A stretch of DNA of 64,000 bases from Streptomyces mobaraensis NBRC 13819 = DSM 40847 (GTDB lineage Bacteria; Actinomycetota; Actinomycetes; Streptomycetales; Streptomycetaceae): positions 7,465,501 to 7,529,500 of the forward strand of contig NZ_CP072827.1 of the NCBI RefSeq assembly GCF_017916255.1, read 5' to 3'. The translations under genes and the position numbers were made by a program. Shown piece by piece: positions 1-64,000 of this stretch. The notes under the pieces were generated by a model that saw only the letters and a program-made list of their open reading frames with translations, was not told where the DNA came from and did not search any database. How positions within the stretch are numbered: position 1 is the stretch's first letter; each line of letters opens with the position of its first letter.

Positions 1-1
1 G

Positions 2-3000
2 GCGGACGCCCGCCGCAACGGGCACAAGGTCCTCGCCGTCGTCCGGGGCTCGGCCGTCAACCAGGACGGCGCCAGCAACGGACTGACCGCCCCCAACGGC
101 CCGTCCCAGCAGCGCGTCATCTGGGACGCCCTGGCCGACGCCCGCCTCTCCTCCGACCAGGTCGACGCGGTCGAGGCGCACGGCACGGGCACGAAGCTCG
201 GCGACCCGATCGAGGCCCAGGCGCTCCTCGCGACGTACGGCCGCGACCGCGCGGCGGAACGGCCGCTGTGGCTCGGGTCGGTGAAGTCCAACCTGGGCCA
301 CACCCAGGCGGCGGCGGGCGTCGCGGGGATCATCAAGATGGTCATGGCGATGCGCAACGGCGTCCTGCCGAGGACGCTGCACGTCGACGCGCCGTCGTCC
401 AAGGTCGACTGGTCGGCCGGGCTGGTGCGGCTGCTGACCGAGGAGGTGCGGTGGGACGGCACCACGCCGCGCCGAGCCGGTGTCTCCGCGTTCGGCATCA
501 GCGGCACCAACGCCCACATCATCCTCGAAGAGGCCCCGGCCGCCGACCCCGCCGAGCAGCCGGCCCCCGCGGCCGACGCCGCCGCCCGGGGCCCGCTCCT
601 CTGGCCCGTGTCCGGCGCCACCGCCGAGGCACTCCGCGCCCAGGCCGCGGGCCTCCTCGGCGTCCTGGAGCGCGAGGACGCCCCGGAACCCCGGGACGTG
701 GCGGCGACGCTGGCGACGGCACGGGCGCAGCTCGAACACCGCGCGGTGGTCCTGGGCGCCGAGCCCGATCAACTGACCGCCGGGCTGGGCGCGGTGGCCG
801 CCGGCGAGGGCGCCACCGGCGTGGTCACGGGGACGGCCGCGGACGGGCGGTTGGCGTTCCTGTTCACGGGGCAGGGCGCACAGCGGGCCGGGATGGGACG
901 AGAGCTGTACGAGACGTTCCCGGTGTTCGCGCGGGCGCTCGACGAGGTGTGCACGCATCTCGGCGGTCTGCTGGAACGGCCGTTGAAGGACGTGTTGTTC
1001 GGCGAGGACGGGGAGCTGCTGAAGCGTACGGAGTACGCGCAGCCGGCGCTGTTCGCCATCGAGACGGCGTTGTTCCGGCTGGTGGAGTCCTGGGGTGTGC
1101 GGCCGGAGGTGCTGGCCGGGCACTCCATCGGAGAGATCGCGGCAGCGCACGTGGCCGGGGTGCTGTCGTTGGCGGACGCGTGCGCGCTGGTGGCCGCACG
1201 GGGCCGGCTGATGCAGGCCCTGCCCGAGGGCGGTGTGATGGCTGCTCTCCAGTCCACCGAGGAGGAAGCCCTCGCCCTGCTCGGTGACGCCCGGGACGCG
1301 GCCATCGCCGCGGTCAACGGTCCGCGCGCGGTTGTCGTATCGGGCGCCGAGGCCACGGTCACAGCGATCGTGGAGAAGCTGCGCGAGGAGGGCCGCAAGA
1401 CCTCGCTGCTGAAGGTGTCGCACGCCTTCCACTCGCCGCTGATGGAGCCGATGCTGGAGGACTTCCGCGCGGTGGTCGCGGGCCTGTCCTTCGCCGAGCC
1501 GCGGATCCCGATCGTCTCCACGGTCACTGGACTGGCAGCAACAGCCGAGGAGTTGACGAGCGTCGAGTACTGGGTGGAGCACGTCCGCCGCCCGGTCCGC
1601 TTCGCCGACGCCGTCGCCACCCTCACCGCCGACGAGGTGAGCGCATTCCTGGAGATCGGCCCGGACGCCGTCCTCACCGCCATGGCCGCCGACCACACCA
1701 CCGCCACCTGCCTCCCCCTCCAACGCCGCAACCGCCCGGAAGCCACTGAAACCCTCACCGCCCTCGCCCGCCTGTGGGTCCAGGGCCACCGGGTCGACTG
1801 GTCGGCGCTCCACCCCGTGGGCCGGGCCGGCCTCGTGGACCTGCCCACCTACCCGTTCCAGCGCGAGCACTACTGGATCAAGAACACGGCGGCCGTCGGG
1901 AACATCGCCTCGATCGGCCTGGACGCGGCCGACCACCCACTGCTGGGCGCCGCCATGATGCTCGCCGATTCCGACGGCGCGCTGTTCACCGGCCGACTCT
2001 CCGTGGGCGGCCACGCCTGGCTCGCCGACCGCGCCGCCGCCGGCTCCGTCGTGTTCCCGGAGACCGGCTTCGTCGAACTGGCGATCCGGGCGGGCGACCA
2101 GGTCGGCTGCGGCGTGCTGGAGGACCTGACGCTGGAGGCGCCGCTGGTCCTGCCGCCACGCGGCGGTGTGCAGGTGCAGGTGGCGGTGGGCGCCCCCGAC
2201 GCGTCCGGCGCGCGGTCGGTGCGGGTGTTCACGCGCGCCGAGGGCGCGGTCGGCGACGCGTCCTGGACGCGGCACGCCACGGGCCTGCTCGGCTCGGCGG
2301 CACGGGCCGCGACGGACGACGCCGGCCTCGCCGCCTGGCCTCCGGCGGGAGCGGTACCGGTGCCGGTCGAGGGACTCTACGAGCGCTTCGCCGAGGCCGG
2401 CCTGGCCTACGGGCCCGCCTTCCGGGCGCTGCGCGCCGTCTGGCGCGACGGCGACACGCTGTACGCCGAGGTCGCCCTCTCCGGGCAGGCCGCCAAGGAC
2501 GCCGAGCGCTTCGGTCTGCACCCGGCGGCCCTGGACGCCGCCGTCCAGGCGCTCGCGCTGCCGCGCGCCGATGGTGAGCAGGCCGCGGAACTGCGGTGGA
2601 ACGCGGAGTGGCGCGGTGTCGCGCTGCACGCCACCGGCGCGTCCGCCCTCCGCGTGCGCCTCTCGCCGCTGGGCGCGGACAGCGTGGCCGTGCACCTCGC
2701 CGACGCCGTCGGGGAGCCGGTCGCCTCGGTCGAGACCCTGACCGTCCGTCCCGTCCGGGCCACCGAACTGGCCGGCGGCGGCGAGACGGCGTACCCCGAG
2801 TCGCTGTACCGCGTGGACTGGGTGCCGGCGCCGGCGGTGGCCGCGTCCGGGTCGCCTGGCGTCGTCGTGGACTTCGCGGAGTTGGCGGGTGTGGCCGGTG
2901 AGCCGGATGTGGTCGTGCTGCGGGCGTTCGGCGGCGGGCTGCCGGATATGCCCGGCGACGTGAGCACGACCCTGGAGCGCGTCCTGCTCGCCGTACAGGA

Positions 3001-6000
3001 GTGGTTGGCGGGGGAGCGGTACGCCGATTCGAAGCTCGTGGTGGTGACCCGGGGCGCGGTGTCGGCGGACGGAGCCGAGGTCACGGACCTCGCGGGCGCC
3101 GCCGTGAGCGGCCTGGTGCGGTCGGCGCAGGCGGAGCACCCGGACCGGATCGTGCTCCTGGACCTGGACGGCGACGGGGACGATGCCGCCGTGCCGTCGG
3201 AGGTGCTGCGCCGCGCCCTCGCGACGGGCGAGCCCCAAGTAGCGGTTCGTGACGCGTCGTTGTTCGTTCCGCGCCTGGTCCGGGCGGGTGTGCCCACCGC
3301 CACCGAGGGCCTTGAGACTCTGCGATCCACCGACGGCACGGTGTTGGTGACGGGTGGTTTGAGTGGTCTGGGTGCGGTGGTGGCCCGGTGGTTGGTGGTG
3401 GTGTGTGGGGTGCGGCGTCTGGTGTTGACGTCGCGTCGTGGTGGCGAGGCCGAGGGCGCCCGAGAGCTGGTGGCCGGGCTGCTCGACGCCGGTGCGGTGT
3501 CGGTGGAGGCCGTGGCTTGTGATGTGGCGGATCGTGAGGCGCTGGCGGGGGCGTTGGCGGGGATCGGTGAGGAGTTCCCGCTGTGTGCGGTGGTGCATGC
3601 GGCGGGTGTGCTGGACGACGGCCTGGTGGGTTCGCTGTCGGTGGAGCGGCTGGCGGCTGTGCTGCGTCCGAAGGTGTTGGGCGGCTGGAATCTGCATGAG
3701 TTGACGGCCGGGTTGTCGTTGGATGCGTTTGTGGTGTTCTCGTCGGCGGCGGGTGTGCTGGGTGCGCCGGGGCAGGGCAACTACGCGGCCGCCAACGCTT
3801 TCCTCGACGGCTTGGTGGAGTCGCGGGTGGCCTCCGGCCTGCCCGGTGCCGCGCTGGCGTGGGGCTTGTGGGGCGACGCGGGCGGTATGGGGGGTGGTCT
3901 GTCGGAGGGTGATCGTGCGCGTATGGCGCGTGGTGGTGTGCTGCCGCTGGCCACCGACGAGGGACTGCGGCTGCTCGGAGTCGGAGCGCGCGCGGATGCC
4001 GCGCTGGTGCCGGTACGCCTCGACGTGGAGGCGCTGCGGGCACAGGGCCCGTCCCTCCCCACCCTCTACCACCACCTCACCGGCCGCCCGGCCCGCCGGC
4101 AGGCCGCCGCGCGGTCCTCGGCCGCGAGCGTCGGCACGCTCGGCGAACGGCTCGCCGCGCTCCCCGAGTCCGAGCGCCTTGAGGCCGTCCTGGACCTGGT
4201 ACGCGGGCAGGTCGCCGCGGTGCTCGGGCACGCCACCCCGGCGGCCATCGCGCCGGACCGGGCCTTCAGCGACCTGGGCTTCGACTCGCTCACCGCCGTC
4301 GAACTGCGCAACAGCCTCGACGCCACCACCGGCCTGCGGCTCCCGGCCACCCTCGTCTTCGACTACCCGACCGCCGGCGACCTCGCGGACCACCTGCTGT
4401 CCGAGGTCTCCGGCGAAGTGGCGGCGGCCACCGTCCTGCCGGCCTCCGCCCTCCGCACCGACGACCCGATCGTCATCGTCGGCATGGCCTGCCGCTTCCC
4501 CGGCGGCATCGCGTCCCCCGAGGACCTGTGGCGCCTCGTCGCCGACGGCGGCGACGCGATCACCGACTTCCCCGAGAACCGCGGCTGGAACACCGACCGC
4601 CTCTACGACCCCACCGGAAACCGCCCGGACACCACGTACGTCAACCAGGGCGGCTTCCTGCACGACGCCGCCGACTTCGACGCCGACTTCTTCGGCATCA
4701 GCCCCAACGAGGCGCTGATCACCGACCCGCAGCAGCGGCTGCTGCTGGAGACGTCCTGGGAGGCCCTCGAACGCGCGGGCATCGACCCCGGCACTCTCAA
4801 GGGCAGCCCCACCGGCGTCTTCGCCGGCGTCGTCTACCACGACTACACCGGCAGTGCCAGCTCCGGCAGCATCGTCTCCGGGCGCATCGCCTACACCTAC
4901 GGCCTGGAGGGCCCGGCGGTGACGGTGGACACCGCGTGCTCGTCCTCCCTCGTCGCCCTGCACCTGGCCGGCCAGGCGCTGCGCAACGGCGAGTGCGACC
5001 TCGCCCTCGCGGGCGGTGTGACGGTCATGGCCTCGCCCGCCGCCTTCGTCGAGTTCAGCCGCCAGCGCGGACTCTCCCGGGACGGCCGCTGCAAGGCGTT
5101 CGCGGCCGGCGCCGACGGCACGGGCTGGGGTGAGGGCGTCGGCATCCTGGTCGTCGAGCGGCTCTCCGACGCGCTGCGCAACGGACACCGGGTGCTCGCC
5201 CACGTCCGCGGGTCCGCGGTCAACCAGGACGGCGCCAGCAACGGCCTCACCGCCCCCAACGGCCCCTCCCAGCAGCGCGTCATCCGCCAGGCCCTGGCCA
5301 ACGCCGGCCTGGCGCCCGCCGACGTGGACGCCGTCGAGGCCCACGGCACCGGCACCGTCCTCGGCGACCCGATCGAGGCCCAGGCCCTCCTCGCCACCTA
5401 CGGGCAGGACCGCCCGGACGACAGCCCGCTGTGGCTGGGATCGGTCAAGTCCAACATCGGGCACACCCAGGGCGCCGCCGGTGTCGCCGGGATCATCAAG
5501 ATGGTCATGGCGATGCGCAACGGCGTCCTGCCCAGGACCCTGCACGTCGACGCCCCCTCGGCACACATCGACTGGACGGCCGGCGCCATGCGCCTGCTCA
5601 CCGAAGAGGTCGCCTGGGACGCCGGCCGGCCGCGCCGCGCCGGTATCTCCTCCTTCGGCATCAGCGGCACCAACGCCCACGTGATCATCGAGCAGGCGGA
5701 ACCCGTCGAGCAGACGGAATCCGCGGACCCGGCCCCGGCGGCGGCCGGTGCCCTCGTGCCGTGGGTGCTCTCCGGCCGCGACGAGGAGGGCCTCCGCGCC
5801 CAGGCGGCCCGCCTCGCCGCGTACGTCGAGAAGTACGGTGAGGAGCACGGCGAGGAGGGTGAACTCCGCCCCCAGGACGTCGGCTGGTCCCTGGCGACGA
5901 CCCGCCCCGCCCTGGACCGGCGCGCGGCCGTCCTCGGCACCGACACCGCCGAGCTGCTGACCGGCCTGCGCGCGCTGGCGGACGGCGGCACCGCGCCCGA

Positions 6001-9000
6001 CGCCGCGCGCACCGGCGGGAAGACCGCCTTCCTGTTCACCGGCCAGGGCGCGCAGCGCGCCGGCATGGGACGCGAGCTGTACGCGGCGTACCCCGCCTTC
6101 GCCCGCGCGCTGGACGAGGTCGGCGACCGCCTCGACGGCCTGCTGCCCCGGCCCCTGAAGGACGTGCTGTTCGCGGCCGAAGGGACGGCCGAAGCGGAAC
6201 TGCTGGACCGCACCGAGTACGCTCAGCCCGCCCTGTTCGCGGTCGAGGTGGCCCTCTACCGCCTCCTGGAGACCTGGGGCGTGCGCCCGGACGTGGTGAT
6301 GGGCCACTCCATCGGGGAGATCGCCGCCGCGCACGCCGCCGGGGTGCTCTCCCTCCCGGACGCCTGCGAACTGGTCGCCGCCCGCGGGCGGTTGATGCAG
6401 GAGCTCCCGGCGGGCGGCGCCATGATCGCGGTCGAGGCCACGGAGGACGAGGTCCTGCCGCTGCTCGCCGCGGCCGACCGGACCGGCCTGGCCGCCGTCA
6501 ACGGCCCCCGGTCCGTCGTCCTCTCCGGCCCCGAGGCCGAGGTGGAGCGCATCGCGGAGCGACTGCGGGGACAGGGGCGCAAGACGTCCCGGCTGAAGGT
6601 GTCGCACGCCTTCCACTCGCCGTTGATGGAGCCGATGCTGGACGGCTTCCGGGAGGTCCTGGAGAAGCTGACGTTCGCCGAGCCCCGCCTGGCCGTCGTG
6701 TCCAACGTCACCGGCGACCCGGCCGGCCCGCAGGAGCTGTGCTCCGCCGCGTACTGGCTGCGGCACGTCAGCGAGGCCGTGCGGTTCGACGCCGGCGTCC
6801 GCGGCGCGGCCGACCGCGGGGCGACGCGCTTCGTCGAGATCGGCCCCGACGGCGTCCTGACCGGCCTCGCGCAGACGAGCCTCGCGGCGGACGACGCGGA
6901 GCGGACCGAACGCGCGGTGCACTGCGTGCCGCTGCTGCGCAAGGGACGGCCCGAGGCGCGGTCGCTGCTGACCGGCCTCGGCCGGCTGTACGCGGCCGGC
7001 GGCGATGTCGACTGGGCAGCACTTTTCGAGGGCAGCGGCGCCCGGCGCGTCGACCTGCCCACCTACGCCTTCCGGCGCCGCCGCTTCTGGTCCCAGGCCC
7101 CGGCCGACCAGGGCGACCCGGCGGCCATCGGCCTCGGCGCCACCGACCACCCGCTGCTCGGCGCGGCCGTGGCGCTCGCCGACTCGGCGGGCTTCCTCTT
7201 CACCGGACGCCTCTCCGTCCACACCCACCCCTGGCTGGCCGACCACGTCGTCGGCGGCTCCGTCTTCTTCCCCGGCACCGGCTTCGTCGAACTGGCCATC
7301 CGGGCAGGCGACCAGGTCGGCTGCCGGACCCTGGAGGACCTGACGCTGGAGGCGCCGCTGGTCCTGCCGGCACGCGGCGGCGTCCAGGTGCAGGTGGTGG
7401 TGGGCGCGCCCGAGAGCACGGGGGACCGCTCGGTGCGCGTGTACTCGCGTGGCGAGGACGGGGCCGCCGACGGCGTCTGGGTGCGGCACGCGAGCGGTGT
7501 CCTGGGCGCGGCGGGCCGCGGCGAGGGTTCCGTTCTCGGCGTGTGGCCGCCCGAGGGCGCGGAGCCGGTGTCGCTGGACGGCGTGTACGAGAGGTACGCC
7601 GAGGGCGGTCTCGTCTACGGGCCGGTGTTCCAGGGGCTGCGGGCCGCCTGGCGGTCGGGTGACGAGGTGTTCGCCGAGGTGGCGCTGCCGGACGGCGTGA
7701 GCGTCGAGGGGTTCGGAGTGCACCCGGCTGTACTGGACGCGGCGTTGCACGCGGTGGGTCTGACGGGCGTGGGGGAGCGGGCCGGACTGCCGTTCGCCTG
7801 GTCCGGTGTCGAGCTGTACGCGACGGGCGCCTCGGCGCTGCGGGTGCGGGTGTCGCCGCGGGGCGAGGGCGCGGTGGCGCTGGAGGTGGCGGACGCCACC
7901 GGCCGGCCGGTGGCGTCGGTGGAACGGCTGGACGTCCGGCCGATCTCCGAGGAGCAACTGGCCCAGGCCCGCGCCGAGTACCACGAGTCGCTGTACCGCG
8001 TGGACTGGGTGCCGGCGGTGACGTCGGCGGCGGTGTCCGAGTCGGCCGGCGTCGTCGTGGACTTCGCGGAGTTGGCGGGTGTGTCCGGTGAGCCGGATGT
8101 GGTGGTGCTGCGGGCGTTCGGCGGGGGAGTGCCGGATGTACCCGGCGACGTGAGCGCGGTGCTGGAGCGTGTGCTGTCGGCCGTGCAGGCGTGGCTGGAG
8201 GACGAGCGGTGCGCGCGGTCGCGGCTGGTGGTGGTGACGCGTGGCGCGGTGCCGGCGGACGGCGCGGAGGTCACGGACCTCGCGGGCGCGGCGGTGGGCG
8301 GCCTGGTGCGGTCGGCGCAGGCGGAGCACCCGGACCGGATCGTGCTCCTGGACCTGGACGTCGATGGGGCTTCCGTGCCGTCGGAGGCGCTGCACCGCGC
8401 CCTCGCGACGCGCGAGCCGCAACTCGCCCTGCGCGACGGCGCGTTGTACACACCGCGCCTCGTGCGAGCGGCCGTCCCCGCTGCCGCCGAGACCTTGGGG
8501 TCGACCGACGGCACGGTGTTGGTGACGGGTGGTCTGAGTGGTCTGGGTGCGGTGGTGGCCCGGTGGCTGGTGGTGGAGTGTGGGGTGCGGCGTCTGGTGT
8601 TGACGTCGCGTCGTGGTGGTGAGGCCGAGGGCGCTCAGGAGCTGGTGGCTTCGCTGCTGGAGGCGGGCGCGGCGTCGGTCGATGTGGCGGCTTGTGATGT
8701 GGCGGATCGTGAGGCGTTGGCCGGGGTGCTGGCGGGGATCGGTGAGGAGTTCCCGCTGTGTGCGGTGGTGCATGCGGCGGGTGTGCTGGACGACGGTCTG
8801 GTGGGTTCGCTGTCGGTGGAGCGGCTGGCGGCTGTGCTGCGTCCGAAGGTGCTGGGCGGCTGGAATCTGCATGAGTTGACGGCCGGCTTGTCGTTGGATG
8901 CGTTCGTGGTGTTCTCGTCGGCGGCGGGTGTGCTGGGTGCGCCGGGGCAGGGCAACTACGCGGCCGCCAACGCATTCCTCGACGGCTTGGTGGAGTCGCG

Positions 9001-12000
9001 GGTGGCCTCCGGCCTGCCCGGTGCCGCGCTGGCGTGGGGCTTGTGGGGCGAAGTGGGGGGTATGGGCGGTGGTCTGTCGGAGGGTGACCGTGCCCGGATG
9101 GCTCGTGGCGGTGTGCTGCCGTTGTCGACGGACGAGGGCTTGCGGCTGCTCGGGGTCGGAGCTCGTGCGGATGCCGCTCTGGTGCCGGTGCGTCTGGACG
9201 TGGAGGCGCTGCGGGCACAGGGTCCGTCCCTCCCCACCCTCTACCACCACCTCGTCCCCGCCGTCCGCCGCACCGCGGCCGTCAGCGACGGCGGCACCGC
9301 AGACACCCTGCACCGGCAGCTGTCCGCGCTGCCGCCGGCCGAGCGGGAACGCGCCCTCCTCGCCGTCGTGCGCGGAGAGGTGGCCGCCGTCCTGGGACAC
9401 GCCAACCCCGCGGCCATCGCGCCGGACCGGGCCTTCAACGACCTGGGCTTCGACTCGCTGACCGCCGTCGAACTGCGCAACAGCCTCAACACCGCGACCG
9501 GCCTGCGGCTCCCGGCCACGCTGGTCTTCGACTACCCGACCGCCGGCGACCTCGCGCGCCACCTCCACGACGAACTCCTCGGCACGCTCGACACGCCCAC
9601 CGGCACGCCGGCCGTCCAGGAGAGCGCCCACGGCGACGACCCGATCGTCATCGTCGGCATGGCCTGCCGCTACCCGGGCGGCATCGCGTCCCCCGAGGAC
9701 CTGTGGCGCTTGGTCGCCGACGGCCGCGACTCCGTCTCCGCGTTCCCCGACGACCGCGGCTGGGACATCGACGCGCTCTTCGACCCGGACGCCGAACGCC
9801 CGGACACCACCTACGTCGACAAGGGCGGCTTCCTGCACGACGCCGCCGACTTCGACGCGGACTTCTTCCGGATCAGCCCGAACGAGGCGCTGAGCACCGA
9901 CCCGCAGCAGCGGCTGCTGCTGGAGGTCTCCTGGGAGGCGTTCGAGCGGGCCGGGATCGACCCCGCGACCGTCAAGGGCAGCAGGACCGGCGTCTTCGCC
10001 GGCGTCATGTACCACGACTACCCCACCAGCCACAGCGCGGGCAGTATCGTCTCCGGGCGCATCGCCTACACCTACGGCCTGGAGGGCCCGGCGGTGACGG
10101 TGGACACCGCCTGCTCGTCCTCCCTCGTCGCCCTGCACCTGGCCGGCCAGGCGCTGCGCAACGGCGACTGCTCGCTCGCCCTGGTCGGCGGCGTGACCGT
10201 GATGGCCACCCCGGCCACCTTCATCGAGTTCAGCCGCCAGCGCGGCCTGGCGCGCGACGGCCGGTGCAAGTCCTTCGCCGACGCGGCGGACGGCACCGGC
10301 TGGTCCGAAGGCGTGGGCGTGCTCGTGGTGGAGCGGCTGTCGGACGCGCGCCGCAACGGGCACACGGTGCTGGCGGTCGTACGGGGCTCGGCCGTCAACC
10401 AGGACGGCGCCAGCAACGGACTGACCGCCCCCAACGGCCCCTCCCAGCAGCGCGTCATCCGCGCGGCGCTCGCCAACGCGCGGCTGTCGGCGGACGACGT
10501 GGACGCGGTGGAGGCGCACGGCACCGGCACGGTGCTGGGCGACCCGATCGAGGCCCAGGCGCTCCTCGCGACGTACGGCCGCGACCGCGCTCCGGAACAG
10601 CCGCTCTGGCTCGGCTCCATCAAGTCCAACCTGGGCCACACCCAGGCGGCGGCGGGCGTCGCCGGGATCATCAAGATGGTCATGGCGATGCGCAACGGCG
10701 TCCTGCCGAAAACGCTGCACGTGGACGCGCCGTCGTCGAAGGTGGACTGGACGGCCGGCGCGGTGGAACTCCTCACCGAAGCCCGGCCGTGGGAGTCCCG
10801 GGGCGTCAGGCGCGCGGCGGTGTCGTCCTTCGGCATCAGCGGCACCAACGCCCACGTCATCATCGAACAAGCCGCCCCCGAGCCCGTCCCCGCGGACCGG
10901 GAAGAGGACAACCTCCCGACGCCACTCTGGCCCGTGTCCGCCGCGACCGCCGACGCCCTGAAGGCCCAGGCGGCAGGGCTGCTGGACCTGCTGGAGCGTG
11001 AGGACGCACCGGAGCCGGGGGAGGTGGCGGCGGCGCTGGCGACGACGCGGGCGCAGCTCGAACACCGCGCGGTCCTCACGGGTGTCAACCGGGCGGATGT
11101 CATCGCCGGGCTCGCCGCGCTGGCCGCTGGGCAGGACGCGGCGGGTCTGGTGCGCGGGACGGCCGCCGAGGGGCGGCTGGCGTTCCTGTTCACCGGACAA
11201 GGCGCACAACGGCTTGGGATGGGCCGGGAGCTGTATGAAGCCTTCCCGGTGTTCGCGGAGGCACTGGACGAGGTGTGCGCGCATCTCGACGAGCCGTTGA
11301 AGGACGTCCTCTTCGGGGAGGACGTCGATCTGCTGAATCGTACGGAGTACGCGCAGCCCGCGCTGTTCGCCATCGAGACGGCGTTGTTCCGGCTGGTGGA
11401 GTCCTGGGGTGTGCGGCCGGAGGTGCTGGCCGGGCACTCCATCGGGGAGATCGCGGCAGCGCACGTCGCTGGGGTGCTGTCGTTGGCGGACGCGTGCGCG
11501 CTGGTGGCCGCACGCGGCCGGCTGATGCAAGCCCTGCCCGACGGCGGTGTCATGGCTGCTCTCCAGGCCACCGAAGCCGAAGCTCTCACCCTGCTCGGTG
11601 ACGCCAAGGACGCGGCCATCGCCGCGATCAACGGTCCGCGCGCGGTCGTCGTATCGGGCGCCGGAGCAACGGTCACAGCGATCGTGGAGAAGCTGCGGGA
11701 GCAGGGCCGCAAGACCTCGATGCTGAAGGTGTCGCACGCCTTCCACTCGCCGCTGATGGAGCCGATGCTGGAGGACTTCCGCGCGGTCGTCGCGGGCCTG
11801 TCTTTCACCGAGCCCCGCATCCCCATCGTCTCCACCGTCACCGGACTGCTTGCGTTGGCTGAGGAGTTGACGAGCGTGGAGTACTGGGTGGAGCACGTCC
11901 GCCGCCCGGTCCGCTTCGCCGACGCCATCACCACCCTCACCACCGACGGCATCACCACTTTCCTGGAGATCGGCCCGGACGCCGTCCTCACCGCCATGGC

Positions 12001-15000
12001 CGCCGACCACACCACCGCCACCTGCGTGCCCCTCCAACGCCGCAACCGCCCCGAGGAGTCGGAGGCCCTCACCGCCCTCGCCCACCTGTGGACCCACGGC
12101 CACCCCATCGACTGGCAAACCCTCCACCCCGCGACCTCCACCAGCCGGGTCGACCTGCCCACCTACCCCTTCCAACGCCGCCGCTACTGGATCGACGGCT
12201 ACTCCCCGTTCGGCGCGGCGTCCGGTGCCGCCGGTCATCCGCTGCTGGGGAAGCCGGTGTCGCTGGCGGGTTCGGACGGGCTGCTGTTCTCCGGCCGGTT
12301 CTCCCTCCGTACGCACCCCTGGCTCGCCGACCACGCGATCGGCGACACCGTCCTGTTCCCCGGCACGGGCTTCGTGGACCTGGCGGTCGCGGCCGGTGAC
12401 CAGGTGGGATGCGCGGTCCTGTCGGACCTGACCCTGGAGGCGCCACTGGTTCTCCCCGAGCAGGGGGACGTGCACGTGCAACTCGTGGTCGAGGCTCCCG
12501 ACGCCTCGGGAGACCGCACCTTCAGCATTCACTCCCGTTCCGAGGACACGCTGGGCGACGGCGTCTGGGTGCGGCACGCGAGCGGTGTCCTGGGCGCGGC
12601 GGGCCGCGGTGAGGGTTCCGTTCTCGGCACCTGGCCGCCGGCGGGCGCGGAGCCGGTGGCGGTCGAGGGTCTGTACGAGCGGTACGCCGAGGGCGGTCTC
12701 GTCTACGGGCCGGTGTTCCAGGGGCTGCGGGCCGCCTGGCGGTCGGGTGACGAGGTGTTCGCCGAGGTGGCGCTGGAGGACGGCGTGAGCGTCGACGGGT
12801 TCGGCCTGCATCCGGCCGTGCTGGACGCCGCCCTGCACGCGGTGGGTCTGACGGGCGTGGGGGAGCGGGCCGGACTGCCCTTCGCCTGGTCCGGTGTGGA
12901 ACTGCACGCGACAGGGGCGACGGCCCTGCGCGTACGGGTGTCTCCGCGGGGCGAGGGCGCGGTGGCGTTGGAGGCGGCCGACGGCACTGGCCGGCCGGTG
13001 GTGTCCGTGGAACGGCTGGACATACGGCCGATCTCCGCGGAGCAACTGGCCCAGGCCCGCGCCGAGTACCACGACTCCCTCTATCGCGTCGACTGGACCC
13101 CGGTCCCGTCACCGGCCCGCGTCCCCGCCGGGACGTGGACGGTGGTCGGCCCGGAGGCGTCCGCCTGGACACGGGTGCTGGCCGCGGCCGACGGGGTCGC
13201 GAGCGTCGAGGCGGCCCCCGTGCTCCCGGACGCCGGCGCGGCGGACGTCGTCGTGCTGCCGGCCGGGACCGAGGACGCCGGCGGCGACGCGGCCGGTGCG
13301 GCACGCGAGCGTACCCACCGGGTGCTCGCCGACCTCCAGTCCTGGCTCGCGGACGAGCGGTTCGCCGGCTCGACGCTCGTCGTCGTCACCCGGGGTGCTG
13401 CACCGGCGGGCACCACCGAGGTCACCGACCTCGCGGGCGCCGCGGTGGGCGGGCTGGTGCGGTCGGCCCAGGCGGAGAACCCCGGCCGGATCGTGCTCGT
13501 CGACACCGACGGTACCGACGCGTCCCTCGCGTCGCTGCCCCGCGCGCTGGCGGCCGGCGAGGAGTATCTCGCCGTCCGAGAAGGCGAGTTGTCCGTCCCC
13601 CGGCTGGCCCGGGTGCCCGCGACCGTACGGACCGCCGACGCCGACGAGGTCCGTGAGACCCGCGACGGCCACGGCACGATCCTCGTCACGGGTGCCACCG
13701 GCGCCCTGGGCGCGCTGGTCGCCCGCCACCTGGTGGCCGAGCACGGGGCACGACACCTCCTGCTGGCCAGCCGCCGGGGCCCCGACGCCCCGGGCGCCCA
13801 GGAACTGGGGGCGGAACTGGCGGAGTCGGGCGCTGAGGTGACGTTCGCCGCCTGCGACATCGCCGACCGCGACCGGCTGGCGGCGCTCCTGGACTCCGTA
13901 CCCGCCGAGCACCCGCTGACCGCGGTGGTGCACGTCGCCGGCGCGCTGGACGACGGCGTCATCGGCTCGCTGACACCCGACCGCATGGACACCGTCCTCC
14001 GGCCCAAGGCCGACGCGGCCTGGAACCTGCACGAGCTGACGCGCGGCCTCGACCTGTCCGCGTTCGTCCTCTTCTCCTCCGTCGCCGGCGCCCTGGGCGT
14101 ACCGGGACAGGGCAACTACGCGGCAGCCAACGCCTTCCTGGACGCCCTGGCACACCACCGCCGGGCGGCGGGACTGCCGGCGACCTCGCTGGCGTGGGGC
14201 ATGTGGGCGGACGACAGCGGCATGGCCGGCGGGCTGAGCGACGCGGACGTACGGCGCATGGCGCGCTCGGGCGCCGGCGCGCTCTCCGCCAAGGAGGGAC
14301 TGGCGCTGTTCGACGCGGCGTTCACCGGCAGCGGGCGGTTCGCGGCCCCGGACGAGGCACTGCTCGTCCCGGTCGCGCTGGACCTCCGTCTCCTGGCGCA
14401 GGGCGATCCCGGAGAGCTGCCGCCCCTCTTCCGCGGCCTGGTCCGGACGACCGCACGGCGCACCGCGCGGTCGGCCCAGGAGCCGTCCGCCGGCACCGGG
14501 GACCTGCTCGCCCGCCTGGCGGCGACGCCCGCGGCGGAACGCCGCGACCTGCTGACGGAGGTGGTCCGGGCGCAGGTCGTGGCGGTGCTCGGGCACACCG
14601 ACGCGGACGGCGTCGACGCCGACCGGTCGTTCAACGCCCTGGGCTTCGACTCGTTGACCGCCGTCGAGTTCCGCAACCGCCTCAACGCCGCCACCGGCCT
14701 GCGGCTCCCCGCCGCGCTCACCTTCGACCACCCCAGCAGCCGGGCCGTCGCCGACCACCTGTGGGACGAGCTCGCGCCCCGGCTGGAGGAGGAACCCGCG
14801 GCGGACGGGAGCGGTCCGGGTTCGGCCGAGGACCGCGTCCGCGCGGCGCTCGCCGCCATCCCGCTCTCCCGGCTGCGGGAAGCCGGCCTGATGGACAGCC
14901 TCCTGGAGCTCGCCGGGCTCGACGCCGACGTCCTCACCGCCGGCCAGGAGGCGGACGGAGCCGCGCACTCCATCGACGCGATGGACACCGACGCCCTGAT

Positions 15001-15181
15001 CAGCATGGCCCTCGCCGACACGGGCGCGGCGCGGGACGGCGGCGCGGTGGACGGGGCCGAGGACGACCACGAGTACGACGCCTACGACGTCTTCGGGGAC
15101 CACCCGGAGGGGGACGCGGGCACGGGCCACCAGGACGTCGACGCCTTCGACGACGTCACGGACATGACGCGGGAGAAGTGA
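2..15181 (+). CDS. Type I modular polyketide synthase, 5' truncated by window edge: (KS)-AT-DH*-KR-ACP / KS-AT-DH-KR-ACP / KS-AT-DH-KR-ACP
   Basis: The frame is open from base 2, giving 5059 visible residues; the true start lies left of the window. Domains, numbered from base 2: partial KS 1-176; AT1 ~283-590; DH1 ~643-917; KR1 ~1113-1320; ACP1 with phosphopantetheine Ser1429; KS2 1484-1897 (Cys1646 in DTACSSS); AT2 ~2006-2300; DH2 with His2415; KR2 ~2837-3040; ACP2 Ser3152; KS3 3214-3623 (Cys3371); AT3 ~3725-4000; DH3 with His4111; KR3 ~4559-4770; ACP3 Ser4884; C-terminal docking region from ~4938. All ATs have GHSIGE and HAFH, the malonyl-CoA signature. All KRs have the LDD motif of B-type ketoreductases plus the Ser/Tyr/Asn active-site set. 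DH1 has LADR where the family has LxxH (Arg677), so it is probably inactive. No ER is present. Domain calls rest on family motifs; the product is not identified. Confidence 0.97.
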
Positions 15182-15186
15182 CCACC

Positions 15187-18100
15187 ATGACCCAGCCCAG
15201 TCAGCCGAACCGGGCCGGCCGGCCGGACCCCGCACCCCGGCAGGCCGCCGCCTCGGAGACGAAGCTCGTCGACGCCCTCCGCACCTCGCTCAAGGAGACC
15301 GAGCGGCTGCGCGAACAGAACCGCAGACTGTCCGGCGCCCTGCGCGAACCGCTGGCCATCGTCGGCATGGCCTGCCGCTACCCCGGCGGCGTCCGCTCCC
15401 CGGAGGACCTGTGGCGGCTGGTCAGCGAGGAGACCGACGCCATAGCGGAGTTCCCCGAGGACCGGGGCTGGAACGTCGACGCCCTGTACGCCCCCGACCC
15501 GGACTCCGACGCCGACTCCGACCCCGGGAACGACGGCACCTCCACCACCCGCCACGGCGGATTCCTCTACGACGCCGCCCACTTCGACGCCGCCTTCTTC
15601 GGCGTGGCACCGCGCGACGCCCCCGCCCTCGACCCGCAGCAGCGGCTGCTGCTGGAGACGTCGTGGGAGGCGCTCGAACACGCCCGGATGGACCCGCGCG
15701 CCCTCCGGGGCAGCAGGACGGGTGTGTTCGCCGGCGTCATGTACCACGACTACGTCAACAGCTACGGCAGCGGCAGCGTCGTGTCGGGCCGCGTCGCCTA
15801 CGCGCTCGGGCTGGAGGGCCCGGCGGTCTCGGTGGACACGGCGTGCTCGTCCTCGCTCGTCGCCCTGCACCTGGCCGGCCAGGCGCTGCGCAACGGCGAG
15901 TGCTCGCTCGCCCTGGCGGCCGGCGTCACGGTGATGGCCACCCCGGGCACGTACGTCGACTTCAGCCGCCAGCGCGGACTGTCCCCCGACGGCCGGTGCA
16001 AGTCCTTCGCCGAGGCGGCGGACGGCACCGGGTTCTCGGAGGGCGTGGGCGTGCTGGTGCTGGAACGGCTGTCGGACGCGCGGCGGAACGGGCACCGGGT
16101 TCTGGCGGTCGTGCGGGGCTCGGCCGTCAACCAGGACGGCGCCAGCAACGGACTGACGGCGCCGAACGGTCCCGCGCAGCAGCGCGTGATCCGTGCGGCC
16201 CTGGCGAACGCGCGGCTGTCGGCGGAACAGGTGGACGCGGTGGAGGCGCACGGCACCGGCACGGTGCTGGGCGACCCGATCGAGGCCCAGGCGCTCCTGG
16301 CGACCTACGGCAAGGACCGTCCGGCGGAACGGCCGCTGTGGCTCGGGTCGGTGAAGTCCAACCTGGGCCACACGCAGGCGGCGGCGGGTGTCGCGGGGAT
16401 CATCAAGATGGTCATGGCGATGCGCAACGGCGTCCTGCCCAAAACCCTGCACGTCGATGCGCCGTCGTCGAAGGTGGACTGGACGGCGGGCGCGGTGGAA
16501 CTCCTCACCGAAGCCCGGCCGTGGACGTCGGACAGGGCCCGCCGCGCGGCGGTGTCGTCCTTCGGGATCAGCGGGACGAACGCCCACGTGATCCTGGAGG
16601 AAGCCCCGCGGGAGCCCGCCGCCCCCGCCCCGGAGCCGTCCACAGGGCCGGTGCTCTGGCCGCTCTCCGCCACCAGCGCGCAGGCCCTGCGCGCCCAGGC
16701 CCGCCTCCTGCTGGAGGCGCTCCCGGACGACGACGGCCTCGCGTCGATCGGCTTCTCCCTGGCCACCACGCGCACCCACTTCGACCACCGCGCCGTCGTC
16801 ACCGGCCGCACCCGCACCGAACTCGTCACGGCCCTGACCGCCCTCACCGACGGCACGTCCGCCCCCGGCCTCACCCAGGGCACGGCCCGCACCACCGGCA
16901 GAACCGCCTTCCTGTTCACCGGGCAGGGCGCACAACGGCTTGGGATGGGTCGGGAGCTGTACGAGACGTTCCCGGTGTTCGCGAAGGCACTGGACGAGGT
17001 GTGCGTGCATCTCGACGAGCCGTTGAAGGACGTCCTCTTCGGGGAGGACGTCGATCTGCTGAATCGTACGGAGTACGCGCAGCCGGCGCTGTTCGCTGTT
17101 GAGACGGCACTGTTCCGGCTGGTGGAGTCCTGGGGTGTGCGGCCGGACGTGCTGGCCGGGCACTCCATCGGAGAGATCGCGGCAGCACACGTCGCCGGAG
17201 TGCTGTCGTTGGCGGACGCGTGCACGCTGGTGGCCGCACGCGGCCGGCTGATGCAAGCCCTCCCCGACGGCGGTGTCATGGCCGCCCTTCAGGCCACCGA
17301 GACCGAAGCCCTCACCCTCCTCGGTAACGCCCAGGACGCGGCCATCGCCGCCATCAACGGCCCCCGCGCGGTCGTCATCTCCGGCGCGCAAGCAACGGTC
17401 ACAGCGATCGTGGACACCCTGCGCGAGCAAGGCCGCAAGACCTCGATGCTCAAGGTCTCCCACGCCTTCCACTCACCCCTCATGGAGCCGATGCTGGAGG
17501 ACTTCCGCACGGTCGTCGCGGGCCTGTCCTTCACCGAGCCCCGCATCCCCATCGTCTCCACCGTCACCGGAGTGGCAGCAACAGCCGAGGAGTTGACGAG
17601 CGTCGAGTACTGGGTGGAGCACGTCCGCCGCCCCGTCCGCTTCGCCGACGCCGTGCGGGCCGCGGTGGCGCGTGGTGCCGTCCGGTTCGTGGAGATCGGT
17701 CCCGACGCGGTGCTGGCGGGCATGGTGGAGGCGTGCCTGCAACCGGACGAGGCCGAGCGGGCGGTGATCGTGCCGTTGCTGCGCAAGGGGCGGGACGAAG
17801 CCCCGGCGGTGGTCGCGGGCGTGGGTCGGCTGCACACCGCCGGTGTCCCGGTGGACTGGGCGGCGTTCCACGAGGGCAGCGGTGCGCGGGTTGTGGACCT
17901 GCCGACCTACGCGTTCCAGCACCGCCGCTACTGGATCGACTCGCCCGCCCTCTTCGGACTCGGACTCGGCCTCGGCGGCGGCTCCGGATCCGGCCCCGCC
18001 GGACAGGACACCGCGGCCATCCTCGAACCCCGGCACGACCCGGCCGCCCCCGAGCGGCTGCGCGCCCGGCTGGCCGAACTCCCCGACGTGGAGCGGGAGA

Positions 18101-19284
18101 AGGTGCTCACCGAGGTGGTCGTGGAACACGTCGCCCTCGTGCTGGGGCATGGTTCGGTGGCCGAGGTGGACCCGGAGCGAGGGTTCCTGGAGGCGGGTGT
18201 CGACTCGTTGTCCGCCGCCGAACTGCGCCGGGCACTGAGCCGGGCGACCGGCCTGGACATCGACCCCGCCGCGGTGTTCGACCTCGGCACCCCGGCCCGG
18301 CTCGCCGCACACCTGCGGACCGCGCTGGACGCCGACCCCGCGCTCCCCGACGGCGCGCTGCGCCCCGGCCAGGACGTGCCCGCCGCGGCCGGCCCGGCGG
18401 AGACGCTGAGCGGGCTGTTCCGGGCGGCGGTCCGGGAAGGGAAGATGGCGGCGGGCACCGCCCTGCTGAACGCCGCGGCCGACCTGCGCCCCTCCTTCCG
18501 TACCGCCGCCGAGGCGCGGGGGGTGCGCGAACCGGTGACCCTGGCCCGCGGCTCCCGGGGCCCGGCCCTGGTCTGCTTCCCGTCGCCGATGGCCCTCGCC
18601 GGGCCCCAGCAGTACGCGCGGCTCGCCGCGCGCTTCCGCGGTGTGCGGGACGTGCACGTGGTGAACTCGCCGGGCTTCGCGGCCGGCGAGCCGCTGCCCG
18701 CTTCCGTGGACGCCGCCGTCGACCATTTCGCGTACAGCGTGCGGGAGTTGGCGGGCGACGAGCCGTTCGTCCTGGTGGGCTACTCGTCGGGCGGGCAGTT
18801 CGCGCACGCCACGGCGGGCCGGCTGGAGGCCGAGGGCCTCCGGCCCGCCGGGATCGTGCTGCTGGACACCTACCTGCCCACCGACGACGGGGGAAGCGGC
18901 GCCGACGGCGGCGACGCGCTGTGGGCCGGAATGCTGGACGGCATGCTGGAACGCGAGGACGCCTTCGGGACGTTCACCGCCGACCGGCTCTCGGCGATGG
19001 GCCGCTACAGCCTCTTCATCACCCGGTGCGCTCCCGGGCCCGTGGCGGCTCCCGTGCTGTTCGTCCGGCCGACGGAGCCCTTCCCCGGCCGGGCGGAGGC
19101 CGGCGGAGGGGAGCCGGCACCCGCCGCCGGCGCGTCCGACTGGCGTTCCTCCTGGCCCGCCGCGCACACCCTGCGCGAGGTCCCCGGCAACCACTTCACC
19201 GTCCTCGAAGGCGCGGCGGCGACGACGGCCGAGGCCGTCGAGGCGTGGGTGGCGGCGCTGGAGGGGAACGACGGCGGGCGCTGA
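15187..19284 (+). CDS. Terminal type I polyketide synthase module KS-AT-ACP-TE
   Basis: The protein has 1365 residues. The ATG lies 5 bp after the upstream PKS stop, and GGGAGAAG, which overlaps the end of that gene, serves as its ribosome site; the two are surely co-translated. Residues 20-50 form a coiled docking helix rich in Leu, Glu and Arg, suited to the docking tail of the upstream PKS. The KS (56-473) has Cys220 in DTACSSS. The AT (~572-845) has HAFH at 759-762 (malonyl). No KR, DH or ER lies between AT and ACP. The ACP carries Ser1007 in GVDSL. The thioesterase (~1118-1361) shows GYSSG with Ser1200 and the catalytic GNHF His1336. The module should add one unreduced C2 unit, leaving a beta-keto group. 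The TE then releases the chain by lactonisation or hydrolysis; the sequence does not say which. Confidence 0.96.
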
Positions 19285-19661
19285 GCGGCACGGCGCCCCC
19301 GTCTCGTCGGCGGGTCCCGGCCCCGGCGCTGCCCGACGGGCACGCCGGGGCCTCTCGGCGTACGTCTCCCCACCTTTCCTGATACTTCGTCACCTCCCGC
19401 CCCCTTTTGTGACCAATGCCACGATTGCCGGACCCTGTCACCGGAAAAGCAATCATGGGGGGCGTATACACAGACACTTTCGCGCAACGGTTACGAGAGC
19501 CGGACGCGGGTCTTTTCCCCTGTACCAGCGATATTCGTCGCGCATTCGACCGCCACCGGAATGGCCGGGAATGCCCGGTCGCCCGGTGGCGGGCCGTCGG
19601 ATGCGTCCGCACCGCGCCGGACGCGTGCTACGCTCCGGCGCCAGGCCAAGGATGCGATCTC

Positions 19662-19675
19662 ATCAACGAGTTGAT
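19662..19675. promoter_or_regulatory. 14-bp perfect palindrome in the gap between the PKS and the glycosyltransferase
   Basis: ATCAACGAGTTGAT is a perfect dyad (ATCAAC-GA-GTTGAT), about 70-95 bp before the possible glycosyltransferase starts. It sits in a 460-485 bp stretch (19285-19769) that otherwise holds no recognisable gene and is locally AT-richer. It could bind a regulator that gives the glycosyltransferase its own promoter. The binding protein is unknown. Confidence 0.35.
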
Positions 19676-19769
19676 ATCGGGGCATGTGACCCCCGTGAGA
19701 ATTCGTCCGGGTACCGCGCGGGCCGGTGGGAGGGACCTCGGACACGTGCCGCGAGGGGGCGTCGCGCTC

Positions 19770-20999
19770 ATGGAGAAGGAGCCCCCCAAGCCCCGCTACA
19801 CCATCGCCGTGATCAGCGCTCCGGACGAGGCCCACACCCGGCCGATGCTGCCCATCGTGCGCGAACTGCGCCGCCGGGAGCACCGGATCACCTATGTCAC
19901 CACCATGGAGTTCGCCGAGCGGGCCGCCACCGCCGGCGTGCACGTCCTGGTGCCCGAGTCCCGGCCCGAGTACGGGCCCTACGGCGAGGCGCGGGACCCG
20001 GCCACGGCGCTCGACCTCTCCAGCGTCGAGGAGACCCTCGACTGCGCGGAGGAGATCCACGCCGAACTCGCCGACGACGTCCCCGACCTCGTGCTGTACG
20101 AGTCCTCCACCCGCGTCGTCGCCCGCCTGCTCACCTGCCGCTGGAACCGGCCCGGCGTACAGGTCTACCCCTCGTTCGCCTGGGACGACGGGCGGGGTCC
20201 CGACGCGCCGGTGCCCGAGGGGCGGTCGTCCGAGGAGTGCCTGGCGCGGCTGCCCGACGGGCTGCGAAGACGGCTGGCCCGGTTCCTGGCCTACGCCGAG
20301 CACGCCGGGGCGCCGCCGCAGGACTTCTACACCCGGGCCGAGCCGCTGTCCATCGCCCTGATGCCGCGGGCGTTCCAGAGCGGCGGCGACCTCTTCGACG
20401 GCCGGGTGGCGTTCGTCGGGCCGTGCATCCCCGAACGCCGGATCGACGAGCGCTGGATGCCCGCGGCGAACGGGCTGCCCGTGGTGTTCCTCGCCCTGGA
20501 CCCGGCGTTACTCCACCGGGAGCCGGACTACCTCCGGGAGTGCGTGACGGCGCTGGGGCGCCGGCCGCTGCACCTGGTCGTCACCACCGGCGGCGCGGAC
20601 GAACCCGCTTGGGCGCGGGGCGCGTTACCGCCGAACGTGGAGGTGCACGCCCGGGTGCCGCGCTCGGTGGTGCTGCGCCGGGCCGCCGCGTACGTCTGCC
20701 ACCCGGACGCCGGCAACGTCATGGAAGCCCTGTACTTCAACACCCCGCTGGTCGCCGTGCCGACGACCGCGTCGGAACGGGCGGTGGCGGACCGCGTGGC
20801 GGAACTCGGCCTCGGCGTACGGCTGCCGCCGGAGGCCGCCGGTCCCGAACGGCTCGTGGAGGCCGTTCGGACCCTCCTCGACGACGCCGGCACCCGGCAC
20901 CGGGTACGCGGGCTCCAGCGCGAGGCGCGCCGGGCGGGCGGCGCACGCCGGGCCGCGGACGAGATCGAACGCTATCTGGAGTGGATCTACGAGCCGTAG
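19770..20999 (+). CDS. MGT-type (GT1, GT-B fold) macrolide glycosyltransferase-like protein
   Basis: From this ATG the protein has 409 residues; GAGGGGG lies 11 bp upstream. An in-frame GTG at 19746 is an alternative start. The fold order is that of antibiotic glycosyltransferases. The N-terminal half has an AHTRP motif with His22 where OleD-type enzymes carry the catalytic base. The C-terminal half has the linker pattern PDYLRECVTALG and the donor-site segment around His311. That donor site is degenerate: HPDAGN replaces HxGxGT, and the DQ pair that holds the sugar is replaced by SE. It may use an unusual donor, or act as an auxiliary protein for a partner transferase. Two TTA codons (residues 247 and 286) predict dependence on the bldA tRNA. 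Its position right after the terminal PKS suggests that it modifies the polyketide. Confidence 0.85.
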   Translation: MEKEPPKPRYTIAVISAPDEAHTRPMLPIVRELRRREHRITYVTTMEFAERAATAGVHVLVPESRPEYGPYGEARDPATALDLSSVEETLDCAEEIHAELADDVPDLVLYESSTRVVARLLTCRWNRPGVQVYPSFAWDDGRGPDAPVPEGRSSEECLARLPDGLRRRLARFLAYAEHAGAPPQDFYTRAEPLSIALMPRAFQSGGDLFDGRVAFVGPCIPERRIDERWMPAANGLPVVFLALDPALLHREPDYLRECVTALGRRPLHLVVTTGGADEPAWARGALPPNVEVHARVPRSVVLRRAAAYVCHPDAGNVMEALYFNTPLVAVPTTASERAVADRVAELGLGVRLPPEAAGPERLVEAVRTLLDDAGTRHRVRGLQREARRAGGARRAADEIERYLEWIYEP

Positions 21000-21001
21000 C
21001 G

Positions 21002-21028
21002 GCGGACCGACCGGCCGGTGCGGTCCGC
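21002..21028. terminator. Hairpin between convergent glycosyltransferase and LAL regulator genes
   Basis: GCGGACCG and CGGTCCGC form perfect 8-bp arms around a 12-base loop that itself contains CCGGCCGG. The hairpin starts 2 bp after the glycosyltransferase stop and 40 bp from the regulator's stop, so it could serve both directions. There is no T-tract, as is usual in high-GC actinomycetes. Confidence 0.55.
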
Positions 21029-21067
21029 GGGGACGCGGTCGGGGCCGGCGCACCGGAGCCGGGCCGC

Positions 21068-24001
21068 TCAGGCGGACTCGGCGTCCGGTGCGCGCAGGCC
21101 CAGCCGGGCGGCCAGGTCTCTCCGCCGGCTGACGTCCAGCTTGCGGTAGACCCGGGTGAGGTGCTGCTCGACGGTGCTGACGGTGATGAACAGCTTCCGG
21201 CCGATCGCCCGGTTGGTCACGCCCGCCGCGGCGAGTTCGGCGACGCGCCGCTCGGCGTCGCTCAGCACCTCCGCGGCGGGAGGTCTCCGCTCCTCGGGCG
21301 CACCGGCCGGCCGCCCGGCCGCGTCCGACGGTGCGTCCGACGGTGCGTCCGGCACCGCGTCCGACGGTGCGTCCGACGGTGCGACCGGCGCCACGGCCGC
21401 CGGCGCGGCCGGTGCCGGCCGGACGACGCCGCCGGGGCGCGCCCACTCCGCGGGCACCTGGCAGGACGCCATCATCTCGGCGGCCCGCCGTCCCGCGTCC
21501 GCGGCCTCCTCGCGGGCGCCCAGCGCCTCGTGGGCGTCCCGGAGATCGGCCAGCGCCCGGGCGAGTTCGAAGCGGCCGGTGTCCGGCCGCAGCAGGTCCA
21601 CGGCCTGGCGCAGCAGCCCCGGCCGGTCCTCCGGCGCCCCGGTGGCGGCCAGCAGCCGCAGGGTCGCCCCCCGGGTGCGGGGCTGCCCGGTGCCCGGCCG
21701 GGTCAGCTGCTCCTCGACGAGGGCCCGGGCCCTGGTCTTGAGCCCCAGGGCCAGCGCGGCCTCGGCGGCCCCGGCGCGCCAGGGGATCAGCGCGGGCAGG
21801 TCGAGCCTCCAGGCGGTCGCCAGCCGGCCGCAGCTCTCGAAGTCGGTGAGCGCCGCCGCCGGCCGGCCCGTCGCCAGGTGGAAGTGGCCGCGCGCGTTGA
21901 GGTAGTGCAGGCCGTAGCGGGCCTCGAACATGGTGTCCGGCACGGGCTGCCGGATGTACCGCACCGCCTCGTCGTACCGTCCCATCATGGTCGTGGCGAG
22001 GATCAGCACGGCGAGCGGGCTGCCGATGGCGACGCCCCAGGCCGACGCCGGGAGCCGGGCCAGCGCGGCCTCGCCGTGCCGCACGGCCGTGGCCATGTCG
22101 CCCTGCCGGAACGCCGCGTCCGCGCGCATCGTGGCGAACACCACCTGCCACATCGGCGCCTCGTGCTGCTCGGCCTCCTTGAGCAGCTCGTCGCTCCACG
22201 CGGCGGCCTTGTCCGGATGGTCGGCGCAGAGCAGGGTCAGCAGCGCGGCGTGCAGCGACTCCAGGGTGGCGCCGCCCAGGACGACGCTGTGCAGAATGGC
22301 CTCCGCACGGGCCGCGGCCGCCTCGCCGGCGCCGTCCGCGAGCAGCCGGTAGAGCACGCTGACGGCGTGCCGGCCGAACGGGCGCGCCGCGTCCGGGCCG
22401 GTCGGCGGCGCGGTGGCCAGGGCGCCGCCGGAGGACGTCATCAGCGACGGGTGCGAGTACGCCATCCAGGTCGTGAGGGCCGCCAGTTCCTCCGATTCCT
22501 CGGGGTCGGCCGCGGCGCCGTACGCCTTCCACAGCGCCAGCGCCTCCCGGGCCTCCCGATACCTGCCGTGCCAGAGCAGACCGCGGGTCAGCAGCCCCGC
22601 GTCATGGCCGTTCAGATGCCCGGCCCGCAGTGCCTCCCACAGCAGTTCCACGTGCCGCATGGCCTTGAGGGGCGACTTCTGCCACTCGATGCGCATCCGG
22701 TCCGCGGTGAGGGCGGCGAGCTGGCGGCGGTCCGCGCAGTCCTTCAGCGCCAGGTCGAGGTAGGCGCAGGCCGTCCCCCTCCGGCCGGCGGCGAGGGCGC
22801 CGCGGGCGGCCTCCCGCAGGATGTTGATCATCCATGCCTCGGGGGCCCGCTCCGCCGCGCGCAGCTGCTCGGCGACGGGACCCGGCGGCGCCCCGGCGTG
22901 GTGCAGCGCGGCCGCCACCCGCAGGTGCAGGTCGTGCCGGGCGTCCGGCGGCGTCTCCGCCAGGACGGCCGTGCGGGCCGCCGGATGCCGGAAGTCCTCC
23001 GGGCCGAGCAGCCCGGTGGCGGCCAGCGAGGCGATGGCGTGCTCCACCGTGGACGTGTTCATCCCGAGGGCGTGGCCGATCAGGGCCGGCGAACCGGCCG
23101 TGCCCAGCGCCGCCACCGCCCGCGCCACCGCGAGCGCCGACGGCTCCGCGAGGTAGAGGCAGTCGGTCAGCGCGGTGCGGAAGGCCGCCTCCGAGGCCGT
23201 CGGCGTCGTCGACGGCTCGGCGGCCGGTTCGCCGCCCGGGCGGTGGGCGGCCTCGTGGTCGTCCAGCAGGGCGGTCAGGAACAGCGGGCTGCCGCCGGAG
23301 GCCGCGTGGTACGCCTCGGTGAGCTCCCGCGCCTTCGCCGGACCGAGCCGGCCCTCGATCAGGGAGTGGACCCCCGAGCGGGTGAGCAGGTCCAGCCGTA
23401 TCTTGCGGCAGTTCGGCTGGCGGAACAGCTCGGCGTGGAAGACGGGATGGGGCGAGCGCACCGTGGACAGCTCCGCGAGCAGGAGCAGCACGCGCGAGGT
23501 CTTCATCCGGCGCTGGAGGAACAGCAGCATCTGCAGGGACGGACCGTCGGCGTACTGGAGGTCGTCGATGCCCACCACGACCGGGCCGCGGTCGCTCAGC
23601 TCCAGCAGGATCGACCGCAGCCCGTTGGCCACTTCGACGTTCGGCTGGTTCATCGTCCCCGGGCCGGCGTCCGGCCCCCGGGAGCCGGCCGGTTCGCCGG
23701 CCAGCAGCGCGGTCGCCCGGCGCCGGAGCTCCGCCGGCAGCGTCTCGCACCGGAACAGCTGGTCCATCACGCCCAGCGGCAGTCCGGACTCGGCGCGGGA
23801 CGCCACGGCGGTCAACAGGAGGGCACCGGACCTCTCCGCCTCTTTACAGAACGTTTGCAGGAGATGGGTCTTTCCGCTGCCCGCCGGACCGCTCACCAGA
23901 GCGACGCTTCCGCGCCCCGCTCCCGCTTCCGTGAGTAACCCCCCGAGCGCCGCCAACTCCGTCTTGCGTTCGGCGTAATCCGGACTGCGCAGCACATCCA
24001 T
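21068..24001 (-). CDS. LAL-family (LuxR-type) pathway regulator with N-terminal ATPase domain
   Basis: The protein has 977 residues, typical of large ATP-binding LuxR regulators of macrolide clusters. The start gives MDVLRSPDYAER; a G-rich ribosome site precedes it. Walker A is GPAGSGKT at residues 38-45. Walker B is VVVGIDDLQYAD near residue 145. A long helical repeat region follows, then a linker at ~890-905 with repeated PSDA units (direct DNA repeats near 21325-21390), and a C-terminal LuxR helix-turn-helix beginning LSDAERRVAELAAAG. Residue 22 is encoded by TTA (23936-23938), so translation should need the bldA tRNA, which ties the cluster to development. It faces the PKS genes and probably activates them. 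Other in-frame ATGs upstream (24034, 24076) are less likely starts. Confidence 0.93.
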   Translation of the reverse strand: MDVLRSPDYAERKTELAALGGLLTEAGAGRGSVALVSGPAGSGKTHLLQTFCKEAERSGALLLTAVASRAESGLPLGVMDQLFRCETLPAELRRRATALLAGEPAGSRGPDAGPGTMNQPNVEVANGLRSILLELSDRGPVVVGIDDLQYADGPSLQMLLFLQRRMKTSRVLLLLAELSTVRSPHPVFHAELFRQPNCRKIRLDLLTRSGVHSLIEGRLGPAKARELTEAYHAASGGSPLFLTALLDDHEAAHRPGGEPAAEPSTTPTASEAAFRTALTDCLYLAEPSALAVARAVAALGTAGSPALIGHALGMNTSTVEHAIASLAATGLLGPEDFRHPAARTAVLAETPPDARHDLHLRVAAALHHAGAPPGPVAEQLRAAERAPEAWMINILREAARGALAAGRRGTACAYLDLALKDCADRRQLAALTADRMRIEWQKSPLKAMRHVELLWEALRAGHLNGHDAGLLTRGLLWHGRYREAREALALWKAYGAAADPEESEELAALTTWMAYSHPSLMTSSGGALATAPPTGPDAARPFGRHAVSVLYRLLADGAGEAAAARAEAILHSVVLGGATLESLHAALLTLLCADHPDKAAAWSDELLKEAEQHEAPMWQVVFATMRADAAFRQGDMATAVRHGEAALARLPASAWGVAIGSPLAVLILATTMMGRYDEAVRYIRQPVPDTMFEARYGLHYLNARGHFHLATGRPAAALTDFESCGRLATAWRLDLPALIPWRAGAAEAALALGLKTRARALVEEQLTRPGTGQPRTRGATLRLLAATGAPEDRPGLLRQAVDLLRPDTGRFELARALADLRDAHEALGAREEAADAGRRAAEMMASCQVPAEWARPGGVVRPAPAAPAAVAPVAPSDAPSDAVPDAPSDAPSDAAGRPAGAPEERRPPAAEVLSDAERRVAELAAAGVTNRAIGRKLFITVSTVEQHLTRVYRKLDVSRRRDLAARLGLRAPDAESA

Positions 24002-24483
24002 ATTCCCCCCAGCGCGCGACCATACCTGGGCCATGAGCCGTAAACATAGCAACCCAGTTCGGTTGATTGCGGTCACCCTGGGCGTGGCGTGACGGAACCT
24101 GCGATTCCGCCCCCTGTTCGCGCAACAACCTTATAGAAGTGTTCAGTTGACGAATATTCGATTGGCTGAAATCGAGCGTCGAGAAGTGAAGCAACCCTTT
24201 GCCCGTGCGGCCGGACGGCGTCGATTCTCCGGTGAGGGACGTTGTGCGCGTTGTGCTCATCACAGGGCAGGTCGCCCATGCGATGATTTCCGGCCATTTC
24301 GATCATCTCTCTGTCACTCTTCCGTCACTCCTCCCTCACCCCTCCGCGCGCGCCGAACCGCACACCCCCGGGACACGAGGAGCCTCGTGGGACCGGAGGG
24401 AATGACGAAGCGTCACCTAAGGTTGAGTGATCATTCGCCCGCATCTCGTCGGGACGCCCCGGACAGTCGGACAGGGAGAGCAC
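24002..24483. other. Divergent intergenic region between LAL regulator and transporter
   Basis: About 480 bp separate the divergent starts. The stretch is AT-richer than its surroundings and probably holds the promoters of both flanking genes. TTGACG near 24146-24151 resembles a -35 element, but no convincing -10 follows at the right spacing. No gene, RNA or clear palindrome was recognised. Confidence 0.4.
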
Positions 24484-26079
24484 GTGCCAGCGGATCACGA
24501 CGCCGCAGCGGACACCGCCGCCGTCGAGGCGGCCGTGCAGGAGGGCAGGCTCCGGCGGGACCTCGGCTTCTGGGCCCTCACCGCCATCGGTTTCTCCAAC
24601 ATCGTCGGCTCCGGCTGGCTCTTCGCGGCGATGTACGCGGCCCGCACCGCCGGACCCGCCTCGCTGCTCACCTGGGTGGGCGCCGGTGTGCTGTGCGGAC
24701 TCGTCGCCCTGGTGATGATCGAGCTCGGCGCGTCGCGGCCCGAGGGCGGCGGTACGGTCCGCTGGCCGCTGTACGCCGGCGGGCGCCTCGTCGGGACGCT
24801 GATCGGCTGGTCCGTCCTGCTGTCGGTGGGCGGCACCGCCGCCGAGATCAGCGCCATCATGCAGTACGCCGACCACTACCTGCCCGACCTCTACCACGGC
24901 CATGTGCTCACCCCCACCGGCCTCGCGCTCGCCGTCGGCCTGAGCGTGCTGCTGACGGCGCTGAACTGGTTCGCGGTCCGCCTGTTCGCACGGCTGAACA
25001 ACCTCGTCTCCCTCTTCAAGATCGCCGTGCCGGTCGTCACCGTCGTCGCCCTGTTCGCCTCCGGCTGGCACTCCGGACGCCTCACCGACCACGGCGGTTT
25101 CGCCCCCTACGGCTACGCCGCCTGCCTCTCCGCCCTCGCCGGCGGCGGCATCGTCTACTCGGTCAACGGCTTCCAGGCGGCCCTCGACTTCTCCGGCGAG
25201 GCCCGCGACCCCCGCCGCACCATCCCGGCCTCCGTCCTCACCGGCATCGGCCTGGCGCTGCTGATGTACCTGGCGCTCCAGTTCGCCTTCCTCTTCACCG
25301 TCCCCGAGAGCCTCCTGGGCCACGGCTGGCAGGGAGTCGACCTGGAATCGCCGTTCGGCCAGCTCGCCCTGATCCTCAACCTGCACTGGCTGTCCAGCCT
25401 GCTCTACGCCGACGCGGTGCTCTCGCCCGGTGGCTCGGCGTACGTCGGCGTGGCCCTCAACGCCCGCCACACCTACGCCCTCGCCAAGAACCGCACCCTG
25501 CCCCGGACTTTCATGCGGGTGGACCGCCGGTCCGGCATCCCGCACCGGGCGCTGGCCCTGAACCTCGTGGTGATCGTCGTCTTCCTGCTGCCCTTCGGGG
25601 AGTGGCAGCGGATCGTCAGCATCATGGGCGACATGTACCTGCTGATCTACGCGGCCTCGGCCGTGGCGGTCGCCGTCTTCCGCGCCGACCCCGGCACCCC
25701 CATGGCGGGCTGGGTGCCGGGTCTGCGCTGGATCGCTCCCGTCAGCTTCGTCGTGGCCACCGAGTTCGTGTACTGGTCGGGCTGGCACGACCTGCGGCTG
25801 GCGCTGCCCGTCGTGCTGGCCGGACTGCTGATCTTCCTCGGGATGCGGCGCTCCGCCGCCGACGGACCGCTCGCCGCCGAACTGCGCGAGGGCGCCTGGC
25901 TGGTGTGCTACCTGACGGTGCTGACCCTGCTGTCCTGGCTGGGCACCTTCAAGGGCACGGGCCGCCTGCCCGCCCCCTACGACTCCCTCGCCGTCGCCCT
26001 CTTCGCGTTCGGCGTCTTCCACTGGGCCGTACGCTCGGGTGTCCGGTACCGGGCGACGGCGCGGGTAGAGGCTCCGTGA
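24484..26079 (+). CDS. APC-superfamily amino acid/polyamine permease
   Basis: The protein has 531 residues from a GTG start with GGGAG upstream. Segment 1 begins FWALTAIGFSNIVGSGWLFA, the helix-break glycine pattern (GSGW) of APC transporters. Around twelve hydrophobic segments follow, with conserved GGTVRWP and a SGEARDPRRTIP loop after segment 6, both typical of the family. It would be a cytoplasmic-membrane symporter or exchanger for an amino acid or amine. It lies next to the polyketide cluster and diverges from its regulator. It could supply an amino-acid-derived starter or export a product, but it may equally be a neighbour with no role in the cluster. The substrate cannot be read from sequence. 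Confidence 0.88.
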   Translation: MPADHDAAADTAAVEAAVQEGRLRRDLGFWALTAIGFSNIVGSGWLFAAMYAARTAGPASLLTWVGAGVLCGLVALVMIELGASRPEGGGTVRWPLYAGGRLVGTLIGWSVLLSVGGTAAEISAIMQYADHYLPDLYHGHVLTPTGLALAVGLSVLLTALNWFAVRLFARLNNLVSLFKIAVPVVTVVALFASGWHSGRLTDHGGFAPYGYAACLSALAGGGIVYSVNGFQAALDFSGEARDPRRTIPASVLTGIGLALLMYLALQFAFLFTVPESLLGHGWQGVDLESPFGQLALILNLHWLSSLLYADAVLSPGGSAYVGVALNARHTYALAKNRTLPRTFMRVDRRSGIPHRALALNLVVIVVFLLPFGEWQRIVSIMGDMYLLIYAASAVAVAVFRADPGTPMAGWVPGLRWIAPVSFVVATEFVYWSGWHDLRLALPVVLAGLLIFLGMRRSAADGPLAAELREGAWLVCYLTVLTLLSWLGTFKGTGRLPAPYDSLAVALFAFGVFHWAVRSGVRYRATARVEAP

Positions 26080-26084
26080 CGGAC

Positions 26085-26114
26085 CCGGGCGCCCGTCGGC
26101 CCGCCGGCGCCCGG
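26085..26114. terminator. Hairpin after the permease gene
   Basis: CCGGGCGCC (26085-26093) and GGCGCCCGG (26106-26114) are perfect 9-bp arms with a 12-base loop, starting 6 bp after the permease stop. The remainder of the gap up to 26377 is GC-rich with no recognised gene. Confidence 0.55.
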
Positions 26115-26377
26115 TCGACGTGACGAGGGCGGCCCCTCCGCGAGCCGAGGCGGCGCGCCCGTGCGGCGCCGTCACCGGCCCCGGCCGGCCCGCGCCCTCA
26201 CCGCGGCCCACCGCGCCCCGCCCGCGGCCCGGCCCGGGCCCGCGACCGGCAGGCGATGTACGGCCGCACCGGACGCACTGGCGATCTCGCCCCGGCGGCC
26301 GGAATCGTCCGCCGCAGGCCGCGGTGATCACGGCAGAGACTCCGTCGTGGCAAATCCGACATTTGCTGCGGTAATAC

Positions 26378-26394
26378 CCTGACGAGTCGTCAGG
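26378..26394. promoter_or_regulatory. Perfect 17-bp palindrome, candidate TetR operator for the methyltransferase-TetR pair
   Basis: CCTGACGAGTCGTCAGG is a perfect dyad around a central G, of the kind bound by TetR-family dimers. It overlaps or follows a -10-like TAATAC at 26372-26377 and precedes the methyltransferase by about 70 bp. The TetR gene is the second gene of the same pair, so autoregulation is the simplest reading. This is inference from position and symmetry. Confidence 0.6.
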
Positions 26395-26466
26395 CGCCGC
26401 CCCCGCCTGCCGATGTGAACCTCTGAGGGGATGGAAAAATGGACGTTCATTCATTATGTTCGGGCC

Positions 26467-27348
26467 ATGCAGAACCAGGCGAGCCGCACGGCCGAGCATG
26501 TAGCGCTATTCCGGGCATTGGAGTCGTCCAGGCGAAGGAACCGGCTCTTCGTCGACTCATACGCGATGAAGTTCCTTCCTGCCGGATACCGGTGGCTTGT
26601 CCGACTCGCCAGACTTCCACCCGTGGGCCACTACATCGAGGGCCGCATCGACAAGCACTGGCCCGCAGGTCCACGCGCCTCTGCGGTCGTCCGCACAAGA
26701 CTCATCGACGACCTGCTGACCGAAGCCCTGAACCAGGGCGCGCACCAGGTGGTACTGCTGGGGGCCGGATACGACAGCCGGGCCTACCGGATCCCCGGCA
26801 TGGCGAACGTGAAGGTGTTCGAGGTCGACCACCCCGCGACGCAGGCCACCAAACAGCGATTGATCTGCGCGCATGTCCGTCCCGATCGGCGCACCCATGT
26901 GCGCTTCGTGCCCGTCGACCTGGTGCACGACGATCTTGATGCGGCACTACAGCAAGCGGGCTTCGTGCCCATGGAGCGCACCGTGGTCATCTGGGAGGGA
27001 GTGACGAACTACCTCACCGCCCAGGCCGTGGACACCACACTGCGCTACCTGTCGGCGACGACCGGCCGCGGCAGCCGGATCATTTTCACCTACGTCGACC
27101 GCGCCGCTCTGGACGGCAGCGGCACCTACAGCGGAGTCGAGGAATGGCACGCCGTGGTCCGCGAGGCAGACGAACCATGGACGTTCGGCTTCCACCCCTC
27201 CGAACTGCCCGAATACCTCGCCGAACGCAGGCTGGAACTGACGGTGGACCTGTCCGCGCATGACGCTGCCACCCGCTACCTCAACCCGCTGGGCCGGGAC
27301 GAACCGGCCGCCTTCTTCTACCGCATCGCGCAAGCGGAGGTGCTCTAG
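26467..27348 (+). CDS. Class I SAM-dependent methyltransferase (leucine carboxyl methyltransferase-like, PF04072 type)
   Basis: From ATG 26467 the protein has 293 residues, starting MQNQASRTAEHVALFRALES, the usual N-terminus of this family (SRTAExxALxRALES). An ATG at 26431 is in frame but its GAGGGG has no spacing, so the start is uncertain. The SAM loop is LLGAGYDSRAYRI, followed by the acidic FEVDHPATQATK motif that ends strand 2 and the WEGVTNYL motif; all three are diagnostic. The stop codon directly abuts the TetR ATG, so the two form an operon. Base composition is clearly lower in GC than the flanks, suggesting acquisition by transfer. Members methylate small hydroxy or carboxy metabolites; the substrate here is unknown. 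Confidence 0.85.
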   Translation: MQNQASRTAEHVALFRALESSRRRNRLFVDSYAMKFLPAGYRWLVRLARLPPVGHYIEGRIDKHWPAGPRASAVVRTRLIDDLLTEALNQGAHQVVLLGAGYDSRAYRIPGMANVKVFEVDHPATQATKQRLICAHVRPDRRTHVRFVPVDLVHDDLDAALQQAGFVPMERTVVIWEGVTNYLTAQAVDTTLRYLSATTGRGSRIIFTYVDRAALDGSGTYSGVEEWHAVVREADEPWTFGFHPSELPEYLAERRLELTVDLSAHDAATRYLNPLGRDEPAAFFYRIAQAEVL

Positions 27349-27957
27349 ATGCCCAAGGTCAGCGACGCCCACCTGCAAGCCCGCAGACGCGAAATCCTTG
27401 ACGCCGCCGCGACCTGCTTCGCCCGCGACGGCTTCCACCGCACTTCCATGCAGGACATCGTCCGCGAATCCGGAATCAGCGCCGGCCTGATCTACCGGTA
27501 CTTCGCCGGCAAGGACGACATGATCGCAGCGATCGTCACCGAGTGGCACGAACATCGGGCGACACTCATCGACGCCGCCCGCGGAGCCGAACAGGCGCCG
27601 GATGCCGACCGACTGTTTTCCGTCTACCTGGATCTGCTGCGATCCGTCGGCCGACCCGAAACGGCCCAAGACCTCCACCTGGGCCTGCAGGTCTGGGCCG
27701 AAACGATCCGCACGCCCCGCATCCGCGAGCTGGCCCGCCACGGTGTGGACGGCCCCCGTGCCGCCGCTGCCGAGACAATCCGCTCGGCGGCACAGCACGG
27801 CAAACTGCCCACCCATCTCGACGCTGACGCGTTCGCCCGCATCCTCATCGCGGTCTACCAAGGACTCATGCTGCAAACCGCGTGGGACGACACCGTCGAC
27901 AACGAGGCATTCGTACGCGCCGTCGAAACGACACTCACCGCCCTCACACGCCGCTGA
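27349..27957 (+). CDS. TetR-family transcriptional repressor
   Basis: The protein has 202 residues. The N-terminal helix-turn-helix spans residues ~10-55: a helix beginning RRREILDAAATCFARDGF, then SMQDIVRESGIS and the recognition segment AGLIYRYFAGKDDMIAAI. The remainder is the helical ligand-binding and dimer domain, with LQVWAETIRTPRIREL typical of the TetR_C group that senses hydrophobic ligands. It starts at the base after the methyltransferase stop (TAG/ATG adjacency), so the two are co-transcribed. The palindrome at 26378 is its probable operator. It shares the lower-GC composition of its partner. Confidence 0.92.
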   Translation: MPKVSDAHLQARRREILDAAATCFARDGFHRTSMQDIVRESGISAGLIYRYFAGKDDMIAAIVTEWHEHRATLIDAARGAEQAPDADRLFSVYLDLLRSVGRPETAQDLHLGLQVWAETIRTPRIRELARHGVDGPRAAAAETIRSAAQHGKLPTHLDADAFARILIAVYQGLMLQTAWDDTVDNEAFVRAVETTLTALTRR

Positions 27958-28040
27958 CGCGGTCCGATTCGAGGACCGGACCCGAGCAACCAAGCGTCGT
28001 GGGCCCAGGGCAGGGGCCCACACGCCTGCGGGCGGCGCGG

Positions 28041-28260
28041 GTCGTACACCCCGCGGGCGCGGGCCCGGCCGATCACCTCCGGGAGGAACGCGCGGTCGCC
28101 GCGGCCGTGCACGGTCGGGGGCAGGCGGACGACGGCCGAGCGGACGCCGCGCCCGGCCAGGGCGAGCACCGCGTTCTCCGCCGACGTCCGGTGGGTGCCC
28201 GGAGCGGCCGGGTTCTCTTCCGTCGCGAGCGGCCCCGACGCCGCGTGTGCGGGGGAGCTG
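28041..28260 (-). pseudogene. Remnant of an extended SDR (NAD-dependent epimerase-like) gene
   Basis: Reading the minus strand from about 28260 gives an open frame with the typical central part of the NAD(P)-binding epimerase/SDR family: GPLATEENPAAPGTHRTSAE, then AGRGVRSAVVRLPPTVHGRG, then LPEVIGRARARGVYD. Similarity stops abruptly after VYD near 28041. Neither the N-terminal Rossmann TGxxGxxG nor the C-terminus is present. The lost end lies next to the low-GC methyltransferase-TetR pair, so insertion of that cassette probably truncated this gene. Confidence 0.7.
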
Positions 28261-28872
28261 CAGGCGGGGGCGGGTGCGGGTGTGGGGTGAAAGCCGGGGG
28301 CGGGTCAGGGGCGGTGCCTGGTCCTGTGCCGGGCGTGGTGCCGGGTCTCGTGCCGTGTGCGCTGCCCGCTTCCTTGCCGGGCGTCGTGTCGGGCTCCCTA
28401 TAAGGCGTGGGGTCCGATCGGACGCGGGCGGGGTCGCGTGGGCATGGGTTCGGTTCCCGGGCTTGTGGGTGAGTGAGGGGCCGCCCCCGCGCCGGGCGCG
28501 GAACACGGAACCCGGACGAGTCGCGGTCCGCCCCCGGCGCACCGCCCGGAATCCGGCTCCGCCAAGTAGCGCTCGGGGGACACCGCGTGAGCCGGAGGGG
28601 CCGCGGATGTGAGCCCGCCCATGAGACCCGCGTCACCTACGGTGCCGGGCCGTATCCGGCCGCCGCGCCGCCGCCCGCCAATGCCCCGGAGCGCTTGCGT
28701 CCGGAGGGGCTCCGACCTGCGAAAGAGGGCCGTAGAAGCGGTCTTTGCCAGGGGATTCCACCGCCGCTAAGAATGGGTGGACCGCACGGCGCCGTCCGAC
28801 CGAGAACGGCGCTTTTCTCTGCGCCGGTCCAGGCCCGTGCGGTTTCCCGATGCGAAAGGTTCATTCCTTCTC
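28261..28872. other. Non-coding stretch before the transglycosylase gene
   Basis: About 610 bp with no gene that I can support. 28310-28400 is a low-complexity GTGCCGGG-like sequence that looks decayed. The last 250 bp probably hold the promoter and 5' leader of the transglycosylase. Leaders of cell-wall hydrolases in this group of bacteria sometimes carry c-di-AMP riboswitches, but I could not match the conserved core here. Confidence 0.35.
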
Positions 28873-29619
28873 ATGCGTTCCACCCACTCCGGCTATACCC
28901 GTCTGACCAAGGCCCACAAGTTCTCCGCCGCGGCGCTGACCGCCGCCGGTGCCGCCGCTGTCGCGTTCGGTGCGGCCTCGCACGCGGTGGCCGCCCCGGC
29001 GCCGGTGAAGCCGGTCGCCTGGAGCGCGGAGGCTTTCGGTCAGGCGCAGGACGCCGAGCGGAAGGACGCCGCCGACAAGGCGGCCGAGCAGGCCCGGGCC
29101 GAGGCCGCCGCGGCCAAGCACACCGCCAAGACCAAGGCCGAGGCGGACGCGAAGGCGAAGGCCGACGCGAAGGCGAAGGCGGATGCCAAGGCCAAGGCCG
29201 ACAAGGACCGCGCCGAGAAGCAGGCCGCGAACCGTTCCACCACCCGCAAGCCGCTGAGCAAGCCCGCCGCTCCGGCCGCTCCGGCGCCGAAGGCGTACGG
29301 CAATGACCTGGAGGGCTGGATCGCCCAGGCGCTGGACATCATGAAGGCCAAGGGCATCCCGGCTTCCTATGACGGTGTGAAGCGGAACATCATGCGGGAG
29401 TCGACCGGTAACCCGCACGCGATCAACGACTGGGACGTCAACGCCGTCAATGGTGTGCCGTCGAAGGGTCTGCTGCAGATCATCGACCCGACGTTCAAGG
29501 CGTACCACGTCGAGGGCACGTCCTGGGACATCTACGACCCGGTGGCCAACATCGTCGCGTCCTGCAATTACGCGGCCGACAAGTACGGCTCGATGGACAA
29601 CGTGAACTCCGCCTACTGA
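28873..29619 (+). CDS. Secreted SLT-domain lytic transglycosylase
   Basis: The protein has 248 residues. An Arg/Lys-containing N-terminus, an Ala-rich hydrophobic helix and SHAVAAPAP form a Sec signal peptide ending near residue 40. Residues ~55-125 form a charged, repetitive Ala/Lys/Glu segment (repeats of KAKADA) that is likely a coiled linker through the wall. The C-terminal ~105 residues are a goose-lysozyme/SLT-like fold, with catalytic Glu in NIMRESTGNPHAIN and the downstream substrate motif SKGLLQIIDPTF. It should cleave peptidoglycan glycan strands during growth or sporulation. GAAAGG lies 14 bp upstream of the ATG. Codon use in the linker (AAG/GCG) is like that of other highly expressed wall proteins. 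Confidence 0.9.
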   Translation: MRSTHSGYTRLTKAHKFSAAALTAAGAAAVAFGAASHAVAAPAPVKPVAWSAEAFGQAQDAERKDAADKAAEQARAEAAAAKHTAKTKAEADAKAKADAKAKADAKAKADKDRAEKQAANRSTTRKPLSKPAAPAAPAPKAYGNDLEGWIAQALDIMKAKGIPASYDGVKRNIMRESTGNPHAINDWDVNAVNGVPSKGLLQIIDPTFKAYHVEGTSWDIYDPVANIVASCNYAADKYGSMDNVNSAY

Positions 29620-29637
29620 CCGGCGGAACCACACGAC

Positions 29638-29676
29638 AGCCGTGGGCGGCGTCCCCTCCGGACGCCGCCCACGGCT
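29638..29676. terminator. Strong bidirectional hairpin between transglycosylase and AhpD-like genes
   Basis: A perfect 17-bp stem (AGCCGTGGGCGGCGTCC with its complement) encloses the loop CCTCC. It lies 18 bp after one stop and 10 bp before the stop of the convergent gene, so it can end both transcripts. Confidence 0.85.
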
Positions 29677-29686
29677 GCTGTCGTCG

Positions 29687-30169
29687 TCAGTCCCGGAGGG
29701 CGGCGAACACGCCGGGCTCGTACGAGCCGCCCGGCCTGCGCAGGATCACCCCGAACCGGTTGGCCGCGTTGATCATGGCGACGAGCCCGACCAGCGCCGC
29801 GACCTGGTCGTCGGCGTAGTGCTCGCGCACCCGCGCCCAGGTCTCGTCGGACACGCCCTGACGGGCGTCGGCGAGCCGGGTGCCCTCCTCCGCGAGCGCC
29901 AGCGCGGCCCGCTCGGCGTCCGTGAACACGGTGGACTCGCGCCAGGCGGCGACCAGACCGAGCCGGAGCGCGGACTCGCCCGAGGCCGCCGCCTCCTTGG
30001 CATGGGCGTCGACGCAGAAGCCGCAGCCGTTGATCTGGCTGGCCCGCAGGCAGACCAGTTCCCGGAGGGACTTGGGCAGCGCCGGCTCGATCGCCGCGGT
30101 GACCGCGGCGGTCCGCTTACCGATCCTCGTGCCGGTCTCGGTGGCGAACAGGTCGAAACGGGGTTCCAT
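29687..30169 (-). CDS. Carboxymuconolactone decarboxylase/AhpD-family protein
   Basis: The protein has 160 residues. The core motif CxxC-x3-H appears as CGFCVDAHAKEAA, the peroxidase-type active site of AhpD-like alkylhydroperoxidases, preceded by LVCLRASQINGC. GAGGAGG sits 7 bp before the ATG. It diverges from a sigma factor of the ECF41/SigJ group. ECF41 sigma factors are characteristically encoded next to carboxymuconolactone decarboxylase, oxidoreductase or epimerase genes and regulate them. This pair fits that rule, so the sigma factor probably drives this gene. The physiological substrate is unknown. Confidence 0.9.
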   Translation of the reverse strand: MEPRFDLFATETGTRIGKRTAAVTAAIEPALPKSLRELVCLRASQINGCGFCVDAHAKEAAASGESALRLGLVAAWRESTVFTDAERAALALAEEGTRLADARQGVSDETWARVREHYADDQVAALVGLVAMINAANRFGVILRRPGGSYEPGVFAALRD

Positions 30170-30184
30170 CAGAGCGTCCTCCTC

Positions 30185-31042
30185 GTGAGTCGGGGGCACC
30201 GCGCACAGCGTCGACGCGGTGTCCTTGCGCCCACCGGACGCCGCCCGCCGGGGGCCGACGCCGAGGACGTCGTGCAGGAGACCTGGCTGCGCTGGGCGGA
30301 CGTCGACCTCGACACGGTGCGCGAGCGGCGCGCGTACCTCGTGCGGATCACCACCCGCCAGGCGCTGACGCGGCTGCGGACCCTGCGCCGGCGCCGGAAG
30401 TCCTACGTTGGCCCCTGGCTACCGGAACCGCTGCTCACCACGCCGGACGTGGCCGAGGACGCCGAACTCGCCGACAGCGTCTCGATGGCGATGCTGCTGG
30501 TCCTGGAGACGCTCACCCCCACGGAACGGGCGGTGTTCGTGCTGCGCGAGGTGTTCGACGTCGCGTACGACGAGATCGCCGAGGCCGTCGGCAGGAGCCC
30601 GGCCGCGGTCCGCCAGACCGCGCACCGGGCCCGCGCGCACGTCGCGGCGCGCCGCCCGCGCGGCGCCGTCTCCCCGGCCGAGACCCGGGACGCCCTCGCG
30701 GCGTTCCGGCGGGCCGTCGCGACCGGCGACCTGAACGCGCTGCTCGGCGTCCTCGCCCCGGACGTCGTCCTGCTGACGGCCGGCGGCGGTGTCGTACGGG
30801 CCGCGACGGCCCCCGTCGTCGGGGCCGGGGCGGTGGCCCGGGTGCTGGCCCGGATCCCCGCCGCGGCGTCCCTGCGCCCGGTGTGGGCCAACGGCTTCCC
30901 CGCCCTGGTGGTGCGGCTCGACGGCGCGGTCGACACCGTGCTGGCGGCGCGGTGCGACGACGGCCTCGTCACCGGCCTCTACGCCGTGCGCAACCCCGGC
31001 AAACTGACCCGCCTCGAACAGGAGACCGTCGTGACCCGCTGA
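30185..31042 (+). CDS. ECF41 (SigJ-like) extracytoplasmic function sigma factor, N-terminus degenerate
   Basis: From GTG 30185 the frame gives 285 residues. Recognisable sequence starts only at ADAEDVVQETWLRW (late region 2). WLPEPLL, ERAVFVLREVFDVAYDEIAE and AAVRQTAHRARAHV (region 4) follow. A SnoaL-like C-terminal extension of ~110 residues comes next, ending RNPGKL, the NPxKL box that modulates ECF41 activity. The stretch before ADAED is Arg/Pro-rich and lacks the usual region 2.1 core (GxAYRxLG). No other frame supplies it, and no ribosome site precedes the GTG. The gene may be damaged at its 5' end, or the start may be misjudged. It diverges from its typical AhpD-like partner, with only 15 bp between starts. 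Confidence 0.75.
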   Translation: MSRGHRAQRRRGVLAPTGRRPPGADAEDVVQETWLRWADVDLDTVRERRAYLVRITTRQALTRLRTLRRRRKSYVGPWLPEPLLTTPDVAEDAELADSVSMAMLLVLETLTPTERAVFVLREVFDVAYDEIAEAVGRSPAAVRQTAHRARAHVAARRPRGAVSPAETRDALAAFRRAVATGDLNALLGVLAPDVVLLTAGGGVVRAATAPVVGAGAVARVLARIPAAASLRPVWANGFPALVVRLDGAVDTVLAARCDDGLVTGLYAVRNPGKLTRLEQETVVTR

Positions 31043-31124
31043 TCCCGGCCGCCGGTTTCCGGTCGCCGCCCCGGGCGCAGTAATCGAGAAGGGGAGCCGA
31101 GGAGCAGCGGAGGGGGCGGACGGC

Positions 31125-31673
31125 ATGACGGTGATCGCCGGGCTCGTACACAACGGGCGGGTGCACTTGGGCGGGGATTCGGCCGGGGTCGCCGGCCTCC
31201 GGATCACCGTCCGCCGGGATCCGAAGATCTTCCGGAACGGCCCTTACGTCATGGGCTTCACCACCAGTTTCCGCATGGGCCAATTGCTGCACCACGCGTT
31301 CCGCGCCCCCAAACCGGCCGGCGACCTGGACCGCTTCATGACGACCGTCTTCGTCGACAAGCTGCGCAAATGCCTGAAGGACGGCGGCTGGGCGCGCAAG
31401 GACGCGGAACAGGAATCCGCCGGCACGTTCCTCGTCGGCATAAACGGCCGCCTGTTCGCCGTCTACGGCGACTACCAGATAGCCGAACCGGCCGACGGGT
31501 ACGCCGCCGTGGGCTGCGGCGAGGGATTCGCGCTGGGCGCCCTGCACGCCACGGCGGACCTCGACCTGAAGCCGCGCAAACGCCTGGAACTGGCCCTGTC
31601 GGCCGCCGACCACCACAGCGCCGGCGTCTCGGCCCCCTTCACCTACGTGGCCACCCGCAGGCAACCCACCTGA
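31125..31673 (+). CDS. Stand-alone Ntn-hydrolase / proteasome-beta (HslV)-like protein
   Basis: The protein has 182 residues beginning MTVIAGLVHNGRVHLGGDSAG. Removal of Met would leave Thr2 as N-terminal nucleophile, as in HslV and proteasome beta subunits, and GGDSAG matches the GD motif after the second strand. The Lys in PKIF (~residue 34) aligns with the catalytic Lys33 region. Later segments (GTFLVGINGRLFAVYGDY, AVGCGEGFALGAL) follow the alternating strand/helix pattern of the fold. No ATPase partner (HslU, ARC) is nearby. Similar single genes occur in actinomycetes and phages as predicted peptidases of unknown role. It might cleave itself only. Function is inferred from fold motifs alone. 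Confidence 0.7.
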   Translation: MTVIAGLVHNGRVHLGGDSAGVAGLRITVRRDPKIFRNGPYVMGFTTSFRMGQLLHHAFRAPKPAGDLDRFMTTVFVDKLRKCLKDGGWARKDAEQESAGTFLVGINGRLFAVYGDYQIAEPADGYAAVGCGEGFALGALHATADLDLKPRKRLELALSAADHHSAGVSAPFTYVATRRQPT

Positions 31674-31765
31674 TCGGAGGCGACCCGGCCGCACTAGGCT
31701 GACGGAAAGCGACGACAACGCCGCGTTCCCCGCCCCTCCCGCCGAGGCCGAACAGGAATTCCCGA

Positions 31766-32152
31766 GTGCCGAGCATGTACTGGATCACCGAAGAGGAAGA
31801 GTACGTCTACTGGAATTCCCGGGAGAGCTCGAGCCTTTGGGCGCTCCTCGCTGACTGGTCGGAAAGCGAGGACGAGGAGGAATGGGAGCGGCACGTCCCA
31901 CTGTTCTCCGACATCGTCTCCCGGTGGTGCCGGAAGGGGTACATCGACGTGTACGAGGGGCCGGAGCCGCCCGCCTGGATGGACGGCCGGCGGATTACCG
32001 GTGCCGAACTCGACCGGCTGCTCGCGGACCCGGCCGCGTGGAGGTACCGGGAGCACCCGGACTCCGTCTTCGGCCTCGCCCTCGGCGAGAACGTCCGGGA
32101 GATCGCGGAGCCGCCGGAGGAACCGGAGGCACTGGCGGCGCCCGCGCGCTGA
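31766..32152 (+). CDS. Small acidic protein of unknown function
   Basis: The protein has 128 residues from GTG 31766 (AGGA 8 bp upstream); an ATG nine bases later would give MYWITEEEE. It is strongly acidic (Glu/Asp clusters at residues 7-12 and 32-38, and a Glu-rich C-terminus), with many Trp, and has no signal peptide or membrane helix. The ITGAELDRLLADPAAW segment is predicted helical. I do not recognise the family. It may be part of a short cluster with the Ntn-like gene 90 bp upstream. Confidence 0.65.
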   Translation: MPSMYWITEEEEYVYWNSRESSSLWALLADWSESEDEEEWERHVPLFSDIVSRWCRKGYIDVYEGPEPPAWMDGRRITGAELDRLLADPAAWRYREHPDSVFGLALGENVREIAEPPEEPEALAAPAR

Positions 32153-32272
32153 CCTGCCCCGCACACCCGTCCGTACCGCCGTCCCCGGCCACGCCCTCTG
32201 TTCACCGCCCGCCCGCGACGGCAGATTGGGGACGGCCGGCAAACGATCAGCACCCAAGGTGAGGTGAGCGGA

Positions 32273-33106
32273 GTGCAGCGACACGACGAGGCGACGCGGC
32301 GCTACTACGAGACCCGTGACGTGGACGCCTTCTACGACGCCGTCTGGGGCGGCGAGGACATCCACACCGGCAGTTACGAACGGGAGGGGGAGCCCGTCGC
32401 CGACGCGTCGCGGCGGACCGTGGAGCGGCTTGCGGTGTACCTCGCCGACCGGCTGGGGCCCGGGCGGCGGGCGCTGGACCTCGGGTCCGGGTACGGGGGC
32501 ACCGCCCGCTACCTGGCCCGGCGGTTCGGGTGCCGGGTCGTCGCCCTCAACCTCAGCGAGGCGCAGAACGCGCGGCACCGCGAGACCAACACCGAGCGCG
32601 GCCTGGACGGTCTCGTCGACGTCGTCACCGGCTCGTTCCACGACGTGCCCTACGGCGACGGCGAGTTCGACGCCGTCTGCTCGCTGGAGGCGCTCTGCCA
32701 CAGCGACGACCGCGCCCGCGCGCTGGCCGAGGCGGCGCGCGTCCTGGCGCCCGGCGGCGCCCTGGCCTTCACCGACGTCATGGCCGCCGACGGCACCCCC
32801 GACGACGCCCTGCGGCCCGTCGTCGCCCGGCTCGGCGTCGACGCGCTGGCCACGCCGTCGTTCTACCGGGAGCGGCTGACGGCACTCGGCCTGGAGGACG
32901 TCGGTTTCGACGACCACAGCGAACAACTGGTGCGCCACTACGTCCGGCTGACCGAGGAGACCGAATCCCGGAAGGACACCCTCCGGGACCTCATCAGCCC
33001 CGACTACCTCCAGGGTCTCCTCCGCAACCTGCCGCTGTGGGTGGACGCGGCCCGGAGCGGCCGTCTGCGCTGGGGCATCTTCCACGCGCGGCGCTCGACG
33101 GCGTGA
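32273..33106 (+). CDS. SAM-dependent methyltransferase resembling sarcosine/dimethylglycine N-methyltransferases
   Basis: The protein has 277 residues from GTG 32273, which is 9 bp after AAGGTGAGG; the GTG at 32264 is too close to that site. The opening TRRYYETRDVDAFYDAVWGGEDIHTGSY matches the start of the GSMT/SDMT and related small-molecule N/C-methyltransferases. The SAM-binding motif is LDLGSGYGGTARYLAR, followed by NLSEAQNARH and motif III around VLAPGGALAFTDVMA. A role in glycine betaine synthesis from sarcosine or dimethylglycine is possible, but no partner glycine methyltransferase is seen here. The same family also methylates other metabolites, so the substrate is open. Confidence 0.85.
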   Translation: MQRHDEATRRYYETRDVDAFYDAVWGGEDIHTGSYEREGEPVADASRRTVERLAVYLADRLGPGRRALDLGSGYGGTARYLARRFGCRVVALNLSEAQNARHRETNTERGLDGLVDVVTGSFHDVPYGDGEFDAVCSLEALCHSDDRARALAEAARVLAPGGALAFTDVMAADGTPDDALRPVVARLGVDALATPSFYRERLTALGLEDVGFDDHSEQLVRHYVRLTEETESRKDTLRDLISPDYLQGLLRNLPLWVDAARSGRLRWGIFHARRSTA

Positions 33107-33218
33107 CCGATTCCGCCGCCCCGGCTCACTGGACGGCCCCGGCACGCCTCCGCCAGGATGCCGCCGGGGGCCGGACACCACCGCGGCGCCCCGGACACGC
33201 GCGAAGGGGTTCGATCCG

Positions 33219-34025
33219 ATGCGAAGAGTTCTCCGCGGCCTGGTCGCCGGGGCCGCCGCCACCCTCGCGGTGACGGCCGTGCCCGCCACCACCACGGCAC
33301 AGGAGCGCCACGAGCCCAAGGCGCCACCGCAGTTCGTCGCCCTTCGGGACGTCGATCCGACCATCCTGCAGGAGATGCGCTACCGCACCCGCCACAACTT
33401 CACCGGCGAGCGGATCGACGGCTACCGGCAGCCCCTGTGCGTCGTGACACGCGACACGGCCGCCGCGCTGCGCCGGGCACAGCGGACGTTCCTCCGGCAG
33501 GGGTACTCCCTCAAGGTCTACGACTGCTACCGGCCGCAGCGCGCCGTCGACCACTTCGTCCGCTGGGCCAAGGACCTCGACGACCAGCGGATGAAGGCGG
33601 AGTTCTATCCGCGCGTCGACAAGACGCGGCTCTTCGACGACGGCTACATCGCGGCCAAGTCCGGCCACAGCAGGGGCAGTACGGTCGACCTGACCCTCGT
33701 CCGGCTGCCCGCGCTCCCCACCCGCCCGTACCACCCCGGCGAACCGCTGAAGCCCTGCTACGGCCCGCAGCGCGACCGCTTCCCCGACAACTCCCTGGAC
33801 ATGGGCACCGGGTTCGACTGCTTCGACACCCTGTCGCACACCCTCGACCCGCGCGTCGTCGGCGCACAGCGCGCCAACCGGCTGCTGCTCAAGAACGGCC
33901 TGGAGAAGGCCGGTTTCCGCAACCTTCCGGAAGAGTGGTGGCACTACACGTACCAGCCGGAGACGTTCCCGGACACGTACTTCGACTTCCCGGTCACCCG
34001 ACGCTCACTCCGGCCGGGCCGCTAG
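33219..34025 (+). CDS. Secreted VanX-like D-alanyl-D-alanine dipeptidase (peptidase M15D)
   Basis: The protein has 268 residues; GAAGGGG lies 10 bp before the ATG. Residues 1-27 are a Sec signal peptide. The M15 zinc site is complete: SGHSRGSTVDLTL supplies the first His and Asp, and EEWWHYTY supplies catalytic Glu and the second zinc His. DCYRPQRA carries the substrate-binding Arg. DMGTGFDCFD is the conserved structural motif of the family. It should hydrolyse D-Ala-D-Ala or related wall dipeptides outside the membrane. No vanH/vanA neighbours are present, so a dedicated vancomycin-resistance operon is not supported; wall recycling is more likely. Confidence 0.9.
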   Translation: MRRVLRGLVAGAAATLAVTAVPATTTAQERHEPKAPPQFVALRDVDPTILQEMRYRTRHNFTGERIDGYRQPLCVVTRDTAAALRRAQRTFLRQGYSLKVYDCYRPQRAVDHFVRWAKDLDDQRMKAEFYPRVDKTRLFDDGYIAAKSGHSRGSTVDLTLVRLPALPTRPYHPGEPLKPCYGPQRDRFPDNSLDMGTGFDCFDTLSHTLDPRVVGAQRANRLLLKNGLEKAGFRNLPEEWWHYTYQPETFPDTYFDFPVTRRSLRPGR

Positions 34026-34433
34026 CCGCTCCGGTACGGCAGCCGGCCCCGGGACCGGGGCGACCCGCGGCTTCGCCGCCTTCGTGGGCCGGACGGAACA
34101 GCGGCCTCCTACCGAGCGGACACCGGCTCCCCCCAGCAGGTACAGCGCCGTCCGCCCGGCGTGGGGCCCCTGGCACCGTACGACGTGCCCGTCACCCGGT
34201 CGCGCCCGGGCCCTGACGCCCCGTCGGCCCGGCGCCCGGGTGGGGGAGGCCCCACCCGCCGTCCGGGGGCCTCCACCAGTGAGCCGGACCGCGCGGGTGC
34301 TTAGCGTGAGAGGCGGCGCGGCCGTCGAGACCGGCCGGTGCCGGAACGCCCGACGTTCATGCCCGAACGCCCAACGTTCATGGCGGAACGCCCGCGCAGG
34401 GCGCAACGCCCCGCTCATGGTGAAGGAGACGCG
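34026..34433. other. Intergenic region before the exported hydrolase
   Basis: About 410 bp with no supported gene. Its last 90 bp contain the phased repeats annotated separately; TTAGCGT near 34301 may belong to a promoter. The remainder is GC-rich and featureless by eye. Confidence 0.4.
34344..34410. repeat. 21-bp direct repeats, each carrying the inverted repeat GAACG-N5-CGTTC
   Basis: GAACGCCCGACGTTC (34344-34358) and GAACGCCCAACGTTC (34365-34379) begin exactly 21 bp apart. A third half site, GAACGCCC, starts at 34386 and GCAACGCC follows at 34402. The 21-bp period is two helical turns, which places the sites on one DNA face. The array ends about 25 bp before the ATG of the exported hydrolase, so it is likely a cooperative operator. 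Confidence 0.6.
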
Positions 34434-35996
34434 ATGACACCCTTGCGCAGAGCCGCCGCCGCGCTGACGGCCGCCGCCTGCCTGGCCGCCCTGCCCGCCG
34501 TCGCGGAGGCCGGCACCGGTACGGGTGCCGGCGACGACGCCGGTACGTCCGCCGGGCTCGCCCGCTACCAGCACCAGCGGCCGGACTGGAAAAGCTGCCT
34601 CCAGGGTCCCGACGACGAGACGGGCCGGGCACTGGAACGGGCCGGCGCCCGCTGCGCCACGATCTCCGTACCCCTGGACTACTCCGACCCCGGCGGGCGC
34701 ACCATCACCCTCGCCGTCTCCCGCATCAAGGCCACCGACACCGCCCACCGGGTCGGAGCGCTCCTCGTCAACAACGGCGGCCCCGGCGGCCCGTCGCTCG
34801 GCCTCGCCGCCGGCATCCGCCAGGTCATGAAGGACGTCGGGGAACGCTACGACGTCGTCGGCATGGACCCCCGCTTCGTCGGCCGCAGCACCCCGCTGGA
34901 CTGCCACTGGCCCACCGGCACCTGGCTCCGCTCCGCCGGCTCGGACCGCCGGAGCTTCGACCGGCAGGCCGCGTTCCAGCGCGACCTGGCCGAGCGCTGC
35001 GGCCGGGCGGCCGGCGACGTCCTGCCGTACGTCACCACCCGCGACACCGCCCGCGACATGGACGTCGTCCGCGCCGTCCTCGGCGAACGCCGGATCTCCT
35101 ACCTGGGCTACTCCTACGGCACCTACCTCGGCACCGTCTACACCCAGCTGTTCCCCGGCCGCACCGACCGGGTCGTCCTCGACGGCGCCATCGACCCGCG
35201 CGCCTACAGCCCCCGGCTGCTGGCCACGGCGATCGACGCCAACGAGCGCGCCCTGGAACACTGGGCCGACTGGACGGCCCGCCGCGACGCCCGGTACGGG
35301 CTCGGCCGCACCCGCGCCCAGGTCCTCGCCACGATCGACGGCATCGTCCGCACGGCCGCCCACCGCCCGCTCGCCCTGCGCGCCGAGGCGCGGACGTACC
35401 GGGTGGACGACACCGTCGTCCCGTCCCTCCTCTTCGGCGCCCTGGCCGACGACCGCGACCCCAACCGCGCCGACCTCGCCGACGCGGTCGCCACGCTCCA
35501 CCGGGCCGCCCGCGGCGGCACCGTCGAGGCGTCCGGGCAGCTGGCCGACATCCTCGCCGCCACCCTGAGCGACGCCGCCTCCGCGTCGGGCAGCGTCCAG
35601 GCGGCGATCCTGTGCGGCGACGTCGCCGCGCCGCGCGACCCCGAGACGTACCGCCGCGCCGTCGAGGACTCCCGCGCCGCACACCCCCTCTTCGGCCCGC
35701 TCGCCCACAACACCAACCCCTGCGCCTTCTGGCCGCGGGCGCCGCGTGAACGTCCCACCGAGGTCCACGCCGACGCCCCCGCCCTGATCGTCGCCGCCAC
35801 CGGCGACCCGCGCACCCCGTACGCCGGCGGCCAGGCCCTGCACGGCCTGCTGCCGTCCTCCCGCCTCGTGACCGTCGAGGGGGCGGACCACCACGGCCTC
35901 TACGGCGAGTACGGCAACGCGTGCGTCGACGGGCGGGTGAACGCCTACCTCGCCACCGGCCGCCTCCCGGCGACGGACGCGACCTGCCCGAAGTAG
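34434..35996 (+). CDS. Exported alpha/beta-hydrolase, tripeptidyl aminopeptidase (TAP/SlpD) family
   Basis: The protein has 520 residues; GAAGGAG lies 6 bp before the ATG. Residues 1-24 are an Ala-rich Sec signal peptide. NNGGPGG forms the oxyanion loop, and GYSYGTYLG holds the nucleophile Ser. The C-terminal half contains the TAP-like domain, with GDPRTPYAGG giving the catalytic Asp and GADHHGLYGEYG giving the His. This matches secreted mycelium-associated proteinases/aminopeptidases of Streptomyces. It should cleave short peptides from the N-terminus outside the cell. The repeats just upstream suggest tight control. Confidence 0.9.
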   Translation: MTPLRRAAAALTAAACLAALPAVAEAGTGTGAGDDAGTSAGLARYQHQRPDWKSCLQGPDDETGRALERAGARCATISVPLDYSDPGGRTITLAVSRIKATDTAHRVGALLVNNGGPGGPSLGLAAGIRQVMKDVGERYDVVGMDPRFVGRSTPLDCHWPTGTWLRSAGSDRRSFDRQAAFQRDLAERCGRAAGDVLPYVTTRDTARDMDVVRAVLGERRISYLGYSYGTYLGTVYTQLFPGRTDRVVLDGAIDPRAYSPRLLATAIDANERALEHWADWTARRDARYGLGRTRAQVLATIDGIVRTAAHRPLALRAEARTYRVDDTVVPSLLFGALADDRDPNRADLADAVATLHRAARGGTVEASGQLADILAATLSDAASASGSVQAAILCGDVAAPRDPETYRRAVEDSRAAHPLFGPLAHNTNPCAFWPRAPRERPTEVHADAPALIVAATGDPRTPYAGGQALHGLLPSSRLVTVEGADHHGLYGEYGNACVDGRVNAYLATGRLPATDATCPK

Positions 35997-36061
35997 CACC
36001 GGCCGCCGCACTCGCCGCACCATTGCGGGCCACCCGCTCCGCACGGCACCCTGAGGGACCC

Positions 36062-36874
36062 ATGGAGACAGGTACGCTCACCGTTCCCGGCGCCGAGATC
36101 CACTACGAGGTACGCGGAGCGGGCCCGCCCCTCCTCCTGCTCAACGGCGGCGACGGCGACGCCGCCATGTTCGGCCCGCTGGCCCGCCTGATGGCCGAAC
36201 ACCACACCGTCGTCACCTTCGACCCGCGCGGCAACTCCCGCAGCCGCCTCACGGCCCCGCCCCGGGAGCAGACGATCGAGGAGCGCGGCCGCGACGCCCA
36301 CCTGCTGCTGGACGCGGTCGCCCCCGGGCAGGCGGCGTACGTCTTCGGCACCAGCTACGGCGGCATGACGGGCATGGACCTGCTGGCCCGCCATCCGGGC
36401 CGGGTACGGGCACTGGTCGCCCACGACCCGTTCGTCGTCGACCTGCTGCCCGACGCCGACCGCTGGCACGCCCTCTTCCGCGAGCTCCACGCCCTCCACC
36501 GGCGTGAGGGGCCGCGCCCGGCGCTGCGGCGGCTCTGCGAGGAGATCGGCCTTGAGGACGTACCCGAGCCGGACGAGGCGCTGCCCCCGCCCGCGCGGGA
36601 GATGCTGAGCCGTGTCGAGGCCAACGGCGCGGTCTGCCTGGAGTACGAACTCCGCTCCTTCACCCGCTTCCGCCCGGACCTCGAGGCGCTGCGCGCGGGC
36701 CGGTGCACCCTGGTGACGGGGGAGGAGCGGCCCGGCGCGCTCACCCACCGCACGACGGCGACCCTGGCCGAGCGACTGGGCACCCGGGTCACGGAGTTCC
36801 CGGGCGGACACGTGGGCTACCTGACGCACCCGGCGGAGTTCGCCGCGGCGCTGCGGGAAGCCTTCGCCGACTGA
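36062..36874 (+). CDS. Alpha/beta-hydrolase fold protein
   Basis: The protein has 270 residues and starts METGTLTVPGAEIHYEVRGAG, the standard opening of the family. LLLLNGGDGD is the oxyanion loop, FDPRGNSRS follows strand 4, and FGTSYGGMTGMDL carries nucleophile Ser in GTSYG. GGHVGYL near the C-terminus supplies the His. There is no signal peptide, so it is cytoplasmic. GAGGGA is 4 bp from the ATG. It lies 65 bp after the exported peptidase and may share its transcript. Substrate unknown (esterase, haloperoxidase or lactonase-like). Confidence 0.88.
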   Translation: METGTLTVPGAEIHYEVRGAGPPLLLLNGGDGDAAMFGPLARLMAEHHTVVTFDPRGNSRSRLTAPPREQTIEERGRDAHLLLDAVAPGQAAYVFGTSYGGMTGMDLLARHPGRVRALVAHDPFVVDLLPDADRWHALFRELHALHRREGPRPALRRLCEEIGLEDVPEPDEALPPPAREMLSRVEANGAVCLEYELRSFTRFRPDLEALRAGRCTLVTGEERPGALTHRTTATLAERLGTRVTEFPGGHVGYLTHPAEFAAALREAFAD

Positions 36875-37012
36875 CGCCGGATCAGGCGGCGGGGCGGGGG
36901 ACCTCCCTACAGGCCGGCTCCCCGCGCCTTGCCGCCTCCCCGGCGATGCGGCACCCTGGCGGCCCACGCCCCGCCCCCGACACCGGGACCGCCCCGGGGA
37001 AGGACGCCCGGC

Positions 37013-37975
37013 ATGGCCCCCCACGCCCAGGACGCACCCCTGTCCGCCGACCCCGTGCCCCTGCACCGGCTCGCCGTCCCGGCCGCCTGCCCGCCGCCCT
37101 TCGCGATGGGCTCCTTCGACGCCCTCGGCCCGGAATCCCGTGCCGGGTACCCCCACCGGCACACCTTCTACGAGATCGCCTACGTCACCGCCGGGACCGG
37201 CACCCACGTCGTCGACGTCGTACGCCACCCGCTGCGCCCTCCCCACCTGTGCGTCATCCTCCCCGGCCAGGTGCACTACTGGGACCGCGCCGTCGGCCTC
37301 AGCGGCGTCCTCCTGCTGTTCACCGAGGACTTCCTGCTGTCCCGACCCGACGACCGGCGCCTGCTGCGCGCCCTGGGGGAGCGGCGGGTGCCGCGCCTGC
37401 CCACCGGGCCGGACGGCGGCGACACGGCCGGGATCGGTTCCCTGGTGCGGGCCATGGAACGGGAGTTCACGGCCCGCGCCGACGGCTACGCCTCCGTCCT
37501 GGAGGCGTACCTGCACATCCTGCTCGTCCGTGCCCTGCGGCTGCCGGGGGAGCGAAGACCCGAGGCGGACGCGGGCCGGTCCGCCGAGGTCGCCAGGGAG
37601 TTCGGCGCGCTGGTCACCGAGACCGCGGGGGCCGAGGGCGCGGTCCGCGCCTACGCCGACCGGCTCGGCGTCTCCGTCGGCTACCTCATCGAGTCCGTCA
37701 AACAGGCCACCGGCCGGACACCCGGCGAACTCGTCCGGGCCGCCCGCGCCCTGGAGGCGAAACGGTTGCTCACCGGCTCCGGCCTGACCGTCGCCCAGAT
37801 CGCCCGGCGCGTGGGATTCGGCGATCCCGCCTACTTCTGCCGCTTCTTCCGGCGGGAGACCGGCGTCAGCCCCGGCGACTTCCGCCGGTCCGCGGGCGGG
37901 TGCCCGCCGGACAGGGCGCGGGAGAGGACACCGGACAGGACACCGGAGAGGACACCGGAGAGGACACCGGAGTAA
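37013..37975 (+). CDS. AraC-family transcriptional regulator with cupin sensor domain
   Basis: The protein has 320 residues; GGGGAAGGA precedes the ATG. The N-terminal domain (~1-150) is an AraC-type cupin with HRHTFYEIAYVTAGTGTH and ILPGQVHYW. The C-terminal two helix-turn-helix motifs cover ~205-300: VRAYADRLGVSVGYLIESVK and LTVAQIARRVGFGDPAYFCR, then FRRETGVSPGDFRRS. It ends in a repetitive tail, RTPD-RTPE-RTPE-RTPE, encoded by 12-bp tandem repeats. It lies directly upstream of, and parallel to, an exported intradiol dioxygenase and may control it. Confidence 0.92.
   Translation: MAPHAQDAPLSADPVPLHRLAVPAACPPPFAMGSFDALGPESRAGYPHRHTFYEIAYVTAGTGTHVVDVVRHPLRPPHLCVILPGQVHYWDRAVGLSGVLLLFTEDFLLSRPDDRRLLRALGERRVPRLPTGPDGGDTAGIGSLVRAMEREFTARADGYASVLEAYLHILLVRALRLPGERRPEADAGRSAEVAREFGALVTETAGAEGAVRAYADRLGVSVGYLIESVKQATGRTPGELVRAARALEAKRLLTGSGLTVAQIARRVGFGDPAYFCRFFRRETGVSPGDFRRSAGGCPPDRARERTPDRTPERTPERTPE
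37923..37970 (+). repeat. Four 12-bp tandem repeats at the 3' end of the AraC gene
   Basis: Four copies of AGAGGACACCGG (the second has ACAGG) run into the stop codon, each coding for four residues of an Arg-Thr-Pro-Glu/Asp tail. Copy number is likely to vary between strains without shifting the frame. Confidence 0.75.
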
Positions 37976-38093
37976 ACACCACGTTCGCCGAACGGAGTGC
38001 ATCGATCCGCCCCGCCCACCGCCCTAGGTTCCTCAGCGCACAGGCGAACTCCTGCGGCGCACGCCCCCATTCCCACCCCGAGGAGGCGGAACC

Positions 38094-38822
38094 ATGGCGG
38101 ACGACACCCTGCCCACCGGCGGGACGACCGGCGCGAACGGCCACGACCCCCACGTCCCCGGACACGGCGACGACACGACGGAACGGCGGCACATCAGCCG
38201 CAAGACCGTGCTCAAGGCGGCCCTCCTCGCCGTACCCCTGCCCGCCCTGCTGGGCGGCGGCGTGGCGCTGGCCCGCGACCACCGGCCCGCCGACGCGCCC
38301 CTGCCCCCCACCCCGTACTGCGACGACGGCGACGAGCCCACCCCGCCCCAGATAGAAGGCCCCTACTTCAAGCCGAGCTCACCCGAGCGCTCCTCCCTGC
38401 TCGAACCGGGTATGCGCGGCACCCGCCTCACGGTCGCCGGCTTCGTCTTCGGCCCGACCTGCCGGCCCGTCGCCCACGCCCTGCTGGACTTCTGGCAGGC
38501 CGACAACGCCGGCGCCTACGACAACCGCGGCTACCGGCTTCGGGGCCACCAATACACCGACGAGCGGGGGGCGTTCACCCTCACGACCATCGTCCCCGGC
38601 CTCTACCCCGGCCGCACCCGCCACCTCCACGTCAAGGTCCAGGCGCCGGGCGGCCCCCTCCTCACGACCCAGCTCTACTTCCCCGGCGAACCCCGCAACC
38701 AGACCGACTCCCTCTTCGACCCGCGGCTGCTGATGACGGTCCGTCAGGCAGGACCCGCGAAGGAGGCCGCCTTCGACTTCGTCGTCAACCCCGGCGTGCC
38801 CGGCGCGGCGCGCGGACGCTGA
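38094..38822 (+). CDS. TAT-exported intradiol ring-cleavage (protocatechuate 3,4-dioxygenase-like) dioxygenase
   Basis: The protein has 242 residues; GAGGAGG is 6 bp before the ATG. Residues 23-55 form a TAT-like signal: ERRHISRKTVLKAALLAVPL followed by LLGGGVALA. The mature part starts with the family's PYFKPSSPERSSL and has the non-haem Fe(III) ligands in order: Tyr in AGAYDN, Tyr in GLYPGRTR, then His-x-His in RHLHVKV. FWQADNAG is also conserved. Folded export with iron loaded would explain TAT use. It should open catechol-type rings outside the cell, perhaps on lignin or humic material. The AraC gene upstream is the likely regulator. Confidence 0.9.
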   Translation: MADDTLPTGGTTGANGHDPHVPGHGDDTTERRHISRKTVLKAALLAVPLPALLGGGVALARDHRPADAPLPPTPYCDDGDEPTPPQIEGPYFKPSSPERSSLLEPGMRGTRLTVAGFVFGPTCRPVAHALLDFWQADNAGAYDNRGYRLRGHQYTDERGAFTLTTIVPGLYPGRTRHLHVKVQAPGGPLLTTQLYFPGEPRNQTDSLFDPRLLMTVRQAGPAKEAAFDFVVNPGVPGAARGR

Positions 38823-38832
38823 CCGCGCCACC

Positions 38833-38879
38833 GGCCGGCGGGGCGCGCCGTACATCGGCGGCGGCACGCCCCGCCGGCC
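38833..38879. terminator. Hairpin between convergent dioxygenase and TetR genes
   Basis: GGCCGGCGGGGCG (38833-38845) and CGCCCCGCCGGCC (38867-38879) are perfect 13-bp arms. They start 11 bp after the dioxygenase stop and lie 65 bp from the TetR stop, so the hairpin can act in both directions. Confidence 0.75.
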
Positions 38880-38944
38880 CGTCCCGCGCCGGACCGCCGA
38901 CGGCTCGGGAGGCAAGCGACGCGGGGGGTGAGGGCGGGACTGCG

Positions 38945-39595
38945 TCAGGCCCCGGCTCCGCGGGCCCCGCCCGGCAGCGGGGTGATCGACGTGATCGCGG
39001 CGTCGAGGAGGGCCTGGACCCGGCCGCCCGTGAACCTCGTGGGCGCGATGGGGAACATCGTCATCCAGCCGTCGGCGATGGCGGCCAGCTGGTCGGCGAG
39101 CAGGTCGGCGGGGATGTCGTCGCGGACGGTGCCCTGTGCCTGCCCGGCCGTCAGGAGCGAGGCGAGCGGGTCGCGGTGGCGGGCGTGGCGCTGCTCGATG
39201 ACGGCGGCGAAGGCCGGTTCGTACCGTGCGTGGACGAGCAGTTGGGACATCACGGGCCAGAACTCGGGGTCGCCGGTGGCGCGGGACAGCCACCGTTCCA
39301 GGACCGCCCTGATGCCGGGCCCGTCCCGGCCGGGCTCCAGCATGGCGTCGAAGCCGTCGAACCGGCTCCGGGTCACCGCGGCGACCAACTCGTCCTTGTT
39401 CGCGAAGCAGTACGTCACCGTCCCGGTGGTGCATCCCGCGCGCTGGGCCACCTGGCGCGGGGAGGTGCTGGCGTAGCCCTCCCGCGCGATCACCGAGGCC
39501 GCCGCCTCCAGGAGATCGGCCCGTCTCGCTTCGTGGTCGCCCGTCGGCCGCCCGCGCCGCCTGGCCGACCCGCCTGGCCGACCCGCCTCCGTCAC
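38945..39595 (-). CDS. TetR-family transcriptional regulator
   Basis: The protein has 216 residues with a probable GTG start. The DNA-binding domain covers ~15-65: RRADLLEAAASVIAREGYAS, SPRQVAQRAGCTTGTVTYCF, then ANKDELVAAV. The C-terminal helical domain (PEFWPVMSQLLVHARYEPAFA) follows the BetI/TetR_C_6 pattern. No strong ribosome site is visible, so the start could be a few codons off. A near-palindrome of the TAACG-N2-CGTTA type lies 60 bp upstream and is its probable operator. It diverges from a DUF1345 membrane protein, the likely target. Confidence 0.9.
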   Translation of the reverse strand: MTEAGRPGGSARRRGRPTGDHEARRADLLEAAASVIAREGYASTSPRQVAQRAGCTTGTVTYCFANKDELVAAVTRSRFDGFDAMLEPGRDGPGIRAVLERWLSRATGDPEFWPVMSQLLVHARYEPAFAAVIEQRHARHRDPLASLLTAGQAQGTVRDDIPADLLADQLAAIADGWMTMFPIAPTRFTGGRVQALLDAAITSITPLPGGARGAGA

Positions 39596-39655
39596 CGGCG
39601 GTCGCCGGGCGGGTCGGATTCTCGGGCATCCTGCGATTTTGCCACCCCATTAACG

Positions 39656-39667
39656 TAACGCTCGTTG
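39656..39667. promoter_or_regulatory. Candidate TetR operator between divergent genes
   Basis: TAACGCTCGTTG is one base from a perfect TAACG-N2-CGTTA dyad. It lies in the 210-bp divergent gap between the TetR gene and the DUF1345 gene, in an AT-richer patch. Confidence 0.5.
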
Positions 39668-39806
39668 TGCACATTGGTCCGCACCGACGGAACCACCGCG
39701 AGACACGCCCCCGATGCCGCCGCCCGGGCGCCGGAGCCCTCATAGCATCGGCCGGGACCTTGTCGTCAGTGCCGACCCGGCGACGACCGTTCAGAGAGGC
39801 TCGTCC

Positions 39807-40472
39807 GTGCACCGCTGGCTTTCCGAACGGCGCCGATCGACGGTGAGTCTGGCCCTCGCGGTGATCGCGGCGGCGGTCCTCCCCAACGGCGGCGCGGGGG
39901 ACGTCTCGACAGCGGACATCGGGGTGTTCGTCCTCTTCGCCTACCTGCTCCCGTACCTCGCGTTGACCTTGGCCGCCTTCTGGGGCGTCGACCCGGGACA
40001 GGTCCGGTCGTGGGCCCGTCGCGAAGCCCGCGGCACGTTCATGCAGCGCTACGTCCTCGGAACCGCGCCCGGACCCGGGGCGTCCCTCTTCATCGCGGCC
40101 GCGGCCCTGGTGGTGGCGGTGCTCTGGCTCCCCGGCCGCCTCGGCACCGCCTTCCCCGTCGTCCCGCGCACGCTGGTGGCCCTCGCCCTGGTCGTCGTCG
40201 CCTGGGTCTGCGTGGTGCTGGCCTTCGCGGTCACCTTCCAGGCCGACAACCTCGTGGAGGACGAGCGGGCGCTCGACTTCCCCGGGGGAGAGGCCCCGGC
40301 CTGGGCCGACTACGTCTACTTCGCCCTGGCGGCGATGACGACGTTCGGCACCACCGACGTCAACGTGACCTCGCGGGACATGCGGCGGACGGTGGCGGCG
40401 AACACGGTCGTCGCGTACGTCTTCAACACCGTCACGGTGGCGAGTCTGGTGTCCGCGCTGGGCCGCCGCTAG
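39807..40472 (+). CDS. DUF1345-family integral membrane protein
   Basis: The protein has 221 residues from a GTG with GAGAGG about 9 bp upstream. It has about five hydrophobic segments, at residues ~13-28, 35-58, 85-105, 115-145 and 195-215. Conserved DUF1345 signatures include [19 protein letters not shown] and [20 protein letters not shown], the latter resembling a K-channel pore-like loop. Function is unknown for the family. It is divergent from the TetR gene and probably repressed by it. Confidence 0.85.
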
Positions 40473-40494
40473 CACCGCGGCGGCGGAACGGCCG

Positions 40495-40840
40495 TCAGCG
40501 CTTCGGCGGCGACAGCGTCCGGCGGCGGTGGACGCTGTCCGAGACGCGGTCCAGCGTCCAGGCGGCGTGCGGCGTCGGCGTACTGAGAACGGACGGGACG
40601 AACCGCGGCCGCGGCCGCCGCACGGCGGCGAGGTCCTCGTGCGTCCGGTCGCCGGCGAGCCGGTCGGCGAGCAGTGTTCCGAGGCAGGGGGACGGGGCGA
40701 GGCCGTGGCCGTTGCGGCCGACGGCGTAGAAGACGTTCTTCGCCGCCTCTCCGGCGACCGGCGGCAGCGACGACGTCATCGCGATCCACCCGCCCCAGGC
40801 GCGCCGCGCCGCGACGTCGCCGAGCGCGACGGGAACCGCT
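40495..40840 (-). pseudogene. C-terminal remnant of a DAO-type FAD-dependent amine/amino-acid oxidoreductase
   Basis: On the minus strand the frame reads ALGDVAARRAWGGWIAMTSS, then LPPVAGEAAKNVFYAVGRNG, then HGLAPSPCLGTLLADRLAG. This is the C-terminal FAD-binding end of the glycine oxidase/gamma-glutamylputrescine oxidase group. The N-terminal GxGxxG Rossmann motif and about 300 residues are missing. Upstream sequence turns into the leader of the LLM gene, so the gene was cut by deletion or insertion there. Confidence 0.75.
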
Positions 40841-41017
40841 CGTGGAAGCCGCGGCCGTGCCGAGCCGCGGTGGGAGGGAAAATCATGCGCGCTGCGCGGC
40901 CGGGTACGGCACGATGGGCCGGTGCGGGCGCGCCCGCCCCCTCGGGGGGCGGGCGAAGATATCGGAGGGACCCTCCGCTACGGTGTCGGTCAACGATCTA
41001 CCTAGGGGGGATTCCCG

Positions 41018-41914
41018 ATGACGAACCAGACCGACCGGCCTCTCCGTTTCGCCGTCAACATGTTCAGTACGGGCACCGGCGCCGAATGGCGCGCCAAGTG
41101 CCGCCGGGCCGAGGAGCTCGGCTACGACGTGATCCTGGTGGCCGACCACCTGGGCATGCCGGCCCCGTTCCCGTTCCTGGTGGCCGCCGGGGAGGTCACC
41201 GAGCGGCCCCGGCTGGGGACCTACGTCCTCAATGCCGGCTTCTGGAACCCGGCCCTGCTCGCCCGCGAAGTGGCCACGACCGACCAACTCACCGGCGGCC
41301 GGCTGGAACTGGGCCTCGGAGCCGGCTACGTGCAGGCCGAGCACGAGAGCGCCGGACTGCCCTTCGGCTCACCGCGCGAGCGCGTGGACCACCTGGTCCG
41401 CACCGTGACCGAGGTCGGCCGGCTGCTCGCGGACCCGGACCGCGTGCCCGCGGCCGCCCAGCCCCGGGTTCCGGTGGTGATCGGCGGGAGCGGCGACCGC
41501 GTCATGCGCGCGGCCGCCCGGCACGCCACCACCATGTCCTTCACCGGAGGCGGCATCGGTCCCGGCGGCGTGCCGCAGTTGCTGGCCCCCGCCGCCCTCG
41601 AGGAGCGCGTCGCGCTCTACCGCCGCTTCGAGGCCGAACGACCGGCCGAACTGGCGCCCGCCGAGCTGAACTTCCTGGTGCAGATCGTGACCGTCGACGG
41701 CGACCCCTTCGCGAAGAAGGGCGACCTGATGGGAGACGTGTCCCACTTCACGGAAGAGGACCTGCTGACCCACCCCTCCCTCCTGTCCGGTTCGGTCACG
41801 GAGATCGCCGCCCGCCTGCACGCCCACCAAGCGCGTTACGGCTTCAGTTACTTCACCATTCTGGAGCCGTACATGGAGGAGTTCGCCCCGGTGCTGGAGC
41901 ACCTGCGCGCCTGA
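41018..41914 (+). CDS. LLM-class F420-dependent oxidoreductase (TIGR03621-like)
   Basis: The protein has 298 residues; GGGGGGA lies 7 bp before the ATG. The opening RFAVNMFSTGTGAEWRAKCR and the segment AEELGYDVILVADHLGMPAP are luciferase-like barrel motifs. TDQLTGGRLELGLGAGY is the characteristic cofactor-phosphate loop, and PVVIGGSGDRVMRAAARHA the second cofactor contact. Such enzymes transfer hydride from or to F420. The family has many members per Streptomyces genome, and the substrate cannot be assigned. The gene overlies the broken end of the oxidase remnant. Confidence 0.9.
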   Translation: MTNQTDRPLRFAVNMFSTGTGAEWRAKCRRAEELGYDVILVADHLGMPAPFPFLVAAGEVTERPRLGTYVLNAGFWNPALLAREVATTDQLTGGRLELGLGAGYVQAEHESAGLPFGSPRERVDHLVRTVTEVGRLLADPDRVPAAAQPRVPVVIGGSGDRVMRAAARHATTMSFTGGGIGPGGVPQLLAPAALEERVALYRRFEAERPAELAPAELNFLVQIVTVDGDPFAKKGDLMGDVSHFTEEDLLTHPSLLSGSVTEIAARLHAHQARYGFSYFTILEPYMEEFAPVLEHLRA

Positions 41915-42065
41915 CCGGCCGGCACGCCCCTTCCTGTGCGCGAGTGATGACAAACCTCACTTCAGCTCGTACGCGCGCCACGGGATGCTCGGTAGCGCAG
42001 CAGCCAAGGGCGGCCTCCGGCCCGGCCGTCCGGCTCCCCGCGCGCCACAGGAAAGGGGCGGCCCC

Positions 42066-42695
42066 GTGCCGGAACCGTCCGGGAAGCCCGGCGTCCACCG
42101 ACCGTCGAAGACCGGGACGGCGCGAATCCTCGCCGTCTCGCTCCTCCGCTGGGCGGCGCGGCGACCACTGCCGCAACAGGCCGACGGCGCACGCCGCTTC
42201 GCGCACTCGTCGGACGTCCGCCAGACGCTGACACTGCTCCTCCTGGTGGAGACCGTCACCGCGTGCTGCGCCTCCGCGGTGCTGCCCCCGGTGTTCAGGG
42301 CCTGCCACGCGGTCTTCGAAGCGCTGCTCGTCCTCGCCGGCTTCGGTGCCGTCGCCGCGACGGCACGGAACCCGCACCTGGTCTCCCCGTCCCGGCTGGT
42401 CCTGCGTACGGGCTGCCTCGGCAGCCTGACGGTGCCCGGCGCCTCGGTCGTGTCCGTCACGCGCGCCCCCCGGACCGTCGCCGGCCTGGGCATCCGCCGG
42501 GTCCCCGGCGAGCCGCGGGCCGTGGCCTGCTCGGCCGGCGGCGCGGTGGACCTGTGCCTCCGGCTCGACCCGCCGGTCGTCCTCGACCTCGGAAAGACGG
42601 GGACGGCGACGCGGGTGGACACCGTCTACCTCTCGGCGGACGCGCCGGACGCCCTGGCCCGAGCCGTACGGGAGGCCGCCGCGCTCCGGCACTGA
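42066..42695 (+). CDS. Membrane protein of unknown function
   Basis: The protein has 209 residues from GTG 42066, with GAAAGG about 9 bp upstream. A basic N-terminus (~45 residues) precedes two hydrophobic helices at ~50-67 (TLTLLLLVETVTACCASAVL) and ~75-92. A soluble beta-rich C-terminus follows (RLVLRTGCLGSLTVPGASVV, then CLRLDPPVVLD), which resembles a PH-like domain of small actinobacterial membrane proteins. I do not recognise a named family. Confidence 0.7.
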   Translation: MPEPSGKPGVHRPSKTGTARILAVSLLRWAARRPLPQQADGARRFAHSSDVRQTLTLLLLVETVTACCASAVLPPVFRACHAVFEALLVLAGFGAVAATARNPHLVSPSRLVLRTGCLGSLTVPGASVVSVTRAPRTVAGLGIRRVPGEPRAVACSAGGAVDLCLRLDPPVVLDLGKTGTATRVDTVYLSADAPDALARAVREAAALRH

Positions 42696-42973
42696 ACACC
42701 CTCCGGCACCGAACCGGCGGAGCGTCCCCGGACCGACCCGTACCCCGGCCCCGCGTGCTTCGGCCCCGGCCGGTGGCTGTCCACGGACGCGAAGCCCGTG
42801 TTCACGAGGCGTTCTTCCCCGGAGAGCCTGAGGCACGGCCGCGCCGTCGCCGCTGCGCCGAGCCGTATAGGACCTGGGTATGACATCGCATCTGGCGCCA
42901 TGGTCCGACGCCAGGGAGCCGTGCGGGACGGGACAGTGGGGACATCAGCCGAACGAGGGTGAGGAGCCCGCCG

Positions 42974-43459
42974 ATGTCCCCGATCCGCCGGACCGTCCGC
43001 ACCACCGCCCGCGCCTTCCTGGCGCTCCCGGCCGGGTGGGCGGCGGTGGCCCTGACGCTGGCCGGCCGCCCGCGCCAGGCGGCCCGGCTCCAGGGCCGGA
43101 TCGCCGGCGGCGAAGGCTGGACCGGCGGCCGGGTGCTGGGCCGGGCCGTGCTCGGACTGCCCCTGGACCTGGCGGCCTTCGGCCTGATCGGCTTCGCGCT
43201 GTTCAACTCCGTACGCAACTTCGGCTACCCCGTCTGGTACCTGGACACCGACTACCACCACGCCTGGGGCGGCCCGACCCTCGCCGGCGTCTGGGCCGTC
43301 CACGCGGGCGGGTGGCTGCTGTGCCTGGCGCTGCTCCTGCACTGGCCCGTGCGGTGGCTCGCGAACGGCCGGCGGGCGGTGGCCCGCCGGGTGACGGGCG
43401 GCGGGGGCGCTCGGCGCGGGCCGGCGGCGCCGGAGCCGGTCGCGGCGCGGTGCGCGTAG
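42974..43459 (+). CDS. Putative sensor-domain-like membrane protein
   Basis: The protein has 161 residues with a ribosome site in GGTGAGGAG. The layout (RAFLALPAGWAAVALTLAGR, FNSVRNFGYPVWYLDTDYHH, then a C-terminal helix WLLCLALLLHWPVRWLA) resembles the membrane sensor domain that often precedes actinobacterial histidine kinases. No kinase is attached here, so it may be a free-standing version. The polar C-terminus is Gly/Arg/Ala-rich. Confidence 0.65.
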   Translation: MSPIRRTVRTTARAFLALPAGWAAVALTLAGRPRQAARLQGRIAGGEGWTGGRVLGRAVLGLPLDLAAFGLIGFALFNSVRNFGYPVWYLDTDYHHAWGGPTLAGVWAVHAGGWLLCLALLLHWPVRWLANGRRAVARRVTGGGGARRGPAAPEPVAARCA

Positions 43460-43507
43460 CCGCGGTCGGCGGGGGTGCTCGGCGCCGGGCCGCGGCCCGC
43501 GGGAAGC

Positions 43508-44500
43508 TCAGCGCGGGCCGTCGGCGGCCCGGGCCGGCGCCGACGGCGGCCGGTGCGACGCGCTGTGGAAGGCCCGGCGGTAGGCGCTGGGAGTGGTGCC
43601 CAGGGCGCCGAGGAAGCGCCTGCGCAGGTTGGTCGCGGACGACAGCCCGGTACGGCGGGCGACGGCGTCCACCGCCAGGTCCGAGGTCTCCAGCAGCTCG
43701 CGGGCCGCGGCGATCCGCCGGGCGAGCAGCCACTGCCCCGGACTGACGCCGAGCTGCTCGGTGAAGCGGCGGGCGAGGGTGCGCGTGGAGCAGCCGGCCC
43801 GGGCCGCCAGCCGGTCGAGCGTCAGCGGCTCGTGCAGCCGGGCCGCGGCCCAGTCCAGCAGCGGCGCGAGCGAACTGTCGATCTGCGCGGGGTGCGGCGG
43901 GGCGGCGTACTGCAGCTGCCCGCCCTCGCGGTGCGGCGGCATCACCATGTTCCGGGCGACCCGCGCCGCGTAACCGGCACCGTGGTCGGCGCGCACCAGG
44001 TGCAGGCACAGGTCGATCCCGGCACCGGAGCCCGCGCTGGTCGCGATGTCGCCGTGGTCCACGTACAGCACGTCCCGTTCGAGGCGCACGGCGGGGAACC
44101 GCGCGGCGAACTCCTCGGCCTGCGCCCAGTGGGTGGTCGCCGAACGGCCGTCCAGGAGCCCCGCGTACGCCAGGGCGAAGGCGCCGGAACAGATGCTGAC
44201 CACGCGCGCCCCCCGCTCGTGCGCCCGGCGTATGGCCCGCACGACGGCGTCCGACGGAGGTTCCGCGAGGGGCAGCCAGCCCGGGACGACCACGGTGTCG
44301 GCCCGGTCGAGGGCGTCGAGCCCCTCGGTGACGACCATGTCGTACCCGGCGAGCGTGGGGACGGGACCGGGCCGCTCGGCGCACACGCCGAAGCGGTACC
44401 GGACCGGCAGGCCGCGTCGCGTGACGCCGAACACATCGGCGGCGCAGGCGAGTTCGAAGGTCGACTGAGGCGCGTGGACGAGTGCCGCTACACGGTGCAT
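43508..44500 (-). CDS. GlxA-family regulator: DJ-1/PfpI-like domain plus AraC helix-turn-helix
   Basis: The protein has 330 residues. Residues ~3-175 form a class I glutamine amidotransferase-like domain, with VVSICSGAFALAYAGLLDGR at the nucleophile-elbow position and TTHWAQAEEFAARFP after it, typical of GlxA/FtrA. Residues ~225-315 carry the AraC double helix-turn-helix (LDRLAARAGCSTRTLARRF and VARRTGLSSATNLRRRF). It diverges from a cupin gene 70 bp away, which it probably regulates. The ligand is unknown. Confidence 0.92.
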   Translation of the reverse strand: MHRVAALVHAPQSTFELACAADVFGVTRRGLPVRYRFGVCAERPGPVPTLAGYDMVVTEGLDALDRADTVVVPGWLPLAEPPSDAVVRAIRRAHERGARVVSICSGAFALAYAGLLDGRSATTHWAQAEEFAARFPAVRLERDVLYVDHGDIATSAGSGAGIDLCLHLVRADHGAGYAARVARNMVMPPHREGGQLQYAAPPHPAQIDSSLAPLLDWAAARLHEPLTLDRLAARAGCSTRTLARRFTEQLGVSPGQWLLARRIAAARELLETSDLAVDAVARRTGLSSATNLRRRFLGALGTTPSAYRRAFHSASHRPPSAPARAADGPR

Positions 44501-44570
44501 GGCAGGAAAGTACCTCAGGACGTCAAACGAGACACTGGGCGGGGCGCGGGGAACAGGTGAGGCTTGCCCC

Positions 44571-44966
44571 ATGACGAACACGACACAGCCGACCACGGAC
44601 ACCACGCACACCACGCACTCCACGGACGCCGCGGCGCCCGCGGGCGGGCAGGTGCCCGGCTACGCGTGGGCCGCCGTACAGGACGCCCCGGCCCGCACCC
44701 TCTTCCCCGGCATCCGGCTGCGCTCGCTGTGGAGCGGGGAGAACGGCGCGACGGCGCACGTGGTGGAGATGGACCCCGGCGCGTGCTGGGAGGGCATCGA
44801 CGTCCACGAACCGGGCCCGGAGGAGGTGTTCGTGGTCTCCGGCGTCTTCAACGACGGCGAGCGCGACTACCCCGCGGGCACCTTCCTCCACGCCCCCGCC
44901 GGCTCCTCCCACATCCCGCAGACGACGACGGGCTGCACCATCTTCGTCTTCTACCCGGAGGGCTAG
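44571..44966 (+). CDS. Small cupin-domain protein (ChrR-like cupin)
   Basis: The protein has 131 residues. The N-terminal 30 are Thr-rich and disordered. The cupin barrel shows VHEPGPEEVFVVSGVFNDGE (metal-binding His/Glu cluster) and YPAGTFLHAPAGSSHIP with the second His, followed by the closing strand CTIFVFYPEG. The role may be metal-dependent sensing or a small dioxygenase/isomerase activity. It is divergently paired with a GlxA-type regulator. Confidence 0.85.
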   Translation: MTNTTQPTTDTTHTTHSTDAAAPAGGQVPGYAWAAVQDAPARTLFPGIRLRSLWSGENGATAHVVEMDPGACWEGIDVHEPGPEEVFVVSGVFNDGERDYPAGTFLHAPAGSSHIPQTTTGCTIFVFYPEG

Positions 44967-45003
44967 GCGCCCCGCCCGGGAGCCGGCCGTGCGGCGGGGC
45001 GCC
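44966..45003. terminator. Hairpin between cupin gene and convergent hypothetical gene
   Basis: GGCGCCCCGCC (44966-44976) and GGCGGGGCGCC (44993-45003) are perfect 11-bp arms. The hairpin starts at the last base of the cupin stop codon and ends 19 bp before the stop of the opposing gene. Confidence 0.7.
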
Positions 45004-45022
45004 CGTCCGGCGCGGAGCCCGT

Positions 45023-45592
45023 TCAGGAGGCCCCGTCCGCCGCCTCCCCGTGGACCGCCCCCCGCAACTCCCGCGAGAGGTCGATGAGTTCGCCCGCGAA
45101 CAGGTCCACGGCGCGGTTCCGGAACTCCTCCGGCGTCAGCCGCACCGGCACGTCCTCGCCGACCCGGCCGACGATGACCCCGGCCGGCGACTCCGCCTTC
45201 GCCTCGTCCTCCGCGTCGGTGCCGTCGAGAGCGCGCGCGAGGGCGCCGGCGACCGAGGACCGGGCCGACTTGGCCACGCTCAGGTCGTCCAGGGCGAAGC
45301 CGATGTAGGCGGCGACCAGGGTGCCGGACTCGTCGACGACGCGAATGCCCTTCGGGATCGCGTTGCCGCCGCGCGCCGTGAGCGTGGCGACGCCCGAGGC
45401 GGCCCCGGTCAGCGACAGTTCGGCCCGGACCGTCCGCGGGTTGGCGAACCGGTCGTCGGGCTCCTTCCCCCCGAGGCGCTCCGCCTCCAGCCGCCCCTCG
45501 GCCGACCCCTCGGCCCGGCGCCGTTCCTCCTCCGCGTCACGGCCTCCGACAGCCCGTTCGTCGCCTCCGGCCGACCGCTCGTCCACCGCCAT
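45023..45592 (-). CDS. Hypothetical actinobacterial protein
   Basis: The protein has 189 residues; GGGAGGGA lies just upstream of the ATG. The first 45 residues are charged and probably disordered (Arg/Glu/Gly-rich). The middle is a compact alternating segment: TVRAELSLTGAASGVATLTA, GIRVVDESGTLVAAYIGFAL. The C-terminus is helical (TPEEFRNRAVDLFAGELIDL). No signal peptide or membrane helix. I do not recognise the family. Confidence 0.7.
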   Translation of the reverse strand: MAVDERSAGGDERAVGGRDAEEERRRAEGSAEGRLEAERLGGKEPDDRFANPRTVRAELSLTGAASGVATLTARGGNAIPKGIRVVDESGTLVAAYIGFALDDLSVAKSARSSVAGALARALDGTDAEDEAKAESPAGVIVGRVGEDVPVRLTPEEFRNRAVDLFAGELIDLSRELRGAVHGEAADGAS

Positions 45593-45783
45593 GGCGATCC
45601 CTCCCCGCCCCCTCGCCGGTGTGTCTCCCACCGTGTTCCCCGCCTCCGGCCGGCGATGCGCACCGGCCGAAGGCGGACGGCGCGGCCCGCCGTCACCGAC
45701 AGCGATCATGTGGCGGTAGCCTCACGCGAGGAACGGCGGGCGCACGGGCGCCCGTACGAAGAGCCACCCCAGGAGGACCAGCG

Positions 45784-47109
45784 ATGGCGCTCGAGCACGA
45801 CCGGGCCGCCCAGCGCGGCGAGGAGATCCTCGCCGTTTTCGACACCGCGTTCGCGCAGCTGCTGGCGGCCGACCCGGCCGCCTTCCGGGTCAAGTTCCGG
45901 AAGATGGCCGCCTCCGCCTTCGCCTTCTACCGGGGCACGGCCTGCCTCTTCTACCACGACCTGGCCCACGAGCGGGACGCCGGCCCCTACCTGGACGACC
46001 GCACGTCCCGGGTGTGGATCCACGGCGACCTGCACGCCGAGAACTTCGGCACCTACATGGACGCCGGCGGACGGCTGGTCTTCAACGTCAACGACTTCGA
46101 CGAGGCGTACGTCGGCCCGTTCCTCTGGGACCTCAAGCGCTTCGCCGCCTCCGTGGCGCTGCTCGGCCACGCCAAGGCGCTCAGCGACGCCACCATCACC
46201 GAGCTGGTGCGGATCTACGCCGCCGCCTACCGGGAGCGCGTCCACGCCCTCGCCACGGGCGCCAAGGACGACGAGATCCCGCCCTTCACCCTCGACACCG
46301 CGCAGGGCCCGCTCCTCGACGCCCTGCGCGAGGCGCGCGCCCGCACGCGCTTCGGCCTCCTCTCGACCATGACCGAGATCCGCGAGCACGACCGGCGCTT
46401 CCTCGACGGCGGCGGCTCGATACCGCTGGACGCCGCGACGCGTGCCAAGGTCCTGGAAGCCTTCGACGGCTACCTGGAGACGCTGCCCGACAGCAGCCGG
46501 GTCCGCCCCGACTCCCACCGCGTCAAGGACGTCGTCGGCCGCCGCGGCATCGGCATCGGCAGCGCCGGCCTGCCCTCGTACAACATCCTCTTGGAAGGCA
46601 ACAGCGACGCCCTGGAGAACGACGTCGTCATCTACATGAAGCAGGCGCAGACCCCCGCGGTCTCCCGGCACGTCACCGACCCGGCCGTCCGCGCCTACTT
46701 CACGCACGAGGGCCACCGCACGGTGATCTCCCAGCGCGCCCTCCAGGCGCACGCCGACCCGTGGCTGGGCTGGACCGAGCTCGACGGCGCCGGGCAGCTG
46801 GTCGCGGAGGTCTCCCCGTACGCCGTCGACCTCGACTGGTCCGACATCGACGACCCGGAGCAGATCGCCGCCGTCGTCGCCGACCTCGGCCGCGCGACCG
46901 CCACCATGCACGCCGCCGCCGACGACACCAGCGGCCACTCCCTGGTGCCGTTCTCCACCGAGCACGCCATCGACGCCGCGATCGCCGCCGACGAGACCGG
47001 CTTCGCCGAACTGCTCACCGACTTCGCCCACAGCTACGGCGCCCGGGCCCGCGAGGACCACCGGATCTTCGTCGACCTCTTCCGCAACGGCCGCATCCCG
47101 GGCCTGTAA
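45784..47109 (+). CDS. DUF2252-family protein (kinase-like fold)
   Basis: The protein has 441 residues; AGGAGGA is 7 bp before the ATG. DUF2252 motifs are clear: FRKMAASAFAFYRGTACLFY near residue 40, WIHGDLHAENFGTY near 80 and FNVNDFDEAYVGPFLWDLKR after it. HGDLHxENF and NDFDE resemble the catalytic HxDxxxxN and metal-binding DxD of aminoglycoside/choline kinase-like folds, so phosphotransfer is plausible though unproven. The GRATATMHAAADD segment near the end is also typical. The family is widespread and uncharacterised. Confidence 0.9.
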   Translation: MALEHDRAAQRGEEILAVFDTAFAQLLAADPAAFRVKFRKMAASAFAFYRGTACLFYHDLAHERDAGPYLDDRTSRVWIHGDLHAENFGTYMDAGGRLVFNVNDFDEAYVGPFLWDLKRFAASVALLGHAKALSDATITELVRIYAAAYRERVHALATGAKDDEIPPFTLDTAQGPLLDALREARARTRFGLLSTMTEIREHDRRFLDGGGSIPLDAATRAKVLEAFDGYLETLPDSSRVRPDSHRVKDVVGRRGIGIGSAGLPSYNILLEGNSDALENDVVIYMKQAQTPAVSRHVTDPAVRAYFTHEGHRTVISQRALQAHADPWLGWTELDGAGQLVAEVSPYAVDLDWSDIDDPEQIAAVVADLGRATATMHAAADDTSGHSLVPFSTEHAIDAAIAADETGFAELLTDFAHSYGARAREDHRIFVDLFRNGRIPGL

Positions 47110-47124
47110 CCGAGGCACGACCCG

Positions 47125-47148
47125 CCCCGGGGCACCGCCGCCCCGGGG
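47125..47148. terminator. Hairpin after the DUF2252 gene
   Basis: CCCCGGGGC and GCCCCGGGG are 9-bp arms around ACCGCC, beginning 16 bp after the stop. It may also shield the opposing oxidase remnant. Confidence 0.55.
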
Positions 47149-47232
47149 TCCGGCCACCCGCCGGAGCGTCACCGGACGCGAGCGGTAGCGGTCCGGAAAA
47201 CGCCGCTGAGCCGAGGGAGAGGGGGCGGCCCC

Positions 47233-47985
47233 TCAGGTGATCTGGATGTTGGCCATCATGGCCATGTCCTCGTGTTCGAGGTTGTGGCAGTGGATCATGT
47301 AGCGGCCCCGGTAGCCGGTGAAGCGGACGAGGGTTTCGACGGTTTCGTACGGGCGTACGTCCACGGTGTCCTTCCAGCCGGCGTCCTTGGGCTCGGCGGG
47401 GCGGCCGCCGCGGGCGGTGACCTGGAACCGGGCGAGGTGGACGTGGACGGGGTGGTGGAAGTCGCTGCTGAAGCGCCAGCGTTCCACGCTGCCCAGGCGG
47501 GGCCGGGCGAGGACGGTGTCGGGGTGGAACGGCTTGCCGTTGATGGTCCACATCCGGCGGTCCTCGCCGGCGGGGGTGCGGCGGAAGCCGAAGGTGCGGA
47601 CCGGTACGCCCGTGGCGGGTGCGAGGTCCTCATAGCGGGTTGAGAGCCGGTCCGGCACTCGGCTGGTGTCCTTGGCCTTGCGTGCGACGTGGAAGCGCAT
47701 GACGTCGCGCATCCGGCCTCCGGCGGCGGTGTTGCGCAGGGTGACGCGGCTGCCAACGGGGTGGTCGCCGAAGTCGACGACGACGTCGAACCGCTCGCCG
47801 GGCGCGATGTCGAGCGCGTCGTGGCGCTGGGGTGCGGGAAGCAGCCCGCCGTCGCTGCCGATCTGTACGAACCGTCCGTGCCCACCGCCTTCGACGTCGA
47901 GCCGGAGCCGGTAGCGGCGGGCGTTGGAGCCGTTGAGCAGGCGGAAGCGGTAGCGGCAGCCGGCGACCTCGAGTTGCGATGCGCA
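47233..47985 (-). pseudogene. Multicopper oxidase lacking its first cupredoxin domain
   Basis: The minus-strand frame gives the last ~250 residues of a CotA/PhsA-type multicopper oxidase: LEVAGCRYRFRLLNGSNAR, the domain-2 strands, then WTINGKPF, HPVHVHL and the terminal copper motif HCHNLEHEDMAM. Type 1 copper ligands and half of the type 2/3 ligands are intact. The N-terminal domain with the two HxH motifs (about 200 residues) is absent, and the sequence before LEVAG is unrelated. No start codon or ribosome site suits a shortened product. It should be unable to build the trinuclear copper site. Confidence 0.8.
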
Positions 47986-48144
47986 TCTCGCGCCGCCTGT
48001 TGATGGAGGAGGCCCGGGCCGTGGCGGCCGTCCGCGCGGCCGTGCGGGAGGTGGGCCTGGCTGTGCCGGGTCTGTGTACCGGCCTCCCCGCCCGTCGGTG
48101 TGCCTTCCGTTCGCAGGCTGACCTCTTGGCAAATAGTCTCCGCG

Positions 48145-48155
48145 CAGATAATCTG
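48145..48155. promoter_or_regulatory. Candidate MarR operator upstream of the SRPBCC-MarR pair
   Basis: CAGATAATCTG is an inverted repeat (CAGAT-A-ATCTG), with a further GCAGAT at 48160-48165 in direct orientation. It sits in an AT-richer patch 30-45 bp before the SRPBCC ATG, a place where MarR dimers commonly bind. Confidence 0.45.
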
Positions 48156-48187
48156 TTCGCAGATGAGTCGAGCGAGGGGAACGCGTC

Positions 48188-48603
48188 ATGTGGAGCCACA
48201 CCTACACGGGTGAGACGACGGCGGCACCGGAGGCGGTCTGGGCCGTGCTGCGGGATGTCGGCAACTGGGCGCTGTGGGACACCTCCATGGAGGCCGTGTC
48301 GCTGCTGGGGCCGTTCGAGGTCGGCAGCCGGGTCTCCATGACGCCGACCGGCCAGGAACCGATCGTGTCGGTGATCACCGAGATCGAGGAGAACGTGCGC
48401 TACGCGGACGAGACCGAGTTCGGCGGGATGGTGCTGCGGTTCAGCCACACGCTGAGCCCGCTGGCGGACGGCGGAACGTCGGTGGCGCACCGGCTGGAGA
48501 TCTCCGGGCCGGACGCGGACACGGCCGGGCCCGAACTCGGCCCCGCGATCAGCGAGGACTTCCCGGAGGCGATGGCCGCCCTGTTCGCGCGGGCGACGGC
48601 CGG

Positions 48604-48607
<4 letters not shown>
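48188..48607 (+). CDS. SRPBCC (START-like) family protein
   Basis: The protein has 139 residues; GAGGGG lies 8 bp before the ATG. It opens with MWSHTYTGETTAAPEAVWAV and LRDVGNWALWD, the strand-helix start of polyketide cyclase/dehydrase-type SRPBCC proteins. MVLRFSHTLSPLADGGTSVA is the central sheet, and the C-terminal helix contains FPEAMAALFARA. It would bind a hydrophobic ligand in its cavity. It overlaps the next gene, a MarR regulator, by ATGA, so the two are translationally coupled. A role with that regulator's ligand is likely. Confidence 0.88.
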
Positions 48608-49682
<1,075 letters not shown>

Positions 49683-49687
49683 TCACC

Positions 49688-50986
49688 ATGAGACGGACGA
49701 ACACCGGCAAGGCGAGACGGCCGCTGGCGCGCGGGGGCCTGGTCCTCGCGGCGGCGGCCCTGATGGCGGGGGCGGCGCTGCCGGCCCACGCGGAACCGCG
49801 GGCCGACGACGTCGTCCAAGTGGACCTCGGACTCGACGGCGCGCAGCCCGACAACTGGTCCGAGGCCCGCGGGATGAGCGCCGACGGCCGGTACGCCGTC
49901 TTCACCTCCCTGGCGTCCAACCTCGTCCAGGGCGACACCAACCGCCTGTACGACGTCTTCGTCCGCGACCTGCGCACCGGGCGGACGGAACGGGTCAGCC
50001 TCGCCGACGACGGCGCGCAGCTCGACGGGTCCACGAGTCAGGCGGCCATCAGCGGCGACGGCCGGTACGTGGCGTTCGCGTCCGACGCGGCCGACGTCCT
50101 GCCGGGGCTGCCCGCCAACGGCGGCTACCGGGTCTTCGTCCGGGACCGCCGGACCGGGCACACCGAACTCGTCAGCGCCGACGGGAGCGCCGCGAGCCCC
50201 ACCATCAGCGCGGACGGCCGGTACGTCGCGTACACCCTCGACGGGCGGGACATCCATGTCACCGACCGCTGGAAGGGGACCACCCGGCTGGTCACGGCGG
50301 GCGCGGACGGCTCCCGGGCCGACAACTCCTCCGCCGACCCGGTGATCAGCGCGGACGGCACCACGATCGGCTTCCGCTCCCGGGCCACCAACCTGCTGCC
50401 GCGCGACCAGGCCCCCACCGCCGCCCCCGCCGCCCCCACCGGCTCCAAGCCGCCGCGCCCGCGCCCCACGTTCCCGTTCTACGTGTACGACGCGCGCACC
50501 GGCCGCATCCAGGGCGCCTCCGTCGACCCGGCCGGCATGCTGCGCGACGCGCACCCGTACGTCAATCTGAGCCCCGACGGGCGGTACGCCACGTTCCGCG
50601 TCTTCGAGCCCAACGGGACGGACGAGGAGGGCTCGCACGTCGAGCTCTACCTCCGCGACCTGCGGCACGGCACCACCACGAAGGCGGCCCTCCCGCTGCC
50701 GGGCACCCGGACCGTGCACGACGCCTACCGCGGCAGCGTGACGGCCGACGGACGATGGCTGCTGTTCGCCTCGGGCGCCGACAACCTGGTGCCCGGCGAC
50801 ACCAACCAGGCCGTGGACCTCTTCCGGCGCGACCTGCGGACCGGCCGGATCGAGCGGATCGGCCCGGCCGGCGGCGCCACGGACATCTCCTGGACCCCCA
50901 ACTCCCTCTCCGTGGACGGCCCCGGCACCACCGCCCTCTTCGACGGCGGCGGCAAGGTGTACGCCCGCCGGCTCCCGCCCGCCTGA
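49688..50986 (+). CDS. Secreted TolB-like/PD40 beta-propeller protein
   Basis: The protein has 432 residues; GGAGGACGG lies 8 bp before the ATG. Residues 1-35 are a Sec or TAT-like signal (RRPLARG, hydrophobic core, PAHAEP). Repeats of SADGRYAVFTSLASNLVQGD, GDGRYVAFASDAADVL, ADGRYVAYTL, ADGTTIGFRSRATNLL, PDGRYATFRV and ADGRWLLFASGADNLVPGD mark six to seven PD40 blades. DVFVRDLRTGRTERVS recurs between them. Such propellers are binding scaffolds. The ligand is unknown, and no protease or hydrolase domain is attached. Confidence 0.88.
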   Translation: MRRTNTGKARRPLARGGLVLAAAALMAGAALPAHAEPRADDVVQVDLGLDGAQPDNWSEARGMSADGRYAVFTSLASNLVQGDTNRLYDVFVRDLRTGRTERVSLADDGAQLDGSTSQAAISGDGRYVAFASDAADVLPGLPANGGYRVFVRDRRTGHTELVSADGSAASPTISADGRYVAYTLDGRDIHVTDRWKGTTRLVTAGADGSRADNSSADPVISADGTTIGFRSRATNLLPRDQAPTAAPAAPTGSKPPRPRPTFPFYVYDARTGRIQGASVDPAGMLRDAHPYVNLSPDGRYATFRVFEPNGTDEEGSHVELYLRDLRHGTTTKAALPLPGTRTVHDAYRGSVTADGRWLLFASGADNLVPGDTNQAVDLFRRDLRTGRIERIGPAGGATDISWTPNSLSVDGPGTTALFDGGGKVYARRLPPA

Positions 50987-51008
50987 CCGGGCGAACGCCC
51001 AAGGCCAC

Positions 51009-51065
51009 GGCCGGGGCGGGGCGGAGCGCGATGCCGGTACGGCCGCGCTCCACCCCGCCCCGGCC
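51009..51065. terminator. Large hairpin after the beta-propeller gene
   Basis: 22-bp arms with one mismatch (beginning GGCCGGGGCGGGG and ending CCCCGCCCCGGCC) enclose a 13-base loop, starting 22 bp after the stop. It insulates the operon that starts at 51395. The sequence from 51066 to 51394 holds no gene; it becomes AT-richer near 51280-51330, a likely promoter zone. Confidence 0.8.
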
Positions 51066-51394
51066 TGTTCGTTCACGCCCATTCGACCGGCTTCCCGGTC
51101 GCCACGCCGCCGCACCCGCGCGAATCTCCGCCGGGGTCTGCTTTCGGCCTCCCGGGCGCCCGACGGCACCGATCGCCCGCGCCCGGCGCTTCCTCCTGAT
51201 CAACCGCAGGTAACGCCCGGCCCCCGCCCCCGCCTGACGTATCGTTCCCCCCTGCCGTGCCGCCTCCCAAGACGGCTCAAAACATCAGTTTGTAGGGCAA
51301 TGGGCACGGGGAGTTATGCGTTCGCTTCCAAGATCTTTCACGGGGGAGCCGCCCCTGAAACGGCGCTTTCCCGCCCACACCGAAGAGGAGCCGC

Positions 51395-51880
51395 ATGCTG
51401 CCCGCCATGCCGCACGACGCCCGCGAACGATTCCTTGCCGCCCCGCACATCGGCGTCCTGGGCGTCACCGATCCCCGGGGCGGCGACCGGGCACCCCTGG
51501 TGGTGCCCGTCTGGTACGCGTACGAGCCGGGCGGCGAAGTGGTCGTCGAGACGGGCCGGGAGACGGTCAAGGCCCGACTGCTGCGCGCCGCCGGGCGGTT
51601 CAGCCTCTGCGTGCAGGACGAACGGCGGCCGTACCGCTACGTCAGCGTCGAGGGGCCGGTCACCGCGGTCGAGGACCCCGTCGACCCGGCCGTGCGCGAG
51701 GCCCTGGCCCACCGCTACCTCGACCCCGACGAGGCCCGCGACTACCTGGCGGCCACGGCGGCCCAGCTGAAGGACGACGTCGTCTTCCGCATGCGCCCGG
51801 AGCGCTGGCGCACCGCCGACTTCGCCGCCTTCGCGGCCGACTTCGCCGGCACCTCGGCGGAGACCCCGGCCGCCGGCTGA
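51395..51880 (+). CDS. Pyridoxamine 5'-phosphate oxidase-like (split-barrel flavin/F420) protein
   Basis: The protein has 161 residues; GAGGAG lies 4 bp before the ATG (a second ATG is four codons on). It opens MPHDARERFLAAPHIGVLGV, with PLVVPVWYAYEPGGEVVVET and TVKARLLRAAGRFSLCVQDE, the strand-loop-strand flavin-phosphate site of the PNPOx-like/FDOR superfamily. PYRYVSVEGPVTAV is the conserved fourth strand. It binds FMN or F420 and would reduce or oxidise a small molecule. It precedes an NRPS-like reductase and two P450s with the same orientation, so it is probably part of that pathway, though a 170-bp gap separates it. Confidence 0.88.
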   Translation: MLPAMPHDARERFLAAPHIGVLGVTDPRGGDRAPLVVPVWYAYEPGGEVVVETGRETVKARLLRAAGRFSLCVQDERRPYRYVSVEGPVTAVEDPVDPAVREALAHRYLDPDEARDYLAATAAQLKDDVVFRMRPERWRTADFAAFAADFAGTSAETPAAG

Positions 51881-52051
51881 CCGCCGCCGCACACCCGAAA
51901 AGCCGCACAACCGAAAAGGCGCACCGCACGCCGCGCCCCGGAAGCGCGAGCACCGGACCGCGCGCGACAGCGCCGAGCCCGCGTACCCCGCAGAGCCGAC
52001 GCACCGCGCCACCGCACCCCAGCACAACCCGGAAGGACACCGCACCCGCAC

Positions 52052-55000
52052 ATGACCCACACCGACGTCTCCTTACGCCCCCACCCGCGCACCCGGCCCA
52101 CGGCGGACACCGCGCCCCCGCCCGGCTACCCGCGGGACCGGCTCGTAGCCGAGCTGTTCACGGCGCAGGCGGCCGCCCGCCCGGACGCCCTCGCCGCCCG
52201 GCACGGGGAGCGCACCCTCACCTACGGCCGGCTCGACGCCCGTTCCGACGCCCTGGCGGCGCGCCTGCGCTCGCACGGCGTCGAGCCGGGCGACCTGGTG
52301 GGCGTCTGCGGTGGTCGTTCCCTCGAAGCGCTGGTCGCGCTGCTGGGCATCCTCAAGGCCGGCTGCGCGTACGTCCCGCTGGACCAGGACCTGCCGCCGG
52401 CCCGGCTGCGGGCCATGGCGGAGGACGCGGGGCTGCGCGCCGCCGTCACCCTGCCCGGCGGCGAACGCCCGGTGCGCGGACTGCGCGTGACCATCGGCCT
52501 CGACGAGGACGACGCGACCACCGCCGCCCCCGTCGGCCCCCGCGCCCCCTCCCGCACCGCGGCCCCGACCGACCCCGCCTACGTGGCCTTCACCTCCGGC
52601 ACCACCGGCCGCCCCAAACCGGTCGCCATACCGCACCGCGGCGTCGTCCGCCTCGTGCTCTCCGACCCCGAACTGCCGCCGCCCGGACCGGACGACCGCG
52701 TCCTGCACGCCTACGGGCTGTCCTCCGACGCCTCGACGATAGAGATCTGGGGCGCGCTGCTCACCGGGGCGTGCCTGGTCATCGCCGACCGCGCCGAACT
52801 CCTCTCGCCCACCGCCCTGGAGGAGTTGCTGCGCACCCGGCGGGTCACGGTCGCGTACCTGACGACCAGCGTCTTCCACCTCCTCGCCCGGACCCGGCCC
52901 GAGGCCCTGGCGGGGCTGCGGTTCGTGTCGGCCGGCGGCGAGGCGATGGACCCGCGCCTGGCCAACGCCGTGCTGGCGGCCTGCCCCGGCACCACCGTCG
53001 TCAACTTCTACGGCCCGACCGAGAACGCGGTGGTCTCCACCGCCCATGTGCTGCGCCCGCTGCCCGACGACGCCGGGCACGTGCCCCTCGGCCGCCCCTT
53101 CGGCGCCTCCACCTGCCACGTCGTGCGCCCGGACGGCACCCCGGCGGCGCCCGGCGAGGAGGGCGAGCTGTACGTCGGCGGGGACGGGCTGGCCCTCGGC
53201 TACCTCGGCGACGCGGCGCTGACCGCCGAGCGGTTCGTCACCCTGCCCGCCGTGGAACCGGGCGGGCGGCTGTACCGGACCGGCGACCGGGCGGTCCTGA
53301 CCGCCGACGGCCTGCTGGAGTACCACGGCCGGCTGGACCGGCAGGTGAAGCTGCGCGGCGTCCGCGTCGAACTCGACGAGGTCGAGGCCCGGCTGCGGGC
53401 CAACCCGGCGGTCGGCGAGGCCGTCGTCGAGGCCGAGGACGGCGCGCTCACGGCGTACGTCACCCCCGCCGAGGCCGGGCACCCGGTGCCCGTGCCGGAC
53501 CTGCGCGCCTACTGCGCGCAGTGGCTGCCCGCGCAGGCCGTCCCGGCGCTCGTGCCGCTGGAACGGTTCCCGGTGACCAGCGGCGGCAAGGTGGACCGCG
53601 CCCGGCTGAAGGCCGCGGCCCCCGCCCCCGAACCGGCGGGGGAGGAACCCGCGGCGGAGGACGGCCTGCTCGGCGTCCTCGCGGAGGTGTGGCAGCAGGT
53701 CCTGCGCGTCCGGCCCGCCCCCCACGACCGGTTCTTCGACCTCGGCGGCGACTCCCTGCTCGCCTCCGAGACCGTCACCCGCACCCTCGCCGTCCTGGGC
53801 CTGGACGCCGCCCACGGCTCGGGCCTCGTCAGGGCGCTGCTGGCCGCCCCCACCCTGGAAGGCTTCGCCGCGGCCGTCCGCGAGGCACGCCACGGCACCG
53901 CCGGAACGGCCGCGCCGCCCGCCGACTTCGTCAAGGAGGCCGAGCTCGGCTTCGACCTCCCGCCCGCCACCGGCCCGGCCCCGCGCCCCCACGACCCGCG
54001 GCACGTGCTGCTCACCGGCGCCTCCGGGTTCGTCGGCGCCTTCCTCCTCGACCGGCTGCTGCGCACCACGCGGGCACGCGTCCACTGCCCGGTACGGGCG
54101 ACGGGCCCGGCCCACGCCGAACGGCGGGTGCGCACCGCGCTCGCCCGCTACGGGCTGCACCCGGACGAGGCCGCGTGGCAGCGGGTGGAGTGCTTCCCCG
54201 GCGACCTGACCCAGCCCGCCCTCGGCCTGTCCGACGCGCGCACGGCCGACCTCTCCCGCACCCTGGACCTCGTCGTCCACAACGGCGCCCACGTCAACTT
54301 CCTCTACCCCTATGAGGAGTTGCGCGCGGCCAACGTCGACGGCACCCGGGAGGTCGTCCGCATCGCCGCGCCCCGCCGCGTCCCCGTGCACTTCGTCTCC
54401 ACCGTCGCCGTCGTCGCCGGCTTCGGCGCGGCCGGGGTGCGCGAGGTGGACGAGGACCTGCCGTTGGACCACGCCGACGCCCTGACCATGGGCTACGCGG
54501 AGAGCAAGTGGGTCGCCGAGGGCGTGCTGCGGCAGGCCGCCGACCAGGGACTCCCGGTCGCCGTCCACCGGCCGTACGAGGTCACGGGCGACACGGCGCG
54601 CGGCGTGTGCAACACCGAGACGGCCATCTGCTCGCTGCTGAAGATGATCGCCGACACGGGCCTGGCCCCGGACATCGCGCTGCCCATGGACTTCGTCCCG
54701 GTGGACCACCTCGCCGCGGCCCTCGTCCACATCGCCACCCACCAGCAGGCCGACGGCCGCGTCTACCACCTCACCAACCCGCGCCCGGCGATGCTCTCGG
54801 ACGTCCTGGACCGGATGCGCGCCGCCGGCCACACCCTGCGCACGCTGCCCTACGACGAGTGGGTCGCCGCCCTCGTCCGCCACGTCGCCGCGCACCCCAC
54901 GGCCGCCACGGCCCCGTTCGTGTCGCTGTGCGTCGACCGCGGCCGCACGACGGACCGGTCCGTCAAGGAGATGTACCTCCAGGACACCTTCCCCGTGCTG

Positions 55001-55150
55001 GGGCGGCGCAACACCGAGGCGGCGCTGGCCGGCAGCGGGCTCGACTGCCCGCCGGTCGACGCCGCCCTGCTCGACCGCTACCTGGAGTACTTCCACACCT
55101 CCGGCTACCTCACCCGCCCCGCGACCAGTCCCTCGGAGGGGACCGCATGA
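52052..55150 (+). CDS. NRPS-like single-module enzyme: adenylation - carrier protein - thioester reductase
   Basis: The protein has 1032 residues. The adenylation domain (~25-520) shows FTSGTTGRPKPV (~180), SSDASTIEIWGALLTG with the Asp that binds an amino-acid amine, NFYGPTENAVV, YRTGD (~407) and the A10 Lys in SGGKVDR (~511). The carrier domain has Ser568 in DLGGDSLLA. The reductase (~645-1015) begins LLTGASGFVGAF (NADPH loop) and has the YAESK catalytic pair Tyr815/Lys819 after HFVSTVAVV. There is no condensation domain. It should activate one amino or carboxylic acid, hold it as a thioester, and release it reductively as an aldehyde or alcohol. The first P450 overlaps it by 4 bp (ATGA), so the two are coupled. 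Substrate not identified. Confidence 0.95.
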   Translation: MTHTDVSLRPHPRTRPTADTAPPPGYPRDRLVAELFTAQAAARPDALAARHGERTLTYGRLDARSDALAARLRSHGVEPGDLVGVCGGRSLEALVALLGILKAGCAYVPLDQDLPPARLRAMAEDAGLRAAVTLPGGERPVRGLRVTIGLDEDDATTAAPVGPRAPSRTAAPTDPAYVAFTSGTTGRPKPVAIPHRGVVRLVLSDPELPPPGPDDRVLHAYGLSSDASTIEIWGALLTGACLVIADRAELLSPTALEELLRTRRVTVAYLTTSVFHLLARTRPEALAGLRFVSAGGEAMDPRLANAVLAACPGTTVVNFYGPTENAVVSTAHVLRPLPDDAGHVPLGRPFGASTCHVVRPDGTPAAPGEEGELYVGGDGLALGYLGDAALTAERFVTLPAVEPGGRLYRTGDRAVLTADGLLEYHGRLDRQVKLRGVRVELDEVEARLRANPAVGEAVVEAEDGALTAYVTPAEAGHPVPVPDLRAYCAQWLPAQAVPALVPLERFPVTSGGKVDRARLKAAAPAPEPAGEEPAAEDGLLGVLAEVWQQVLRVRPAPHDRFFDLGGDSLLASETVTRTLAVLGLDAAHGSGLVRALLAAPTLEGFAAAVREARHGTAGTAAPPADFVKEAELGFDLPPATGPAPRPHDPRHVLLTGASGFVGAFLLDRLLRTTRARVHCPVRATGPAHAERRVRTALARYGLHPDEAAWQRVECFPGDLTQPALGLSDARTADLSRTLDLVVHNGAHVNFLYPYEELRAANVDGTREVVRIAAPRRVPVHFVSTVAVVAGFGAAGVREVDEDLPLDHADALTMGYAESKWVAEGVLRQAADQGLPVAVHRPYEVTGDTARGVCNTETAICSLLKMIADTGLAPDIALPMDFVPVDHLAAALVHIATHQQADGRVYHLTNPRPAMLSDVLDRMRAAGHTLRTLPYDEWVAALVRHVAAHPTAATAPFVSLCVDRGRTTDRSVKEMYLQDTFPVLGRRNTEAALAGSGLDCPPVDAALLDRYLEYFHTSGYLTRPATSPSEGTA

Positions 55151-56376
55151 GCGACACCGAAGCCGTGGACCCCACCGGCACCGTCATCGACGTCCCCGCC
55201 CCCGAGCCCGGCAGCGCCGGATCGCCGTGCGGCTACGCCCGGCTGCGCGCCGAACAGCCCGTCGTCAAGGCGAAGCTGCCCAACGGCGAGACGGGCTGGC
55301 TCCTCAGCCGCTACGAGGACGTGCGCGCCGCCTTCGCCGACCCCCGGCTCGTCCGGCCGCTGCTGTCGGCCTGGCCGCCCCGCGAGGGCGCCGACGCCCC
55401 GCCGCCGTGCCTGCCCACCTTCCTGGAGATGACCGGCGAGCACCACGAGCGCGTCCGCCGTACCGTCCTCCCGCTGTTCGGCCGCCGCAGGCTGGAGTTC
55501 ATGGTCCCGCGCGTCCGGGCCATCGCCGAGGAGCTCCTCGACGCCATGGTCGCCGGGGCGCCGGACGGCACGGCCGACCTCGTCCCCGCCTACGTCGAAC
55601 CGCTCCCGCTGCGGGTGCTGTGCGAGACCGTCGGACTGCCGTACGAGGAGCGCGACGTCTACCTGCCGCACACCCTCGCCCTGCTCGGCGCCTCCGGGCT
55701 GACGATGGAGGAGGTGCTGGCCGCGCTGTACGCCCTCCAGGACTACGCCTCCGAGCTCATCGCCCGCAGGGAGCGGGCGGGGGAGGGCGAGGACTACCTC
55801 GGTCTGCTGCTGGCGGAGAGCCGCCGGGCGGGTGCCACCCTGACGCGCGACGACGTCGTCAGCTTCGTCGTCACCATGCTCATGGCCGGCTACAAGACCA
55901 ACATCCAGCACACCGGCAACGCCATGCTCGTCCTCCTCGACCACCCCGACGAGCTGCGGAGGCTCCGCGAGGAGCCCGCGCGCATCGGCGCCGCCGTGGA
56001 GGAACTGCTGCGCTACGTACCGCTGATGAACGCGATCAACATCCTCGTCGCCCGGGAGGACTTCACCCTGCACGGGCAGCGCATCCGGGCCGGCGACGCG
56101 GTCGTGCCCGTCCCGGCGTCGGCCAACCGCGACCCCGCGGCGTTCACCGACCCCGACCGGCTCGACCTGACCCGCTCGCCCAACGCCCACGTGGCCTTCG
56201 GGCACGGCCCGCACGCCTGCACCGGCGGCCACCTGACCCGGCTCCAGCTCACCACCGCCATCGAGGTGCTGCTCGAGCGGCTGCCCGGCGTCGAACTGGC
56301 CGAACCGGCCGCCTCGCTCCCCTGGGACGAGACGACCCCGCTGCGCGCCCCGGCCCGGCTGCCGGTGCGCTGGTGA
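55147..56376 (+). CDS. Cytochrome P450 with non-canonical I-helix (AGYKTN)
   Basis: The protein has 409 residues and starts inside the stop of the NRPS-like gene (ATGA). The haem loop is FGHGPHACTGG with ligand Cys358. The K-helix ExxR is in EELLR, and the N-terminal HERVRR (C-helix) is typical of bacterial class I enzymes. The I-helix, normally AGxET(T/S), reads AGYKTN: the acid is Lys250, Thr251 remains and Asn follows. This should alter proton delivery to bound dioxygen. It needs a ferredoxin partner not seen here. Likely substrate: the carrier-bound or released product of the upstream enzyme. Confidence 0.94.
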   Translation: MSDTEAVDPTGTVIDVPAPEPGSAGSPCGYARLRAEQPVVKAKLPNGETGWLLSRYEDVRAAFADPRLVRPLLSAWPPREGADAPPPCLPTFLEMTGEHHERVRRTVLPLFGRRRLEFMVPRVRAIAEELLDAMVAGAPDGTADLVPAYVEPLPLRVLCETVGLPYEERDVYLPHTLALLGASGLTMEEVLAALYALQDYASELIARRERAGEGEDYLGLLLAESRRAGATLTRDDVVSFVVTMLMAGYKTNIQHTGNAMLVLLDHPDELRRLREEPARIGAAVEELLRYVPLMNAINILVAREDFTLHGQRIRAGDAVVPVPASANRDPAAFTDPDRLDLTRSPNAHVAFGHGPHACTGGHLTRLQLTTAIEVLLERLPGVELAEPAASLPWDETTPLRAPARLPVRW

Positions 56377-56414
56377 CGCCCGTACCGCCCGCCGACGAGA
56401 GAGGCCCATACCCC

Positions 56415-57641
56415 GTGACCACACCGCACACCCCCACGGCCGCCGGCGGCCCGTCCGAGGAGCCGCTGCCGCGCTACCCGTTCAGCACCAAAGGCGACCG
56501 GCTCGCCCCCGAACTCGCCGAACTGCGCGGTCGCTGCCCGGTGGCCCGCGTCGGCACCAACTCCGGTGGCGAGGCGTGGCTCGTCACCGGCTACGACCTC
56601 ACCCGGCACGTGCTGCGCGACCGGGCCTTCGCCCGCTCCGTACTGGGCGAGGCCGACAGCCCGGCGCAGGACGCCCCCATCCTGGCGCCCGAACTGCTGG
56701 ACGCCATGAACCACCTCAAGAAGGCCGGCCTGCGCGACGAGGTGCTCAAGGCCCTCGGCCGCGACCAGCCCGAGCTGCCCGACGCCTGGGTCGCCGAAGC
56801 GACCCGCGAGGGCCTGGACGCCATGGTCCGCGAGGGCGCGCCGGGCGACCTCCAGAAGCACTTCGCCGAACACGTCGCCGCCCGCTGCATGCTGCGCCTG
56901 CTCGGGCTGCCCTTCGAGGACCGCGCGTACCTGGCCCCCCGCGCCGACGCCGACCTGACGATGGTCACGTACTCGGACGAGGAACTCGCCCGCAACTGGG
57001 AGGAGATCCGCCGGCACATGGACGCGCACATGGCCGCCCGCCGCCCGGGCGAGCCGCGCGGCCTGGCCGACCGCCTCGCCGACCTCAACGCCCGCCACCA
57101 GGGACTGACGGGCCGGCAGCTGTCCAACATCGTCGCCGTCCTCTTCGTCAGCGGCTACGAGGACTTCGCGAGCTTCCTGGGCGTGGCGGCGTTCAACCTC
57201 CTCCAGCGGCCCGAAGCGCTCAAGACCCTGCGGGAGCGGCCCGAGACGACACCCCAGTGCGTGGAGGAACTGCTGCGCTACAGCGTCGTCCTGGGCAACG
57301 CGATCCCGCGCTACGTCACCCGGGACACCGAACTCGGCCCGGCGTCCCTCAAACAGGGCGACCTCGTCCTGCTCTCCCTGGACGCCGTCAACTTCGACCC
57401 GGCCGCCTTCACCGCCCCCGAGACCTTCGACCCGTCCCGCTCGCCCAACCCCCACCTCCGCTTCGGCTACGGCCGCCACCACTGCCCGGGCGCCCACCTG
57501 GTCCGCCGCCACTCCGACACGGCGTTCCGCGTCCTCGTCGACCACCTCCCGGACCTCCGCCCCGCGGTTCCGGCGACCGAGGTCCCCTGGCACCCCCACC
57601 GGATGGCGATCATGCCGGCGGAGATCCTCGTCACCTGGTGA
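56415..57641 (+). CDS. Cytochrome P450 lacking the conserved I-helix threonine (SGYEDF)
   Basis: From GTG 56415 the protein has 408 residues, with GAGAGG about 11 bp upstream. An in-frame GTG at 56373 overlaps the preceding stop (GTGA) and is an alternative coupled start. The haem loop is FGYGRHHCPGAHL with Cys357, and ExxR lies in EELLRYS. The I-helix reads SGYEDF: the acid (Glu249) is kept, but the oxygen-activating Thr is replaced by Asp250. The N-terminal part is PLPRYPFSTKGDRLAPELAE, close to antibiotic-tailoring P450s. It is the last gene of the operon; a strong hairpin follows. Confidence 0.94.
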   Translation: MTTPHTPTAAGGPSEEPLPRYPFSTKGDRLAPELAELRGRCPVARVGTNSGGEAWLVTGYDLTRHVLRDRAFARSVLGEADSPAQDAPILAPELLDAMNHLKKAGLRDEVLKALGRDQPELPDAWVAEATREGLDAMVREGAPGDLQKHFAEHVAARCMLRLLGLPFEDRAYLAPRADADLTMVTYSDEELARNWEEIRRHMDAHMAARRPGEPRGLADRLADLNARHQGLTGRQLSNIVAVLFVSGYEDFASFLGVAAFNLLQRPEALKTLRERPETTPQCVEELLRYSVVLGNAIPRYVTRDTELGPASLKQGDLVLLSLDAVNFDPAAFTAPETFDPSRSPNPHLRFGYGRHHCPGAHLVRRHSDTAFRVLVDHLPDLRPAVPATEVPWHPHRMAIMPAEILVTW

Positions 57642-57660
57642 GAACGGGACACCGGTGCGC

Positions 57661-57700
57661 CGGGGCTGACCCCCTGCCCCCGGGCAGGGGGTCAGCCCCG
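57661..57700. terminator. 40-bp near-perfect palindrome ending the P450 operon
   Basis: 19-bp perfect arms (57661-57679 and 57682-57700) start 19 bp after the P450 stop. The right arm contains the stop codon of a minus-strand gene end, so it served as a shared terminator for convergent genes. Confidence 0.9.
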
Positions 57701-57793
57701 GTCGAACACGTTGGGCCGGCCGAACTCGTACCGGGCCTGGGCCTGCCGGTGGAACGGTTCGAGTTCCGGAGGGCGCGACGAGGACCGGCCCCG
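57692..57793 (-). pseudogene. C-terminal tail of a gene cut off near the IS110 element
   Basis: The minus strand reads PPELEPFHRQAQARYEFG then RPNVFDRG and a stop that falls within the bidirectional hairpin. Upstream the frame hits a stop (TAA, 57794-57796) within 34 codons. The residue mix and the terminator position look like a genuine protein end whose body was lost when the IS arrived. Too short to name. Confidence 0.4.
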
Positions 57794-57799
57794 TTACCT

Positions 57800-58061
57800 T
57801 TTCCGTGGCCCCGCAACGGGGCGCCTGGCCCCCGGGCTCGGTATGGCTGTGTGCCCCCTGTCGAAGTACATGACCTGGGGGGTGTTGCCGCCGGGCTTCG
57901 GGGCACCGCTTGACCGCTGATGAGGGGCCTGACGACCACTCTGGTTCGGCGCAATGCCGGACCGCTTCACGGGTGGCATGTCTGCGTAACGTGGTTGCCG
58001 GCGTGTGGTGCCGCAGGGACGGCCGGGAGTTGGGGAGACGAGTGGCGAGGGGCACGCGCAC
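57800..58061 (+). ncRNA. Candidate bridge-RNA region in the IS110 left non-coding end
   Basis: In IS110-group elements the 5' non-coding end is transcribed into a structured bridge RNA that pairs with target and donor DNA. This stretch is non-coding and lies in the right place and length range. I did not work out loops or guides, so the call rests on family knowledge and position. Confidence 0.3.
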
Positions 58062-59276
58062 ATGGTCGACACGACCGCGACAGATCTCTTCCTCGGCCTG
58101 GACCTGGGCAAGGAGTTCCACCACGCCCACGGCCGGACCGGGGACGGCAGGACCGTGCACGACAAGCGGCTGCCCAACACCGAGCCGAAACTGCTGGAGC
58201 TGTTCACCAAGCTGGTGGCGAAGTTCGGTACCGTCCTGGTGATCGTGGACCAGGTCGCCAACATCGGCGCGCTGCCGCTGACGGTGGCCCGCGCGAGCGG
58301 GTGCCGGGTGGCCTACCTGCCGGGACTGTCGATGCGGCGGGCCGCCGACCTGCATCCCGGTGAGGCCAAGACAGACGCCCGCGACGCGTTCGTGATCGCC
58401 GAGACCGCCCGGACCATGCCGCACACCTTGCGCGCGGTGGACCGTGACGACGAGGTACTGGCCGAGCTGACCATGCTCACCGGCTACGACAACGACCTGG
58501 CCGGCGAGGTGAACCGCACCACCAACCGGCTGCGCGGCCTGCTCTCCCAGATCCACCCCTCCCTGGAACGCGTGCTCGGCCCGCGCCTGGCCTACCCCTA
58601 CGTCCAAGCCCTCCTGGCCCGGCACGGCTCCCCGGCGAAGCTGAAGAGACTCGGCCGGGCCCGCTGCGAGGCCCTGCTCAAAGCGCACGGCTCGCGCAAG
58701 GCGAAGCAGCTGGCCGGGGAGATCTCCGACGCGCTGGCCGAGCAGACTCTCGTCGTTCCCGGCACCGAGGCGTCCGCGCTGATCGTTCCGGGCCTGGCCG
58801 CTCAGCTCGCCGCCGCCCACACCCAGCGACAGGCCACCGAGCAGGAGATCGCCGCCCTGCTGGAGGCCCTCCCTCTTTTCCACCTCCTGACGTCCCTGCC
58901 CGGCATGGGCGTCAGGACCACCGCCGCGGTGATCGTCGCGATCGGTGACGGCACCGGCTTCCCCACCGCCGGACACCTCGCCTCCTACGCCGGACTCGCC
59001 CCCGCAACGAAGTCCTCGGGCACCTCCATCCGCGGCGAGCACGCTCCCCACCGCGGCAACCGGCTCCTCAAACGCGCCCTGTTCCAGGCCGCGTTCGCCG
59101 CGACCGGCTGCAAGAGCGACCCGTCCTCGCGGATCTACTACGACCGCCAGCGAACCCGCGGCAAGACTCACACCCAGGCGATCCTCCGCCTGGCCCGGCA
59201 ACGCGTGAACGTCATCCACGCGATGATCCGCAACGGCACCCTCTACGAACCCCGCGCCCTCGACCTCGCTGCCTGA
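58062..59276 (+). CDS. IS110-family transposase (DEDD recombinase)
   Basis: The protein has 404 residues; GAGGGG lies 9 bp before the ATG. The N-terminal RuvC-like DEDD domain starts FLGLDLGKEFHHAH (first Asp), with VDQVANIGALPL and KTDARDAFVIAETAR (last acids). The C-terminal Tnp domain has LTSLPGMGVRTTAAVIVAIG and SYAGLAPATKSSGTSIRGEH, which holds the catalytic Ser, then GNRLLKRALFQAAF. The length is full for the family and there is no frameshift, so the enzyme may be active. It would join DNA guided by a bridge RNA from its own non-coding end. Confidence 0.95.
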   Translation: MVDTTATDLFLGLDLGKEFHHAHGRTGDGRTVHDKRLPNTEPKLLELFTKLVAKFGTVLVIVDQVANIGALPLTVARASGCRVAYLPGLSMRRAADLHPGEAKTDARDAFVIAETARTMPHTLRAVDRDDEVLAELTMLTGYDNDLAGEVNRTTNRLRGLLSQIHPSLERVLGPRLAYPYVQALLARHGSPAKLKRLGRARCEALLKAHGSRKAKQLAGEISDALAEQTLVVPGTEASALIVPGLAAQLAAAHTQRQATEQEIAALLEALPLFHLLTSLPGMGVRTTAAVIVAIGDGTGFPTAGHLASYAGLAPATKSSGTSIRGEHAPHRGNRLLKRALFQAAFAATGCKSDPSSRIYYDRQRTRGKTHTQAILRLARQRVNVIHAMIRNGTLYEPRALDLAA

Positions 59277-59380
59277 CACCCACCCCACCCCCTGCCTCTT
59301 CCAGCCCGCTCCATCCCGTCACCGGCACGGCCACCCCCGCCACGCCGGCCACCGCCCTGCCCGCACCGCACCCGAGCCGC

Positions 59381-59411
59381 CGGGAACATCCCGCTTCGCG
59401 GGACGTTCCCG
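59381..59411. repeat. Imperfect hairpin in the IS110 right non-coding end
   Basis: CGGGAAC-AT-CCCGC pairs with GCGGG-AC-GTTCCCG around TTC. It lies 105 bp after the transposase stop and could be its terminator or a structure needed for the right end. Confidence 0.6.
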
Positions 59412-59550
59412 AAAACCAGCACGAACCCCTACGAACCAGCCCCGCCAGGGTTGACGAAACAGATAGGGGCACCCCCCCGCCCGCGCCATGTCCGGATATG
59501 ACAGAAGCACGTCATTGCGGCCACGCCGCCGCGGCCCGGACGATAGGGGC

Positions 59551-60540
59551 ATGCCCCAGACGCACCACCGCGTTGTGATCGCGGTCTTCCCCGACGTCGA
59601 CCTCCTCGACGTCACCGGCCCGGCCGAGGTGTTCGCCCTGGCCAACCGGGAGAGCGGCGGCCGTGCCGGGTACGAGGTACGGCTGGCCGGCCCCGGCCCG
59701 GCGGGGGAGGCCGTCGCGACCTCGGCGGGGGTGCGCGTGGTGACCGACCTGGGCATGGCCGACGTGGGGGCCGCGGTGGACACCCTGCTCGTCCCCGGCG
59801 CGGTCGACCCCGGGCCCGAGGGCCCGCGGGCCCGGATCGACGACGGCCTGGTGGAATGGATCAAGGCCACCGCGCCCCACGCGCGGCGCGTCGCCTCGGT
59901 GTGCGTGGGCGCGCACCTGCTCGCCGCGGCCGGGGTGCTGGACGGCCGGAGGGCGACCACGCACTGGTCGACCGCCGCGCAACTCGCCGCGGACCACCCG
60001 CGGGTGGACGTCGACGCGGACCCGATCTTCGTCCGCTCGGGGCGGGTGTGGACCGGCGCGGGCATCAGCGCCTGCCTCGACCTGGCCCTCGCCCTGGTCG
60101 CCGAGGACCACGGCGAGGACCTGGCGCTGGCCGTCGCCCGCCAGCTGGTCGTCTACCTCAAACGCCCCGGCGGCCAGAGCCAGTTCAGCGTGCCGATCAG
60201 CCGCCCGGCGTCGTCCCGCAGGGACCTCGACGAGCTGCGCCGGTACATCGGCGAACACCTCGACGAGGACCTGTCGGCGGCCGCCCTGGCGGCGCGGATG
60301 TGCCTGAGCGAACGGCACTTCTCCCGCGTGTTCGCCCAGGAGACCGGCGCCACTCCGGCCGGCTATGTGGAGGCGGCCCGGGTGGAGGCGGCCCGTCGGC
60401 TGCTGGAGACCACCGACCGGCCCCTGGAACACGTCGCCCGGGCCTGCGGCCTGCGGTCGGTGGAGACCCTGCACCGGGCGTTCCGCCGGCAGATCAACAC
60501 CACCCCGGCCGCGTACCGCCGCCGCTTCCGCACCACCTGA
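59551..60540 (+). CDS. GlxA-family regulator: DJ-1/PfpI-like domain plus AraC helix-turn-helix
   Basis: The protein has 329 residues. The N-terminal domain (~5-180) opens HRVVIAVFPDVDLLDVTGPA, with ASVCVGAHLLAAAGVLDGRR at the nucleophile elbow and TTHWSTAAQLAADHP after it. Two AraC helix-turn-helix motifs lie at ~230-325: LAARMCLSERHFSRVFAQ and VARACGLRSVETLHRAF. ATGAC-N8-GTCAT at 59498-59515 is a candidate binding site. A cysteine hydrolase follows 85 bp downstream; GlxA-type regulator and isochorismatase-like hydrolase pairs are common in actinomycetes, so this one probably controls it. Confidence 0.93.
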   Translation: MPQTHHRVVIAVFPDVDLLDVTGPAEVFALANRESGGRAGYEVRLAGPGPAGEAVATSAGVRVVTDLGMADVGAAVDTLLVPGAVDPGPEGPRARIDDGLVEWIKATAPHARRVASVCVGAHLLAAAGVLDGRRATTHWSTAAQLAADHPRVDVDADPIFVRSGRVWTGAGISACLDLALALVAEDHGEDLALAVARQLVVYLKRPGGQSQFSVPISRPASSRRDLDELRRYIGEHLDEDLSAAALAARMCLSERHFSRVFAQETGATPAGYVEAARVEAARRLLETTDRPLEHVARACGLRSVETLHRAFRRQINTTPAAYRRRFRTT

Positions 60541-60624
60541 GCCCTTCTGCCCCTCCGGGGCCACCCCCCGGCTTCCGCATACCCAGCCGCATCCCTTTTG
60601 CGGCGATCCGAAAGGAAACATCCC

Positions 60625-61227
60625 ATGCCCGCTTCGACGACCCTGCGCGACGTCCTCGGCCTGGACGGCCGGCTCCCGCGGCTGGAGGACAGCACGCTGA
60701 TCATGATCGACTTCCAGAACACCTACCGCACCGGCGTCATGGCCCTCGACGGCGCCGAGGCCGCCCTGGCCGCCGGTGCCCGGCTGCTGGGCGCCGCCCG
60801 TTCCGCCGGCGCCCCGGTGGTGCACGTGGTCAACGACGGCGGCGCCGGCACCCTGTACGACATCCGGGCCGACATCGGCGCGATCAGTGCCGAGGTCGCT
60901 CCCCTGGAAGGAGAACCGGTGGTGGTCAAGCAGTTCCCCGACGCCTTCCACGCCACCGGCCTGGAGACGACCCTGCGCACCCTGGACGCCGGACCCGACC
61001 TGGTACTGGCCGGCTTTATGACCCACATGTGCGTCAGCTACACCGCCCAGGGCGCCTTCACCCTCGGCTACCGCCCCACCGTCGTCGCCGAGGCCACCGC
61101 CACCCGCTCCCTGACGGCACCCGACGGCACCACCGTCCCCGCCGCCACTCTCCACACCGCGGCCCTCACGACCATCAGGGACCTCTTCGGACCCGTCGCC
61201 CCCCGGGTGCGGGACCTTATGCCCTGA
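60625..61227 (+). CDS. Isochorismatase-family cysteine hydrolase
   Basis: The protein has 200 residues; GAAAGGAAA lies upstream of the ATG. The catalytic triad is visible: Asp in LIMIDFQNTY, Lys in VVVKQFPDAFH and Cys in LAGFMTHMCVSYTAQGAFTL, where THMC is the nucleophile loop of the family. ATRSLTAPDGT is the conserved segment after strand 5. Members hydrolyse amides such as nicotinamide, carbamoylated amines or isochorismate. The DHB-type carrier domain of siderophore enzymes is absent, so a simple amidase is likelier. Cytoplasmic. Confidence 0.92.
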   Translation: MPASTTLRDVLGLDGRLPRLEDSTLIMIDFQNTYRTGVMALDGAEAALAAGARLLGAARSAGAPVVHVVNDGGAGTLYDIRADIGAISAEVAPLEGEPVVVKQFPDAFHATGLETTLRTLDAGPDLVLAGFMTHMCVSYTAQGAFTLGYRPTVVAEATATRSLTAPDGTTVPAATLHTAALTTIRDLFGPVAPRVRDLMP

Positions 61228-61336
61228 GCCACGGGCGAGTCGCCGCCCGCCTCGACCGCCACGCGACCACCACACCCCGTACGGCGGCCGGACGAAGGCC
61301 GCTCCGCCGCACGGGGGAGGAGCCCCGTCCCATGGC

Positions 61337-62494
61337 ATGACGAGCCGCCGGGCCCGGCGCGCCAGAGTCGTGTCCATGCCTGACCACTCCGAACGCCGGG
61401 CCCGCCGGCGCCGCATCCTCGCCCGGCTGGCCGTCGTCGCCTGTCTGCCGTACCTGGTACTGAAACTGCTCTGGGTCGCCGGAGCCGACGTCGGGGTGCG
61501 GGACCTCGGCAGCCTGTCGCGGGCACAGTGGATCGCGGCCAACGCGGTGACATTCGGGATGGACGCGATCGCGGCGCTGATCGCCCACGTCCTGACCCGG
61601 CCCGGAGGACGGCACGTGCGCGCGTGGCCGATCCTCTTCCCGATGTGGGTGGCGACGGGCATGCTCGTCGCGCTGATGATCGCCCTGCCGGTCGGCCAAG
61701 GCGTCATCGCGGCGACCGGCGCGGAGAATCCGGCCCTGTCCGACGACATGCTCAGGCCCTGGGTGTTCGGCGTCGTCTACGGCGGGCTCTGCGCCGAAGG
61801 GCTGGTCCTCCTCGCGGCGTTCGCCCTGTACGCCGACGAGCGCTGGGGAAGACTGCTGCGTACCCGCGTCCGGGACCTGACCGATCCGGCCGGCACCCAG
61901 GGCATGCAGCGGGTGCTCACCGGGCTCGCCCTGGGATTCCTCGTCTGCTCGGGAGCCCTTCGCCTGCTGTGGGGACTGGGCTCCGACCTCGGCATGAACG
62001 CGGAGTGGACCGCCCACCGCAACGCCATCGGCCGCACCGGCGACCTGGTCCACGGCCTGGGCGCGCTGGCCGGGGCGGCCGGCCTGTACGCGCTGGTGTT
62101 CCGCCGATGGGGACGGGTCCGGGTGGGCGTGCCGCTGGCCATGGCCTGGACGGGAGTGGGCGTCGCCTTCGGGTCCGGCGGCTGGATGGACGTGGGCCGC
62201 TCGCCGGACACATCGGCCCTGCTGGGCGTCGGCAACACCGCCGACCTGATCGCCGGCCTGCTCGCCCTGTGCGTCGGCTGCTTCGCACTGACGGAACTGA
62301 CGGCGAGCGAGAGCGCGTTGCCCCCCTCGTCTCCCCAACCCGACGTTCATCGCGGCACCGCCGCCGGGGCCGGCCCGGCTCCGAGCCCGCACGGGGGAGC
62401 GCCGCGTAACACAAGCCGAGCCCCCGGTCCTTCTTGCCCGACGCTCACCGCATCGCCGTCAGTGGGGCGGCCCGGCTTTCCGTCCGCACAGTGA
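61337..62494 (+). CDS. Integral membrane protein of unknown function
   Basis: From ATG 61337 the protein has 385 residues. Another ATG at 61376 (MPDHSERRARRRR) is possible; the GGGGGAGGAG site is 16 bp before the first. A basic N-terminus precedes about seven to eight hydrophobic helices (for example VVACLPYLVLKLLWVAGADV, ILFPMWVATGMLVALMIALP, VFGVVYGGLCAEGLVLLAAF, GNTADLIAGLLALCVGCFAL). The last ~60 residues are Pro/Gly/Ser-rich and probably disordered. No family recognised. Confidence 0.75.
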   Translation: MTSRRARRARVVSMPDHSERRARRRRILARLAVVACLPYLVLKLLWVAGADVGVRDLGSLSRAQWIAANAVTFGMDAIAALIAHVLTRPGGRHVRAWPILFPMWVATGMLVALMIALPVGQGVIAATGAENPALSDDMLRPWVFGVVYGGLCAEGLVLLAAFALYADERWGRLLRTRVRDLTDPAGTQGMQRVLTGLALGFLVCSGALRLLWGLGSDLGMNAEWTAHRNAIGRTGDLVHGLGALAGAAGLYALVFRRWGRVRVGVPLAMAWTGVGVAFGSGGWMDVGRSPDTSALLGVGNTADLIAGLLALCVGCFALTELTASESALPPSSPQPDVHRGTAAGAGPAPSPHGGAPRNTSRAPGPSCPTLTASPSVGRPGFPSAQ

Positions 62495-62691
62495 GCGGGC
62501 CGACGCCGCCGGCCTCTCGGCGCTCCCTCCGTGCCCCGGCTTCGGCCGACAAGAGCCCCGGTCGGACCGGGCGGCGCAGGCGGTGCGGGCTCGGACCGGC
62601 GACCGGCGCTCAGCCGACCCTCGCGCGGCCGGACAGCGTCGTCATCCACACCCAACGCGCCGCGAGCACAGGCCGAGCCCCCGGCCCCACC

Positions 62692-63345
62692 TCAGCGGCC
62701 CAGCGCCTCCAGATGGCGCAGGACGGCCACCACCCGACGGTCCACCTCGTCGTCGGGCGGCAGACCGAGCTTCGCGAAGATCTTCCTGATGTGTTTCTGC
62801 ACGGCGTTGTCACTGACGCCGAGGCGACGGGCGAGGGCCGCGTTGCCCAGCCCCTGCGCCATCAGGGCCAGGACCTCGCGTTCGCGCGCGGTCAGGCCGG
62901 CGACGGCGTCCACGGCCCGCCGCCGCGCGAGCAGCCGGGAGACCACCTCGGGGTCGATGGCGGTGCCGCCGCCCGCCACGCGGCGCAGCGCGTCGACGAA
63001 CTCCTCGACCCGGCCCACCCGTTCCTTCAGCAGGTAGCCGATCCCCGCCGCACCGTCCGCCAGCAGCTCGGTGGCGAACGACTGCTCGGCGTGCGCGGAC
63101 AGGATGAGCACCGCGGGCGGGTGCGGGAACCGCCGGACGCGGACGGCGGCCCGGATGCCCTCGTCGGTGTGCGTGGGCGGCATCCGGACGTCCACGACGG
63201 CGACGTCGGGCCGGTGGGCGGCCACCGCGTCCGACAGGTCGTCCGGGTGCGCCACCGCCGCCGCGACGTCGCAGCCCTCGGCCGTCAGCAGCGCGGCCAG
63301 CCCCTCCCGGATCAGAGTGTCGTCGTCGGCGATCACCACGCGCAC
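62692..63345 (-). CDS. NarL/FixJ-type response regulator
   Basis: The protein has 217 residues from a GTG that lies inside the end of the kinase gene (13-bp overlap), so the two are coupled. The receiver domain has the acidic pocket VVIADDD, phospho-acceptor Asp52 in VVDVRMPP, and the switch Lys in YLLKERV. The C-terminal LuxR-type helix-turn-helix is LTAREREVLALMAQGLGNAA, then RLGVSDNAVQKHIRKIFAKL. It forms a two-component system with the upstream kinase; the signal is unknown. Confidence 0.94.
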   Translation of the reverse strand: MRVVIADDDTLIREGLAALLTAEGCDVAAAVAHPDDLSDAVAAHRPDVAVVDVRMPPTHTDEGIRAAVRVRRFPHPPAVLILSAHAEQSFATELLADGAAGIGYLLKERVGRVEEFVDALRRVAGGGTAIDPEVVSRLLARRRAVDAVAGLTAREREVLALMAQGLGNAALARRLGVSDNAVQKHIRKIFAKLGLPPDDEVDRRVVAVLRHLEALGR

Positions 63346-64000
63346 GGCAGCTCCACCTCCACCACGGTCGGCCCGCCGACCGGGCTGGTGAACGCCAGGC
63401 TCCCGTCCAGGGCCTCCACACGGTGCCGCATCCCGGCCAGCCCGGTACCGCCCGCGCGTCCCGCCCCCTCGGGTGCCCGCTCCCGGGCACCGCCGCGGCC
63501 GTCGTCGTGGACCCGGACGCGCAGGACGTCCCCCGCGCGCCGGATCGTCACCTCCGCCCGGGCGGCCCCGCTGTGCCGGACGACGTTGGCCAGCGCCTCG
63601 GCCACGACGTGGTACGCCGTCGCCGCGGCGGAGGCGGACGGCTGCCCGAGCGGCCCGACGTCGACCCGGCAGGGCACCGCGCACTCGGCCGCCAGCCCCG
63701 CCACGGCTCCGTCCAGCCCCCGCTCCTCCAGAACGGAGGGGAACACGCCGCGCCCCACCGCGCGCAGCTCGGCCAGCGCTTCCTCGACGGCCGTCTGGGC
63801 GCGCTCCAGCTGCCCGTCCGCCCGGCCGGCGTCCCGGACGCCGGCCCGCCGGGCGGTCCCGATCAACAGGGCCGCGCCCACCAGCCGGTTCTGCACCGTG
63901 TCATGCAACGCCCGCTCGATCCGGCGGAGTTCGGCGGCGTGCGCGCGCAGGGCGGCGGCCCTGCTCGCCGTGACCTCGGCGATCCGCCGCGTCAGATCGA
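63333..64000 (-). CDS. Sensor histidine kinase, HisKA_3 type, N-terminus beyond window
   Basis: 222 residues are visible and the frame stays open at the right edge. The dimerisation/phospho-acceptor helix reads LRRIERALHDTVQNRLVGAA, with His as acceptor. The ATPase domain shows VVAEALANVVRHSGAARAEV (N box), VHDDGRGG (G1) and GTGLAGMRHRVEALDG (G2), the form found with NarL-type regulators. The sensor part is outside the window, so membrane topology and signal are unknown. Confidence 0.93.
   Translation of the reverse strand, partial: DLTRRIAEVTASRAAALRAHAAELRRIERALHDTVQNRLVGAALLIGTARRAGVRDAGRADGQLERAQTAVEEALAELRAVGRGVFPSVLEERGLDGAVAGLAAECAVPCRVDVGPLGQPSASAAATAYHVVAEALANVVRHSGAARAEVTIRRAGDVLRVRVHDDGRGGARERAPEGAGRAGGTGLAGMRHRVEALDGSLAFTSPVGGPTVVEVELPCAW

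What the first reader, a model, noticed from the sequence alone, without database searches (positions are those of the whole stretch)
51395..57700. Compact operon pairing an A-PCP-reductase with two unusual P450s and a split-barrel oxidoreductase
The sequence shows a condensation-free NRPS-like enzyme, two P450s coupled by short overlaps or gaps, and an FDOR/PNPOx-like protein in front, bracketed by two strong hairpins. From known domain chemistry, one acid is activated, loaded, possibly oxidised while tethered, then released as aldehyde or alcohol. I recognise no named pathway with this exact set, so it may be a new small-molecule system based on a single amino acid.
Basis: partly seen in the sequence, partly recalled or inferred. 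Interest (0 to 1): 0.8.

Follow-up and report, generated by a model that had tools for sequence, protein, structure and literature searches.

The report
Guanipiperazine operon, already characterised in Streptomyces
This four-gene cluster is a Streptomyces copy of the known guanipiperazine pathway, which turns two tyrosines into a piperazine alkaloid, so the finding is real but not new.

Summary
Four co-directional genes lie at 51395-57641: an F420-type split-barrel reductase (FDOR/PPOX), an A-PCP-reductase enzyme (ATR), and two P450s. A strong hairpin lies on each side. The claim that no named pathway has this set is wrong. A noncanonical NRPS, two P450s and an F420H2-dependent PNPOx-like reductase are the guanipiperazine cluster (gup of S. 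chrestomyceticus; rms of S. rimosus ATCC 10970, 6,254 bp). Two L-tyrosines give a dihydropyrazine, which GupA reduces to a piperazine. The window's four proteins are 77-81% identical, in the same order, to the operon of another S. rimosus strain (L032), and the ATR falls in one supported clade with it. The same order occurs in 30 of 71 loci from a named-genome scan with ATR as bait. The A-domain code and the odd I-helix motifs of both P450s are conserved. The hairpins read best as terminators, one for the upstream gene and one for the operon. The less explored part lies outside the window: another 30 of the 71 loci keep FDOR-ATR but lack both P450 orthologues. Novelty: already known; interest low.

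The parts
51395..51880 (+). F420-type FDOR/PPOX reductase, GupA counterpart
   Evidence: PNPOx_N 2.2e-11; TIGR03618 Rv1155_F420 79.9 bits over cut-off 79.05; only PDB relative at E <= 0.001 is 3f7e, at 8.1e-4, an entry that the F420 review lists among F420 FDORs; 79% identical to the S. rimosus L032 copy over residues 1-140
52052..55150 (+). A-PCP-R NRPS-like enzyme, condensation-free
   Evidence: AMP-binding, PP-binding, thioester reductase TIGR01746; A code DAIYVAFVVK; 78% identical to L032 over residues 25-1032; same clade
55147..56376 (+). cytochrome P450 a, ATGA overlap with ATR
   Evidence: PF00067 1.3e-21; I-helix AGYKTN exact in 27 of 30 four-gene loci; 81% identical to L032 over residues 13-409; nearest solved relatives are monooxygenases such as 4z5p and mycinamicin hydroxylase
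56415..57641 (+). cytochrome P450 b, related to PtmB and CYP121
   Evidence: PF00067 6.6e-18; nearest solved relatives PtmB, CYP121 mycocyclosin synthase, GymB1; SGYEDF-type I-helix with YED in 29 of 29 scorable four-gene loci; 77% identical to L032 over residues 4-408
57660..57701 (+). hairpin after the operon, probable terminator without a U tract
   Evidence: 20-nt perfect arms, z -5.6
51009..51065 (+). hairpin downstream of the preceding PD40 beta-propeller gene, probably that gene's terminator and not part of the operon
   Evidence: 22-nt arms, 95% complementary, z -6.4

Best explanation
This is a guanipiperazine-type (gup/rms) cluster. The A domain activates L-tyrosine and loads it on the PCP. 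The R domain releases it as tyrosinal. Two tyrosinals condense to a dihydropyrazine. The F420H2-dependent FDOR reduces that to a piperazine. The two P450s then couple the phenols oxidatively. In published homologues the condensation of two tyrosines to a dihydropyrazine, its reduction by GupA, and the products guanipiperazine A and B are reported; tyrosinal release and the C-O/C-C coupling by the P450s are recalled from the original paper, which I could not read. For this window every chemical step is inferred by orthology. Which P450 performs which coupling is not resolved here.
For: The gene set matches the published description: noncanonical NRPS, two P450s and an F420H2 reductase related to PNPOx, in a 6,254-bp region, against 6,247 bp here. 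Identities to the S. rimosus operon L032 are 79/78/81/77%, in the same order. The A code DAIYVAFVVK equals that of L032 and is the code in 27 of 29 scorable four-gene loci. P450 I-helix and heme motifs equal those of L032. The ATR tree places the window and L032 in one 20-row set of support 98. L092 lies within the cluster that PMC12842786 calls guanipiperazine A/B-like. P450b is nearest by PDB sequence to PtmB and CYP121 mycocyclosin synthase. A CofD gene for F420 biosynthesis is in the same genome, over the family cut-off.
Against: No locus labelled S. chrestomyceticus was among the 71 named loci, so gup itself was not compared, and the original paper is not held. L032 is a different S. rimosus strain from ATCC 10970, and its FDOR-to-P450b span is 6,304 bp, not 6,254; I did not resolve the difference. 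P450a's nearest solved relatives are monooxygenases, with the aryl-coupling CYP158A2 lower in the list, so coupling by P450a rests on the literature. Product and substrate were not measured here. The A code is not one I recognise as a standard tyrosine code. The S. rimosus authors call homologous clusters silent in other Streptomyces.
Confidence: 0.94

Rival explanations
1. The same tyrosinal/piperazine scaffold is made, but the two P450s of this lineage couple it differently, giving a guanipiperazine analogue rather than guanipiperazines A/B.
For: P450 identity to the S. rimosus copies is 77-81%, not near-identical; deeper relatives carry clearly different P450s on the same core.
Against: I-helix and heme motifs of both P450s are identical to those of L032; the window's ATR sits with it in one clade.
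Confidence: 0.05
2. A single-amino-acid system in which the P450s hydroxylate PCP-tethered substrate before aldehyde or alcohol release.
For: A-PCP enzymes with P450s acting on the tethered residue exist (recalled, e.g. novobiocin NovH/NovI); P450a's nearest solved relatives are monooxygenases.
Against: In the characterised homologous cluster the FDOR reduces a dimerised dihydropyrazine; each P450 lacks one half of the usual I-helix acid-threonine pair, which suits phenol coupling more than hydroxylation (inference).
Confidence: 0.01

Closest known systems
gup (guanipiperazine) cluster of S. chrestomyceticus and rms cluster of S. rimosus ATCC 10970
   Same: Same four enzyme types in a compact region of about 6.25 kb; FDOR is an F420H2 dihydropyrazine reductase; two tyrosines. 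Order and 77-81% identity checked against another S. rimosus strain, L032.
   Different: Different species; no product measured here; neither the S. chrestomyceticus nor the ATCC 10970 sequence was compared directly.
Guanipiperazine-like cluster 17 of Streptomonospora nanhaiensis 12A09 (L092)
   Same: FDOR-ATR-P450a-P450b order; annotated guanipiperazine A/B-like.
   Different: P450s only 52-53% identical, ATR 60-61%.
ATRed of Xenorhabdus indica (PMC7586950, passages read)
   Same: A-T-R minimal NRPS; two amino aldehydes make a cyclic Schiff base.
   Different: Phenylalanine is proposed as the main substrate and the product oxidises to a pyrazine; the passages read name one NRPS gene and no FDOR or P450s.
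CYP121 mycocyclosin synthase and PtmB
   Same: Nearest solved sequence relatives of P450b.
   Different: CYP121 acts on a cyclodityrosine diketopiperazine (recalled), not a piperazine from an A-PCP-R enzyme.

Membership tests
guanipiperazine (gup/rms) cluster | Condensation-free A-PCP-R NRPS-like enzyme | tested here: met
guanipiperazine (gup/rms) cluster | F420-type FDOR-B/PNPOx-like reductase in the operon | tested here: met
   TIGR03618 just over cut-off; GupA is FDOR-B. The FDOR-B subgroup itself was not tested by tree.
guanipiperazine (gup/rms) cluster | Two P450s in the same operon | tested here: met
guanipiperazine (gup/rms) cluster | Orthology to a producing species' cluster | tested here: met
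   79/78/81/77% to S. rimosus L032, conserved order, same ATR clade. L032 is another strain of the producing species, not ATCC 10970.
guanipiperazine (gup/rms) cluster | Activation of L-tyrosine | tested here: inconclusive
   A code identical to S. rimosus L032, but no assay and no calibrated predictor
guanipiperazine (gup/rms) cluster | Production of guanipiperazines A/B | not testable with these tools
   needs metabolite data

The most novel reading that the evidence does not exclude
The FDOR-ATR pair is a transferable piperazine-making core with exchangeable tailoring genes: 30 of 71 loci keep FDOR-ATR without orthologues of either P450, some with other P450 pairs, methyltransferases or, in one case, glycosyltransferase-type genes. 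The window's own copy might make a differently coupled analogue; the probability is for that last part.
Probability: 0.06. Interest if true: 0.35.

Novelty: already known. Interest (0 to 1): 0.12.

Why it matters
It closes a lead: the cluster needs no new chemistry to explain it. It adds a Streptomyces copy, about 51 kb from the contig end, of a cluster that a published antiSMASH run did not recognise in S. rimosus. The wider survey shows the FDOR-ATR core with several different tailoring sets, which are better targets for new alkaloids than this window.

Tried and rejected
Considered pyrazine (ATRed-type), cyclodipeptide and tethered-hydroxylation pathways. The PDB was searched by sequence for all four proteins (rows shown 60 of 94, 60 of 370, 60 of 395 and 1 of 1): no row shown is named as a Gup protein. 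Literature searches showed, in listings and abstract starts only, no other named pathway with this gene set; one search listed pyrazines of Lentzea (PMC8658869, listing only), not followed. One search (guanipiperazine, 11 papers) gave the answer; of these I saw passages of PMC8498797, PMC9045324, PMC13098539 and PMC12842786, a reference entry in PMC12081711, and only the listing for the other six. A promoter scan found none; a terminator scan found one site on the other strand, at chance level; the post-operon hairpin lacks a T-run, so that scan misses it. The MxcG NCBIfam hit (599.5 bits, cut-off 2300) was rejected.

Full report
What is there. The window is positions 7465501-7529500 of a 7.57-Mb single-contig genome. 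The operon ends about 51 kb from the contig end. Genes: FDOR 51395-51880, ATR 52052-55150, P450a 55147-56376 and P450b 56415-57641, all on +. Upstream is a PD40 beta-propeller ORF (49589-50986); downstream is an IS110 transposase gene (58005-59276).

Known or not. The F420 review PMC8498797 (passages) describes GupA of S. chrestomyceticus as an F420H2-dependent FDOR-B reductase. It reduces a dihydropyrazine, made from two L-tyrosines, to the piperazine of guanipiperazines A and B, and homologues of the cluster are widespread in Streptomyces. PMC9045324 (passages) reports that S. rimosus ATCC 10970 makes both compounds. It assigns them to the 6,254-bp rms region encoding a noncanonical NRPS, two P450s and an F420H2-dependent reductase related to PNPOx, nearly identical to gup and not recognised by antiSMASH. 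[quoted passage not shown] The original paper (Shi et al. 2021, Chem Sci 12:2925) is not held; the C-O/C-C coupling role of its P450s is recalled, not read.

Relatives. A scan of named genomes returned 71 distinct loci (109 relatives found, the best 80 kept). Of these, 30 of 71 have FDOR, ATR, P450a and P450b in this order, with FDOR identity of at least 60% and P450 identities of at least 48% (the thresholds set). Another 30 of 71 have FDOR-ATR without either P450 orthologue. Two have an FDOR elsewhere in the locus and no P450 orthologue. One (L053) has both P450s and no FDOR, and one (L062) has both P450s but starts at a contig edge. Seven have neither at those thresholds; these include the Myxococcus locus L098, which matches only the A-PCP part. 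Because ATR was the bait and candidates were pattern-selected, these are not population frequencies. Among 60 related genomes, three had an ATR match of 78-79% identity over nearly the whole length. In a survey of the genus, P450b had a match at E <= 1e-80 in 9 of 295 genomes, the window's included, one of them (G281) with an internal TGA; P450a lay beside it in 9 of 9. The surveys overlap in species.

S. rimosus comparison. L032 (S. rimosus NRRL WC-3904) matches at 79% (FDOR), 78% (ATR), 81% (P450a) and 77% (P450b) over the aligned stretches, in the same order. Its FDOR start to P450b stop spans 6,304 bp, 50 bp more than published for ATCC 10970; I did not resolve this. In a tree of 69 ATR rows the window pairs with S. 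huiliensis (L049), and lies with L032 in a 20-row set of support 98: the window, 18 four-gene loci and L031 (quick method, SH-aLRT only, midpoint root, six rows left out).

Substrate and P450s. The A-domain residues, placed by motif against GrsA positions that I recalled, read DAIYVAFVVK. This code is exact in 27 of 29 scorable four-gene loci; L034 and L087 differ at one position, and L044 is frameshifted and unscored. I do not recognise it as a standard tyrosine code, so the tyrosine assignment rests on the gup literature. P450a has AGYKTN exactly in 27 of 30 four-gene loci. P450b has YED in 29 of 29 scorable loci; L040 is cut by its contig end. Each P450 thus lacks one half of the canonical acid-threonine pair (recalled), which fits radical phenol coupling (inference). 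The closest PDB chains to P450b are PtmB, CYP121 and GymB1. Those closest to P450a are a P450 hydroxylase (4z5p), mycinamicin hydroxylase/epoxidase and nocardicin N-oxygenase, with biflaviolin synthase CYP158A2 lower, which does not by itself favour coupling. A CofD homologue is present at 2940741-2941673 of the genome contig, 420.9 bits against a cut-off of 257.45; in 14 control genomes the search rings in 6, over the cut-off in 3.

Hairpins. 57660-57701 and 51009-51065 are real. A perfect stem of at least 9 bp within 150 nt after P450b occurs in 12 of 31 scorable loci with ATR and both P450s, against 2.2% of 500 random sequences of the same length at 72% GC. Position is partly conserved while sequence is not, as expected of terminators; 19 of 31 gave none under that strict rule. 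Upstream stems of at least 10 bp within 450 nt of the FDOR were found in 4 of the 30 such loci that have an FDOR (no chance control), so the upstream hairpin is not a shared feature.

Variants. Four loci (L055, L056, L061, L091) have an extra gene of about 0.8-0.9 kb between ATR and the P450 gene or genes; the three scanned (L055, L056, L061) match methyltransferase domains, and L091 was not scanned. Twelve carry two P450s only 40-45% like P450a. L031 has a GT2 glycosyltransferase and a polysialyltransferase-like gene where the P450s would be. These, not the window, are the less explored part.

Verdict. Ordinary orthologue of a known cluster.

Noticed in passing
L031 13180-15723: In S. albus NRRL B-1811 the FDOR-ATR pair is followed by a GT2 glycosyltransferase gene (overlapping the ATR stop) and a polysialyltransferase-like gene instead of the two P450s.
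   Followed up: partly
L055 13007-13885; L056 13118-13978; L061 5404-6222; L091 13101-14021: An extra gene sits between ATR and the P450 gene(s) in four loci outside Streptomyces; it is methyltransferase-like in the three scanned, which suggests methylated piperazines.
   Followed up: partly
L097 13679-14506: A methyltransferase gene also lies about 0.5 kb after ATR in Streptomyces sp. AJS327, where the FDOR and a P450b-like gene lie upstream of ATR.
   Followed up: no
L060, L063, L066, L067, L073, L080, L081, L085, L086, L089, L093, L095: FDOR-ATR followed by a different P450 pair (I-helices GFGIS and AGYRTS), in neighbouring branches of the ATR tree; probably a distinct product.
   Followed up: partly
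G036:C2:899508-902747: A relative that has the 78% ATR also holds a second ATR-like stretch at 64-66% identity, found as two pieces.
   Followed up: no
window 281-15181: Large type I polyketide synthase ORF of 4966 aa; its first matched domains are the tail of a ketosynthase and an acyltransferase, so the gene probably begins before the window.
   Followed up: no
window 58005-59276: IS110-family transposase gene directly downstream of the operon.
   Followed up: no
window 43508-44623 and 59488-60540: Two AraC-type regulators with DJ-1/PfpI domains, one on either side of the region.
   Followed up: no
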